Below, one piece after another: positions 1 through 64,000 of a stretch of 64,000 nt of DNA. The notes below the pieces were generated by a model. It ran no database searches and was not told the DNA's origin. It saw nothing but the letters and a program-made list of their open reading frames with translations. Position 1 is the first letter of the stretch. Each line of letters starts with the position of its first letter. This DNA is from Nilaparvata lugens (lineage: Eukaryota > Arthropoda > Insecta > Hemiptera > Delphacidae): NCBI RefSeq assembly GCF_014356525.2, contig NC_052507.1, positions 34,227,513 through 34,291,512 of the forward strand, read 5' to 3'. A program made the translations under genes and the position numbers.

Positions 1-16
1 ATATATATACCAGGCA

Positions 17-427
17 ATGATTGAGCCAGTCATGACGTATGGGTCAGAAGTGTGGTGTGTGGACAAATTAACTTCTCAAAAACTTCTTTCAGCGGAAATG
101 ATGTACTGGAGGAGGAGTTTAGGATTGACGTTGCTGGATCGAATCAGGAATGATATAATAAGAGAGAGAATGAGCGCAAAAAACACAATAATGGATGTCA
201 TTGGAGATAAACAATTAAAATGGTATGGACACCTGCGCAGAATGAATGAAGGAAGACTTCCTTTGCAAGTATGGAATTGGGTACCAGCGAACAGAAATAG
301 GCATGGAAGACCGCGAAAGAAATGGGTATCCAATGTCCACATTGAAATGGAGAGTAGAGGTCTCTTTGAAGGAGACTGGATAAATAAGGAAAGATGGCGA
401 TTGGGGTGCAAGAAGCGACATAACTGA
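17..427 (+). mobile_element. 3' end of RTE-like LINE ORF2 (C-terminal fragment)
   Basis: The 136-residue frame matches the region after the reverse transcriptase domain of insect RTE-like LINEs: a TYGSEVW segment near the start, a DRIRNDIIRERM stretch, then KQLKWYGHLRRM and a basic RHGRPRKKW motif before a natural stop at 427. The RT catalytic core would lie left of the window. The frame has no internal stop, so this copy is fairly young or cut by the window edge. A TA microsatellite follows the stop; RTE elements often end in simple repeats. Family assignment is by motif recall only. Confidence 0.75.
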
Positions 428-444
428 AGTTGCAAAAACTCGCT

Positions 445-448
<4 letters not shown>

Positions 449-506
<58 letters not shown>
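449..506. repeat. (TA)n microsatellite
   Basis: About 58 bp of uninterrupted TA dinucleotide directly behind the LINE remnant; possibly its 3' tail or an expansion of it. Confidence 0.95.
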
Positions 507-510
<4 letters not shown>

Positions 511-540
511 AGTGTTATCAACTGTGTCTATTTGGATGTC

Positions 541-1190
541 TATTCCATTATATAAAAAACTAGCCGTCAGGCTCGCTTCGCTCGCCATATCCGTCTAGCC
601 AGGGAGCCCCGGCTGGATCGTCCAAAATTGAGATCAGCGGGCTCGCTTTGCTCGCCTGCATTTTTCATTTGAGCATGCTTCATTCCATCAGAATGTCAAA
701 GTACTGAGAAAACGCAGAAAAGCTGAGAAAAACGTTGGAAAAACGCTGATTTTGGGCGTATATTTGATGGAATATTAAAGTCACCTCATCACAAATTTTT
801 AGACCCGAGCTAAACCTATGTAGCTTACCAAATTTGAAAATTTTCAATTTTTTCAAAATTTCAATTTTGGGTGTATCTTTGGCGTTATTTCAAATTCCTT
901 CTAACACAACTTTATTACACCAGAGCTGAGCTTCTATACTAAATTTGAACATTTTCCGTTCATTTGTTCTCGATAAAGCTGAGAAAAAGCTAAAAGACGC
1001 TGGAAAAACGCAGATTTTGGGCGTATCTTTGGAATTTTTTTCAAATCCGTTCTTAGTGCGCCTCTAAAGGGCCAACTGAACATAACTACCAAATTTGAAC
1101 GTTTTTGGTCCGGTAGATTTTTAGTTCCGCGAGTGAGTCAGTCAGTCAGTGAGTGAGTGCCATTTCGCTTTTATATATATATATAGATAG
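541..1190. repeat. Unclassified dispersed repeat with internal ~150-bp periodicity
   Basis: No coding frame. GCTCGCTTCGCTCGCC-like blocks occur twice near the left end. A segment containing GATTTTGGGCGTATCTTTGG recurs about three times (near 745, 865, 1012), each followed by a CAAATTTGAA-type block. The right end is a GAGT/CAGT run and a short TA tract. The layout suggests a non-autonomous transposon with degenerate internal repeats, but no terminal inverted repeat or target duplication was established. Confidence 0.5.
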
Positions 1191-1199
1191 ATACGATCT

Positions 1200-2160
1200 T
1201 CGATTTCCAGGTGTAAATGTAATCTTGACTGTTTTGCCCTCATTTATTGTTAGTTCTAAGTTGTTACAAATTTTAGACGCTGCATGAAGAGTTGAGTTGA
1301 TGCTGCTAAGTCACCTTTTTTCTTATAGCTATGGGTACTATTATAGTTGTATCATCCGCAAATAGGACACATTTTTTGCTTTTCAAGATAGTCTGGCAAG
1401 TTGTTTATGTATACGAGGAAAAACAATGGACCCAGGATTGACACTTGAGTCACACTATTCTTAATTTCTTGAAACATTTTATTTTGCACTAGTTATCACT
1501 GTTCGCAGCCTATTTCCACATATTGATATCTGTCAGTGAAGTAGTTTTCAATCCATTTTAGAGCTTTGCCTTGAATGTGCAGATGTTTCAGTTTTTTATC
1601 AGTATATCCTTGTCAAGGTTATCGTGACTTGCTTTCTGCAAGTCCAGGAATACCCCTGCTGCTATATTGTTTTCCTCCCATGTATCCTTCACAACCTTTA
1701 ACAGGTAGGCTATAGCTGTGTTTGTGCTGTAATCCTTTCTAAATCCATGTTGGAATGTTGATAGCAGACCATTATTTTCAAGGTGGGCAATTAGTCTATT
1801 GTAAACCACACGCTCTAAGATCTTGGAGACAATTGGTGGGTTAGATATTGGTCTATAGTTGTTTGGATCCATTTTATTACCCTTCTTGTAGATTGGATGG
1901 ACACGTGATATTTTTAGCTTCTTTGGTAAGGCCGATAGAAGCAGAGAGCTATTCACAATGTGAAGTATTGGTTGCTCTATCTCATCCTTGCAAAATTTCA
2001 GCACTTTTCCAGATATTTCATCAAACCCTGCGGAGTTATTTGACTTCAACTGAAGAATTTCATTGATTTGTTTATCTGTAACATAGTGAAATGCTTCCAG
2101 AACAGGCACATCTCCAGCTGTATCTTCTGTGGTAGGTTCTATTGGTAAGGATTGACTACT
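1200..2160 (-). pseudogene. Decayed CR1/Jockey-like LINE reverse transcriptase
   Basis: Read on the minus strand, 2109-1588 encodes RT fingers and palm: NNSAGFDEIS, an IYKKGNKMDPNNYRPIS motif, QHGFRKDYST and VFLDLQKA. The segment after LQKA has lost residues. The frame then breaks but homology continues: 1600-1500 translates as LKHLHIQGKALKWIENYF, followed by a degraded ILGPLFFLVYINNLP block and remains of the catalytic ADD box near 1350. Several frameshifts and a stop mean no functional protein. It lies head-to-head with the helicase element at 2411. Confidence 0.85.
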
Positions 2161-2410
2161 GATAAAAAAATAATATTTTCAACTTATAACAAGTGATCCA
2201 AAATATTAATTCGATCGGCTAGGATGGCCTCAAAAGTCACTACAATAGAACATTTTTGACCGAACGTAGTGAGGTATATTTTTTAACTCGAATTTTCTTT
2301 TGTCTGTCTCTATGTAATGCTGATTATGGAATCTGAAAGAAAATTATTCAATATACTGAGGATAAATAAATAAAAGTGATAGTAAAATCAAGCAATCAAC
2401 CCAACACAAA
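2161..2410. other. Spacer upstream of the helicase element
   Basis: No gene. Contains a GACCGAACGTAGTGAGGT block near 2257; a similar block (GACCGAGCGAAGTGAGGT) recurs near 37290, so it belongs to a dispersed repeat. The rest may be 5' UTR of the element; its 5' boundary could not be fixed. Confidence 0.4.
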
Positions 2411-4258
2411 ATGATTACTTTAAATTCCATCCTTAACAAAATTGATAGTTTCTACGTAACAACTAATACTGATAAAAGTAAGATAAGTCTGGTTTATAAT
2501 TTTGGTGAGAGGGTTGATGTTATGATATCTTTTACAAAAATAGGAAATAGTATTAAAACATCCAAAGGACTTTCTCTGCTTAGAAATAAAAAATATTTCT
2601 CTCTTGAAGAATGGAATCACCTGAATGTGTTACGAGATTCTAATTGTATAAGAGTTTTGTTTTCTAATAAAAACATTCCTATTTTCATATCAAATGATGG
2701 TGAAAATGGGGTACTTATTGATCTTTTGAATAGAATAAATGATTGGAGTAAATTCAATTACCCTTTGATTATAGGAATTGATTCTTTTAACAATCTTGGT
2801 GAAACTTATTTTGATATTCCTGCCACTGAACTCTTGAGTACTGTCATAGGAGCTAGAGATTTGAAGTTTATTTTTTATTATCGAGGTTATTGTGAAATTA
2901 ATTTTCTTAATATACCTAAGCTATCTGATAGTCCGGGAGTTGAGTACCCTGTAGGATTCTTTGAAGGTAATAATAAACGTGAAGCATTCATAAACTCTAT
3001 GATTGAATTACGGACTCTACTTCAAAACACTGATAACGAAAATGCTAAAATATATAAAAATATTCTTCTTAGGATCACGCATAGAAACATGTCAATATCA
3101 GGTGATGAACTAATAAGCGTCCTGAATAACAATATGAACATCTATGATAATAATTTGAAAAGATTCCTATTCAAAACAAACTCTAAATACCGAATGGGAT
3201 ATTGCTTGGAGCAGGGTGGAAGTTACGTAGAATTTCAAGAGGATACTTTAAAATTCTCTACTAAAGAACGATATGTTTTAGTCACACGTAATACTACACT
3301 TATGCTGAATAGCGAATTAATAAAAACTATAAATAGAATAACTCTTCATGAGTGTAAACTTCCTAAAATAAAGTGGTATGACGGTGTTCCCGGCTGTGGT
3401 AAATCTTACTTTATAGTCTCGCATCATGAGCCTGGCAAGGATCTAGTACTCACTCAAACACGGGCAGGTATTAAAGCAATCCGTGAAACTGTCATTGAAA
3501 GGTATGGTCGAAAACATTGTAATCGTCTTAAGCTTGATTACAGAACAGTTGGCTCATATATAATAAATCATAATCAGAATAAAACATACGATAGAGTTTT
3601 TATTGATGAAGCTCTACTTATGCATGCGGGTTACATCGGGTTTATTGCTAACTTGAGTAAGGCCTCAGAAATGATTGTTGTTGGTGACGCAAACCAAATA
3701 CCCTATATTGAGAGAAGTAATTATGCCACAAGATGGCATAAAATTTCAGAATTCTGCGAACCTTTTACAAAGCAAACGGTAACTCGTAGATGTCCTATCG
3801 ATGTTTGTTTTGTCCTTTCCACTGTCTATGAAAATATTACGACGATTAATGAAAGAGCTATCTCAATTCTGCCTACTTACAGAAATGGGGAATACCATCT
3901 GATACAACCCGACACTTTGATATTGACATTCACCCAAGAGGAAAAACTTATGGTGGGTGATACTATAAAGTGGAGAGAGGATGTTGCACTTCACACAATC
4001 CATGAAGCACAAGGGCTAACTCATAAAAATGTTATTCTAATCAGAATTAAGTACAAGGAGAATGAAATCTATAACAGCATGCCCCATGCGATTGTCGCTT
4101 TGTCTAGACACACTGAAACTTTCAGGTATTTAACAACCAGTCTAGTAGATGATGCTGTGGACAAACTAATTAAGAAACTTAAATTCATAGATAGTGAGGG
4201 GCTTGTTAAATGGAACAAGGAAAAGAGAAGTGGACCTGATGATATAAGTTATGAGTGA
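2411..4258 (+). CDS. ORF1 of LINE-like element: virus-type superfamily-1 RNA helicase
   Basis: Intact 615-residue frame. From about residue 318 it carries all superfamily-1 helicase motifs in order: Walker A GVPGCGKS (325-332), Ia LTQTRAG, Walker B DEA (399-401), GDANQ (425-429), TVTRRCP, the TIHEAQGLT motif and ALSRHTE (563-569). This set is typical of the Viral_helicase1 family of alphavirus-like positive-strand RNA viruses; the activity would be NTP-dependent RNA unwinding. Residues 1-310 match nothing I recognise and contain no CCHC knuckle, coiled coil or RRM that would mark a normal LINE ORF1. The stop overlaps the start of the reverse transcriptase frame by 8 nt, which argues the two form one transcription unit. 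No disabling lesion is visible. Alternative: an endogenous viral fragment next to a LINE by chance, which the overlap makes less likely. Confidence 0.85.
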   Translation: MITLNSILNKIDSFYVTTNTDKSKISLVYNFGERVDVMISFTKIGNSIKTSKGLSLLRNKKYFSLEEWNHLNVLRDSNCIRVLFSNKNIPIFISNDGENGVLIDLLNRINDWSKFNYPLIIGIDSFNNLGETYFDIPATELLSTVIGARDLKFIFYYRGYCEINFLNIPKLSDSPGVEYPVGFFEGNNKREAFINSMIELRTLLQNTDNENAKIYKNILLRITHRNMSISGDELISVLNNNMNIYDNNLKRFLFKTNSKYRMGYCLEQGGSYVEFQEDTLKFSTKERYVLVTRNTTLMLNSELIKTINRITLHECKLPKIKWYDGVPGCGKSYFIVSHHEPGKDLVLTQTRAGIKAIRETVIERYGRKHCNRLKLDYRTVGSYIINHNQNKTYDRVFIDEALLMHAGYIGFIANLSKASEMIVVGDANQIPYIERSNYATRWHKISEFCEPFTKQTVTRRCPIDVCFVLSTVYENITTINERAISILPTYRNGEYHLIQPDTLILTFTQEEKLMVGDTIKWREDVALHTIHEAQGLTHKNVILIRIKYKENEIYNSMPHAIVALSRHTETFRYLTTSLVDDAVDKLIKKLKFIDSEGLVKWNKEKRSGPDDISYE

Positions 4259-6473
4259 CACTGAAGAAGTTCTGAATATTTTAGAAACAGAAAATGAAAC
4301 AGATGTAATCGACGATTATTTGAACTATCATTTTCTCGAGGACAGAAATAAAGATGCTGAGTGTTTCAATATTATGTCTATGAATATACGTAGTTTGAAT
4401 GCTAATTTCGATCAGTTCATTTGCTGCCTCAAATTTGTCGATCGTTTGACCAGTCTCATCAACCAATGCAGAAAGGTAAAAGAGATACCTAACAGACTTC
4501 GTCCCCTGAAGCCCTGGATATCTGAAGGCATCATAAGATCAATAATCACGCGGGACAAAATGCATTCTAGACTCAGAAGAGATCCTAATAACAATATATT
4601 AAAGAATGAATATAAAGTTTATCGTAATGGTTTGAATAAGATCATAAATCATGCAAAGGAAGTCTACTATAAAGGGAAAATTGAAAATTGTAATAACAAC
4701 AGCATGAAGTTGTGGAAGTGCATAAACGAAGTTATAGGTGAGGACAGTATCAACGACAAGAGTACTGAACTTGATGCTCAATCCCTCAACAATTATTTCA
4801 CAAATGTGGGTAAATTACAAGCTCAAACTATCAATATCCCTGATAATACTGGTGATCGATTTCCTGAAATACAGATCGATAACACGTTTTTTATGAGACC
4901 AACGTGCCCAGTTGAGGTTGAGGCAACTATTAAAAATCTAAAGAACAACTGCAGTCCTGGTATTGATAGTCTAGGTAATATTACGCTGAAGAAAATAGCC
5001 AATTTTATATCTCAACCTCTCTCTTTCATTTTTAATAGATGCTTTGAGGAGGGATATTTTCCTGAGCACCTCAAGTCAGCCAAAATAAAACCTCTATTCA
5101 AACAAGGTGACCCGACTAATCCCTGTAATTATAGACCGATTAGTCTTATCAGCAACCTTGCTAAAATAATGGAGAAACTAATAAAGTCAAGAGTTGTTTC
5201 TTTCTTGAATCTTAACAAAATAATCAACAAGAACCAATTCGGTTTCCAAAATGGTAAAAGTACATCTGACGCTCTAATAAAATTCGTCAATACTTTATCT
5301 GATAAAATAAACTCCAATAAGAAAACTATTGCAGTCTTCCTGGATATACGCAAAGCTTTTGATACAATACCTCATAATACTTTGTTCAATAAACTGGAGT
5401 CCTATGGTTTCAGAGGAGTCTCGCTTAAATTGTTCAAAAGCTATCTGAGTAATAGAACCCAGTCCCTAACCATAAATGATCAATCTAGTGTAACTAACTT
5501 AACTTCTTATGGTCTTCCTCAAGGTACTGTACTTTCTCCCATCCTTTTCATACTCTATGTAAATGACTTTTTAAATTTAAGACTTCTAAACTCAACTGTG
5601 ATATCCTTTGCAGATGATACTGCAGCTATTTTTCACGGTAATTCATGGAATGAAGTTCATACCATAGCTGAAAATAATATGCTTTTAATCAAGAAGTGGT
5701 TAGATAAGAATACCTTGAGTTTAAATATTGAAAAAACGAATTACATAACTTTCTCTGCAAATAGAGTAGGACAGCCCAACGAGAATCAAGATTTGAGACT
5801 CCATTCTCAGTGCAATTTAAACTTGGGTAATTGTGATTGTCCCACCATTAAAAAAGTCAATAATACTAAGTACTTGGGAATCATAATTGATGAAAACCTT
5901 AAATGGGATGTTCATATTAAATACATATGTAGAAAAATTAGATATTTATCTTTTAAATTTTACCAAGTTAACAGAATTCTTAATAAGAACCACCTGAAAA
6001 TGATGTATCATGCTCTAGTCAAGTCAATTCTGCAGTATGGCATAGTTGTTTGGGGAGGCTGTTTCAACTGTCATATTGCTGAATTATTTGTAGCACAAAA
6101 ACTGATAATTAAAACTATATTAAGCAAACCCAGGCTCTATCCAACGGATATGGTTTTTAGTGATTTTGAGGTCATGACTATACGTCAATTATACATAAAA
6201 ACCGTAATTGAGTACTTAATAAAATATAGATCCGATTTTCCTCTCACAATAAACTCTACACTTAATTATTATAATCTAAGGGCCACTGCTAACAAATATG
6301 TAACCTATAACACTAATATTGAATGTATAAGGAGGCAGTTAATTTACATAGGTACTAAAATAATAAACCTCATTCCAAATCACTTTCTCATGGACAATAA
6401 GATCAGCGGAAAAATTAAACTGGATATAAAAAACTGGACATACAGTAATTTCTTCTTCCATTTAGATATATGA
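4251..6473 (+). CDS. ORF2: non-LTR reverse transcriptase lacking its endonuclease
   Basis: Intact 740-residue frame starting at the ATG inside the ORF1 stop region. Residues 39-61 (NIMSMNIRSLNANFDQF) are the opening of an APE-type endonuclease, but at about residue 62 the sequence jumps to the post-endonuclease linker (LKPWISEGI). Roughly 200 residues that should hold the catalytic Glu, Asp and His are absent with the frame kept. The RT domain is complete: YRPISLISN, QFGFQNGKST, FLDIRKAFDT, GLPQGTVLSP and FADDT (453-457), followed by the thumb and a YLGIIIDENLKW block. CR1/Jockey-group character by motif recall. Such a protein could copy RNA but not nick its own target, unless it uses pre-existing breaks or an endonuclease supplied in trans. 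Confidence 0.9.
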   Translation: MSDTEEVLNILETENETDVIDDYLNYHFLEDRNKDAECFNIMSMNIRSLNANFDQFICCLKFVDRLTSLINQCRKVKEIPNRLRPLKPWISEGIIRSIITRDKMHSRLRRDPNNNILKNEYKVYRNGLNKIINHAKEVYYKGKIENCNNNSMKLWKCINEVIGEDSINDKSTELDAQSLNNYFTNVGKLQAQTINIPDNTGDRFPEIQIDNTFFMRPTCPVEVEATIKNLKNNCSPGIDSLGNITLKKIANFISQPLSFIFNRCFEEGYFPEHLKSAKIKPLFKQGDPTNPCNYRPISLISNLAKIMEKLIKSRVVSFLNLNKIINKNQFGFQNGKSTSDALIKFVNTLSDKINSNKKTIAVFLDIRKAFDTIPHNTLFNKLESYGFRGVSLKLFKSYLSNRTQSLTINDQSSVTNLTSYGLPQGTVLSPILFILYVNDFLNLRLLNSTVISFADDTAAIFHGNSWNEVHTIAENNMLLIKKWLDKNTLSLNIEKTNYITFSANRVGQPNENQDLRLHSQCNLNLGNCDCPTIKKVNNTKYLGIIIDENLKWDVHIKYICRKIRYLSFKFYQVNRILNKNHLKMMYHALVKSILQYGIVVWGGCFNCHIAELFVAQKLIIKTILSKPRLYPTDMVFSDFEVMTIRQLYIKTVIEYLIKYRSDFPLTINSTLNYYNLRATANKYVTYNTNIECIRRQLIYIGTKIINLIPNHFLMDNKISGKIKLDIKNWTYSNFFFHLDI

Positions 6474-6799
6474 CTCGAGATTTCTGCTCCAGCATTGTTT
6501 TTTCATTTTTCAGTGGACTCGCTTACCTTTATTTTGAGTACCTATTCCTCTGTTTTCTTCCTTCCCCCATTTCTCCCTTACCTTTTTCCCTCATTACTTC
6601 TCTTCTCTTCTTTGCCTGCCTATTACATGGGAAACCATAGTTGGCTAGGTATCTTCCTCTCTTTTTTTCTCTTCTCCAACACACCCAACCACAAAGCCCA
6701 TGGTTTTTTATATTTGTAACATTTTATTCTGTTTTTATTTTTAATCAATTCAAAATAATTATTGGTGAAATTGTGAGTGAAATCCACTCTGCACGGCAT

Positions 6800-7085
6800 T
6801 CCATGGCAACTGTGCGAGTATTGTTTAGTAACCGTCTAATCTCACGATTGGGTTGCGTTTCCTGGTCCCATGATCTGTCCACATGCGATTTTATTTTTGT
6901 GGACCTATCTCGAATCAAACGTTTTTACAACTTGACTAATAACTGTAGTTGAATCATAACAGACAATTCAAAATGAAATTAACAATATCCCAGCTGAAAT
7001 GTTGCAGCAATCGTTCAGGAATCTCAACACAGATTTCAAGAATGTATTCGTGCAGGAGGAAGACATCTTGAAAAGTGATAGATGT
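6800..7085 (+). pseudogene. C-terminal remnant of a mariner-like transposase
   Basis: Plus-strand frames read LISRLGCVSWSHDLSTCDF, then after a frameshift LWTYLESNVF, then NEINNIPAEMLQQSF followed by a stretch ending in EEDILKS and a stop. This resembles the C-terminus of the DUF4817-type Tc1/mariner transposases (consensus of the style ISRxGxVxWPxRSCDLTPxDFFLWG, then EIxxIPxEML). Stops and shifts make it non-functional. An AATAAA follows at 7132-7137. Confidence 0.6.
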
Positions 7086-7307
7086 TATTAATAATTCTCA
7101 AATGGCATGTCTTGAACTTGGAATTTGTTTGAATAAAATCATTTTTGCCCTTGCCACTAATGTTTTATGGCGTTTTTAAAAATTCCCGTTATTCTGTGTC
7201 ATTCTGTATATCATCTACTCTGAAGATAGGATTGATCAGACTAGAATTATTCATAATCAATCAGCTGATAAGTGGGTTACACAGATGGCTGGAGAAGCCG
7301 TGTCTAT

Positions 7308-7345
7308 CCAGGACCTCCTAAATATTTAGGATTAGGAGGTCCTGG
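7308..7345. repeat. Short perfect inverted repeat
   Basis: Arms CCAGGACCTCCTAA (7308-7321) and TTAGGAGGTCCTGG (7332-7345) are exact reverse complements around a 10-nt loop. No T-run follows and it does not resemble a tRNA. Confidence 0.85.
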
Positions 7346-8320
7346 TCTATCTCACTTGACACTGGCGAGCGACACAAGAGAAATACACCAGTTAACGGCG
7401 CATGCGCTTTGTATTCAATCGTACTTCGTAGCCGCACTTTCGTGCTTTCACATGAGCTGTCTCATGGTCTCATATGTACAGCGCGAATTCGAGCGAGACT
7501 ACTACACCTCAGAATTTTGCATTCATTCATTCTGCATTCATAAATTGATGCACTAATGTGTGTATAGGGCATTCCTATTGCTTTCTCTCTTCAATAAATG
7601 AGTCTTTCTCAATTTGAATAGGCTAATAATAATTATTGTACCTGATAAAAACTGAAAATTCAGTTGAAAAATAACTAAAAAAAATTACGATAATTCTAAA
7701 TAAAAGAAATTGGAGATTAAAGAAATGTTTATGATGTTAAATATTGCCTACAACTAAAATAGTTTTTGATTTATTAGTTGATCAATTTTTATGATGATAA
7801 ATATTGTCCACATAAATAATTAAATGAAAATTGAAAATAAAAATTAAAAATAATTGAATAAACTAAATAATGCTGGAGAAATTATAATATTTGTTATTAT
7901 TATTATTATTAAACGAAAATCCAAAATAAATGCTTTAATTCACCTCAAAGACTTCTGCTACTGCAAATATTGACAACAGGGTAAACAGCTAGATAGAAAT
8001 TCGATGAGCGCTACTATACAAAAATTATTTGTCAGACCGGGATTTGGATTTTCGTTCAATTATAGTAATAATAATTAATTCATTACCATTTGAATAATTA
8101 TTGCAATATCTCAGTAATTTCTATCTGTATAATATTTTTGACTGGAAAAATTTTTTTTTCAAATATTTGAGGAATATTTTCATCAGATGGAAAGTTTATC
8201 ACGGAAATGGATAAATACAAATTCAAACGTGAACTGAGTTTGTTAGCATTTCAAACAGTGACATTGGATACTTGTGGATGAGAAAACTGCGTGAGGTCTA
8301 CCAACTGTTTACAGAACTAC
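7346..8320. other. AT-rich spacer, no gene seen
   Basis: No convincing frame. A short ATT run occurs near 7890-7911. The open frame at 7272-7556 has no recognisable motif and is not called. Confidence 0.5.
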
Positions 8321-8324
8321 TAGT

Positions 8325-8800
8325 TATTTTGGCTGTAGGACATGGTTTTCTATTTTCGCTAGTACTCCCCTCCCCCCATCCTAAATTTCAAAATTTCTGA
8401 GGATTCTTGTTCAGAATCAATTGTAGGCTACTTTTACATGGTATGTGATTTTTTTATCATTACCGTACCGGTACTCCAAGTTGTATAGAGTGAATGTAGT
8501 GAGTCTCCAGAATTTCCAAAAATACCCCTTTTTTGAAAATCTGTAGCTCAAGAACCAGAAATCGTAGATTCTTGCGCAACCACTCAACCTTTTGGAAATT
8601 TAGTTTTCTTCAATTTTGTAGGTCTGCTTTTTCTCGAAAACCCCGAGGTTTTCGAAATGAAATGAAAAAATGAAAAAGTCCCACAATTTGAGGTTTTTAA
8701 GGGTGAAGCCGCCCTCTGGCGTGTCAGAAACTTTCAGATTCGAATTCAGCGCCCTAAAATACATATATAAAACAGACAAGAAAAATTCTTTTGGGGCTGT
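8325..8800 (-). repeat. Dispersed repeat family, copy 1
   Basis: Blocks here (GGCTGTAGGACATGG, ACTCACTACATTC on the opposite strand, a CGCCCTCTGGCGTGTCAG region, a CCCTAAAATACATAT region) recur in reverse-complement order at 18437-18940, and the inner part recurs at 28258-28440. Non-coding. Likely a non-autonomous transposon; termini not defined. Confidence 0.7.
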
Positions 8801-9039
8801 TCCCTGAAAAATGGACTAGGCTATTAATACAGTTTTAGAATTGTTTTATTTGTAAATATTGTTTTTGGCTGAATCAGTTATTCTGTATTTACAGTATATT
8901 GATGAGATAACCTGGAATAGTTTATTACAATAAAACTTTGATTAAATTTGGATTCAATAATGCTTTTTTTAGGGTCTACATATCAGGTAATAATATATGT
9001 TATTCGTACATCGATATTGAAATTATTGATAGTACATCA

Positions 9040-9595
9040 AAATACTCCACCTAAGGAGTACAACACCTTGCGTGGAGCTTGCGTGTCCCAATGACCCAAA
9101 GAGCTATGCCGGCCGTAGGGCCACCCTAGCCGGTCAGGTCGATTGATAGGGGCCAAACGAAAAGTACTCCAATGTAGCTACGTCAGGCCTAGCAAGTCGG
9201 TAGTGAAGATATAAATCGCTTTCACAACTAATAACAAGCCTCGGAACCGGACTGGATTTGCGGATAGGAATATTTGGAACACCAAACAAAAGAATGGATT
9301 ACGGAATACTTTAGACATGAAAAGTATAAGGGGAAAGATAGAAAGCAAGAGACTTCGCTGGTTTGGACACGTGAGGAGAATGGGAGAGGATCGGCTGCCA
9401 AAGAAAATGGAAGAGATGAGGATTGAAGGAAGAAGACCAAGAGGACGACCGTGACGACGATGGAAAGAAACAGTGGTCAACGAATTGGAGAAGAGAGGAT
9501 ACAGATGGCGACAGGCTTAGGACGACCGAGGAAGATGGAGAGACATTGTTCGTACCCAGACCCGGCACTAGCTAGAACGGGACACGGATATGTAT
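9040..9595 (+). pseudogene. Decayed RTE-like LINE 3' end
   Basis: The frame around 9318-9450 reads SKRLRWFGHVRRMGEDRLPKK then RRPRGRP, the same C-terminal signature as the fragment at 17-427. A TGA interrupts it right after GRP, and further stops follow (in the WRQA region). The upstream 9060-9200 stretch looks like the matching LINE sequence preceding this domain. Short TGTA repeats follow near 9590. Non-functional. Confidence 0.7.
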
Positions 9596-9946
9596 GTATG
9601 TACACCTAAATAATCAAATCACACATTTATGTTCAGAATCTATATTCTGTTGAATTATGCTTTGAAGGTAAATTAGGGAGATCAAGTTTTTGCTTCTAAA
9701 TAGCAATTTTTCAATATTATTCACAATACGTGAACCAGATACGGAACTTCCCCCCATTTTTATTATAACACAAACTTATCTTTAAACCAGCATTTCATAA
9801 ATTTGAAAGTGGTGGCTCTTTGGTGACCCAAATGTGGCTTTGTATGATACTACTCATGTACTCGCCATTATATTATTAACTTGTCAATACTCCTCAGAGG
9901 TTTGATTGTTATGCAATTGTATATTATTTGCTTTTATTTATTGCAG
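9596..9946. other. Intronic or flanking DNA before the first visible prel exon
   Basis: No gene seen. It ends in a pyrimidine-rich splice acceptor (TTTATTTATTGCAG) at 9946. Confidence 0.6.
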
Positions 9947-10160
9947 TCAACATGTTCTGTCTGAAGACACAGTACATAGGGAGGTGAGAGACAACAAGCT
10001 CATATCTAAAAGACTGCTTACAAAGACTAACAGACCACCGAAATGGGGTGAAAAATTCATCAGTGCCAGAACTGTCCGAATAGTGGAGGAGTCCATTGTC
10101 GATCTCAAGCAGAAAACACTCACCACCTATACTAGAAACATTGGATATGCTTCTGTTATG
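9947..10160 (+). CDS. prel: PRELI domain protein (PRELID1 homologue), internal exon
   Basis: Bounded by an acceptor TTGCAG at 9941-9946 and a donor ATG|GTAAGT at 10160/10161. The 71 codons read QHVLSEDTVHREV..., SKRLLTKTNR, ...KWGEK, EESIVDLKQKTLTTYT, NIGYASVM, which aligns with the first half of the PRELI/MSF1 domain of PRELID1 (HVLTEDIVHREV, LLTKTNRMPRW, EDSIVD, MTTFTWNI). The family protein partners TRIAP1/Mdm35 to carry phosphatidic acid across the mitochondrial intermembrane space for cardiolipin synthesis. The exon enters in phase 2 and leaves at a codon boundary. The exon for the first ~33 residues (the YPNPYS segment in the human protein) was not found. Confidence 0.9.
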
Positions 10161-10286
10161 GTAAGTGGCGTAGGCCTACTTGTCGATTAATCCCATTGTG
10201 ATTTCCCGTATTTTACTAGTTATAGATGATTGGTGAGGGTGACTTTATTAAGTGAATTTTGTTAAACAATCTGTTAGTCGAATCTC

Positions 10287-11402
10287 TAAAGGTGCAATCC
10301 TTAGAGGCTTCTTGAGACGCGCGGCTCTAAGCAGGCGTTAGAGCAGTCACGGCTAGAGCACATAACCTATAAATTTATCAGATTAGTTGACTCATTAGAT
10401 TTTTATGTTGTATGAACGTTATGGTGACAGATGAATTAAAAGTGTTGGCTATTTTAGTGCTTTTACGATTCAATATCGAGGGACCGAGCTTCGCTCTGGA
10501 GTGTAAAAGCATAGCAAATTTGTAACTAGATTGAATATTGAATTTATAGTTTATATTTATTTATTCATTTTCTAAGTCGTACAAAATTATTTTTACAGTT
10601 ATATGAGGAAGCACAACAGGCTTATGCCCAAAACTGTCCCTTTTCAAATGTATACTACAGTCCAAATCAAAATCTAGGTTAAGCTACTTTCACTCATCAG
10701 AATAACAATATTTATTCACACTTCAAAAAAGAAATACATCATCAATTACAAATAGATATACTATGAATTCTATTTAGAATGATATACTAGTTTTGCTACA
10801 ATATTTGTTAATATACTATGTACTATTCTACACTAACAGCATCTAGTTACTATTTTGGACTTTCTGAAGTAAACATGTTTTCTAAAAAAAAGATAAATAA
10901 ACGAAAATAAGTTTCTCTTGCTGAATTTTTCTTCTCGTGAGATCAGCTGAATGATCCCACACATGCACTCGTTCACTCAATTCCATTACGGTATCGACAG
11001 ACGACGAAATTGCCAGCTGTTTTTCCAAGGACGTATTTATCCTTTCAATGTCCTTCAGCGAGTTATCCCAGGGTTGAGACCTCTTGCAATCGAATTTTCA
11101 TATCATAAACCTACTTTGTTCCAAATTTCGTGAGAATCGTTAGAGCCGTTTTCGAGATCCGGTCACATACAGATATATATATATATATATAAACATTAAA
11201 ACATCTAAACATATAAACAGAAATTGCTCGTTTAATAGTATAGAATAATCTAATGAATTAATGGGTTATGTGCTCTAGCCGTGATAACTGTAACAACGCG
11301 TCTCGAGCTGCCTGCTTATAGCCGCGCGCGTCTCGACACGCTTGCTTAAAGCCACGCCTCTCGAGCGGTGCGTTTCAAAACGCCTCTAAGGAATTGCACC
11401 TT
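10287..11402. mobile_element. Non-autonomous DNA transposon with ~100-bp terminal inverted repeats
   Basis: Left end 10287-10372 (AAAGGTGCAATCCTTAGAGGC, then CGCGGCTCTAAGCAGGCG, then GGCTAGAGCACATAACC) is mirrored by 11265-11402 (GGTTATGTGCTCTAGCC ... CGCCTCTAAGGAATTGCACC). No transposase frame lies between the ends. A (TA)n tract lies at about 11174-11192. No clear target duplication was seen. Confidence 0.65.
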
Positions 11403-12377
11403 AAGACTGGGTTCCACCATCAGATTCAAAGCCTTGCACACACCAACGCGGGACGCGGGGCAATTTTAAAGCCCGTAAACTAATAATTTTAAGGTTAAAA
11501 TTGTCCCGCTTCAATCGCTGTTTCATAACTACCTGCCCAATCTGTATGAATCTTTGATGATATGTTGTGCAAACATCGGCTTCTTATAAGAAATTTTTAT
11601 GTCCAGTCCACATGTTGGCTCATCCTAATAAAGGTGCACTTCCTTACGAAGGTCAATAAAAGCCAGCGCTGGCAAACCTGGAACCAGAGTCCAGAGATGA
11701 ATGAAATATCCACTCAGTTTTCGTTTCTCTATGCTGAAACCCATCCACACACTGGCGCTGGTATTTATTGGCCTTTATTGGGCCAACATGTGGCTGCGGC
11801 ATAATAGGGGCTAATACTTTATTAATGACAAATCACAGCTGTGGTCGATTCTGCGGTATTGTTTCTACGTTACAAATTTCTCAGTTAATTCAATATTTTT
11901 TGAATGAATAAATGATTTTATTTATTTGCCCAAAACAAAATACAAATAAGCTTAACAGAAAAAATATAAATATGCTACTGCATTAAACTAAAGTACATAC
12001 ATAAAAATTAATGAACTGTTAATTAATTTAATTAGAAATAATCATTCAATATTATTTTTCAGTTGTAGGATTTTATTTTTGTTGTTTATTTTTTAATCGT
12101 TCCAAATTATAAATTTCAAGTGAAAATATTTTTTACAGAAAATTGTAATGTGGAGTGTAAAGAAAAACTATCATCTCATTTCGAACTCATAACTTAAATT
12201 TGGAACGGGAACATTAAATGGTTCGCCTGTTTTTGTTCTTTCAATATAATTTCAATTATAAGTAATTTTGTACTAATGAATAACTAAATATTAAAACTGA
12301 ACTATTCACCAACAACTAATTTGTGGTACGACAGTCTATTAGGTTAAGGTTAGGGTCTATCGGACCAGAACGTATAC

Positions 12378-12412
<35 letters not shown>
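12378..12412. repeat. (GAT)n microsatellite
   Basis: About eleven ATG/GAT trinucleotides inside the prel intron, 130 bp before the last exon. Confidence 0.95.
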
Positions 12413-12413
<1 letters not shown>

Positions 12414-12540
12414 ATTCAACAACTATAACCTCGTCTAGATTTAGCTAGTAGGCTAATCTTATTCATAAACAATTTATTCATTTGAACAAAAACATATTTA
12501 TGATGTTTGTATTGAATATTTTTTCAATCGTCTATTTCAG

Positions 12541-12927
12541 ACCGCTGTCGAGAAGGTAGTGTACAAACCGAGCGAGGAGAATGCGAACTGGACGGTGGCG
12601 ACTCGCAGTGCGTGGGTCGACTCGAGTGTGTTCGGCTTTGGCCGTGCAATCCAGGCGTTCGGTTTGGAGCGAATGAAGAAGAACTGCCATAAAATGGTGA
12701 TCGGCTTCAACCACGTGCTCAACGCCATGTTCCCCAAGGCGAAGAGCGACGACCTCGGCCTCGGCCAGAGTGCGGCCACCGCCAATGCGAGTGCCGTCAA
12801 CCTTTCCTCAGTCCAAACTGGCAAGGAGAAGCTGAAGGATGCCGCCAAGAAAGCCTCCGATCTGGCCAAAGCCAAGGCCGAAAGTCTCTACGCGTCGGCC
12901 TCCTGCCACCCTAGCCAGTCGTCCTAG
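12541..12927 (+). CDS. prel: PRELI domain protein (PRELID1 homologue), last coding exon
   Basis: Begins after TCTATTTCAG at 12540 in phase 0 and ends at TAG 12925-12927. It continues the PRELI domain directly: TAVEKVVYKPS, SAWVDSSVFGFGRAIQAFGL, ERMKKNCHKMVIGFNHVL, matching the EAWVSSSLFGVSRAVQEFGL region of PRELID1. The last ~40 residues are an Ala/Lys-rich helix (KLKDAAKKASDLAKAKAE), like the LEA-type tail of vertebrate PRELID1. The exon is markedly GC-richer than its surroundings, as expected for conserved coding DNA in an AT-rich genome. Its similarity to PRELID1 rather than the Slowmo/PRELID3 branch is clear from the HREV and AFGL segments. Confidence 0.92.
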   Translation, partial: TAVEKVVYKPSEENANWTVATRSAWVDSSVFGFGRAIQAFGLERMKKNCHKMVIGFNHVLNAMFPKAKSDDLGLGQSAATANASAVNLSSVQTGKEKLKDAAKKASDLAKAKAESLYASASCHPSQSS

Positions 12928-13160
12928 ATATCGTTACACTATACATTTATTTTACTGCCATTTTTACCAGAAATCACATTTTGCTTCCTCTTCGAGTAAG
13001 TTGCTTATTTCGATAATGCATTCATTCACTCCAGCTCTCCTACACGATTTGATCAAACTATCTCTTGATATTCATAAATTTCCTTTCTCATATTTGACTC
13101 GTATTTATAAATTTACTCATCTCTCACTTGCGACTTGAGAAGCAGAAGAATAAAATAATG
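12928..13160 (+). other. prel 3' UTR with candidate poly(A) signal
   Basis: AATAAA at 13149-13154, 222 nt after the stop, is the first canonical poly(A) signal. No other gene here; the open frame at 12839-13138 is an out-of-frame shadow running into the UTR. Confidence 0.6.
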
Positions 13161-13882
13161 AATATTCAACTAATTACGAAAATTGATATAAATTTTACGG
13201 TCACGGGAAGAGGATTTGATTGATTTTATCGTATTATACTCTCAAATTCACTCATCAATCTACACTTGTCTTGTATACTATCTATTATAGACCTACACTA
13301 CCATAGACTCAATATAAACTTGAATGAATATTATGGCTTATCATGGGAACTACATTTTTATTAATATATTTTAGTGAGTTATCTCATAGGGATAGAATTA
13401 TTTAGCATAAATGGATGTTTGATTGTTAGTAATAATGGAGAAAGATGTAGTTCTTAAGGGATCTTTACTGCAGAATTCGTCCATCAAATTGATTTCCTCA
13501 CATCACATTGGCTATCGATGAACTGTAATCAGCCGTTTAAAATGTTGAGAATAACTTATCGTGTGATAATACTGGTGCCCTAAATAATTTTCGAGGAGAT
13601 TTTTGAAATGCTATCAACCAATAACTAAAAAGCTTGGACTTTTTGAGAATATTCTTACACTCAAGGAGGATACCTTCATATTAGTGCGTGTAATTCACTA
13701 TTTCAATCTACATCAGTCTTGTCTGCTCGACCATAAATTGAGATATAGTATAAATAGTGACACCGTGTCCAGTATAGTATAACAGTGCCCAGCAGTTTCT
13801 ATCTATTTTCACTTAATGTTCACTTTAAGGCTGTGCAGAGGCTAAAAATAAACTTTCTACTGGTGATATTTTTCATAGTTTT
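13161..13882. other. Intergenic, no gene seen
   Basis: AT-rich sequence without a supported frame or recognisable repeat. Confidence 0.5.
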
Positions 13883-14439
13883 TCGATTTGTATATCAAGC
13901 TATCAAAATGAAAAAGTTTTCTCAGGAAAACATTTTTTTCTGATCATTACTTTTTGAGATATGAGCGCCTATAGTTCAAATTTTTGGGACAGAACATTTC
14001 AAATTCGGTAAGAAATAAATCCATGAGATTTAGAGGATAGATTCTTCATGTTGTTGTTGATCTAGTAAAACTAAAAGTTTCTGAAAATATCAATTTTTAA
14101 GAGAGTTGTTCAATTTACTAAAAATAACCAAAAATAACTTTTATTATTATTTTTCAGTTATCTTAGTTGAGTTAATAACTTTCAGTTGAGTCATTTTTGG
14201 TAGATTGAATAAATTTTTCAAAAATCTATATTTTCAGAAAATTTTTGTTCTACTAGATCAACAATACCATGAAGAATCCATCCATTAAGTCTCATGGATT
14301 TATCTCTTACCGAATTTGAAATGTTCTGTCCCAAAAATTTAAACTTTAGGCGCTCATATCTCAAAAAGTAATGATCAGAAAATAAATGTTTTCCCAAGAA
14401 AACTTTTTCATTTTGATAGCTTGATGATATACAAATCGA
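13883..14439. mobile_element. Foldback (long hairpin) element
   Basis: Left arm 13883-~14120 (TCGATTTGTATATCA..., GGGACAGAACATTTCAAATT, ...TTCAATTTACTAAAAA) is mirrored by ~14205-14439 (TTTTTGGTAGATTGAA ..., AATTTGAAATGTTCTGTCCC, ... TGATATACAAATCGA). About 235-bp arms surround a loop of under 100 bp. There is no coding capacity: the open frame on the minus strand at 14218-14442 is one arm. A transcript through it would form a long dsRNA hairpin. Confidence 0.8.
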
Positions 14440-14637
14440 CAAACTTATATTTTGATTTGCCCAAGTATTTTGCTGTTCTTGTTCTCACATACAATTTATT
14501 ATCAATTCGAAAACCAAACTTAAGTTAGTTCATTTAAAACTTATTTCTCCATAATCTTGAAAAGTAACAATAAAATTGATACTATGCAAATAAAAGCTAC
14601 TATTAATTACATTAGTAACTACAAGAAATGTAATTAC

Positions 14638-14665
14638 ATAGTCTTGACTATGTAGTCAAGACTAT
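14638..14665. repeat. 28-bp perfect palindrome
   Basis: ATAGTCTTGACTA and TAGTCAAGACTAT around a 2-nt centre. Isolated; no adjoining transposon ends recognised. Confidence 0.85.
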
Positions 14666-16870
14666 AAAGTAATAGACGCGGAGATCAGGCAATAAACCAC
14701 AAGGGGTTTACATATACATACAAATACAACCTGTTTAGTATTATTTATTTATTCATTCATTTATTAATACAATACAATAACAAACTCAACAGAATTTTCG
14801 GTCAATATGTCCGAAATGAAGAAACTAGAAATTTTGAATTTAGAAGGACGAAGCACTGAATTAGAAGCTAATATTACACTTTATGAATCATTGAGAACTT
14901 GAAAAAATAATTTATTTCGGAAAATTTAAGCCAAAAAAATAGAATTAATTTATACATCTCTTGTAATACAATTTTGTCACACTTGCCTCTAATGAACTGA
15001 CCTCTTTTTAAGCAGGAACTTTGCATTTATATCCTTAAAGTTTTGTGGCAAGTTTTCCTGCTTGAGAAAAATGTGAAATAAATAAAAAATATTTTTCATT
15101 TATGAAAAATGCATTGTCTGTCAATGTTTTACTTTTTTTATTATTCGAAGCATTTATTCAGACAAAATACAATATTGTGGTTTCCATTGGAAGGAAACAG
15201 TGTTGTAGTGTAATTAATCGTGCAGCAGTTGAACTTTCAATTCAATTTTTAATTACTTTGCTATGTTAATTTTGATGAGATGGCTCATTAAATCACTATC
15301 CAGTAAATACCTGCTAAATTTTGGTTTCTGCATCTCATCCACAATCAGGCAAAACTCAATTATTGGTCCTATTATTATCCAATGTTTAGCACGGCTATTT
15401 CATGCAACATTACTATTTATTTTTTGAAAAAATATTAATTTTCTGATTTAATACACTTTAACCGGATAAGAAATGTCAATAAGAATATTCCAAGTGAATT
15501 AATAAAAGACTATGGTACTACTCATATACTTAAATTGTATAAAAAGAGTTACTTGGAATAGTTTGTAAATTATGATTATATTGTAAGTAGAATTCTATAG
15601 TAGCTACTGAATAATGTAAATAGATTGTTAGAATGTAGGTAAATAAAAACTAATAAAACATAAGTAATATAATTGTGTATAATCATTCAATCAGTCTATC
15701 AACTCAATTTTCCTTGGATAAATATTCTTTACAAAATTAACAAAAAAGTAATGTAACGATAAGAGTTACGATATGACAATTTATTTGAAAAACTGTTAGA
15801 AATTAGGAAGATTTATTCTGACCACTGGTTACAGTTGCCTTATAACAAATTCTTATCTCTACTGAGTTACACAAAATTGAAATAAAAAATGAATCATTCA
15901 TAAACCTTGACAAATACCATTAGGGAAGAATGTATTTTTTACCAACCTAAAATTATTAATACAGAAGAGTTTATAATTTTCAAAATTTTAATTTGTCGAC
16001 TGTAAAATAAATTATTGATGGTTAAGATGTTCATACGACTATGGTGAACCCTAACGGGTGTATTTCACTCACTAAATTAATGAACAAGCCACATGAAGTG
16101 ATGCAAGCTTGATGAACTATGGTGGCTGACGCACTCCCACCCTAACAAGTAGAAGCCGCCAAAATAGAGTTGTGAACCCAAGCTAAAAAACTGAAAGTGA
16201 GCTGGTAGAAGTTTTCGCAAATATACCATTCCATCTTTCATGCATGACGAGAGATAAGCATAGAAAAAACATGGATTATAAAGACAAGAAGTAGACTGCC
16301 AAACTCCATACCTCAAAAATTTTAGTGATTTAGGGAAGCACAGGGTCCAGAACTACTTTCGCGGCCTCTATAGATAGTCCAATCTCAAATATAGGCCTAC
16401 GGTATATTGTTTAATAATTTTTCTTACTTTGTTGATCTAAATTACCTATCATGCATTTGAATTAATTAAAAGAATATTCAACTTTGCAAGAAAACTCTTT
16501 GTTTCAAGCAAAAATTATATTTTTCCTCAGAACAAGTTTACACAAAACTAATATTTTACTTATTTATTCGAAGAGTTACAATCTGCAACAATTTATCATA
16601 CATATCAACCAAATATCAATTTCAAATATCGCAGCTTAATCTTGATCAGACGATTTAAGTTAAACTTTTCTTGTTTGGATATCTCTTCAGTTTTTGAGAC
16701 ATTTTACAGCTTTGATAAATCGTTCATATAGACTAATATAATAAAGCAACTTCTTTATTGACCAGCAGCTCAAGTTTCCTGTTGCGTCTGGAACTTTGCA
16801 AAAACCTTACTTTTTTATGTCAGCCATCAGTTTGTGAACTTGCGTGTGAACAAGAGATCTCAAGTTCAGA
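14666..16870. other. Intergenic, no gene seen
   Basis: AT-rich, with an ATTT-type stretch near 14741-14770. The minus frame at 16077-16316 has no motif or codon character to support it. Confidence 0.5.
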
Positions 16871-16880
16871 TTCTCGGGCA

Positions 16881-16980
16881 TATAAAACTGTAACTTTTCC
16901 TGTAGGTAGTTCTCGTTCATTGCTTTGAAACAGGTTTTAAAGGCGAATATTCTCTGTAGCAAAACAGTAGGTAGTGTAAG
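16881..16980 (+). promoter_or_regulatory. Candidate core promoter and 5' UTR exon of the CLIP gene
   Basis: TATAAAA at 16881, an initiator-like GTTCATT about 35 bp on, and a donor-like GTAAGT at about 16976. The first coding exon (17859) starts directly at a splice acceptor with no 5' UTR of its own, so a non-coding exon must exist upstream, and this is the best-looking spot. Inference only. Confidence 0.25.
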
Positions 16981-17584
16981 TTACCTATCGTAGTCGGCAG
17001 AAGAAGTCAAATGACTTGATCAGTTCGGTTCAGTGTAGCATCTCATATTTCACGTGATTTGTGATTAAACAGGAGTAATCAGTTAATCAGGTTCTAATAA
17101 TTATTCAACGTGTATAGGCTAATGTTTTCGTCGTCGAGCACTATGCTTTAAGGAAACTTCACTTGATGCAGTAACATTTCACTTACGGTATCTACTACAT
17201 TTAAATGAAGGTAAAGAACGGCATATTAATCAATATTCACAAACCTCTTTTATCATTAAATGTGAGCTTCCAAATAGTCTAATAGGCTTCAAAAACTTTA
17301 ATCGATATTATCACATAAAAATATAGTAATTTTACAGTGTATAGTAATCTAATTATTCTTGTAGGTAACACATTCAATAGAATTAAATATGTTGCATTTT
17401 CACAGTATTTTGCACTGGGTAGTAAGTGATGCTCATGATTCTTTATTAATTCGCAGTGTTGACTAGTTCGATAGGCTATATACATATTAATAGATAAGTA
17501 AATATACTATACTACTGAATTAATAAGAGTTCACAGATAAAAAATATATTCTAATAACATATTTCATCAGGGCTACTTAATTTG

Positions 17585-17772
17585 TTAGTTAAAAAATACC
17601 GTAATCGAATAGTATTTTTTTATCTTTTTTCTTATTAATAAATATAAAAACAACTAGTTTCGGATGTTCAGTTGAAGAAAACTTGAAAATGGATTAAACA
17701 TTCGAAAGTATAGTTGTTTTTGTATTTTATATGAGAAAAAAAGGGTACTATCGGATTATTTTTTAACTAAAA
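17585..17772. mobile_element. Foldback MITE just upstream of the CLIP gene
   Basis: TTAGTTAAAAAATA with a following AACAACTA block (17585-17656) is mirrored by TAGTTGTTTTTGTATTTTATA ending in TTTTTTAACTAA (about 17706-17772). About 188 bp, non-coding, ending 86 bp before the first coding exon. Confidence 0.65.
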
Positions 17773-17858
17773 AATATATATTTATTTTTAGCATCATATT
17801 CTATTTCACATCAATACATCATTCTAAACTGAATTTATGATCATTCATTTAATTCCAG

Positions 17859-18337
17859 ATGGCTCATACAAGGAACAGTGTATTTATCTATGCAATTCTG
17901 ATCATCTCACTTCCATTTTTAGTTGATTGTGGAGGAAACGCAAGATCATCTCCAATCAATGGTTCTATTTTGAAATTGGAAAGTGGTAGCAGAGACAAAA
18001 ACTATGATAAAATGATCAGTCCAGTTGGATCTTCCATCATGAGCTCTGCTTCAACAATCGCAACATTCAGTGGTGAAAATGGAAGTTTAACAACTGCTGA
18101 TCCTACAGAGTGGTTTGGGGGTCTGAGAAAAGAACCCTCTGCTTTGAGTGATGTTGATTCCAAATCTGAAGCATCAACATCAACGAGTTCTTCCTTTGAA
18201 GCTTTCAAAGAATTTGCAAGGAAAACTTCAGCTGACGGTGAAGGGGTATCTTGCACATGTGTGCCCTACTATCTATGCGATACCAATGCAGCTATCCTCG
18301 ATCCTCAACAATATCAAAATGACAATCCAAAAGTAAG
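17859..18337 (+). CDS. Multi-CLIP serine protease homologue, coding exon 1
   Basis: ATG lies immediately after the acceptor AATTCCAG, so translation starts at the first base of this exon. Residues 7-24 form a hydrophobic signal peptide (VFIYAILIISLPFLVDC). A Ser/Thr-rich linker follows to about residue 130, then the first half of CLIP domain 1: CTCVPYYLC (Cys 132, 134, 140). The exon ends GTAAG|GTAGGC, phase 2. CECVPYYLC-type openings are typical of clip-domain serine protease homologues of the PPAF-2/CLIPA group, secreted haemolymph cofactors of prophenoloxidase activation. Assignment by motif; the specific orthologue is not known. Confidence 0.85.
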
Positions 18338-18436
18338 GTAGGCTACATTTTTGTTCACACAAGCTAGTAGTTGTGCATCTAAAGTGGGATTGTAGAGGCT
18401 GATTATGTTCAATTATATAAATTAATATAATAGTCC

Positions 18437-18940
18437 AGTCAAATGATCATTTTTCAGGAAACAGCTCCGAAAGAATTTTTCTCGTCGATTTTATATGTAT
18501 TTTGGGGCGCTGAGTTCGAATATTAAATTTGCTGACATGCTAGAGGGCGATTTCACCCCTAAAAGCCTAAAAATTTAGGACTTTTTTCCATTTTATTTCG
18601 AAAACAGGTTTTTCGAAAAAAAACATTCTTTACAAAATTGCCGAGAATGAAATTTTCAATAAATTGAGTGGTTGCTCAGGATTCTAGGATTTCTGGGTTT
18701 GGAGCTACATATTTTAAAAAAGGGGTATTTTTCAAGTTTTTTTGAAAATTCTGGAAACTCACTACATCCAATCCAACTTGGAGCATTATACAGTAATGAT
18801 GAAAAGTCATATATCATGTGAAATTAAAATTAATTTCGAACAAGATTTGTCAGAAATTATTAAATTTGGTATAGTGGAGAGGGCGTGTACTAGCGAAAAT
18901 AGAAAACCATGTCCTACAGCCAAAATAAAAATGTTCCATT
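18437..18940 (+). repeat. Dispersed repeat family, copy 2
   Basis: Reverse-complement relative of 8325-8800: shares TTTTTCAGG...AACAG, the TATATGTATTTTGGGGCGCTGA area, CTCACTACATCC and CCATGTCCTACAGCC blocks in matching order. Non-coding; the frame at 18742-18969 falls inside it. Confidence 0.7.
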
Positions 18941-19040
18941 GTTATAGTTATCGAGGCCTTCCTAACTAATCAAATTGTTATTGATATTTTCATCATATTT
19001 ATTATTAGAGGGTTAAATTCTATCAGAATCACCCGTTTAG

Positions 19041-19540
19041 ATGCACATGATTCCCCAGGTCTCAGATTTCAGGATTTCCCAGTGGAAAGGCGCTATGACA
19101 CCTCTCAATGATAGAAATTTCAAACACTTATAACTTTTGACACAATGATTGGATCTTCTCGTTTCACAGCTAGTTCTTCTTAGCTCAAGGCGGATCATAA
19201 TCATGTGAAATTTGATGGAAAAATGGAAATTATCTATTATTTTATTAATTATTTCTGAGTGTTGAGTGCTACTTCAACCCATATTTCCAAACACAAAAAC
19301 ATGTCAAATTTTATATTCAAAGCAGTGCATCTCGGTAACCAGTTATGATAAAAATGGTACTTGGTCTTTAATATTGTAGAACAGAATTTTCTCTAGTGTA
19401 AAGTAAATGATTTCCATAAAAATATACTTTTGCGAAGTTAGATTCGTACGTTTTAAAAATCTGGTGTGGCGCACTCACACAACTTTCCTTGCCGTTATGA
19501 AAATTGATCACCTGACGCTAGTGTTCCCGTGCATCTAAAG
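19041..19540. mobile_element. Non-autonomous element with TTTAGATGCAC ends
   Basis: GTTTAGATGCACATG near 19041 faces CGTGCATCTAAAG near 19540. The interior carries a CTGGTGTGGCGCACTCACAC segment (19461 on) related to the ends of the foldback elements at 30746 and 31633. No coding capacity. Confidence 0.5.
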
Positions 19541-19898
19541 TCTACTATTCAAAGATTTGAGCCAGCTGGTGACAGGGCAATAACGCTGGAGACACACGAG
19601 GTCTGCTATCTCTTCATAGTGAATGATTTAATAGAATCAACAGTTGCAAACAGTTTGCAATTGGGTAATTACATTTTCTCGAATTTCGAGCTTATATTTT
19701 GGGTGAAAATGTTACTAAACATTAATTGTAGAGATTCTCATGCTCAATCTTTTCCAATCGAATTTTTTTGTTTAAATTGTATCTGAAGCCTGATAATTGG
19801 GAATCTAAAATCAAACTTTGCATTGATGGGGCGAAGCTCCTGAAATTTTTACAGATATGGGACTTGTGGCAGTTGATATTGCTTATCAATGACTATTC

Positions 19899-20117
19899 TA
19901 TAGTGAGGTCCATGTTATAATGTCAGTATTTGATCAACTTTGGTTTTGCTATCCTTGTCTATCATTCGACAAAGCCAGTGGTACTATCCTTTTCTAGGTC
20001 CACAACGATGCCAATTATGTTTTTGACAGTGTAGAAATATAATTAATTAATGCAGAGAATTGGCATCGCTATTCTCCTATCTTTATCCACTGCCATTATA
20101 ACGTGGACCTTACTATT
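19899..20117. mobile_element. Foldback MITE, ~219 bp
   Basis: Left end TATAGTGAGGTCCATGTTATAATG and right end CATTATAACGTGGACCTTACTA are near-perfect inverted repeats, and weaker inverted similarity continues inward. No ORF. Confidence 0.75.
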
Positions 20118-20276
20118 AATATTAACTTAATATGGACTTAATATTATTATTATTACTATAGGTATAAATTTAATCGAAATTGTTGGAGCCGTTTTCGAGA
20201 AAATCGCGAAAAAATAAACAGAGTAATCCATTGTCTCCTAATGTATTTCCGAAATCAGTCAATAAGTGTAATAGGT

Positions 20277-20558
20277 ATATGGACGGTGCATAGAAGGCTA
20301 CACACACAACACGGAATCCATTTGAATCAAAACGGAAAGAAGTTTTTAGTTGAAGAGCTAATTAAACACTTGACTAGAGAAGAAGCAGAGACTGAGTCAT
20401 ATAGAGCAGGAGATTCAAGCACCGTATTAACGAGAGATACAATAACCCCTTTAATAAGCAAGAATGCTGGAGAAAGAATTCCAGTGATCGAGTTGTTAGA
20501 GTCTTCAAGAAGTAGAAATTTTTTAGAGGTCAGCGGGGCAGCAACATCAATAATTTAA
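20277..20558 (+). pseudogene. LINE ORF1 C-terminus (SGNH-esterase type)
   Basis: Reads IWTVHRRLHTQHGIHLNQNGKK, the HGxHLNxxGK block that closes the SGNH/GDSL esterase domain of many CR1-clade ORF1 proteins. The catalytic Ser block upstream is absent, so the element is 5'-truncated here or interrupted. It ends at TAA 20558, 35 bp before ORF2. Confidence 0.65.
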
Positions 20559-20593
20559 TATATTTATGTGGTCATAATACAGGAGAGAGAGAA

Positions 20594-21117
20594 GTGAAAG
20601 TTCAGTTCAAACTGCTTCATTATAATGTAAGAAGCCTGAGAAATAAAACAAATGAGTTAGCTGTTGAGCTGGAGAACTTGGAGGAGAACAGAGAGACATC
20701 GGGAATGATTGACTTTTTATGTTTCACAGAGACTTGGCTGAAAGAGAAAAATAGTGTGAAAATTCACAATTTCCACCTAATCTCATTTTTTAATAGACAA
20801 GAGAAAGAGGGGGGAGGAGTAGCAATCTATGCCAGAGAGGGAATTTCAGCTACAAGACTGGAGTTAAAACAGGCTTGTGAGGTTGATTTTGAGGTGGCAA
20901 TGATTCAACACATGGAATGTGCTGTCATATGTATTTACAGACCCCCAGATAATAACTTCATGATTTTTATCGACAAGCTAGAAGAGCTCCTATTCAGCCT
21001 GGCAAATAAGTTTGAAGCTTATATTGTTGTAGGAGATTTTAATGTAGATTTTCTGGGAAATTCAAGTAAGAAGAAAAAGCTAGAGAGATTTACAGTTCAT
21101 GGTCTGACAAGCATCAT
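20594..21117 (+). pseudogene. LINE ORF2 endonuclease domain, interrupted
   Basis: APE-type endonuclease: LLHYNVRSLRNK, FLCFTETWL (catalytic Glu), GGGVAIYAREG, CIYRPPD, VVGDFNVDF (Asp/Asn). The frame runs open to 21117, where the BEL LTR begins. The His-containing C-terminus of the domain and the start of RT are missing; the element resumes after 26847 well inside RT. The frame before the break is intact. Confidence 0.85.
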
Positions 21118-21567
21118 TGGTCTGGCCAGAGAATTCGAACTGTAGCACCAAAATGCCAGACTGCAGTTCTGCCAATAGCAGGCTTGTTTGCGCCAGCACA
21201 GATCGTCCTGCTGTTTTTGGCCTTGTCGATGTAAAAGCCCCAGTCTATTTTGTTTTATCAGCACGTCTTGTTGCAAGACCAAAATTGTGTGTTTGTCATG
21301 TAATTTCGATCAGAAATTTCTTGTAAATGATTGTTTGGGTGTCGTGTGTGTGAATTATGAGTATAACAGCATAAATAGTGTTGGATTGAATTAATTTGAA
21401 TCGGATTTGAATTTATAAAGAATCCAGTTTGAGCTTTGTTCGAAACACAGTGCATAGCCTGCAAGTTGAACGCGAAAAGACAGCCCGGAAGCCAGAACCT
21501 GTCTTATTCCCAGATTTCATCCCACCCTGAACCTGATCAAAACACCTAATAAAGGCTTCGAAGGGCA
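21118..21567 (+). repeat. 5' LTR of BEL/Pao element
   Basis: 450 bp, TG...CA ends. It differs from the partner LTR at about 16 positions by eye (roughly 96% identity) with no length difference, so the insertion is not recent. Confidence 0.93.
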
Positions 21568-21985
21568 TGTTGAGAATGGTCTGATCTATGCTCAACTTAA
21601 GTTTGTTGTAGCCTTGTTCTAGAGCAAGGTTTCTTGTCAATTTGTATTTGTCTGAAATTAAATTTATTTCAGTTAAAATTGTAATTCCCTGAAACTAGGC
21701 GCATTGTGCTCTTTTCTCAGGAATTTGTTTGTTTGTTGGAATTTGTATTGTCCATTTTTTTTATACATGTTAGTGAAGGTTAATCACCAGCATGATTTTG
21801 TTTGTTCAATTCAACAAGTTATCGTTTGTTTGTGAGTTGTTGGAAGAACATTATATAATCATATAGTTTTGTCTTCAGCAGTAACTTATCTTGTGAATTG
21901 ATAATCAAAGTTTAACTTTGATAACTTACTAGTCGTGATTCTTCCTTTCATCTAGTTTTGAACTCATTCTTGTTTTATTTGTCTG

Positions 21986-24340
21986 TTGTTTGTATTGTCG
22001 GGGCTGAATTGTTTTGTGTATGAGTTCAAGGTGGAGGAAAAAATACAGAAACAAATCAGGGTGCATCGCGCTAAACTGGAACAATTGTATGCCAGATTGC
22101 AAAGAATTTATGAACTGTCTAAAAATGTCTCTGATCCAAAAGTTGCTGAGCAATTTTCAATCTTGTATCCTCGGGTGTCTCAGACCATTTCGGATTATGA
22201 AAAGACAGAATTAGTGGTTCATGAGTTGGAACTTGAGTTGAATAAAGATCATGTTGTAGCATTCAACGACTCACACCTAGATCTGTTTCAGTATATTGAA
22301 GTAGCGGCTAACACTCTCAAACAGAAAGAGGCGACTGATGCTATTGCTCAATCTTTGGCAGCTACAGCAGCTAGTGCACAGCTGGTCATGTCCGAGTCAG
22401 TACTGCCTAAAATCGACCTTCCGAAATTTGATGGGAACCAGACTCAATGGTCGGTGTTTTATGAACTATTTAAGGCATTGGTACATGACAACAAGAGTTT
22501 GAACGATCAGCAGAAGGTCCAATATCTTGTAAGTAGACTTACTGGACAAGCAGCAAATATTTGTCGTCATTTGCCACCATTGGCTAACAATTATCAAATA
22601 ATTTGGCAGGCATTATTGACCCGCTATAACGATCCACGGGTGCAAGTCGATGCCTATTTCAAACAAATTTTTGAATTTCGTCCAATAAAATCCGAATTAA
22701 AGGCAGGTTGTATTGCGATTTTGGATGGGTTTTGCAGTTCAATCAATGCAGTGAAGAGATTGCCACTCACTGATTTGTCAGACTCGATATTCCTCTATCA
22801 TGGCTTGAGATTGCTGGATCCAAGTTCTCGTAGAAATTTTGAATTGGCCATCCGTGACAAGGCTATGCCAACTTATACCGATTATGTCAAATTCATTGAA
22901 AAGCAAATTAAGACTCTTCCTTCTGATAAGAAACAGACTGAATCGTTTAATATGAGGCACAAAAAGGATAATAAATCAAAGGTGTTTGTGGTTCAATCTA
23001 ATGATTCATCTGACGATGCATCTAGTAAAAATCCCAATTGTCTGAAGTGCTCAAAACCGGGTCATTGGTTAGTAGATTGTGCAAGTTTCTTGAAAATGAC
23101 TCCTTGGGATCGTTATTGTTTGATTAAAGGAAAGTTTTGTTGTTTTCGTTGTCTTGATGTGGATCATTTGAGTAGAGATTGTCGTAGTAAAACTCAGTGT
23201 GCTCAATGTCGAGAATCTCATCATTCTTTATTGCACTTTTCCAGATCAAGTTCCAATGAAGGTGTTGCGTCCTCGTCGAACTCCAAGGCAGGTGGCACAT
23301 CACCTATTAGTTGTTGTTCTACATCAAACGATGTAGAAAATTCGACCGTTGTGTTGTCGACTGTCACTGCACATGTTCGAGATTGTAATGATCAGCTTTG
23401 TGATGTTCGTTTCTTGGTTGACACCGGGAGTCAGTGTCATTTTGTTACAGCCAAATTGTGTCGGCGTTTGAGACTACCATTCCAGCCCATGAAAACCGTT
23501 GTTCGTGGATTCGGTGGTGGTACTAGTGAAGTTCGAGGTCGTACTTGTGTGTCGATTCAGTCGAAGTTGGATCCCACCGTCAAGTTTTCGATGGATGCCA
23601 CAGTGGTAGATAAAATCATTGACAAGTTGCCTTCTTGTGAAATCGACAGATCCAAACTTCATCATCTTGAAAATCTCACACTGGCTGACGACAAATTCCA
23701 CCTTCCTAGTAGAATAGATGGCATCATTGGTGCGGAGTTAGTTCCTCACTTGCTACGTGGGAGTCCTAGTACAGGTGAATCGCACGAATTGATGACTGTT
23801 AATAGTGTCTTTGGTCACATTCTGATGGGGAGAGCGCCGATTCTCACTTCAACAAGGAATGTGTCGAATTGTTTTACAGCCATCTGTAGTCCATTCGTTA
23901 GTAGTCCATCGTTGGATAGTTTTGTGGAACGTTTTTGGGAGTTGGAATCGTGCCCTGCACCAAGCTGTCAACTGAAACCGGAAGAGTTGGAGTGTGAGGT
24001 AAATTTTCGGAAGTCTGTACATCGTGTGAATTCTGGTCGTTTTGTTGTTGCCTTGTCATTTGCGGAGCCGCCCAGCAGCATGGGAGATTTGTATGCTGTC
24101 GCCAAACGCAGACTGCTGACTTTGGAGAGACGACTAGAGCTTGACAGCAATACTTGTATTTCATATCATGAAATATTGATCGATTACCTACGTCAGGGTC
24201 ACATGTCGTTTGTAGCAGATCAGACAGACCGAGGTGGTTACTACATACCGCATCACGCCATCGTGAAAGCAAGCAGCACTACCACGCCCATCCAAATTGT
24301 ATTTGATGCTGGTTCCAGAACATCATCGGTTTGTCATTGA
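21986..24340 (+). pseudogene. BEL/Pao gag-protease and start of RT
   Basis: 784-residue frame. Order: coiled N-terminal region, a DUF1759-type capsid segment (LPKFDGNQTQWSVFYELFKALV), two zinc-knuckle-like Cys/His clusters (CLKCSKPGHWLVDC, CFRCLDVDHLSRDC plus CAQCRESHHSLLH), a retropepsin with VDTGSQCHFV and a later LMGRAPIL block, then the BEL RT lead-in (YYIPHHAIVK, VFDAGSRTSS). There a one-base shift ends the frame; RT continues at 24331 in another frame. Non-functional as a polyprotein for that reason. Confidence 0.9.
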
Positions 24341-25512
24341 ACCAGGTTCTTCATGCTGGTCCCAAATTGCAAACTGACATTTTTGTTTTGTTAGTTAATT
24401 TTCGTTTGTTCCCAATCGCACTAACTGCCGACATTAAACAAATGTATCGACAGATATTAGTGGAGGATTCCTGCCGTCGTTATCAGCGTGTATTGTGGAG
24501 ATTTTCGCTGGAGGATCCAATCGAAATTTATCAGCTCAATTGTGTTGTTTTTGGTGTTTCAAGCTCTCCATATTTGGCGCTTTGCACCGTCCACCAGCTT
24601 GTAGAGGAGGATGGAAATCGTTTTCCAGCAGCCAAGGCGAGAATACCAAGAGACATGTTCATGGACGACTTAGTCACATCTGTCGCCACAGAATCAGAGG
24701 CCGCGGAGCTGTATCGTCAGTCCAAGCAGCTGTTTGAGGGAGGAGGTTTCTCGCTCACAAAGTGGACTTCAAATCCACCATCAATGTTGGAGAAATTCTC
24801 GGAGGAAGAGAAATCGTTTTCATACAAGGATTTCGAAGCAGACAACTCCTTGGCTATCTTGGGATTGAATTGGCAACCTAGTACTGATCTGTTTCAGTTT
24901 TCAGTCAAGAGTGGTGAGGTCGTCGCTACTAAGCATTCTATTCTGTCAGTGATGGCTCGTATCTATGATCCACTTGGTCTCTTCTCACCGTTTACATTAT
25001 TTCTAAAGTGTCTTGTCCAGAAACTGTGGAAATTAGGAGTGGATTGGGACGAGAAGCCGCCTGAGTCTATCTGCACTCTTTGGGAGAATTGTCAAAAAGA
25101 GTTGCCTCTATTGTTGAAATTTGCTGTTCCACGTCATGTTGGTTTGTTTCAGGATTCTCACATCAGTTTGATTGGTTTTTGTGACGCATCATTGTCTGGT
25201 TATGGTGCAGTTATCTATGTGAAGTCGCAGAAGGAGAGCGAGGAGCCAAGAGTTGTATTATTGTGTTCAAAGTCCAAGGTAGCACCATCTAAAGTTGTTT
25301 CAATACCTCGTTTGGAGTTGTGTGCGGCACTCTTGTTGGCAGAACTCATGAATTCAGTAGTCACTATTATTAGTGAACGTTGTCATGTGTCTCGTATTGT
25401 CACACTCTCTGATTCTACAGTCACCTTGTGTTGGATTAATGCTCCATCTGCAAAATGGCAAACTTTTGTTGGTAATCACGTCGCAAAAATACAGGATTCT
25501 TGTATACAGTAG
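24331..25512 (+). pseudogene. BEL/Pao reverse transcriptase and RNase H
   Basis: Begins SLNQVLHAGPKLQ, the normal continuation of the frame broken at 24330. RT palm includes ADIKQMYRQI and FMDDLVTS (the DD box). RNase H follows with IGFCDASLSGYGAVIY and PRLELCAALLLA. Ends at a further frame break near 25505, after which HVAGIENPADCLSRG is readable in another frame. Confidence 0.9.
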
Positions 25513-25656
25513 TGGATGCATGTTGCCGGAATTGAAAATCCCGCTGACTGTTTGTCTAGAGGTTTATCACCAGTTGAGCTTGTGAACTTCCCGTTGTGGC
25601 TCTAAGGTCCATCATGGATAGCAGAGGACGAATGCGATTGGCCCGTCCGAACTGAA

Positions 25657-26217
25657 ATGGAAGAGATAGTGGATCCACCAGAGGCGAAAAAACCGTCAGT
25701 GTTGACAGTCACAAAATCTCCTGATTGTAACAGCAATGCAGTATATTCATTGATTGGTCGTTGTTCAGATTATGGTCGTCTTTTGAGAATTGTAATTCTT
25801 GTTCTCAAATTCTTACGAATCTTACCCCAATCAGAAGAATCAGATTTTGATGTTGCTGAGAGGTATCTATGTAAAGTGGTACAGAAGATACATTTTTCAT
25901 CTGAATTTGTGCAATTAGAGAAGGGAGAAGATTGTTCTATGCGCCTACGTTGCCTGTCTCCATTCATTGATAAAGGCGTGATTCGTGTCAGCGGTCGTTT
26001 GTCTCATGCTGGACTTGAATTTGAGACTTGTCATCAGATGATCTTACCAAAATCCGACGCTTTCGTATCGATGTTAATTGATTATCATCACAAGAAGAAT
26101 TGTCATGCTGGGATTTCGTTATTGTTGTCCTTGATCAGACAGAAATTCTGGATACTGTCTGCTCGCTCTATTATTCGTATTTGTGTCTTTAAGTGTAATC
26201 GTTGTTTCCGTATTTGA
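25657..26217 (+). pseudogene. BEL/Pao integrase N-terminal (zinc-binding) fragment
   Basis: Contains IRVSGRLSHAG, an HHKKNCHAGISLLLSLIRQKFW His pair and CVFKCNRC, the HHCC finger that precedes the integrase core. The frame stops at 26217, and within 180 bp comes the right LTR. The DDE core and C-terminal domain are deleted. Confidence 0.85.
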
Positions 26218-26397
26218 CCTAGTAACAAAATTATATCCACTCCCAACTTGATAGTTGTTGTCATTGTTGCATTTTTTCTTTTGTGTTGTTTTTTGGTGTT
26301 GGTGTTTTGTTCCTTTTGGCATGTCTGGATTTTTCCTTTCCTTGGTTTTTTCAGTTTTGTAACTTGGCTGAAAAATAGTTTTTCAGAGGCGGGGGTA

Positions 26398-26847
26398 TGG
26401 TCTGGCCAGAGAATTCGAACTGTAGCACCAAAATGCCAGACTGCAGTTCTGCCAATAGCAGGCTTGTTTGCGACAGCGCAGATCGTCCTGCTGTTTTTGG
26501 CCTTGCCGATGTAAAAGCCCCAGTCTATCTTGTTTTGTCAGCCCGTCTTGTTGCAAGACCAAAATTGTGTGTTTGTCATGTAATTTTGATCGGAAATTTC
26601 TTGTAAATGATTGTTTGAGTGTCGTGTGTGTGAGTTATGAGTATAACAGCATAAATAGTGTTGAATTGATTTAATTTGAATCAGATTTGAATTTATAAAG
26701 AATCCAGTTTGAGCTTTGTTCAAAACACAGTGCATAGCCTGCAAGTTGAACGTGAAAAGACAGCCCAGAAGCCAGAACCTGTCTTATTCCCAGATTTCAT
26801 CCCACCCTGAACCTGATCAAAACACCTAATAAAGGCTTCGAAGGGCA
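26398..26847 (+). repeat. 3' LTR of BEL/Pao element
   Basis: 450 bp, same length as 21118-21567 and about 96% identical by eye. Open frames inside both LTRs are not genes. Confidence 0.93.
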
Positions 26848-26872
26848 AGTAGACAAGATTGGATTAAATCTG

Positions 26873-28226
26873 GTGAGTTTTTGCTCTTTTTTATTGTTCA
26901 TTAATGCAGAGTTTAACTGTACAAATAACCTGGCACAAAAAACAATATCCAATTACCTGGAGAATAATATGATTTTGTCTGAATGTCAATTTGGTTTTCG
27001 TTTGGGAAAATCGACAATCCTTGCAGTAAATGACTTCATTAACCAAGTATATGACTCACTTGACAAAGGGAAAAAAGCTCTAGGACTCTTTGTAGACATG
27101 AAAAAGGCATTCGACAGCCTTAATCATGAAACTCTGATGGAGAAAATTCATTTTTATGGTATCAGAGGGTTGGCTTTTGAATGGCTGAAGTCTTTTCTTA
27201 GTGAAAGGTCCCAATTAGTTGAGATTGAAGAGAGAAATGGGGGAATCATCAACTACAAATATTGGTCAGAAATCCGGCAATTGGAAAAAGGAGTGCCACA
27301 GGGAACTATACTTGGCCCGATATTGTTCTCACTGTATATTAATGACTTGCCCTGAAATTTGCCCTCAACCGTAAACAGTGTATTATTTGCTGACGATGCT
27401 AATTTCCTACTGACAGGTGATACATTTGAAGAATTAAAAATTGAAGGAGAAGAAGTAATCAAGTGCATGAAGGAGTGATGTGAGGCTTATGAGTTAATAG
27501 TCAACGTAAAGAAAACATCGTATATGAGCTTCAATATTGGCTATTTAGACACACCCAATAACTTTAATTTTGCTGTGGATTCAACAAGTATAATGCCAGT
27601 GGAAGAATGTGGATTCTTGGGAATCAATGTTGATGTAAGACTGAAGTGGAACAGTCACATTGATCAGGTGGTAAAAAGGCTCAATGCAGCGGGGTTTGCA
27701 ATATCAAGATTGATAAGGGAGGTGGACCAGAGAATAGTTTGAATAGCATACTATGGATATTTCCAGCCAGCTCTAACGTATGGCCTGATATTCTGGGTGC
27801 GGCACCCGCTTCATTGATGGCCTTTAGAGTGCAAAAACGGCTACTGAGAATGATGTTTAGGAAGCCACCAAGAACCCCATGCAGGGAAGCTAAGATCCTG
27901 CCGTTGCCATGTCTGTATATCTTGGAGGCTGCATTGTATAGATTTTCCCGCAAGGATGAGTGGACTACAGGCGCTACCGTACATGGCTACAACACACGGG
28001 CAAGGAATATGCTGAGACTCCAACCTCATTGAACAAGATTTTTTGAAGCTAAGCCAGAGCATGTCAGTCGAAGGATCTTAACGCACTACCAGTGGAAATT
28101 CTCGATACTTCAAAAAACATTCAAGAACATTCATACAGAAGAACATTCAAGAGACTACTGAGGAGTTGGCTACAAGAGAGATGTTTCTACAGTTTGCTGG
28201 AGTTTTTCTCATATACAGTGTGAGAA
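26873..28226 (+). pseudogene. CR1/Jockey-like LINE reverse transcriptase, continuation of ORF2
   Basis: Continues the LINE cut at 21117: QFGFRLGKST, LFVDMKKAFDSLNHETL, GVPQGTILGPILFSLYINDLP, then after an in-frame stop near 27354 LPSTVNSVLFADDANFL (catalytic ADD), and thumb motifs (ECGFLGINVDVRLKWNSHI). Stops or shifts occur near 27354, 27478 and 27740. The 3' end carries SRRILTHYQWKFSIL-like C-terminal sequence to about 28226. Confidence 0.85.
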
Positions 28227-28257
28227 ATAAACCTAAGTGAAATATTATAATAGTTAA

Positions 28258-28445
28258 AATGGAAAAATTGGAAAAAGTCCCAAAATTTTTGGATTTTTAG
28301 TGGTGAAGGCCGCCCCCTGGCGTGCCAGCAGATTTAAGATTCGAATTCACTACCCCAAAATACATATAAAACCGACGAGAAAAATTTCTCCTACAGTTAC
28401 CTTGAAAAGTGACGATTCCTGCACTGATTACAGAATGCAAAGATT
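28258..28445 (-). repeat. Dispersed repeat family, partial copy 3
   Basis: Shares the AAAGTCCCAAAATTT, GGCCGCCCCCTGGCGTGCCAG and CCCCAAAATACATATAAAACCGACGAGAAAAAT region with 8650-8800 in the same orientation. Non-coding. Confidence 0.65.
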
Positions 28446-30047
28446 CACTTTTTCGCTCTAGTGTGGGAAAACATTTTTCTGCACTCCAGATTTGCAACAT
28501 GGCAACACAAAATAGTTGGTGGGTTATATGGAGGATTAGTGCACGAAAGCAAAAATTAAGTTTGTAAAAATGACTGTGGTTAGATTTAGATAAGAATCAT
28601 TTCAATGGCTACCCTACATTATTTATGATAAAATCCCAATCTAGAAACCCAAAACAAGAATAATGTTCATCTAAATCATAATTAAATAATCATCATGTAC
28701 GAATTCTCATCATTAAATAATAAATAATAGTTCTTTTCTATTGATAATTATTATTTCAACTCCAAGAAATGAGAAAAGTAGCAAATATACATTATAAAAT
28801 TCGAATTTTGAGGTTAAATGATTACTGTTCGATATTCATATAAATAAAAATAATAAAAAACATAACAATACTACAATAAATATTCTCTGTTGTCTATGTT
28901 ATTTTTATAAATATTTTTTAGTTTACTTTGAGCATTTTTCTCATTAATTTGAGCAAAAGTCAAAATTTCTGAATCGTGTTTCAGTAATTTTTAGCTGGAT
29001 GAAACAAACTTAGGTACAATTCTTCCCGCTAGGTCGTGCGCTTGTCGGTTCAGCCATCTTGTTGTGTTCAGCCATCTTGCATCTCGGTTCAGCCAACAAG
29101 CTGTTTGTGTGTATTATGAATGTGAAGTTTTTGTTCCATCTGTATTTTTTCTGATTCTTGAATGAATAAAAATGAGAACTTTGGCTGAGAATTTTCAACT
29201 TCAATTGAATTATTAATTTTTAAATGAGTTAAAGTTGCTATTAATAACAGCATCACACACACACACACACACACAAACATTTGATGGTTTTCAGCCATCA
29301 TTTTACCCATAATCATTCAATCAACCACTTCTCATATTCATTGGTAACTAGGAAAAATTAAATGTGAAATACGTGCACAAAGTTCCACTGCTGCACTCAA
29401 GAAGCCATTCCGCCCTTGCCTACGGCTCGGGCGTAAACGTTTCTTTCGGTGCAGCAAACTGTCACTTTGCGCACTAGTTGCACAAATAACTATTTCGGAT
29501 CTGTTTCCTGAAAAAAGTCAAATTTTCACTGGACTAGATAGATAGGTGGATATAGCCAAAGAAAGATATAAAATATAATAAAATGTGCTGCGAGAACTAC
29601 TGTAGGCTACCAGTACCAAATAATTGGCCAGAGAATGCATCATGCATCATCCAACCCTTTATTAAATCAGTTTATATTAACTCACAGATCTTTGTAACGG
29701 AAATGTTCAAAAAGACACCAAATAGCGGATTTATGACGAAAAGGATGTATCAGAACCATTGCTAAAGCAGAGTAAAACTATATGTATCGAGCTATTCGAA
29801 TCTCTTTTTGTAAATGTTAACTATCATGTAAACTATATACATTATTGATGTTAATTATACTGTATCTTGATTATTGCTTCTTTTGTTATGATTATAATTG
29901 GTAGCCTATAGCTCATTCTCTTCTACTGAAGTGAATTAAGAAGACACTATTTTTACCTATAAATTATTTCTGAATAGTTATAGTTGAGAAACATTTCAAA
30001 TCCACCCTTTGATCAAAGTTTAAAAATGGTATATTTTACATTTTCAG
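28446..30047. other. Remainder of CLIP intron 1
   Basis: AT-rich, with a (CA)n microsatellite at 29254-29275 and a short GC-richer block near 29395-29490 (CCTACGGCTCGGGCGTAAACG) that looks like a repeat piece. No exon recognised; the frame at 29583-29765 is unsupported. Confidence 0.5.
29254..29275. repeat. (CA)n microsatellite
   Basis: Eleven CA units in CLIP intron 1. Confidence 0.95.
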
Positions 30048-30398
30048 GCTGGAGATGAAAAACTGCAGCAATATGAGTCCGATTGATGTCTGTTGTTTAA
30101 AAGGAGATCTTATGATTACAAATTTGCAAAACAAATCTGAAAATTTTGGAAGTAGACCACCCACTCATAATAATTCTGGCAATAATGGTCATTCCACAAC
30201 TGAGTTATCAATAAAAACCACTTCATCAATGAGCGGTATTGAAACAACTCATCTCATCGACTCACTGCTGAGAAACTCAAATCAATCCGAAGTTGAGCTG
30301 TCTTGCAAATGTGTTCCTTACTATTTATGTGATTCAGACAAATCTATTCTTGACCCTGACAAATTACGGAATGATAACAATAAGACTCAAAACATCAG
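30048..30398 (+). CDS. Multi-CLIP serine protease homologue, exon 2
   Basis: Acceptor ACATTTTCAG, donor ATCAG|GTAGAC; 351 nt, phase 2 at both ends. It starts (R)LEMKNCSNMSPIDVCC, which supplies Cys 4, 5 and 6 of CLIP domain 1, then an Asn/Ser/Thr-rich linker, then SCKCVPYYLC, Cys 1-3 of CLIP domain 2. Joining to exon 1 gives a complete six-Cys CLIP pattern CxC...C...C...CC. Same architecture as exon 3. Confidence 0.9.
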
Positions 30399-30745
30399 GT
30401 AGACTTGATTTTTCATTGATAAGTAGTTCTTATAAATATGATGTAAATAGAAAATACTCTATTTCAAAAGAAATATTTATGAAGTATTTGACATTAGTGA
30501 TTTAGTATTATTTTATACTTCACAGCAAGGTATTGTACTAGGTACTTCTATTATAACCCTATATTAATTCATATTGAAACATGTTCAGCATCTCATATCC
30601 GAACAGATTTTGTCTCGTCGTTGGATGTGATTTTCTATTTGGAACCCACCTTCAGCTGTTTATAGGTGTTCATACATCTCTCATCATTATCATTCGTCTC
30701 ATTACCCACGCACAAGCCTTGAGTTAATGTGGACATCGTCATTAG

Positions 30746-31632
30746 AAAAAATCTGGTGTGGTACACTCACACAACTTTCCTTGCTCATATTTGAAACTAC
30801 GATCAGACTTCTGTGTATATGTGTATCTATAATATTGTTTTCAGAGTACTTTTTCCCTTGTGTAAAATAATTGTGAAATTTGATGGATTTTTTTAAAGTC
30901 GTCAAAACAGCTGTTCTACAGATGAAATATCTCGACTATGTGTTCTTTTTATGAACTGCGATACCTACCTAACTCCATTCCTAATCAACCGATTGACTTG
31001 AAATTTTAAACTTAAGGTCCTTATACCATGAGGATCCGACAGTAAGAAATTCAATAAAATTGAATTCAAAATGGCGGAAAAAATGGCGGATAAGTACTAA
31101 AAACCCATGTTTTTCACGGTTTTCTCGAAATCGGCTCGATTTTCTTCAAATTTATACCATGGATAGCTATTTATAAGCCCTATCAACTGACATGAGTCTC
31201 ATTTCTGGGAAAATTGCAGGAGCTCCGTAATATTCTTGAGAAAAATGGCGGATAATCACCAAAAAAAACCATGTTCTTCAAGGTTTTCTCGAAAACGGCT
31301 CTAACGATTTTCTTCAAATTTATATCATGGATAGCTATTTATGAGCCCTATCAACTGGCAGGAGTCTCATTTCTGGGAAAATTGTAGGAGCTCCGTAATA
31401 TTCTTGAGAAAAATGGCGGATAATTACTAAAAAAAACATGTTTTTCACGATTTTGTCAAAAATGACTTGACCGATTTTTTTCAAATTCATACCCTGTATA
31501 GTTATTTTATCAGCTCTATCAACTGGCATGAGTCTCCTTCCTGGGAAACTAATGGGCGGTGCACCCCATCCTTGAGAAATGGACTTTGTAACCTCCTTCT
31601 CGTGCATGAGGTAGGTAGGTAGAGCAGTTCAT
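30746..31632. mobile_element. Foldback element, copy 1 (right arm missing)
   Basis: Begins AAAAATCTGGTGTGGTACAC and follows the neighbouring copy through the interior, but lacks a ~50-bp piece near the left end and the whole right arm. It runs straight into copy 2 at 31633. The interior holds three ~165-bp tandem units (AAAATGGCGGATAA...ATGGATAGCTATTTATGAGCCC...TTTCTGGGAAAATTG). Confidence 0.7.
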
Positions 31633-32847
31633 AAAAATCTGGTGTGGTACACTCACACAACTTTCCTTGCTCATTGAACTATAAGCCTCATTCTTAAAGG
31701 AGAATGATTTAGGGGAGTAACATAATGATGATTGGCGGCAACATATTTGAAACTACGATCAGACTTCTGTATATGTGCATAATTGTTTTCAGAGTACTTT
31801 TTCCTTGTGTAAATTGTGAAATTCGATATTTTTTAGAAGTGTTCAAAACAGCTGTTCTACAGATGAAATATCTCGACTATGTGTTCTTTTTATGAACTGC
31901 GATACCTACGTAACTCCATTCCTAATCAACCGATTGACTTGAAATTTTAAACTTAAGGTCCTTATACCATGAGGATCCGACAGTAAGAAATTCAATAAAA
32001 TTGAATTCAAAATGGCGGATAAGTACTAAAAACCCATGTTTTTCACGGTTTTCTCGAAATCGGCTCCACGTTTTTTCTTCAAATTTATACCATGGATAGC
32101 TATCTATAAGCCCTATCAACTGACATGAGTCTCATTTCTGGGAAAATTGCAGGAGCTCCGTAATATTCTTGAGAAAAATGGCGGATAATCACCAAAAAAC
32201 CATGTTCTTCAAGGTTTTCTCGAAAACGGCTCTAACGATTTTCTTCAAATTTATATCATGGATAGCTATTTATGAGCCCTATCAACTGACAGGAGTCTCA
32301 TTTCTGGGAAAATTGTAGGAGCTCCGTAATATTCTTGAGAAAAATGGCGGATAATTACTAAAAAAAACATGTTTTTCACGATTTTGTCAAAAATGACTTG
32401 ACCGATTTTTTTCAAATTCATACCCTGTATAGTTATTTATCAGCTCTATCAACTGGCATGAGTCTCCTTCCTGGGAAACTAATGGGGGGTGCACCCCATC
32501 CTTGAGAAATGGACTTTGTAACCTCCTCGTGCATGAGGTAGGTAGGTAGAGCAGTTCATAAAAAGAACACATAGTCGAGATATTTCATCTGTAGAACAGC
32601 TAGCTGTAGAACATTATTTGTTTTGACGATTTTGAAAAAAATCATCGAATTTCACAATTTACACAAAGGAAAAAGTACTCTGGAAACAATATTTTATACA
32701 CATATACAGAAGTCTGATCGTAGTTTCAAATAATTATGTTGCCGCCAATCGTCATTATGTTATTCCCCTAAATTATTCTCCTTTAAGAACAGGACTTACA
32801 GTTCAATGAGCAAGGAAAGTTGTGTGAGTCTACCACACTAGATTTTT
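31633..32847. mobile_element. Foldback element, copy 2 (complete)
   Basis: Left arm 31633-~31900 and right arm ~32551-32847 are inverted repeats (AAAAATCTGGTGTGG ... CCACACTAGATTTTT at the tips; TGTTCTTTTTATGAACTGC and GCAGTTCATAAAAAGAACA innermost). The centre again contains three ~165-bp tandem units. No coding capacity. Confidence 0.8.
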
Positions 32848-33537
32848 CTTGTAAAGCAATACTTTCCTTACCAATGGTAATAGGGCAAGGAAAGTAAAAA
32901 AGAGTATGATAAAACTGTGAGAATAATTCTAATGTTCTCATCGACCTTTATGGAATAAATAATTTACACTTCTGATTCAATAGCCTGCACAAATGAGCTC
33001 GGTGAGCTTTCCTGTAGGCTATACTCATCATATGCATACGATACATTCATAATAGCTGTAGGTCATATTGCATGTCATTGTTGTTTTAGTCTATATAGGT
33101 TTTATAGTGCCCTATTAGAAGTTACCGTTCTTGTTATTCACAGATTTTTTTCAAATTACAGTACCTTTCAAATTGAACAATATTATATAATTCTACCATG
33201 TATATTTGAGTCAAATGGTTAAAACTTATTTCAACTTATTTATTCATGTAACATATTTAAATTCATATATATATAATATTTATCAATTTCAGTGTAAATC
33301 CTTTGTAGATTAATATTCCAAAATGAAAAGTTCAAATTTGCAAGTGGATAAGACTATTTGACTGCCTTCACAGATTAGGAAAACTGGATAGATTAGGTTG
33401 TTATCAATCATCAATAACATAATGTGTTTTTATCCATATACATGACCGCGAAAACAATATTTCCTACCGTATCTTTGTTCAATTCCTGCAAGTTCATGAA
33501 TAATATTTTATTGATCATCAATCTTATGCATTTTCAG
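32848..33537. other. Remainder of CLIP intron 2
   Basis: AT-rich, no gene or repeat recognised; ends in the acceptor TTTTCAG. Confidence 0.6.
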
Positions 33538-33882
33538 GTTGGAAATGAAAAATTGCGGTAACATGAGTGTATTAGATGTATGTTGCTTGGGACTAACAGA
33601 ACAAGAAAGGTTGGGAAGAGAATCTAGACAAGTGAATATTGTTGGTAGTTCGACTAAAGAACCAGCGAGAGCACTGACAACTCAGTGGAATTCTGAGTCG
33701 GAAAATTCGACTGATCTAGAAACAACGTCCATTGACGACTTCGATTTCTTGATAGAATCACTGAGAAATTCCAGTCAACAAGATGTTGTCCTAACATGCA
33801 CTTGCGTTCCATACTATCGCTGTGACCCAAACAATATAATTGTTCCTCAGTTACGTAACGTAAATGTGTTTCCAAAAATAAG
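33538..33882 (+). CDS. Multi-CLIP serine protease homologue, exon 3
   Basis: Acceptor GCATTTTCAG, donor ATAAG|GTAAAC; 345 nt, phase 2 at both ends. Reads (R)LEMKNCGNMSVLDVCC (Cys 4-6 of CLIP domain 2), a linker, then LTCTCVPYYRC (Cys 1-3 of CLIP domain 3). Strong similarity to exon 2 in both halves and identical phase show the two are duplicates of one module. Confidence 0.9.
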
Positions 33883-34015
33883 GTAAACTATTTTCTAAAT
33901 GAATGACAATAATTTTTTGTGAGGATTGTATATACAATATATTATGATAAATTGTATCCAGTATGCACAATCTAAGGAACTGCTGCCTATAGACATTCTG
34001 GACAATATATATATA

Positions 34016-36229
34016 CAGAGTGTTTCAGAAGTAGTGTCGAGAATTTTAGGGTATTGTACCTGGATGCTAGGAGACTACAAATGTCATATTTGAAGTGTCC
34101 AAAACTCAGCGGTTATCCTTATAGCTGCCATTTTGTTTTTTTCACTTAAAACTTTTTATCTCAAGAACGAAATGTTGTATTGATCTGAAATTTGGCATGA
34201 ATATTTATGCTATAAAGACTCAACTATAAAAAATAAAAAAAAAATTTTCGTTGAAATTTTTCAAAATGGCGGCCATTTTAAATTTTTGATGGCGAATATC
34301 TCGAAAACCGTCCATTTTACAGAAAATTTACGGAAGACAAAAAAGTTAGCAAATTTTTTCACGATTCCAATGATACCTAATTTATTAAGATTGGTCGAAG
34401 AATAACAGAGAAATTAATTTTTTTGTACTGCATGCATGACCACTTTTCACCATTAAAAGTAAAGAACCAGATGTAGTGCTTCCTATTTCTTAGTCTCACG
34501 TTTTCTAGGTCTTATTTCTATCTTAAATTTCCAGTTTCAATATTTTCTTACGTTGCTTCTACACAAATATTTAATTATTGTAATGGAATTTAGTTTGCTG
34601 GAGTACACCGATATTCACTTCATGTATGGAGCAGCTCATGGCAATTCGACCGAAGCAAGAAGAATGTATGCAGCTGCATTTTCAAACCGCCGTCTCCCTT
34701 CCGACAAGGTGTTCACAAGAACTCACAATCGGCTGAGAGAAGTTGGTTCATTTGAACGGAACAGGGTAATTGCTGGTAGGCCTCGAGCAGTTCGAAATGT
34801 TGCTTTTGAAGAGGAAGTATTGCAGAAATTCGATTTCAATCCTAGAACGAGTACGAGAGCAGTTGCAAAGCAAATCAATTCAAGTGCTTCTTCTGTGTGG
34901 CGTGTACTAAACAAGGAAAGACTTCACCCCTTCCGCTTTCAAAAAGTTCACTCATTGGTTGAACGCGACTATGAGCCAAGAGTAAACTGTGCCCGTTGGT
35001 TTCTTCAGCAAGACATCCAACCAAATTTTCTAGAAAATGTGTTATTTACCGATGAGTCCAGCTTTACAAGAGAAGGAATCTTCAACTCTCGCAACAGTCA
35101 CGTCTGGGCCTTAGACAATCCTCATGAGGTCAAAGTGCGTGGTTATCAGCATAGATTTTCGCTGAATGTTTGGACGGGTATCTTAGGTAATCGCGTGATT
35201 GGACCATACATTCTTCCTAATCGTCTGAATTCTCCCACGTACATTACTTTTTTAAGAGACATACTACCAGAACTTTTGGAAGATGTGCCTCTTGCAAACA
35301 GATATAATATTTGGTTTCAACATGATGGTGCCCCTGCTCATTTCAGAAATGTTGTTACGGACTTTCTGAACATGACCTATCGTCAGCGGTGGATTGGGCG
35401 GGGTGGACCAGTACCGTGGCCCGCACGTTCACCTGACCTCAACCCTTTAGATTTTTTTTTCTGGGGCCATATGAAAGACCTTGTTTACAGCACGCAAGTA
35501 GAAAACGAAGAAGACCTTGTGGCAAGAGTGGTTGCTGCAGCAGGTGCCATTCAAGATGATGAAAATGCTTTTATAGCAGTTCGACGGTCCATGATTGAAA
35601 GGTGCAGACTGTGTAATCAAGTTGAAGGACGGCATTTTGAGCAATTGCTGCATTAGTATCAGTGAACCGATTTGAGTGAAATTAATATTTTTCAATGTAA
35701 AATAAAATTTGGAGGAAAGTTATTCTTGAATATTTCTGTAATAAGAACGGTTTTCATGAAATTATAAAAAAAATTAATATTGATCTTTAAATGGTGAAAA
35801 GTGGTCATGCATGCAGTACGAAAAAAATTAATTTCTCTGTTATTCTTCGACCAATCTCAATAAATTAGGTATCATTGGAATCGTGAAAAAATTTGCTAAC
35901 TTTTTTGTCTCTTGTAAATTTTCTGTAAAATGGACGGTTTTCGAGATATTCGCCATCAAAAATTTAAAATGGCCGCCATTTTGAAAAATTTCAACGAAAA
36001 AATTTTTTTTATTTTTTATAGTTGAGTCTTTATAGCATGAATATTCATGCCAAATTTCAGATCAATACAACATTTCGTTCTTGAGATAAAAATTTTTAAG
36101 TGAAAAAAACAAAATGGCAGCTATAAGGATAACCGCTGAGTTTTGGACACTTCAAATATGACATTTGTAGTCTCCTAGCATCCAGGTACAATACCCTAAA
36201 ATTCTCGACACTACTTCTGAAACACCCTG
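34016..36229 (+). mobile_element. Intact Tc1/mariner-type transposon with ~440-bp terminal inverted repeats
   Basis: 2,214 bp flanked by TA on both sides (34014-34015, 36230-36231), the IS630/Tc1/mariner target duplication. Left arm 34016-34454 and right arm 35790-36229 mirror each other almost fully: CAGAGTGTTTCAGAAGTAGT at the left tip, ACTACTTCTGAAACACCCTG at the right tip. Between them lies one open transposase gene. Close arm similarity plus an intact ORF suggests recent activity. It sits in CLIP intron 3. Confidence 0.93.
34583..35656 (+). CDS. Tc1/mariner-family transposase (DD41D spacing)
   Basis: 357 residues from the first ATG. The N-terminus (LEYTDIHFMYGAAHGNSTEA) is a DUF4817-type helix-turn-helix; a second DNA-binding part follows (STRAVAKQINSSASSVWRVL). 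The catalytic triad is FTDES (Asp 157), FQHDGAPAHF (Asp 248) and SPDLNPLDFFFWG (Asp 290). The last two are separated by 41 residues, the spacing of the DD41D group (rosa-like) rather than classic DD34D mariner. The protein cuts and pastes its own element at TA sites. No stop or shift; all three acidic residues are present, so it may be functional. Confidence 0.9.
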   Translation: MEFSLLEYTDIHFMYGAAHGNSTEARRMYAAAFSNRRLPSDKVFTRTHNRLREVGSFERNRVIAGRPRAVRNVAFEEEVLQKFDFNPRTSTRAVAKQINSSASSVWRVLNKERLHPFRFQKVHSLVERDYEPRVNCARWFLQQDIQPNFLENVLFTDESSFTREGIFNSRNSHVWALDNPHEVKVRGYQHRFSLNVWTGILGNRVIGPYILPNRLNSPTYITFLRDILPELLEDVPLANRYNIWFQHDGAPAHFRNVVTDFLNMTYRQRWIGRGGPVPWPARSPDLNPLDFFFWGHMKDLVYSTQVENEEDLVARVVAAAGAIQDDENAFIAVRRSMIERCRLCNQVEGRHFEQLLH

Positions 36230-36912
36230 TATATTACAAGTAAAGTGTAATATGTGTTACAAAGACAGTAGCAACCGGGTATGAGGGAAATAAAAGTTAG
36301 AACCAAATTGAACTTATTCAATAGAACTATTTTATACAACAAGAACAGCTCAATAAGTGCTACCAACCTTCTGAAGATTTCAGAAACTTTTTATATTTGA
36401 AAGAATTACATGATATTTCATGGTCGGGGTGAAATATCTATGTTTGTGTGAAAGCTTTCATCTATTAGGCTATCCATAGTTATCAACTTTTTGTAATAAT
36501 TTTGAACTATTTTTACTCTCTCCATTAATTTTATTTTTACCTTAAAATAGAATTGATTAGACTCAAATTTTGACTTGAGTATAGAAAAAAGAGTTACACT
36601 AACAACAATCATAATTATATACTGATTGGGAACTGTGGTGCAAATATTATATTACTCTAACATTTGTTTATAAAAATTGACTGGAAATTATAATTTTTGT
36701 TTTACTAATAAGATTATCAATTAAATAGTTATGAAGTTTTGTAATGATCGCAGATGCACAGCTAGATTATGGTAGTATTCAGATTGATTCTTGTTCAATC
36801 CATATTATTATTAATAAGCCTACTAGGCATTGCTTTATAGCATAAATTATAAATCATGCACTCAAACAAAATTATTGTTTCTAATATTTAACATATTGTT
36901 TTTGAATTTCAG
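36230..36912. other. Remainder of CLIP intron 3
   Basis: No gene or repeat recognised; ends in TTGAATTTCAG. Confidence 0.6.
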
Positions 36913-37200
36913 AGTAGAAATGGAAAATTGCAGCAGTCAATCGTCTGAGGTGTGCTGCTGGAAAAATGCCACCATCATTGTGGACAGCAAAACGTCAGGA
37001 GAACCAGCCGACCGTTGTGGAGTTAGGAATGCAGGTGGTGTGGCCAATCAGTCATCTGCCGTCGATTCCTCAGCTGATTATGGAGAGTTTCCATGGGTTG
37101 CAGCCATATTGTTGAGGATAGATAATCGATACAGATATCACTGTGCTGGCTCTGTTATTGACCGCAATGTAATTCTCACATCGGCACATTGCGTTGCAAA
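36913..37200 (+). CDS. Multi-CLIP serine protease homologue, exon 4 (start of protease-like domain)
   Basis: Acceptor AATTTCAG, donor AA|GTGAGT, phase 2 at both ends. (R)VEMENCSSQSSEVCC closes CLIP domain 3. After a linker comes CGVRNAGGVANQSS, then YGEFPWVAAILLR and VILTSAHC, the chymotrypsin-fold N-terminal strand and the His of the triad. The usual activation site R|IVGG is absent; a CGVRNxxG opening followed by YGEFPW is typical of CLIPA serine protease homologues. Exons for the Asp and Ser/Gly region are not in the window, so inactivity is inferred from family style, not seen. Confidence 0.88.
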
Positions 37201-37759
37201 GTGAGTTCATTTTTTATTCATTCATCATTTATTGCTAAATTTTTCAAGTCTACAGATTGTTGTGTGTACTCATACTGTTGTGTGTTAGTTGACCGAGCGA
37301 AGTGAGGTCCAAAATTCAGGTCAACAGTTTTCCATTTCTCTTTATGTATGTTTATTATGTTTGTTCTGCATTTACACGGTGAAACGCGGCAATAGATTTT
37401 CATGAAATTTGAAGGTACGGTATGCTTCATTTTTGGTTTTGCGTCGAAATAATAATGTAAGGTATAATAATTATTATAATAATTATCATACCTTGCATTA
37501 TTAATAATAATTTAAGGTTTTTTTTGAAATATTGAATTTTAAGGGTAATATAAAAGGAAAAGGAATTTCCTCATAGTCAAATATTACTGTAAAAATCAGA
37601 CTATAAATTCATGATTTTAATCAGCTGTCTTTATAGCCCAGTCAATGAAGGTCCAAAAAAGCAATTTCGATCCGAAAATTAAATAAAAGCTGAATTTCCC
37701 ACCATCGATAGAACCCTCCCAGAGGTTCATTCTCCCAAAAGTCCCTGTTCTTGGACCAA
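37201..37759. other. CLIP intron 4, start
   Basis: GTGAGT donor, then AT-rich DNA with a GACCGAGCGAAGTGAGGT repeat block near 37290. No gene. This intron probably continues to the right edge of the window, since no later protease exon was recognised. Confidence 0.6.
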
Positions 37760-38660
37760 AAGGATCTGTGCTTGGACCTATCCTCTACTTCTTCTTCATC
37801 AACGACATGCCATCTCTACCTTCAGACCAAACAAGTCACCACATTCCACTCGAGCAGCATAAATCTGAATAGGGCGGCCAGGAATGTTCAAGAGCAGTTA
37901 AACCTGCTTACATCCTGGTGTTCATCCTGGAAGGTAGAGATTAATCCAACTAAATGTGTGGCTATCGCCTTTTCTCGAAAACTTAAACTTCCTGCCACTC
38001 TCAAAATCCATGGCCACGCCCTGCCATGGTCCCATACCTTCAAGCACCTAGGTGTAACTCTGGACAGAACACTCACTTTCAAAAACACATTAACGTGAAA
38101 TACAACACTGTCGTGTGCTGTTTGTACAACTATTCCCCCTTCTTGTCACCCCTTCACTCCCCCTGAAATTTTGGCTGCTCATATTCACAGCCATCATCAG
38201 GGCATACCTGATCTATGCCGCCACAGTCTGGTTCCCATATCTATCGAAGACCAATAGAAAACGTCTATTTGGCCTTCAAAACAGACTCATCAGAACCATC
38301 TGCAACTTTCACTACACTGTGAATAACAGGTTACTCTATGAATATGCCAGTACCCCTCAATTACTCAACTTTCATTCAGCTCACATCTCGAAAGCTTCAT
38401 GATACAGCTTTTATCTCGTGGCGTACATCAATAAGGCAGATGTACGAAATACCACGACCAGCTTAGACCCACAAGCCACTCCCATTTCAACAATGGTGGC
38501 CTGATTGACAGTTAGCAGTTGGACCGTGAAGGTGCCAACAGCTGATTGACAGTCAGCCACTGTTCACAATACTAAATTCCCTAGGAGAGAACCCTTCTCC
38601 ATTACCACTTCTCCCAAAAAAGTAGACTTGGCAAAAAAAAAAAAAAAAAAAAAAATATAT
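37760..38660 (+). pseudogene. 5'-truncated Jockey-like LINE with poly(A) tail
   Basis: Starts inside RT (KGSVLGPILYFFFINDMP in shifted frames), continues with LNLLTSWCSSWKVEINPTKC and FKHLGVTLDRTLTF, then in a new frame IRAYLIYAATVWFPYLSKTNRK and LQNRLIRTICNF. The catalytic FADD box is not preserved in a single frame. A run of about 25 A (38632-38656) closes it, the mark of target-primed reverse transcription. Same strand as the CLIP gene. Confidence 0.85.
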
Positions 38661-39070
38661 ATATATACATATTTTTTTCACTTTTTAAATGTATTTTGAA
38701 AATGAAATGAAAATTGAATTATCAGAAATTATCAGAATTAGATTATCAGAAATTATTGAATTAGAAAAAGAAAAAACAGAATCACATTGAAATGAAAAAA
38801 TTAGAACATTTTAATTATGGACAAATGAATAATATATAAAATAAAAATAAAATTGCCAAGCTCTACTAAAGGTCTTATATATCAGGAACCCCCACTTCAG
38901 CACTGTTATTACGTTGAGCAGTCATAGAGCTCCATAGCTCAAGACACTGCCGAGTTAGGGTGCAATGACTCACCCTCACATGTTCCACCAGTAGCGTAAA
39001 AGTCCCAAGAAATCTCCTTGGAGCTTTCCCCCCCAGCCCCCTAAAACATGAAAAATGCAGGTAATCACGG
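38661..39070. other. Intronic spacer, no gene seen
   Basis: AT-rich with AAATGAAA-type repeats after the LINE tail; nothing recognisable. Confidence 0.5.
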
Positions 39071-39795
39071 GAAATCAATTATCTCTGTAACCATTGATCG
39101 GAAACAGTTGTATTCTTCAATAAACTGTTGAATGTCTTTTAGTTCGTTACATTATGGAATACAATATTAGTTCTATTAATTTTACCAATAAAATGAACAG
39201 TTTCTTGATAAAATTATATATATCTAAAAATTTAAAGGGTTTGCGAATTGATTTTTTTGTTTTCTTCGATTAACTTCGAAGCAAATGATTTTAAAGAGAA
39301 ATGAGCCAAATAATTAATTTGGACACTTTCATTGCAACCTATTGATGTATATTGTTATGTATTTGCGATTCGATTTGACGCTGTGGAGGGGAAAAAAGCC
39401 GACGCGGTACGGCGCCGCTGACTCTCTTCGCCATAGTAAACAGTGAACAGGAAATCAATTATCTCTGTAACCATTAATCGAAAAAAATGTATCATATGTC
39501 ATTCAATTCTTTACATTATGGACTATAATATTAGTTGTATTCATTTCCTCAATAAATCATACAGTATCCTTTATAAAATAAATATATGTAAAAATTTAGG
39601 GGGTTTTCGATTTGATTTTTTTTGTTTTCTTCGATTAACTTTGAAGCAAGTAATTTTTAAATAATTAATGTAGCCACTTCCATTGCGAATCCATTGATGT
39701 ATATTGTTATTTATTTGCGATTCAATTTGACGCTGTGGAAGAGGAAACAGCCGACGCGGTACGGCGCGGCTGACTCTCTTCACCATAGTAAACAG
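39071..39795. repeat. Two-copy tandem repeat (~345-380 bp unit)
   Basis: Unit 1 (39071-39450) and unit 2 (39451-39795) both begin GAAATCAATTATCTCTGTAA and both end in the CCGACGCGGTACGGCG...CTGACTCTCTTC.CCATAGTAAACAG block. They have diverged by substitutions and small deletions. Non-coding. Confidence 0.85.
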
Positions 39796-40844
39796 CAGTA
39801 AAATACGTGGTATTTATAATAATATCGATAATATAGATAATAATATCGTAGTACTGCTTTCTAATTTGCACTCTTATCACACTATGGCGCTCGAAACAAT
39901 TTTATCAAAACCTATTGTTTTGACTTGCGCTGAAACTAAATTTACACCTTAGTTCTCTTAATTCTAAATATTAAAATGTTTGAGATTTAACCAATTTGAT
40001 TACAGCAATTTATTCAGGAAATCAATATTTTTCTACGTGAATTAATTATAATGCCACTGTCATAATACGGCTATCATATTGCTGTCTATGTTTTGAATGA
40101 AATGTGATAATTAACTCATCATTTTGTTGTCATATATGTGCTTAATCATGCACTCTATGACAGACAAAGATATTAAAATAAAATATTCATACTATTACAT
40201 AATAAAATAGATCGTATATAAATGTGTATGATCATAATTCTATGCTATAATTTATCATAAGTTATGAATGTCAAAAACTGAGATGAATCATAGATTACAA
40301 TAATGTTAACAGTGGCATTTTCCTGAAAAATCATAGCGTGCAGTTTTTGCTGTTTTCCACAGTTAATATTCTCCATCCAGGTTGATAATATACCTCCAGT
40401 TAAGGCAAATATATATGACGGCTGGGGCATCAAAAAGTTATAAATCGGGTTTGTTGAGTTGAAACTTTCTTTGATTCTCTCTGTAAAGTAGCTCATCTTC
40501 CGCTCTTACTAGTTGAATCTACATATCTAAACAGTCCAATATGAAAATTTAGTACATTCTAAAGATGAAGGCCATGCAACATACAAATTAAGGAAGAGTA
40601 AGCATGGATAAAAAGTAGGAAAATCATGAAAGTGTTTTACATGACACCCTCATAATCACAAGTTGATCAAGTAGGGTAGAAAATATTGAATATTCAATAT
40701 TGAAAACCAGATGTACAGTCCATTGGAGATGGAAAATTCGTAAATAATCATGAACCAAGTAGCCTACCGTATAAGATGAATTGATAAAGATGATTCATCA
40801 TCTTCTATTATTTGTTAACACATCGATTCTTCAACTCCACTCGC
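39796..40844. other. Intronic spacer, no gene seen
   Basis: AT-rich. The minus frame at 40245-40496 shows no family motif and no splice context for a protease exon. Confidence 0.5.
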
Positions 40845-41738
40845 ATCTTGTCATTCATTACACAAGGGCCTTAATGAGAACTTTATAAATGGAAGTAAAG
40901 CATGAGCAGAATCATACTGGAATTACAAGGTTGGCAGAAGCTTTTCTTGATGTCGATTAATGTTGATTGTTATTGATTTTTATTCGGGCACCAAAAGAAT
41001 AGATCAATTTATATTTATATGTTGAAGCATTCAAATTAAATCTATTGAAGTATTGAACATTATTTCTTATGACTTGGCATTCACAGATTTAGTTGGGTGA
41101 AGTTATTTGAAAAATGTACCTGATTATCAACTTTATAGTTTTTATACCATTCTAGTTCATTGTGATCATTGAAGGGTTGAAGTGAGTTAGTTCAAGTGAA
41201 TTCTAGTACAAGTATTTTGTGGTTATAATGGGCTCTTCTTTATTTTCTATCGATGTTTTGCTCCAGTAGAGAAAATTTAAAATGTTGGTTTTACATTTTA
41301 TAAGCTTTATAAATAATATAAATTAACGGTAATATAAATTTGATAAGTCCAGTATTAAATTAATCGATGCTGTTTTTCAGTATATCGCTTCACATCAATG
41401 TTACATGCACTGTTTGCAATTCATCACTATTCTCTCAAGAATTAGTTTGTTATGAATTTCATATCTGAGAATTTAAATTTAAATGCTATTTGGATGGCGT
41501 TCACATTTTTTACAATAATTTTTACATTGAAGAGTCAAGCAATTTAATCCATTTGGAAGTAAAAGGAAATCACATTGCAATTTGAACAGTGGATAGTCAC
41601 TTTGGAATTCAGTTTCTCAATTCATTTCGGCTTGATACTATCATTTTTAATTTGAGTTGATCAGAAAAATGCATTATATAATATATATATCAGTTTGACT
41701 AATCTCTTATCACAGTCTCGTTTTCATTCATAAGCATG
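40845..41738. repeat. 894-bp direct repeat flanking the BEL nest, left copy
   Basis: Begins ATCTTGTCATTCATTACAC and ends TTCATTCATAAGCATG immediately before the BEL LTR. It matches 62909-63802 in the same orientation and equal length, with under ten differences seen by eye. Non-coding. Confidence 0.9.
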
Positions 41739-43753
41739 TGACAGAATCCAAAGTCAGGGCAGTGGACTGTGAATGATAGTTGGTATTAATACCTACAAAT
41801 AAATCTTTGAATTCTGTGCATAAAAATACTGATAGCTTGAAGTGTGGTAAGTACGCCAATAAAAGACAAAATGAGTCAACAAGATGAGATTTAATAATAA
41901 TAAAATAATAGGCAGATGGCCACATACAAAAACAAGTGTAAGTAGATTGAATCGAAAAATCTTGGGACAATTACAACATGTAATAAAAAACGTTAGAGAA
42001 ATACAAAATTTAAATGAAATTAGGCCAATGACATTAATGACCATTGAAGCCTGACAATAATCGAAAAGATATTATTAATGATGCCTGAATTGCGAATATA
42101 AATTGAGTGCTGTAATGAAAAAGTTACTGCTGCAAAATTCAATCTTAATGATTTACAAAAGGAATAGTAATAAATGACAATAAGCTGTAGATAGTGCTCA
42201 ATAAATAGAATACATTAATATAGGCGGCATAGGCCTTCAGTGAATTAAATGTCAAGTTAGACATCAATTGAACAACTCAAATATGTGAATGTGCTTGCAA
42301 GCCAAGCGTAGCTATCAATACAGTGAAATAATTACTAATATAGAATACATTAATATAGGCGGCATAGGCCTTCAGTGAATTGAATGTCAAGCTAAACACT
42401 AATTGAACAACTCAAATATGTGAATGTGCTTGCAAGCCAAGCGTAGCTATCAATACAGTGAAATAATTACTAATATAGAATACGTTAATATAGGCGGCAT
42501 AGGCCTTCAGTGAATTAAATGTCAAGCTAGACATTAATAGAACAACTCAAATATGAGAACATGCTCGCAAGCCAAGCGTAGCTATCAATACAATGTAAAG
42601 ATTGTCCAAGTTAAATACAGGCGACATGGGCCTTCAGTGAATTGAATGTCAAGATAGACATCAATAGAACAATTAATAGGCGTCAGTGGCCTTAAAATGA
42701 CACTTAAGAGCTAAGGGTAGCTATTAACAAAATTGAATGTCTTGGTCGACATTAGTATGCTTGTAAAGCCAAGGGTAGCTATCAAATACAATGTAAAGAT
42801 GTCAAAGTTGAATACAGGCGACATGGGCCTTCAGTGAATTGAATGTCAAGATAGACATCAATAGAACAATTAATAGGCGTCAGTGGCCTTAAAATGACAC
42901 TTAAGAGCTAAGGGTAGCTATTAACAAAATTGAATGTCTTGGTCGACATTAGTACGCTTGTAAAGCCAAGGGTAGCTATCAAATACAATTGCATGTCTTG
43001 GTCGACATTAGTACGCTTGTAAAGCCAAGGGTAGCTATCAACAAAATTGAATATCTTGGTCGATATTAATACGCTTGTAAAGCCAAGGGTAGCTATCAAC
43101 AAAATTGAATATCTTGGTCGATATTAATACGCCTGTAAAGCCAAGGGTAGCTATCAAAATTGAATGAAGTACATATTATAACCTTGACATTATGTAGGAC
43201 AGTGCTCTCAATGAGATATGCACTGTAATATATTGAATTCATGAAGATAGGCTCGATTGCCAAAGGTATGGACAATTAAATGTTTTTAATTGCCGAAAAA
43301 GTTGAATGATAGCTACAAAAATTATATAATGCACATAAAACTGTTTGACTTAGAAATAGAGAGCGTGGTCCATTATCGAAACGCTGTAGCATTTTATGAA
43401 CAATTATGTAATACATGCGTAAATGAAAGTTGATTAAAACGATTTACGTAACCTGAATAAAATTTTGAAGAAGAGATGCAGACAGGCAAGGAATCCACGG
43501 TACCCAAAGAGCAGGACATCAGCAAGCGACGATGTGATCTGGCCATGCGAAGACAAGAATGGAAGCATCCAACAGTAGGCGAATCCCCCAGTGGAAATGT
43601 GAGCAGGAACATGTAGAATTCCAAACGAATAATCCGAATTTCAAGTTGTGGAATTTTTAGATTGATTTCCAAACGGTAGAGATGATGAACTTGAAAGTTT
43701 GAGTTTCAAGAGGTGAAACCAATTGTTAGAAGAATGGCGATAAACGCCCCACA
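41739..43753 (-). repeat. 3' LTR of the large BEL element (2,015 bp)
   Basis: Matches 60885-62906 along its whole length with scattered substitutions and a few small indels. Open frames on the minus strand (41728, 41793, 43394) occur in both LTRs, lack any motif and are not called genes. Confidence 0.9.
42210..43165. repeat. Tandem repeats inside the BEL LTR
   Basis: Three ~135-bp units start at about 42221, 42356 and 42491 (TAGGCGGCATAGGCCTTCAG). After degenerate longer units come several ~58-60-bp units built on CTTGGTCGACATTAGTACG and GTAAAGCCAAGGGTAGCTATC. The same array is in the partner LTR (61350-62305). Confidence 0.9.
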
Positions 43754-44466
43754 CGAGGTTGTGATTTTGACAAAGTTTATCAGCGTAAATAAGTGAAGAA
43801 ATCGATGAATAATTGAATCACAATTGAAGAATAGAATAAACGAGTTAATTTGAAGGAATAATTCACTTTTTAAAAACGTTCCATAGATCAGATGAATATG
43901 GATGAAAAGTTTAGACCGGGAGCGAAATGCACTCTCCGACTATACTTGATCAAGAGACAAGGAAACCGCTAATGCTCGGCTGAAAAAGGGACATGCCGGA
44001 AGTGTTTGAAACGTAAGTAAAACGTTTACAAACGTTTGGTGAAAAGGTAGCAAATATCTAGAAAGTAAGATGCCTAAAGACAAAATAAATTGCAAAAAAT
44101 TGAATAATAAAAATATTAAAATTGAAACGACAAATAACACGACGAATAATATAGAAAACCAACTTGATTACGGCAGTGCCGTAGAACCGTGACTGTGACG
44201 TCACCGGACAGCGCAGATGGACAAAATGACGACATGAGGTCTACGTAGTAGTGGAATGAGTAACAAGTGGAACCATTCCAATAAATGCTTTGTCAGATTT
44301 TACATAAACTGGGCCCCTTGTGTCATATGGGGTATGGCACAATAAAAAAGTAAGAATATGTAAAATCTGGCAAGGCAATTGGAAATTGAAAACTGGGCCC
44401 CATGTGAGAACCAGGGGAAAAACAATGAAACCTGAAAATACGAAATGAACCATAAGAGCAAGGGAA
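43754..44466. other. BEL 3' internal non-coding region
   Basis: No frame with a recognisable domain. A tract with ACTGGGCCCC recurs at 44308 and 44391. No clear purine-rich priming tract was identified next to the LTR. Confidence 0.5.
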
Positions 44467-45673
44467 TTAACTAGAATCCTCATCAATGGGAAGAGGTGCT
44501 AAACTCGAAATAGCTCTCTTTAAAGTGCCGGAGGGAGTGAGAACAGTGACAACTCGAACCTTGTCGTCCTTACCGGGATGAACTTCAGTAATGCGCGCCA
44601 GCTTCCAAGTGGACTGCGCGGAACCAGGATCCTTCAAGATGACAACTGTACTGACCTTCAAATTTTCACAATTGTTTAGCCATTTGCCTTTTTTCTGAAG
44701 AGTGGTGGAGGAATGGGTCTTTTTTCTGAAGAGTGGTGGAGAAAAAGTACGAGATTTGGGGACGCCTACACGAATGGAAATAGGACGGTGTAATCCAAAC
44801 CACAATTGTAAAAGGGAAAATTAGCCTGATAAACGCTGGTAAACTACCAATGATTTGCTCAGAACGAAGAGCCGAAAAGCGAAAACACATTATGCAATGC
44901 CGCAATACACTTTTGATGGTGCGACGGGTGGAGGGAAACCAAAATCGTTGTCTTACACTGGCCATGGTGGCCTGCACACCAGCATGACTTAGATGACGAT
45001 GGTGAGCAACAATCAATGCACGAGTGAATTTGTGATTGCTAGGCAACAATATTTGATGTTTATAATCAAATGAAGCATTTGCATTTTGCAAACGTCCACA
45101 ACTCTGAGCAGTGAATCTGAGTGAATGAATGGTGACAAGGCTTTAATAGAGCTATTAGACTACTACCTGGGCCGCTGGTAAACTACCCATGATTTGCTCA
45201 GAACGAAGAGCCGAAAAGCGAAAACACATTATGCAATGCCGCAATACACTTTTGATGGTGCGACGGGTGGAGGGAAACCAAAATCGTTGTCTTACACTGG
45301 CCATGGTGGCCTGTACACCAGCATGACTTAGATGACGATGGTGAGCAACAATCAATGCACGAGTGAATTTGTGATTGCTAGGCAACAATATTTGATGTTT
45401 ATAATCAAATGAAGCATTTGCATTTTGCAAACGTCCACCAACTCTGAGCAGTGAATCTGAGTGAATGAATGGTGACAAGGCTTTAATAGAGCTATTAGGC
45501 AATAGCTCCTGATTTTGATGCAATGTTTTAAGTTCAGCAGAGAAAGCTTCTTCTTGAATGGATTTGAAGATACAATTTTCAGCTTCTAAAATTTCAGAGA
45601 CAGCTAATTGACCAAAGCGCGGAGCGACTGAATTTTGTTTCCTACAATTATAAATGAACCATAGAACATACAC
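44467..45673 (-). pseudogene. BEL/Pao integrase fragments with internal tandem duplication
   Basis: From 45673 leftward: an integrase lead-in (GQLAVSEILEAE, LRVGGRLQNANASF) and the zinc-binding HHCC domain (HHRHLSHAGVQATMASVRQRFW, CIMCFR). A 339-bp block is duplicated in tandem (44834-45172 and 45173-45500), repeating this finger. It then skips the DDE core and ends with the C-terminal DUF5641-type domain (VVILKDPGSAQSTWKLARI, EVHPGKDDKVRVV, stop at 44467). Frames are broken between parts; non-functional. Confidence 0.85.
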
Positions 45674-45839
45674 CGTTGTATGAACAATTTTGTGATAAGT
45701 GGAGCAACTATTAATTATGCCTGAGACAATATCATTATGAGACGAAGTGGTAGCTAATACCTGAACTGATTGAGAACTGATTTCCTGAACTGATTCTCTA
45801 ACTGATGAGAGACATCATTTGAAGTTAGAAAATTCGACA

Positions 45840-46001
45840 TGACCCTAAGGGGAGCGGCCACAGGTGAAGCAGGGAGGCACGAACGAGGTGCTGCAATAGG
45901 ACGAATAGTTTTACAAGAACCAAATATGACCCAACCTAGACTGGTTTTCTGAAGAATGGGAGCGTTTTGAGCTAGATATAATTTACCAGGCTGAAGTATA
46001 G
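45840..46001 (-). pseudogene. BEL/Pao protease C-terminus, downstream half
   Basis: Minus strand reads ILQPGKLYLAQNAPILQKT then SLGWVIFG, the strand after the retropepsin flap in BEL proteases. It is the direct continuation of the frame ending at 58194 once the Gypsy-like element is removed. The following RT and RNase H are deleted. Confidence 0.8.
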
Positions 46002-46995
46002 TGTCACAAAGTGAATTTTTGTGACGGATAGAGAGCCGTCGTCTAGTGTGAAATTAGCGAATTTATTCTGTTTTAGAATAGGAATTGGATCGACTGCTGG
46101 ATATATTTTGTTAGATTTGTAGTTGTGTATATGCATTATCACCATCGCCGTCAACCCCTTTAAATCATCAGCAGCGGATTCATCTAACCAGAAATTTCCA
46201 GATCTTGTTTACCACTCTGTGCGTTCTCGTATTTTGTATTGCATTAGCAGCATCCGTATCATCAGAACGATAAGCGGCTACCGAGTTGAGTCGGTATCAT
46301 TCTTCTTGTAATTTCTGGTGAGAAATATTGTTTACCAGCCTGAATTAGTGTAGCAATTAGTATCATTGTCATCATTAGCTACACCCTTAACATCAGGAGC
46401 AGCTGAGTCAAACCCCGTCACATGACCAGTGGCGTGATCGTCTTTTCAGACTCCCATTGGTCGGCAATCTTTTTTCCCCGGCCTCCTAATTTTCAGCGAC
46501 CCCGTACTGCTTCAAGAAGACCTGGGAGAGAAGCAGTTGTTCGGTGAACGGGTTGGTGTACGGCCGCGTTCAGAGCGGCGCTCCTAATAGTGGTGTACTA
46601 GAGGGTTTTAATATTCTATTCTGTATTTTAGTGAATGGAATATTGTATGTCGAATTGCCGACTGTATTTGAAGGTGGATTCTCCTGGGGGATTTTCTTTC
46701 TTGTCGGTTATTTTTCCTAAATTCGTATCACTGGGGGTGAACAAGTTATCCTTGGTTTTGAAACCTGTAAGGGATCTCAAGTTTGTGCTACAAATAGTTG
46801 AGTGGGGAATTTAGCTAGGCTCTTATAGCGGGTTATTTTTGAGTACTTAATTTATAAGCCTCGACTCTGTCACTTCACGACGTTTTTAATTATAATACGG
46901 GAAGTGGGAATCGGTTCGCTATCTCCGTATCAGTATCCACGTCGATTCAGGTAATTGTATGTCAGGACTGGTAGTCCGTATATTTTTCCTTCTCT

Positions 46996-47150
46996 GTAGT
47001 AAGGTGGCCTTAGTTTAAAGAGTAATTTTTCTCCATTGAATTTTTATTCTTGTAGGGAAATCCCTGTCCTTTTTAAGAATAGTTTTTCTCAATTAATTTT
47101 TATTCTTGTAGGGAAATCCCTGTTCCTTTTGAGAATAGTTTTCTCGATTA
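46996..47150. repeat. 155-bp target-site duplication of the LINE, left copy
   Basis: Identical by eye to 50732-50886, which lies at the other end of the LINE. Both flanks differ from the matching stretch of the right LTR (56394 on) at the same places (an extra T in GGCCTTTAG and AAAACCC instead of AAATCCC), so they are copies of each other made at insertion. Confidence 0.88.
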
Positions 47151-47383
47151 TTTTCTGCAGTTTTTGATCCCAGATGTGGACATTGGAAGTATAAGGGACA
47201 TCTGGAAGACCAACAGGAAGAAGGAAAATCACCAATTATTGTCAAACTAAATTCAATTATTGTCAAAAATAGCATATTAAGAAAACAAATAAAACTCTCA
47301 CAGTCAGAAAATTTTAGAATGGTGAAAATCAAAGAAGACCTATCTCTGGTCATCAGAGAAAAAGGAAAAAGCTATTTGCACAT

Positions 47384-48035
47384 ATGACTCGTCTTAAAAA
47401 GGAAGGAAACCAAGTTAGGTTGCTGAGAGATAAATTGAATGTGGACGGAAAATTTTTATCTTTGGTAGAATTGGACAAACAAGGCAAAACTCCATCTGAA
47501 GGAAAAAGAGCGAGAAGTGAAGAGGCTTCACCACCTGGAAATAATGAAGTAAACAAAGAACCAACTGGGAATCGGAATGGTAGAAACGGAAAAAGTACAG
47601 GAGAAAGGGGATTAGAGAGATACTTCAAGAACAGTACTGATGAAAATCCAACATGGAAACAGGCAAAAAAGAGAATAAATAAAGAGGAGGACAAGAATGA
47701 GACACAGAACAAAGATGGAACTAATAAAATTAGCAATTACATGAAAACAAAAATAGGACTACAAGAGATGGAAATATTTGTAAAAGCAAGATTAATGAAG
47801 ATAGGAAATATTTTATTTTGGGAACACTCATGTAAGAACGATGTTTGGAGAAGAGAGATTGATTGAATTTGAAGAGGCGTTAGACGGGCAGGAATGGCAC
47901 ATTATAGGACTTGCGGAAATTCGAAGAAGTTATGAAAGCATGGAAGAACGAAATAGCGGCCACTTATTCTGTCATTCTGCAGCCACCCGGGGACATAGAG
48001 GTACGGGATTCTTGTTAACAAGAATATCAAAATAA
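47384..48035 (+). pseudogene. RTE-like LINE N-terminal region and endonuclease start
   Basis: 47384-47866 reads TRLKKEGNQVRLLRDKL, a lead-in common in insect RTE-like ORFs, then a Lys/Glu-rich linker and MKIGNILFWEHSCKNDVW. After a frameshift, 47841-48035 gives EWHIIGLAEIRR (endonuclease Glu motif) and RGHRGTGFLLT. The rest of the endonuclease (48036-48476) is readable only in mixed frames, for example LFVIQVHAPTSD. Confidence 0.75.
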
Positions 48036-48476
48036 TATAACACAGTTTATAGGGATATCCGACAGAATGGCGATCCTGAGGTTAATGATAGGTAACATCA
48101 AACTATTTGTGATTCAAGTTCATGCTCCAACTTCGGACAGCGCAGAAGAGGAAGTCGATCTGTTCTACCACATGTTGGATAATCTTTTGAGCTCAAAAAC
48201 AACTGGAGAGAAAGTAATTATATTTGAGACTTAATGCAAGAATAGGAAAAAGCAGGCTTGGAGAGAACAGAACAAACGGAATCTACGGAGTTGGAGTTAG
48301 AAACGAGAGGAGGAAAAACTGTTAGATTTCGCACTCTGCAATAATCTAAAGATAATGAACACGTTCTTTGAAGGTCAGTTAGTGGACAAATGGACATGGA
48401 AGTCTCCACTAGATACTGTACATGAAATAGATTTCTTTATAGTAGAAAAATCTAATAATTTTATAAAAAGCTAGAG

Positions 48477-49535
48477 GTGCAAAAAAGGCTTGACTTCGAT
48501 ACTGACCATAGATTATTGATGGGAAAATTGATAATGCCAAAGAGGAGATATTTTATTAAGAAAAAGCAAATAAGAACAACCGATTTGAATGAGCAAGAAT
48601 TTGTCAGGAATCTGACGAGAGAGATGAGTAACAGAGACCTCTCAGAGAACTGTTCAGTTGAGGAAATATATGAAGGAATAGTAAATTCAATTTCGGAAGC
48701 AGCAAGAAGTCTAAACAGAGTTCGTCAGCATGCTGCAAGAAGGAGCAATAAAGTATCTGAAGAGACAAAGCAGCTGATCGACGAGCGAGAAAGATTGAAT
48801 AGAATTTTGAACAAATCAGAAGAAGAAAAGAGGAAACATCAAGATCTCAGAAAAGAAGCTCGGAAACGAATAAGGAAGGAAATAAAGAATTACGAGGAGA
48901 ATGTAATTAGAACAATAATGGCCACTTCAGAGTCTACAAAAAGCATCCATAAACTAATAAGCAGTGTTAAGAAGAGATGGATACCAAAGTTGGACACAGA
49001 AGATGGAACATCAACAACGGAAAGAGGGAGGATATTAGAACAAGTTACATTGTTCTATGAGAAGCTCTATGAAGAAGGAAATGGAATGGATCATCAGACA
49101 GAAAGAAGGAACACTAGAGAAGAGGAGCCAGAACTTCGAGTGCCAGATATATTGGAGCAGGAAATAAAACAAGCCACCAAGCAACTGAAAAAGAACAAGG
49201 CGCCTGGAGATGATGACATTACAAACGAAGTGATAATCTCCGGGTTGGATATGTTAATGAGCACTATAAAATTACTTTTCAATAAAATACTAAAAGAGAA
49301 ACAAGTGCCCTCAGCCTGGAAAAGAAGCAAAGTAATAATTCTATTCAAAAAAGGATCTCGCTCGGATATTAAAAATTATAGGCCAATCACTCTAACCTCG
49401 GCTCTGTACAAGATATTCGCCAGCATAATCAAGAACAGAATAATCAACAAGATCTACGAAACCACCCCTCAGAACAGGCCGGATTTAGATCAGGTTACTC
49501 CACAGCGGATCAATTACAAGCTGCGAACCAAATAA
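48477..49535 (+). pseudogene. RTE-like LINE reverse transcriptase, N-terminal half
   Basis: 352-residue frame: a charged linker, then KKNKAPGDDDITNEVI, VPSAWKRSKVIILFKKG and IKNYRPITLTSALYKIFA, the RT fingers. The frame breaks near 49480 after TTPQN; homology continues at 49559. Confidence 0.85.
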
Positions 49536-49558
49536 TTGAGAAGAGCAATGAGTATAAG

Positions 49559-50110
49559 ATGCCTTTGTACATAGGATTTGTAGATTTCCACAAAGCATTC
49601 GATAGCCTTAAGCACTGCGAAATTTGGAATGCACTGGAGGAGTCGGGTGTTGAAGTGGAAAACATTGAAGTATTGAAAAGCTTGTATGAGGATAATGAAA
49701 TGTACATCGAGTTGGAGCGAAGAGGAAGGAGTATTAGAGTGAGGAAAGGACTCAAGCAAGGATGTCCATTGTCACCAATAATCTTCAATTGCTGCTTGGA
49801 CTATGCTTTTCGCCGTTTAAGTTGGGAGAGCAAAGGCTTGTGCATAAATGGCTATCAACTAACCAACTTAAGATTTGCAGATGATGTGATGTTAGTGGCA
49901 AAAAGTGCGGAAGAGATGAAAGAAATGTTTGTTGAACTTATAGAAGCCAGCAAGAAAATTGGTCTATGTCTGAATGCAGGCAAAACAAGAGCAATGACGA
50001 ATTCAGACACGGAAAGAATTGATGTTACAGGTGGTAGAATAGAATATGTGAATGAGTATGAGTACTTGGGCCAACTGCTTTCTTTTGAGAACCGAAAGGA
50101 AAGGACGTGA
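49559..50110 (+). pseudogene. RTE-like LINE reverse transcriptase, catalytic half
   Basis: GFVDFHKAFDSLKH, GLKQGCPLSPIIFNCCLD and LRFADDVMLVA give RT motifs A, B and C; the QGCPLSP form favours the RTE clade. YEYLGQLLSFEN follows. The frame is lost near 50105. Confidence 0.88.
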
Positions 50111-50357
50111 GTTTGAGGATAAACAGGGTTGGAAAAAATATTGGGCACTGAAGAAGATATCAAGGGCGACTTTTCGAATGAGTGAAAGCCAAATTGCTTC
50201 TGAAATGTGTTTATCCAGCTATATTATATGGTGCTCAGACTTGGTCCCTGACGGCTCAATCAGACAAGAGATTGGAGACAACGCAGACGAAGATGATAAG
50301 GAGTATTTTGGGACTGTGACTGCATCATAGAAGACGAAACACAGACTACTGAAGCAG

Positions 50358-50603
50358 GTGAAGGTGAAATACCTACAAAAAGAAGCTCACCTGATAAAAT
50401 GGAGATGGGCCGGCCATGTGGTAAGGATGATAGCAGAGCGATGGGCGAAAATATGCACGGAGTGGATACCACGAGATCGGGCCAGAGGGAGAGGACGTCC
50501 AGCGTGCCGATGGAGAGACGAGCTCACCCAAAGAGTTGGAGATATGTGGCCGACAATAGCCAGGGACAGAAAGAGATGGGAGAAAATCATCAAGAAATTG
50601 TAA
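50358..50603 (+). pseudogene. RTE-like LINE C-terminus
   Basis: LIKWRWAGHVVRM, WIPRDRARGRGRPACRWRDEL and a final RWEKIIKKL stop, the same C-terminal signature as at 17-427 and 9318-9450. The ILYGAQTWSLT block just before (near 50225) is in another frame. Confidence 0.85.
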
Positions 50604-50731
50604 ATTTGTAAATAGTTATTGAAGTTACTGTCAAGCTGCCAGCACAAAATATCATTACCTCATATGAGAGGCTTTTGTTCTATTTAGAATGTCAATAAAG
50701 CTTTATTATTATTATTATTATTATATTAGTA

Positions 50732-50886
50732 GTAGTAAGGTGGCCTTAGTTTAAAGAGTAATTTTTCTCCATTGAATTTTTATTCTTGTAGGGAAATCCC
50801 TGTCCTTTTTAAGAATAGTTTTTCTCAATTAATTTTTATTCTTGTAGGGAAATCCCTGTTCCTTTTGAGAATAGTTTTCTCGATTA
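50732..50886. repeat. 155-bp target-site duplication of the LINE, right copy
   Basis: Partner of 46996-47150. LTR sequence resumes without loss after 50886 (ATTTTTGTCCTGCAG). Confidence 0.88.
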
Positions 50887-52525
50887 ATTTTTGTCCTGCA
50901 GAGAATTATTATCATTTATAGTAAGTTTTCCTTGCTTGGTTTTCATACTATAGAGTGGCCCAGTATTTTAACTTTTCTTAGCAGTTTCTGACTTGCTGTA
51001 ATACCTAGTAGGAAAATTCCAATCATTTCCTAGAGAACTCAGGTACAGCTTGAGTTCGTCCTTGTCGAAGTTGGTAGACTGCGACGTCCTTTCTCTTTCT
51101 TTCTCTCAACTTTCCCTCTACTAAAGTCCTTCTAGCTCTCAGGTACAGCTTGAGGACTTCCTCGCCAAAGTTTTTAGACTGCGGCATCCTTTCTCTTCCT
51201 TTCTCTTAATTCTTCCTGTGTTAAAATCCTTCCTGATCTCAGTTTCAGATTCGAGATCGTCCTAGTCGCGGGTTTTCAGAACCGCGAATCCTTTCTAAAA
51301 TTCTCAGAAACCTGTCTTCTTTAATAGCAAATATTATTTGCTGGCTTTACCTGTGGAAAATTCACGAATTTTCCCGTGATCTCAGTTGCAAATTAGAGAT
51401 CGATCTTTTGGTAGTCCTTAGACTGGCAATTACTTGGAAAAGTCTATTGAAATCTTTTCCTGAATTAGGAGTCTCTGACTCGATATTTTCCTTGTGGAAA
51501 ATCCTGGAAAAATCCTTTCCTACCCTGACAACGGCAGACTGTTGTCTTCCTGATATTATTCTACAGACTGTGTCTGTGAAAAATCTTTTCTATCCTCTCA
51601 TAATAGTTGACATTCTGACTATTAATTTGAAAGCGTTTCGGACGATTGAGAGTGATTCCCATACCCTTAAGGGCAGTCACAGATTGGCTCTTAATAACTG
51701 GCGTGCAGTCATCAGATTAGCGCGGGAATCCTGTTTAGCAGTTTCAGAATTGCTGAAAATCCTTTTGCAGCTGCAGGCTCGCGATTCAGAAATCCCACAC
51801 CTCAAACCTTATTCTCTAAATTTTAATTACCACATAATTGATATACTGTATTTAGCTAGCAGGTCCAGCCTGCTGAGAGCTAGAGCGCAATTCTCAGATT
51901 GTGGATTATTGAGCAGACATTTATTTGCTGTAGAGAATAATAATCTTATTATTGATTCTCTGTTCCCTATACCCTATACCGTATATCTCATACCCTGCAC
52001 CCTATTCTCTATAGCTTACACCCTATACCGTGCCCTATTTAACCACATCCAAATACTACTAATAACTCCATAGTTCCGCCATACCGTTACTCCATAGCCC
52101 TCACCTCAAACCCCATAGAAAAACCACATCCTGGGCTTGCAGGTACAGCTTGCTCGCCGTCAATTTGCAGTTGGTTCAGATTGCGTACTACCTTTATAAA
52201 TAGAATTATTGGTAGGGATCTGATAGTCAGATCCGTCTCCTTGTAGGGTTATCTTAATCTACCTTAACACCCACCCTGTATTCCAAAGGCCGAGGGCCAA
52301 ATCGGCCAGCAACGGCACGGGCAAACACTCTTCCCCTGAAAGTGAAAATCTCGCGAAAGAAGCAGAGGGTAAAGAATCAGGATAGAGGGAGAAGTGTAGG
52401 TCCGGTTACTCCACCTGTCAGTACGGCTACTGACCCCGACCCATATCCGACTGTAGCTAGTCCGCGTTGTAGCAATACTTCGCAATTATTAAGAAACCTA
52501 GAGGGTGGAATAGGACATTCTAATA

Positions 52526-54052
52526 AAACTGACGTCTCCGAACGTGGGGCTAAGACGTCTGGCGCCCAAGGAAATCGCGAAGAGGGTTCAGGTGAATCCC
52601 AATCCGCGATGAGTGTACACAGAGAAGAGACTACTCATCAGGTTGATGAAGTCGTACAGGTGGTCCGCCAAGAGGACCTCGCGGAACGCGAAGCCGACCC
52701 CAGAGTGTCATGGGTGTATCGGCTGAATAATAGAGGAAGCGGTCGGCTACCTAGAGAGTCTCGGCCTGTCGGCAGGGGGGAATTTGAAGGAGCTGAGGAG
52801 GAGGATGGTCGAGCACCTTCGATCCCGGACCGCTGCTGCCTCTCAACAGGTACAGAGCGGCACTGTCCCGCTCTTCAGGCACGTATAGTCAGGGAGAAGT
52901 CTGCGACAAGGTAAGAAGTTGGAATTTACATTTTGATGGTGTATCGGATGCTCCCAGTTTCATCGAGAGGCTCGCGGAACTCCAGGGCGCATATGGATCT
53001 TGGGGAGCAATCTCTTATAGCCCTGCCGGAGCTGATGGAGGGAGGGGCCTACTTTGGATGCGGAATCGTCGCTCCCAGTGGAGGACGTGGGCTGATTTTG
53101 TAGAGGCATTTAAACTCCGTTATTATCCTCATCTTATAGTAACGACCTTGAGAGTCAGATCATTGCAAGGAAGCAGAGGGAGGGCGAACCGGCTGATGAG
53201 TATGCCGAAGCCTTGCTTACCTTAATGAGACGGTTAGGTAGTTATGAGGGAGATAGGATGCTTCAAAGATTGTATTTAAATTTATTACCACGGTATAAAT
53301 TATATGTTCGTAGTGTAGGGGTTAAAAATGTGGATGAGTTGTTAGATGTAACCCGGGAGTATGAGGCGATTCGTGCTGAAGAGAAAAACGGGAGGTTATC
53401 TCTGAAAAACACGAAAAGTGAAGAACAAAAACGGAGTGATTTTCAGTCTAAAGACGCACCGACATCGCGAGAAAATAAGGTAGGAGAAATCCAAGAGCCT
53501 AAGTGTTGGAATTGTAATAAAGTAGGGCATTGGAAGTCGAGTTGTCCCGAAATTTCTAGTTGTCAAAAGTGTAGAGAAATTTTTGATTATTGTAAATGTG
53601 TCTCACAAACCAATAAGATATCAGGAATCGCTGTAGTGAAGTCGTCACGTGTTTTAAGTACGAGGTCAAAGTTGGGGGATGAGCGCATTTTTATTGATGT
53701 GGAAATTGCAGGGCAAAAATTTATTGCACTATTAGATATGGGAGTAGAGGTATCCTGTATTAGTGGAAAAGCTCTTAAAGTGTTAGAGCAAGTAGGGTGT
53801 GTTAGAAAAGAAAATTGTAGTCACCATGAAATATTATCCAATGGGAAGTATAATAATTTTTCCACAAAAATTATAACTAATTTAAAAGTAGAAAATATTT
53901 TAGTTTCATTTCAACCGGTAGTTGTAGAGGGGCTTTCCCACGATGTGTCATTGAGTATGTCATTTATGAAGCATCATAATATGAATATTCAAATGCGTAA
54001 TAGAATTGTAGAGTGGGAACCTAGTATTGTATCTCAAAAGTTGCTACAGTAG
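52526..54052 (+). pseudogene. Gypsy-like gag with CCHC knuckle and retropepsin-like domain
   Basis: A likely start is the ATG at 52609 (MSVHREETTH); the open frame reaches back into the LTR. Capsid homology is spread over frames: WNLHFDGVSDAPSFIERLAEL, WRTWADFVEAFKLRYYP, then from 53213 LMRRLGSYEGDRMLQRLYLN and LLPRYKLYV, the retrotransposon-gag pattern. A knuckle CWNCNKVGHWKSSC follows at about 53510, then RIFIDVEIAGQKFIALLDMG, a retropepsin in which the usual DTG is DMG. At least one frameshift lies between 52914 and 53213. A primer-site-like AACGTGGGGCT lies just after the LTR (52543). Confidence 0.75.
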
Positions 54053-54079
54053 CTAGCGAGAGACGGGAGAGTGAGAGTG

Positions 54080-54324
54080 ATGGAGGTGGAATTTATGTCC
54101 ATGTGGGAGTAGGTGGAATGGATCTCAATGCTTTAATTGATACGACGACAGATAGAACATTTATCTCTTCTGAAGTAGCCAACCGTCTTGGAGTAGAGGG
54201 GGAGCCCATATTACCGGTTATCGTTTGTGGGAAAAATTATAATTGGAAAGTATCTATCACATCCGATATAAAATCGCGAATGGTTTTAGGATTGAAAAAT
54301 CTCCGTGATATGAGAGCTGTATAG
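54080..54324 (+). pseudogene. Second retropepsin-like segment
   Basis: In a different frame from the first, it reads GGGIYVHVGVGGMDLNALIDTTTDRTFISSEVANRLG, then VICGKNYNWKV-like sequence and MVLGLKNL before a stop. The LIDTTTDRTFIS block mimics the catalytic strand of aspartic proteases (D-T-T in place of D-T/S-G). Short (about 80 residues) and after a frame break, so probably a decayed or duplicated protease domain. Confidence 0.5.
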
Positions 54325-55396
54325 AGTTACAGCCTCATGGTATTCGCTTAAGGAGTAGGGATGATGAGGAAAATTATCAGTTGTCTCCGGGATGGAGAAG
54401 GTAGATAAATCCCCTGTAAGAAAACTTGAAAAGTTTTCACCTATCTCTGAACAAGCTCCTGTAAGCGGGAAAAAAGTAAAACTCCATAAAGAGTTGAATC
54501 TATTAAACTTTATACCTGTCCTAAATATAGAGAAGCAGGGGAATGCTTTAAATATTAAGAATAGGCAGGATATAGGTTGTGGTACGGGATGTACTGTCAC
54601 GGTTTCCTCATATAGAGGGGGGCGAGTTGAATAGAGTTACCTCAGGTTGTAGTGTAACTCATTCAATTGAAAATCGCCGTTGCGGTAGCGAATTTAGTGG
54701 GAAAGGAGAATTGAAAACCCGATCCGTGATAAGGAGATCAGGGGTGAATGATTTTGGTAACAATTCATTGTATTCCAGCTGTCAACAGTACAGGAGCCAA
54801 GGAGAAGAGCGAAAGAGATAGGTAGTATTGCTGATGTGTGGAGCGGGTTGCCAAATGTGCGTTTAAAGGTGGTCGAGTGTAGGAGCAGTACTAAGTAGAT
54901 TTCTAATGTGCCACGTATGAGGGGTGAATGATTCTCTTTTCTTCTTTTATCTTTTTCTCCTTTTTCTTTTCATTCTTCACAGGTGCTGCGCCGTTTTACT
55001 TTTCCTTTTCTTTCAGATTATTATACAGCTGCTGTCAGCCAGGGGCTGTCGTTATCGGTGTTATCGGAGATAACAAGCGATGAAGTCTATTGCTAATTGC
55101 TGTTATAATAGTTGGAGCAACAGGTTATTCCTTTTTCAGCGTTAGGTGATGCTTATCTTGTGGCTTCGAGAAGCCTGACCTACTGCACTAATTATTCTTC
55201 TTTTCAGCTTGACATTCTTCTTTCATCTCTCTCTTTATTCGTCCTGTTATCTTCTCTCTTTCACTTCCTTCTTGTTTTCTTGAGTGCTGTACTTCAGGTG
55301 TGTGATCATGGGTTCAACACGGGGTCAACCGGTACCTAGGATGCTGTATTTTCTTCTCATCGCCAACCCCCCCCCCCCTCCTTAGTAGGAGTGGGG
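54325..55396. other. Gypsy-like internal region without pol
   Basis: No reverse transcriptase, RNase H or integrase motif in any frame. A pyrimidine-rich stretch lies at 54930-54975 and an uninterrupted C run near 55365-55378. It ends in the purine tract beside the right LTR. Confidence 0.7.
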
Positions 55397-58189
55397 TGTC
55401 ACAAAGTGAATTTTTGTGACTGATAGAGAGCCGTCGTCTAGTGTGAAATTAGCGAATTTATTCTGTTTTAGAATAGGAATTGGATCGACTGCCGGATATA
55501 TTTTGTTAGATTTGTAGTTGTGTATATGCATTATCACCATCGCCGTCAACCCCTTTAAATCATCAGCAGCGGATTCATCTAACCAGAAATTTCCAGATCT
55601 TGTTTACCACTCTGTGCGTTCTCGTATTTTGTATTGCATTAGCAGCATCCGTATCATCAAACGATAAGCGGCTACCGAGTTGAGTCGGTATCATTCTTCT
55701 TGTAATTTCTGGTGAGAATATTGTTTACCGGCCTGAATTAGTGTAGCAATTAGTATCATTGTCATCATTAGCTGCACCCTAGCATCAGGAGCAGCTGAGT
55801 CAAACCCCATCACATGACCAGTGGCGTGATCGTCTTTTCAGACTCCCATTGGTCGGCAATCTTTTTTCCCCCGGCCTCCTAATTTTCAGCGACCCCGTAC
55901 TGCTTCAAGAAGACCTGGGAGAGAAGCAGTTGTTCGGTGAACGGGTTTGTGTACGGCCGCGTTCAGAGCGGCGCTCCTAATAGTGGTGTACTAGAGGGTT
56001 TTAATATTCTATTCTGTATTTTAGTGAATGGAATATTGTATGTCGAATTGCCGACTGTATTTGAAGGTGGATTCTCCTGGGGGATTTTCTTTCTTGTCGG
56101 TTATTTTTCCTAAATTCGTATCACTGGGGGTGAACGAGTTATCCTTGGTTTTGAAACCTGTAAGGGATCTCAAGTTTGTGCTACAAATAGTTGAGTGGGG
56201 AATTTAGCTAGGCTCTTATAGCGGGTTATTTTTGAGTACTTAATTTATAAGCCTCGACTCTGTCACTTCACGACGTTTTTAATTATAATACGGGAAGTGG
56301 GAATCGGTTCGCTATTCTCCGTATCAGTATCCATGTCGATTCAGGTAATTGTATGTCAGGACTGGTAGTCCGTATATTTTTCCTTCTCTGTAGTAAGGTG
56401 GCCTTTAGTTTAAAGAGTAATTTTTCTCCATTGAATTTTTATTCTTGTAGGGAAAACCCTGTCCTTTTTAAGAATAGTTTTTCTCAATTAATTTTTATTC
56501 TTGTAGGGAAATCCCTGTTCCTTTTGAGAATAGTTTTCTCGATTAATTTTTGTCCCTGCAGAGAAATTATTATCATTTATAGTAAGTTTTCCTTGCTTGG
56601 TTTTCATACTATAGAGTGGCCCAGTATTTTAACTTTTCTTAGCAGTTTCTGACTTGCTGTAATACCTAGTAGGAAAATTCCAATCATTTCCTAGAGAACT
56701 CAGGTACAGCTTGAGTTCGTCCTTGTCGAAGTTGGTAGACTGCGACGTCCTTTCTCTTTCTTTCTCTCAACTTTCCCTCTACTAAAGTCCTTCTAGCTCT
56801 CAGGTACAGCTTGAGGACTTCCTCGCCGAAGTTTTTAGACTGCAGCATCCTTTCTCTTTCTTTCTCTTAATTCTTCCTGTGTTAAAATCCTTCCTGATCT
56901 CAGTTTCAGATTCGAGATCGTCCCAGTCGCGGGTTTTCAGAACCGCAAATCCTTTCTAAAATTCTCAGAAACCTGTCTTCTTTAATAGCAAATATTATTT
57001 GCTGGCTTTACCTGTGGAAAATTCACGAATTTTCCCGTGATCTCAGTTGTAAATTAGAGATCGATCTTTTGGTTGTCCTTAGACTGGCAATTACTTGGAA
57101 AAGTCTATTGAAATCTTTTCCTGAATTAGGAGTCTCTGACTCGATATTTTCCTTGTGGAAAATCCTGGAAAAATCCTTTCCTACCCTGACAACAACAGAC
57201 TGTTGTCTTCCCGATATTATTCTACAGACTGTGTCTGTGAAAAATCTTTTCTATCCTCTCATAATAGTCGACATACTGACTATTAATTTAAAAGCGTTTC
57301 AGACGATTGAGAGTGATTCCCATACCCTTAAGGGCAGTCACAGATTGGCCCTTAATAACCGGCGCACGGTCTTCAGATTAGCGCGGGAATCCTGTTTAGC
57401 AGTTTCAGAATTGCTGAAAATCCTTTCGCAGCTGCAGGCTCGCGATTCAGAAATCCCACACCTCAAACCTTATTCTCTAAATTTTAATTACCACATAATT
57501 GAAATTGATATACTGTATTTAGCTAGCAGGTCCAGCCTGCTGAGAGCTAGAGCGCAATTCTCAGATTGCGGATTATTGAGCAGACATTTATTTGCTGTAG
57601 AGAATAATAATCTTATTATTGATTCTCTGTTCCCTATACCCTATACCGTATACCTCATACCCTGCACCCTATTCTCTATAGCTTACACCCTATACCGTGC
57701 CCTATTTAACCACATCTCAAATACTACTAATAACTCCATAGTTCCGCCATACCGTTACTCCATAGCCCTCACCTTAAACCCCATAGAAAAACCACATCCC
57801 GGGCTTGCAGGTACAGCTTGCTCGCCATCAATTCGCAGTTGGTTCAGATTGCGTACTACCTTTATAAATAGAATTATTGGTAGGGATCTGATAGTCAGAT
57901 CCGTCTCCTTGTATAGGGTTATCTTAATCTCCCTTAACACCCACCCTGTATTCCAAAGGCCGAGGGCCGAATCGGCCAGCAACGGCACGGGCAAACACTC
58001 TTCCCCTGAAAGTAAAAATCTCGCGAAAGAAGCAGAGGGTAAAGAATCAGGATAGAGGGAGAAGTGTAGGTCCGGTTACTCCACCTGTCAGTACTGACCC
58101 CGACCCATATCCGACTGTAGCTAGTCCACGTTGTAGCAATACTTCACAATTATTAGGAAACCTAGAGGGTGGAATAGGACATTCTAATA
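55397..58189 (+). repeat. Right LTR of Gypsy-like element (2,793 bp)
   Basis: Full partner of the left LTR. It contains a 328-codon open frame (57069-58055) that is shorter in the left copy because of small indels and has no domain signature; it is treated as LTR sequence. Confidence 0.9.
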
Positions 58190-58193
58190 ATAG

Positions 58194-60086
58194 ATGCGAA
58201 TATGCTAGCACCAAGTAACAAATCTACAGGTTTAGATTGATCAAACAATGGATTCGCTAATTTAAGTTCAACGGGAATTGAAATTTTGGAAAGATCGATG
58301 TTCACACTAGGAACATTAGATGATATGCTATCAACTACAATACAATTTTCTTCAACCGACCACGAACAATCAGATGAAGATAAGCAAGCTGAATGAGAAA
58401 TAGATGATTTGGTCTTATTCTCACCTACACTATGAATCAAAGTGTCCGAATACAAAGTAACAAGTGACAATTTTTTAGCCAACCTAGTTGACATCAAATT
58501 ACAATCAGAACAAGAATCTAAAAGCGCGGTTGCTTTAATAAATTCTCCACTAGAAGATTGAACCAAAACTTCGGCAGTAGGTAACAAAGCGACAGTTGAT
58601 TGCTGTTGCAAACACAGTGACGAAGTGGAGCTCATTGTGACATGAGAGTTCTTCTGAGGCTGTTCTGCATGAGAAACAGCTTGTTTAGTTGTTTCTGCAT
58701 TCTGAACCATGACAGAATTCAAGCCAGCATTCTTACCCTTGGAGGGAGCAAAAGATTGAGAATGAATAACATTTGAAGTTACCTTATCCTTAGAAGTAGG
58801 CTGAGTGTCTCGTGATTGAGGATATGACCTATGAAGAACAATGTGGTGACTCTTGCCACAAAGTGTACATGATTTGTCCGAACAAATATGATTGGGTGTG
58901 AAAGGCTTGAGGCAATTATAACATAACCTTTTGTCACGGACAGCATTCCAACAATCAGTAACCTGCAACTTCAATAATTCATTACAACGATTTGGAAAAT
59001 GACCAACAGAATTACAAAAACTACAAGGTGACATAGAATAGGTAGTAACCTGCATCCAAGATTGAACATTCGATTGATTTTGATTGAACTTCGGCTTGCT
59101 ATGAGCACCAACCGAGTTGGATGTACTTTGCTGTACATTTCCTTGATGATGGTTAGCTGAGCTTGAAGCAACAGCTTCCATGATTTTGCATTGTGATTCC
59201 AAAAAAATCCAAAATTTATCAATGGTGGGAATGTCGTGTATACCAACACTCTTTTCCCATTCTCGAACAGTAGCAGTATCCAACTGCAACAACATTTTGT
59301 GCATGTACAATAAGTCCTTGATTTGGACTCCAAGTTGAAGCGCTTCGAGCGCGGTAATGTGGGACTTGCAAAAGTCAATGAATGCCTGTAATGATTGCAG
59401 ACAGTTACGTTTTATGGTAGGAGGAGATTCAATTGCCGTGACGTGCCTGGCAGCAATTAATCTCTTATTGTCATACCTCTCCCTTAAGAGGTTTCATGCA
59501 AGCTGAAAACAATTTTCGTCAGCTTCAATGTGTTCCACTCTAGCAAGAGCTTCACCACTGAGTGATTGACGAAGATAGAAAAATTTCAATGAGTCATTAA
59601 TATTATCCTGATTACCAATAATATTGGTAAAAGCACTTGAGAATGCTTGCCATTTTGAAAGCTCCCCATTGAAGCGTGGAAGCGGAATCTGAGGCAACTG
59701 AAAATTTGCCAAATGTGAGTTTTGAGATGTTGGCCGCTGGGAAGCACCAGCAGTGGCCTCATTGTTGCATTGTCTGCTTTCAAAGGCAGTTAATGCAGCG
59801 TTTGCCTTAGAGGCAATGGAGATGACTTATTAAGTATTTCAAAATGAGTTGAAGTATCTTGTGCTTGCAACTCTGCATTCCATAACTGTTCATGAATCTT
59901 ATCATACTTAATTCTGAGTGAACCTAGTTCGTTTTTGACAGTCAACAATTGATAATAAGTGGCTTCAGTGTCCACAACATGATCGTTATAGTTGGTTATG
60001 AACCAATCTATTTCCTGGTGTAAATTGTCTCTTGCATTGAAAAGAGCAGAAGGCTCAGGAAGTGAATCTTCCTCATGATCAGACAT
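58194..60086 (-). pseudogene. BEL/Pao gag and protease (upstream half)
   Basis: Minus strand, start at 60086 (MSDHEEDSLPEPSALF). An N-terminal helical region is followed, in shifted frames, by a DUF1759-type segment (QIPLPRFNGELSKWQAFSSA, 59712-59494). From 59310: MLLQLDTATVREWEKSV, knuckle-like clusters CSFCNSVGHFPNRC and CYNCLKPFTPNHIC plus CTLCGKSHHIVLH, then a protease with ATALLDSCSDCNLMS (D-S-C where DTG/DSG is usual) and LLLGASIFAS, where the Gypsy-like element interrupts it. Frameshifts near 59785, 59490 and 59340 make it defective. Confidence 0.87.
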
Positions 60087-60182
60087 GCTTAAAAACTAAC
60101 AGAAAAAACCTGAGTGAACGAAACGATACTGCACTGTAGCAATGCGATTGCTGTGCCAATAAGCAACTTTGGGCGCTGGTCC

Positions 60183-60363
60183 ACTACCTCCTTAAACAAA
60201 GCCGTAGTGCATTCGTGTGACGTCAGCACACGTAGGACTCCTACACCAATAAAAATTCGTCGATTTCAGCTGATCTATATCAGCTAGTGTTTTTATTGGT
60301 GCAGGAGCCCTACCTGTGCTGACGTCACATGAATGCACTATGGCTTTGTTTACGGAGGTAGTG
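60183..60363. mobile_element. MITE with 8-bp target duplication in the BEL 5' leader
   Basis: ACTACCTCC...AACAAAGCC.TAGTGCATTC at the left is mirrored by GAATGCACTA.GGCTTTGTT...GGAGGTAGTG at the right. GCTGGTCC flanks it on both sides (60175-60182, 60364-60371), an 8-bp duplication that suggests the hAT superfamily. Each arm contains TGACGTCA (60218-60225, 60320-60327). No ORF. Confidence 0.8.
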
Positions 60364-60884
60364 GCTGGTCCAGTACGCAGAGAGGCACGCCTGTGCGTTT
60401 GAGGCAAGTTGTATCAAGCTTGCTGTGCGGTGAGTCAAGTAGCGAGCTCGTAAGGCGGTGTAGTTTGCCGTGTGTTGTTTTCTCAATGCGCAATAGCCGT
60501 CTGTGACCAGTTCAGTGTGGTTCAGTCTCTCAGGGTACAAGATAGTTGATAGCTGGTGCATACACGTCGCAGCGTGCTTTGAGTTGCAGCCAGTACTGAA
60601 AATTTGAAACAAGTGTGTGAATGCTTAATATTAAACAATACAAACATACAAAGGTACAATGGAATAAAATATACTCTAGTGTGGGACCTAATCATTGGCA
60701 TCAAGCTAGACTATTAGGCACACGGTCACTGAAACCCTAAGGTTCAATGGACCAAGAAATGGGTAATAAAAATTAACAATTATCCTAGGTAAACACTGGA
60801 TCAAAAATGAACGGGCTGGAGGACCAATTTTTATCCTAGGTAAACACTGGATCAAAAAATCTGGCCTGGATAAACCAATTTTTA
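60364..60884. other. BEL 5' leader between LTR and MITE
   Basis: Non-coding. A TATCCTAGGTAAACACTGGA unit is repeated (60782 and 60833) close to the LTR, where the primer-binding site should be; no tRNA match can be judged by eye. Confidence 0.5.
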
Positions 60885-62906
60885 TGACAGAATCCAAAGT
60901 CAGGGCAGTGGACTGTGAATGATAGTTGGTATTAATACCTACAAATAAATCTTTGAATTCTGTGCATAAAAATACTGATAGCTTGAAGTGTGGTAAGTAC
61001 GCCAATAAAAGACAAAATGAGTCAACAAGATGAGATTTAATAATAATAAAATAATAGGCAGATGGCCACATACAAAAACAAATGTAAGTAGATTGAATCG
61101 AAAAATCTTGGGACAATTACAACATGTAATAAAAAACGTTAGAGAAATACAAAATTTAAATGAAATTAGGTCAATGACATTAATGACCATTGAAGCCTGA
61201 CAATAATCGAAAAGATATTATTAATGATGCCTGAATTGCGAATATAATTGAGTGCTGTAATGAAAAAGTTACTGCTGCAAAATTCAATCTTAATGATTTA
61301 CAAAAGGAATAGTAATAAATGACAATAAGCTGTAGATAGTGCTCAATAAATAAAATACATTAATATAGGCGGCATAGGCCTTCAGTGAATTAAATGTCAA
61401 GTTGGACATCAATTGAACAACTCAAATATGTGAATGTGCTTGCAAGCCAAGCGTAGCTATCAATACAGTGAAATAATTACTAATATAGAATACGTTAATA
61501 TAGGCGGCATAGGCCTTCAGTGAATTAAATGTCAAGCTAAACACTAATTGAACAACTCAAATATGTGAATGTGCTTGCAAGCCAAGCGTAGCTATCAATA
61601 CAGTGAAATAATTACTAATATAGAATACGTTAATATAGGCGGCATGGGCCTTCAGTGAATTAAATGTCAAGCTAGACATTAATAGAACAACTCAAATATG
61701 AGAACATGCTTGCAAGCCAAGCGTAGCTATCAATACAATGTAAAGATTGTCCAAGTTAAATACAGGCAACATGGGCCTTCAGTGAATTGAATGTCAAGAT
61801 AGACATCAATAGAACAATTAATAGGCATCAGTGGCCTTAAAATGACACTTAAGAGCTAAGGGTAGCTATAACAAAATTGAATGTCTTGGTCGACATTAGT
61901 ACGCTTGTAAAGCCAAGGGTAGCTATCAAATACAATGTAAAGATTGTCAAAGTTGAATACAGGCGACATGGGCCTTCAGTGAATTGAATGTCAAGATAGA
62001 CATCAATAGAACAATTAATAGGCGTCAGTGGCCTTAAAATGACACTTAAGAGCTAAGGGTAGCTATTAACAAAATTGAATGTCTTGGTCGACATTAGTAC
62101 GCTTGTAAAGCCAAGGGTAGCTATCAAATACAATTGCATGTCTTGGTCGACATTAGTACGCTTGTAAAGCCAAGGGTAGCTATCAACAAAATTGAATATC
62201 TTGGTCGATATTAATACACTTGTAAAGCCAAGGGTAGCTATCAACAAAATTGAATATCTTGGTCGATATTAATACGCTTGTAAAGCCAAGGGTAGCTATC
62301 AAAATGGAATGAAGTACATATTATAACCTTGACATTATGTAGGACAGTGCTCTCAATGAGACATGCACTGTAATATATTGAATTCATGAAGATAGGCTCG
62401 ATTGCCAAAGGTATGGACAATTAAATGTTTTTAATTGCCGAAAAAGTTGAATGATAGCTACAAAAATTATATAAATGCACATAAAACTGTTTGACTTAGA
62501 AATAGAGAGTGTGGTCCATTATCGAAACGCTGTAGCATTTTATGAACAATTATGTAATACATGCGTAAATGAAAGTTGATTAAAACGATTTACGTAACCT
62601 GAATAAAATTTTGAAGAAGAGATGCAGCCAGGCAGACAGGCAAGGAATCCACGGTACCCAAAGAGCAGGACATCAGCAAGCGACGATGTGATCTGGCCAT
62701 GCGAAGACAAGAATGGAAGCGTCCAACAGTAGGCGAATCCCCCAGTGGAAATGTGAGCAGGAACATGTAGAATTCCAAACAAATAATCCAAATTTCAAGT
62801 TGTGGAATTTTTAGATTGATTTCCAAACGGTAGAGATGATGAACTTGAAAGTTTGAGTTTCAAGAGGCGAAACCAATTGTTAGAAGAATGGCAATAAACG
62901 CCCACA
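60885..62906 (-). repeat. 5' LTR of the large BEL element (2,022 bp)
   Basis: Partner of 41739-43753, including the same internal tandem arrays (61350-62305) and a small CAGCCAGG-type insertion near 62626. Divergence is low (a few per cent or less by eye). Confidence 0.9.
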
Positions 62907-62908
62907 CG

Positions 62909-63802
62909 ATCTTGTCATTCATTACACAAGGGCCTTAATGAGAACTTTATAAATGGAAGTAAAGCATGAGCAGAATCATACTGGAATTACAAGGTTGGCA
63001 GAAGCTTTTCTTGATGTCGATTAATTTTGATTGTTATTGATTTTTATTCGGGCACCAAAAGAATAGATCAATTTATATTTATATGTTGAAGCATTCAAAT
63101 TAAATCTATTGAAGTATTGAACATTATTTCTTATGACTTGGCATTCACAGATTTAGTTGGGTGAAGTTATTTGAAAAATGTACCTGATTATCAACTTCAT
63201 AGTTATTATACCATTCTAGTTCATTGTGATCATTGAAGGGTTGAAGTGAGTTAGTTCAAGTGAATTCTAGTACAAGTATTTTGTGGTTATAATGGGCTCT
63301 TCTTTATTTTCTATCGATGTTTTGCTCCAGTAGAGAAAATTTAAAATATTGGTTTTACATTTTATAAGCTTTATAAATAATATAAATTAACGGTAATATA
63401 AATTTGATAAGTCCAGTATTAAATTAATCGATGCTGTTTTTCAGTATATCGCTTCATATCAATGTTACATGCACTGTTTGCAATTCATCACTATTCTCTC
63501 AAGAATTAGTTTGTTATGAATTTCATATCTGAGAATTTAAATTTAAATGCTATTTGGATGGCGTTCACATTTTTTACAATAATTTTTACATTGAAGAGTC
63601 AAGCAATTTAATCAATTTGGAAGTAAAAGGAAATCACATTGCAATTTGAACAGTGGATAGTCACTTTGGAATTCAGTTTCTCAATTCATTTCGGCTTGAT
63701 ACTATCATTTTTAATTTGAGTTGATCAGAAATATGCATTATATAATATTTATATCAGTTTGACTAATCTCTTATCACAGTCTCGTTTTCATTCATAAGCA
63801 TG
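62909..63802. repeat. 894-bp direct repeat flanking the BEL nest, right copy
   Basis: Same length and orientation as 40845-41738. Differences include TTAATTTTGATTG versus TTAATGTTGATTG and ATAGTTATTATACC versus ATAGTTTTTATACC. Confidence 0.9.
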
Positions 63803-64000
63803 ATAATCCTAAATAAATTGATTTCCTTAAGGTTGTAGTTTATCTTACGTCGAACAATACAAACAATTTTCATAAAATAACTATTATGATAATCATTTGA
63901 ATTTCTGTCTGTAATTGAGAAAAAGTCAGTTTTAGAGCCTTGAAATTCGTACCTAGAAAAAGTTGCTTTATTACTAGAAATTTTGTTATTTGTAATATTT
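63803..64000. other. Right edge, no gene seen
   Basis: AT-rich, presumably still intron of the CLIP gene; nothing recognisable. Confidence 0.4.

Follow-up and report, generated by a model that had tools for sequence, protein, structure and literature searches.

A virus-type SF1 helicase ORF between gag-like and endonuclease-reverse transcriptase ORFs in a Jockey-type LINE of Nilaparvata lugens

The window, i.e. the whole stretch of 64,000 nucleotides of Nilaparvata lugens DNA (contig NC_052507.1) that was analysed, contains a helicase ORF next to a reverse transcriptase (RT) ORF, and this unit very probably derives from a multi-copy Jockey-type LINE with three cistrons in its complete form, of which it is a young and defective copy. 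This degree of confidence covers the anatomy and not what the helicase does. Most descriptions of LINEs give one or two ORFs; the complete element has a gag-like CCHC ORF, then an ORF with a macro-like domain and an SF1 helicase, and then an endonuclease (EN)-RT ORF, with overlapping stop and start codons. We consider it probable, at a lower level of confidence, that this is a previously undescribed LINE architecture, in which gag, a captured virga-like block (macro-like domain and complete helicase) and EN-RT are linked by overlapping codons and maintained by purifying selection across divergent subfamilies, and that the helicase is a regular working part of the life cycle, neither accessory nor relic. 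The label 'Jockey-type' follows the usage for published planthopper elements in PMC5563155.

All features of the window copy are on the plus strand and are given in window positions. The open helicase frame runs from an internal ATG at 2411 to 4258 (615 aa) and represents the middle cistron, and the RT frame at 4251–6473 (740 aa) represents the last cistron, without an endonuclease. The longest stop-free stretch in the region is 741 codons, compared with 177 codons as the top value among 300 base shuffles. The helicase stop and the RT start overlap by 8 nt (4251–4258). What remains of the LINE copy spans 2320–6740, as delimited by blastn against sister copies, and lacks the 5' UTR, the gag ORF, EN and the 3' tail. 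The original prediction had described two intact frames with an 8-nt overlap; both frames are indeed open and the overlap is present, but they are not intact, as EN was lost, the helicase start was frameshifted and the ends are missing. Rfam (at gathering thresholds) and ARAGORN gave no matches within the window, and scans of viral_contigs and genome_contigs yielded no relative.

Compared with sister copies, 729 nt (243 codons, in frame) were deleted at 4432/4433, and the blastn blocks on either side overlap by 2 nt there. The EN query is covered over 41 residues in the window copy versus 187–271 of its 271 residues in the 36 other loci examined, all of which have homology to the APE-type endonuclease that is absent from the window copy, and no EN Pfam match was found in the window RT ORF at E <= 0.01. 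Among these 36 loci and the 60 RT rows listed, the deletion was seen only in the window copy, which is also the only one of the 60 RT rows among the matches listed that is contiguous from query residue 1. The helicase start is damaged as well. Residues 1–15 of the related helicase ORF P0001 map to 2326–2370 (frame 1) and residues 16–641 to 2378–4252 (frame 2); the first codons of the original ORF are thus at 2326–2370, in a frame that differs from the remainder, and the corresponding ATG is the start codon in sister loci. The ATG at 2411 is therefore an internal codon. By blastn, homology to sister copies starts at 2320 or 2321 in 28 of 29 helicase loci (at 2431 in the remaining one) and ends at 6740 in five of seven ORF3 loci (at 6675 and 6751 in the other two), so both element ends are absent from the window copy. 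A 3' UTR remnant is left at 6474–6740, and in sister copies it continues into a TAA/AATA-type tail.

The window helicase differs from that of locus L003 by just three synonymous and two nonsynonymous changes, and the difference from locus L002 is about 0.3% over 2115 nt. With so few changes, open frames are expected from youth alone. This bears on the suggestion that the unit is domesticated, in which case the host would have retained a helicase-RT pair without EN for a function of its own, e.g. antiviral cDNA synthesis. Frames that are open over 615 and 740 codons and a deletion that is in frame would agree with such a function, but youth accounts for the former, the 5' region and the 3' tail are gone, the helicase start is shifted and the EN-less arrangement is found in one of the 60 RT rows among the matches listed. 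Domestication is therefore very unlikely. As gag, EN and both ends are missing, the window copy is not expected to be capable of autonomous movement and is most likely functionless.

The 1.085-Gb genome to which the window belongs was searched for sister copies, so that the counts given for them refer to a single genome. The well-preserved ones encode gag (426 aa), helicase (644 aa) and EN-RT (~984 aa), in that order. The gag/helicase junction has an 11-nt overlap in 27 of 29 sister loci, and in 17 of 29 the helicase frame is open and overlaps the RT frame by 8 nt, which the other 12 do not show. RT/EN sequence of the same family lies 3' of the helicase in all 29 other helicase loci examined, and helicase sequence lies upstream in six of the seven ORF3 loci; the exception, L035, starts inside EN. 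Among the matches listed, 31 of 60 ORF3 (RT) rows have a helicase row at most 3 kb upstream and 29 do not, and 5'-truncated and unpaired rows also occur in the genome. Two divergent subfamilies of the same genome keep the order gag, helicase, EN-RT; one or two copies were compared for each, frameshifts occur in some of these, and part of L047 is masked. A division of L046, L047 and L048 into three subfamilies was ruled out, since L047 and L048 are 94–97% identical and were therefore counted as one.

The window copy alone would be compatible with chance adjacency of an RNA-virus helicase remnant and a LINE, and such remnants are reported from insect genomes. Chance adjacency is nevertheless extremely unlikely, since the helicase has RT/EN of the same family behind it at all 29 other loci examined, gag is found at a fixed 79 nt before the helicase in 24 of 40 rows among the matches listed, and the divergent subfamilies have the same order. 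Although unpaired rows exist, the recurrence of the pair at other loci is the opposite of what a chance neighbourhood would give, and it bears out the original prediction that a virus-type SF1 helicase and an RT form a pair in a LINE-type unit.

The gag-like ORF of the sister copies lies directly upstream of the helicase ORF and contains two canonical CCHC knuckles; its zf-CCHC match (E 8.9e-4) is under the profile's cut-off. Among the matches listed, a gag row precedes the helicase in 33 of 40 rows, and the seven helicase rows without one include the window. The helicase ORF is thus not the first ORF of the element in sister copies. The original prediction held that it replaces the usual RNA-binding protein, which would make the element a two-ORF LINE with the helicase ORF in place of the gag ORF1. 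The window itself does have two ORFs, and PMC5563155 describes planthopper contigs with the helicase ORF as ORF1, but the sister copies, like two other subfamilies, have a CCHC gag ORF upstream, which was merely lost from the window. Replacement of gag is therefore highly improbable in this family. The element has the helicase as an additional gene in the middle, with the first gene still in place, which corrects the picture of a helicase taking the place of ORF1.

The last cistron encodes a non-LTR RT. The RT domain (PF00078, with the FADD box) is located at 5121–5888, the RVT_1 match of the window RT ORF has an E-value of 2.3e-37, and its best PDB matches include LINE-1 ORF2p and R2. Exo_endo_phos (PF03372) was found in 9 of 14 aligned A2 members. 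All four sister copies checked share a common 5' end, and TAA/AATA-type 3' tails were seen. A clear target-site duplication was not found in these four copies, which gave short matches only, and around the window copy there is no direct repeat of 9–16 bp that would fit one.

The helicase ORF has a Pfam Viral_helicase1 match (E 5.2e-37), and the SF1 motifs are present in this separate ORF adjoining the RT ORF. A motif II pattern missed 6 of 29 proteins. Two of these are fragments or have no aligned sequence in this region, and the others escaped an overly narrow pattern; in alignment A1, the DE pair of motif II is nearly invariant. In the structure model, residues 171–604 (2921–4222) form a complete tobamovirus-type SF1 helicase with N-terminal part, stalk and core, which is the whole helicase architecture as seen in ToMV (3vkw) and in a model of Atrato virga-like virus 1. 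The list of viral folds matching the model is headed by virga-like replicases. Different from these replicases, there is no RdRp and the helicase is a cistron of its own in a retrotransposon. The N-terminal domain (residues 1–170, 2411–2920) is macro-domain-like in its predicted fold, with moderate support. The helicase probably originates from the replicase of a virga-like plus-strand RNA virus, as already proposed in print, and the second domain suggests that the capture from the virus exceeded a bare helicase domain. Since helicase dN/dS is 0.13–0.42 in 13 informative pairs, which all share L003 and are hence non-independent, the helicase looks to be under selection and seems to be no chance neighbour. 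The pair of L006 with L003 has zero synonymous and two nonsynonymous helicase changes.

From this anatomy, a single RNA would carry the gag, helicase and EN-RT ORFs, and a ribosome ending gag could reinitiate at the overlapping helicase ATG and then at the RT ATG. The helicase may join a particle of gag, RNA and RT, and we tentatively regard the unwinding of structured RNA or of RNA:DNA hybrids in the course of target-primed reverse transcription as its most likely activity. Alternatively, its main role could be to suppress RNA silencing (siRNA/piRNA) and not to assist reverse transcription. Such an advantage was put forward in PMC5563155, a transposon-encoded SF1 helicase is reported to have weak suppressor activity in a plant assay (PMC6338049), and low dN/dS is compatible with suppression, as with any function. 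Because the reported activity is weak and comes from a plant system, we consider a suppressor role rather unlikely and the role in reverse transcription the better candidate. An RNA-virus-type helicase cistron between gag and pol, across divergent subfamilies, makes it testable if the protein aids target-primed reverse transcription or shields the element from RNA silencing.

An SF1 helicase ORF beside a Jockey-type RT was published in 2017 for Nilaparvata lugens, Homalodisca, Gerris and Ceuthophilus (Morozov, Lazareva and Solovyev, PMC5563155). Those elements resemble the present family in that a virus-like SF1 helicase is encoded separately, in an ORF that overlaps a Jockey-type EN-RT ORF or lies shortly before it; a planthopper genome holds dozens of copies, and the affinity is to virga-like viruses. 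That paper calls the helicase ORF1, which has 'a single domain related to SF1H' and overlaps ORF2 by 2 nt, whereas the present family has a gag-like ORF first, an added N-terminal macro-like domain and an 8-nt overlap. TRAS LINEs (R1 clade) of Lepidoptera likewise contain a captured viral SF1 helicase, but there it is fused C-terminally to the RT within ORF2 (Lazareva et al. 2015, PMC4686597), and here it is a separate upstream ORF. This contrast had been drawn correctly in the original prediction, but the separate ORF by a Jockey RT had already been published in 2017. Jockey-superfamily LINEs with a type I ORF1 (RRM and CCHC) likewise have a gag-like CCHC ORF1 and EN-RT last (Metcalfe and Casane 2014, PMC4120745); the abstract gives two ORFs, and the main text has no mention of a helicase or of three, third or additional ORFs. 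In the openly accessible papers among the top matches of the literature searches, neither the three-cistron order nor the macro-like domain was found to be described.

Protein P0149 combines an RNase H domain with a helicase and matches residues 163–602 of the window helicase ORF, not the macro-like domain; it is presumably of the TRAS type. Proteins P0012 and P0016 (helicase ORF) and P0034 (RT ORF) all come from contigs with a length of 6347, which hints at linkage. Among named proteins, the closest one belongs to Laodelphax striatellus.

The helicase frame (2411-4258, 615 codons) has a match to PF01443, the family of viral SF1 helicases (E 5.2e-37), and the nearest solved structures by sequence are helicase entries of the tomato mosaic virus replicase (E 3.9e-32, residues 277-595). 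The RT frame (4251-6473, 740 codons) matches RVT_1 (E 2.3e-37). The longest stop-free run was 741 codons, against at most 177 in 300 base shuffles. The original prediction of two intact frames with an 8-nt overlap held for the open frames and the overlap but not for their being intact, since an endonuclease (EN) block is absent and the helicase start lies in another frame. In the databases, many of the nearest relatives of the RT frame have lengths of 978-995 aa; compared with them, the window's frame is missing an uninterrupted block between residues 66 and 67. The Pfam domain Exo_endo_phos occurs in nine of 14 aligned members and was not found in the window's RT frame. Comparison with other loci (blastn) showed that 729 nt are absent at 4432/4433. 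EN homology covers 187-271 of 271 query residues in all 36 other loci (35 copies, because L003 and L034 represent a single copy) versus 41 residues in the window copy. Of the 60 RT rows listed, the window's alone runs without a break from query residue 1. In P0001, the closest database relative of the helicase (82% identical), residues 1-15 correspond to 2326-2370, in a different frame from residues 16-641.

In blastn comparisons, homology to sister copies starts at 2320 or 2321 for 28 helicase loci and at 2431 for the remaining one of the 29, L023. At the 3' side it ends at 6740 in five of seven loci and at 6675 and 6751 in the remaining two, and the sister copies run on beyond this limit to TAA/AATA-type tails. 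The window copy is 99.67% identical to its sister L002 over 2115 nt (blastn). Most likely, it is a dead derivative. An antisense RT fragment of another LINE (1588-2109), about 33% identical to the window RT frame, lies directly upstream of its remaining 5' end.

Sister copies possess an additional first cistron. Beyond the 5' limit of the window copy, L003 has 161-1407 nt of upstream sequence in common with 27 of the loci compared with it. In L003 this stretch encodes a 426-aa gag-like frame that carries two canonical CX2CX4HX4C knuckles (the zf-CCHC match, E 8.9e-4, falls just short of its cut-off) and extends 11 nt into the helicase ORF. This junction was present as a string in 27 of 29 loci, which concerns the string and not the openness of gag in each; the helicase frame is open from the junction ATG through the 8-nt overlap with the EN-RT cistron, ORF3, in 17 of 29. 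Among the matches listed, a gag row lies no more than 1.5 kb upstream of 33 of the 40 helicase rows that reach query residue 1, at a distance of exactly 79 nt in 24 cases, and the window is among the seven without one. Four copies with different flanks share the element's 5' end; no clear target-site duplication was found in them. Searches of the window's own genome, a 1.085-Gb assembly with the window placed at C4:34227513-34291512, gave, as lower bounds, at least 77 rows for the helicase (71 of 1325 candidates scored) and at least 60 for the RT frame (60 of 55,384 scored). Among the matches listed, 26 of the 60 RT rows are open over 983 aa or more. The gag search gave at least 104 rows (98 of 1499 scored).

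The order gag, helicase, EN-RT recurs in L046, L047 and L048, divergent loci found via their gag, which is 44-51% identical to that of L003. Frames are interrupted in all three, and part of L047 is masked; L047 and L048 are 94-97% identical and were counted as one subfamily. Read off the frames, gag and helicase overlap by 14 nt in L046, and helicase and RT by 8 nt in L048; the helicase and RT frames of L046 do not overlap. Nine gag rows among the matches listed (e.g. C7:36809869-36811131) show 44% identity and the same 422-aa open frame. By sequence, they point to another putative multi-copy subfamily, of which L046 is the one copy read.

Helicase dN/dS was calculated for L003 versus 21 other copies, so that the pairs are not independent. 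It was 0.13-0.42 in the 13 pairs with at least 10 synonymous changes; the remaining pairs had few changes (L003 versus L006: zero synonymous, two nonsynonymous). Changes in six gag pairs were too few to judge selection, and the L003-L048 comparison is close to saturation at synonymous sites (pS 0.67 and pN 0.26 in the helicase core).

Order, overlaps, copy number and constraint are established for the element. All three cistrons would reside on one RNA, the second and third probably being translated through termination-reinitiation, as is known for SART1. Tentatively, the helicase could act within the RNP during reverse transcription; that it is a silencing suppressor seems rather unlikely. 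Reinitiation for LINEs is cited in the accessible part of PMC5563155, which also reports such helicase ORFs adjoining a Jockey-type ORF2, dozens of them in Nilaparvata lugens and further ones in other species. The helicase-RT pairing is thus already known from print. There, the helicase ORF is named ORF1, has a single SF1H domain and, in one contig, shares a 2-nt overlap with ORF2; in the main text as accessible, 'macro', 'X domain', 'three ORF' and 'tricistronic' are not mentioned, and 'gag' and 'CCHC' occur in general remarks about LINE ORF1s. The accessible text of PMC4120745, which surveys Jockey-superfamily ORF1s, does not contain the word helicase. As far as our literature searches reach, neither the gag-helicase-RT order nor the macro-like domain has been described.

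Elsewhere in the window, an LTR element of BEL/Pao type is nested within another LINE (20594-27796; EN part 20594-21145, RT part about 26930-27796). Its two LTRs, 21118-21567 and 26398-26847, are 96.4% identical, and it has Peptidase_A17, DUF1759 and an integrase zinc-binding domain. A DDE_3/DUF4817 transposase-like ORF (34553-35656) lies between inverted repeats of 450 bp (34011-34459 and 35785-36234, 97.6%), and the whole stretch 34011-36234 resembles a DNA transposon of the kind that has long terminal inverted repeats. A long near-identical pair (40837-43766 and 60885-63802, about 98-99%) has internal repeats; further repeat pairs are 46001-47154/55396-56550 and 50732-52526/56390-58190, and 13877-14445 is self-complementary (inverted match, 578 columns, 84% identity). 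Lastly, an ORF at 17859-18341 has a weak match, below the cut-off, to CLIP_1, a clip domain of serine proteases, and is perhaps a host gene exon.
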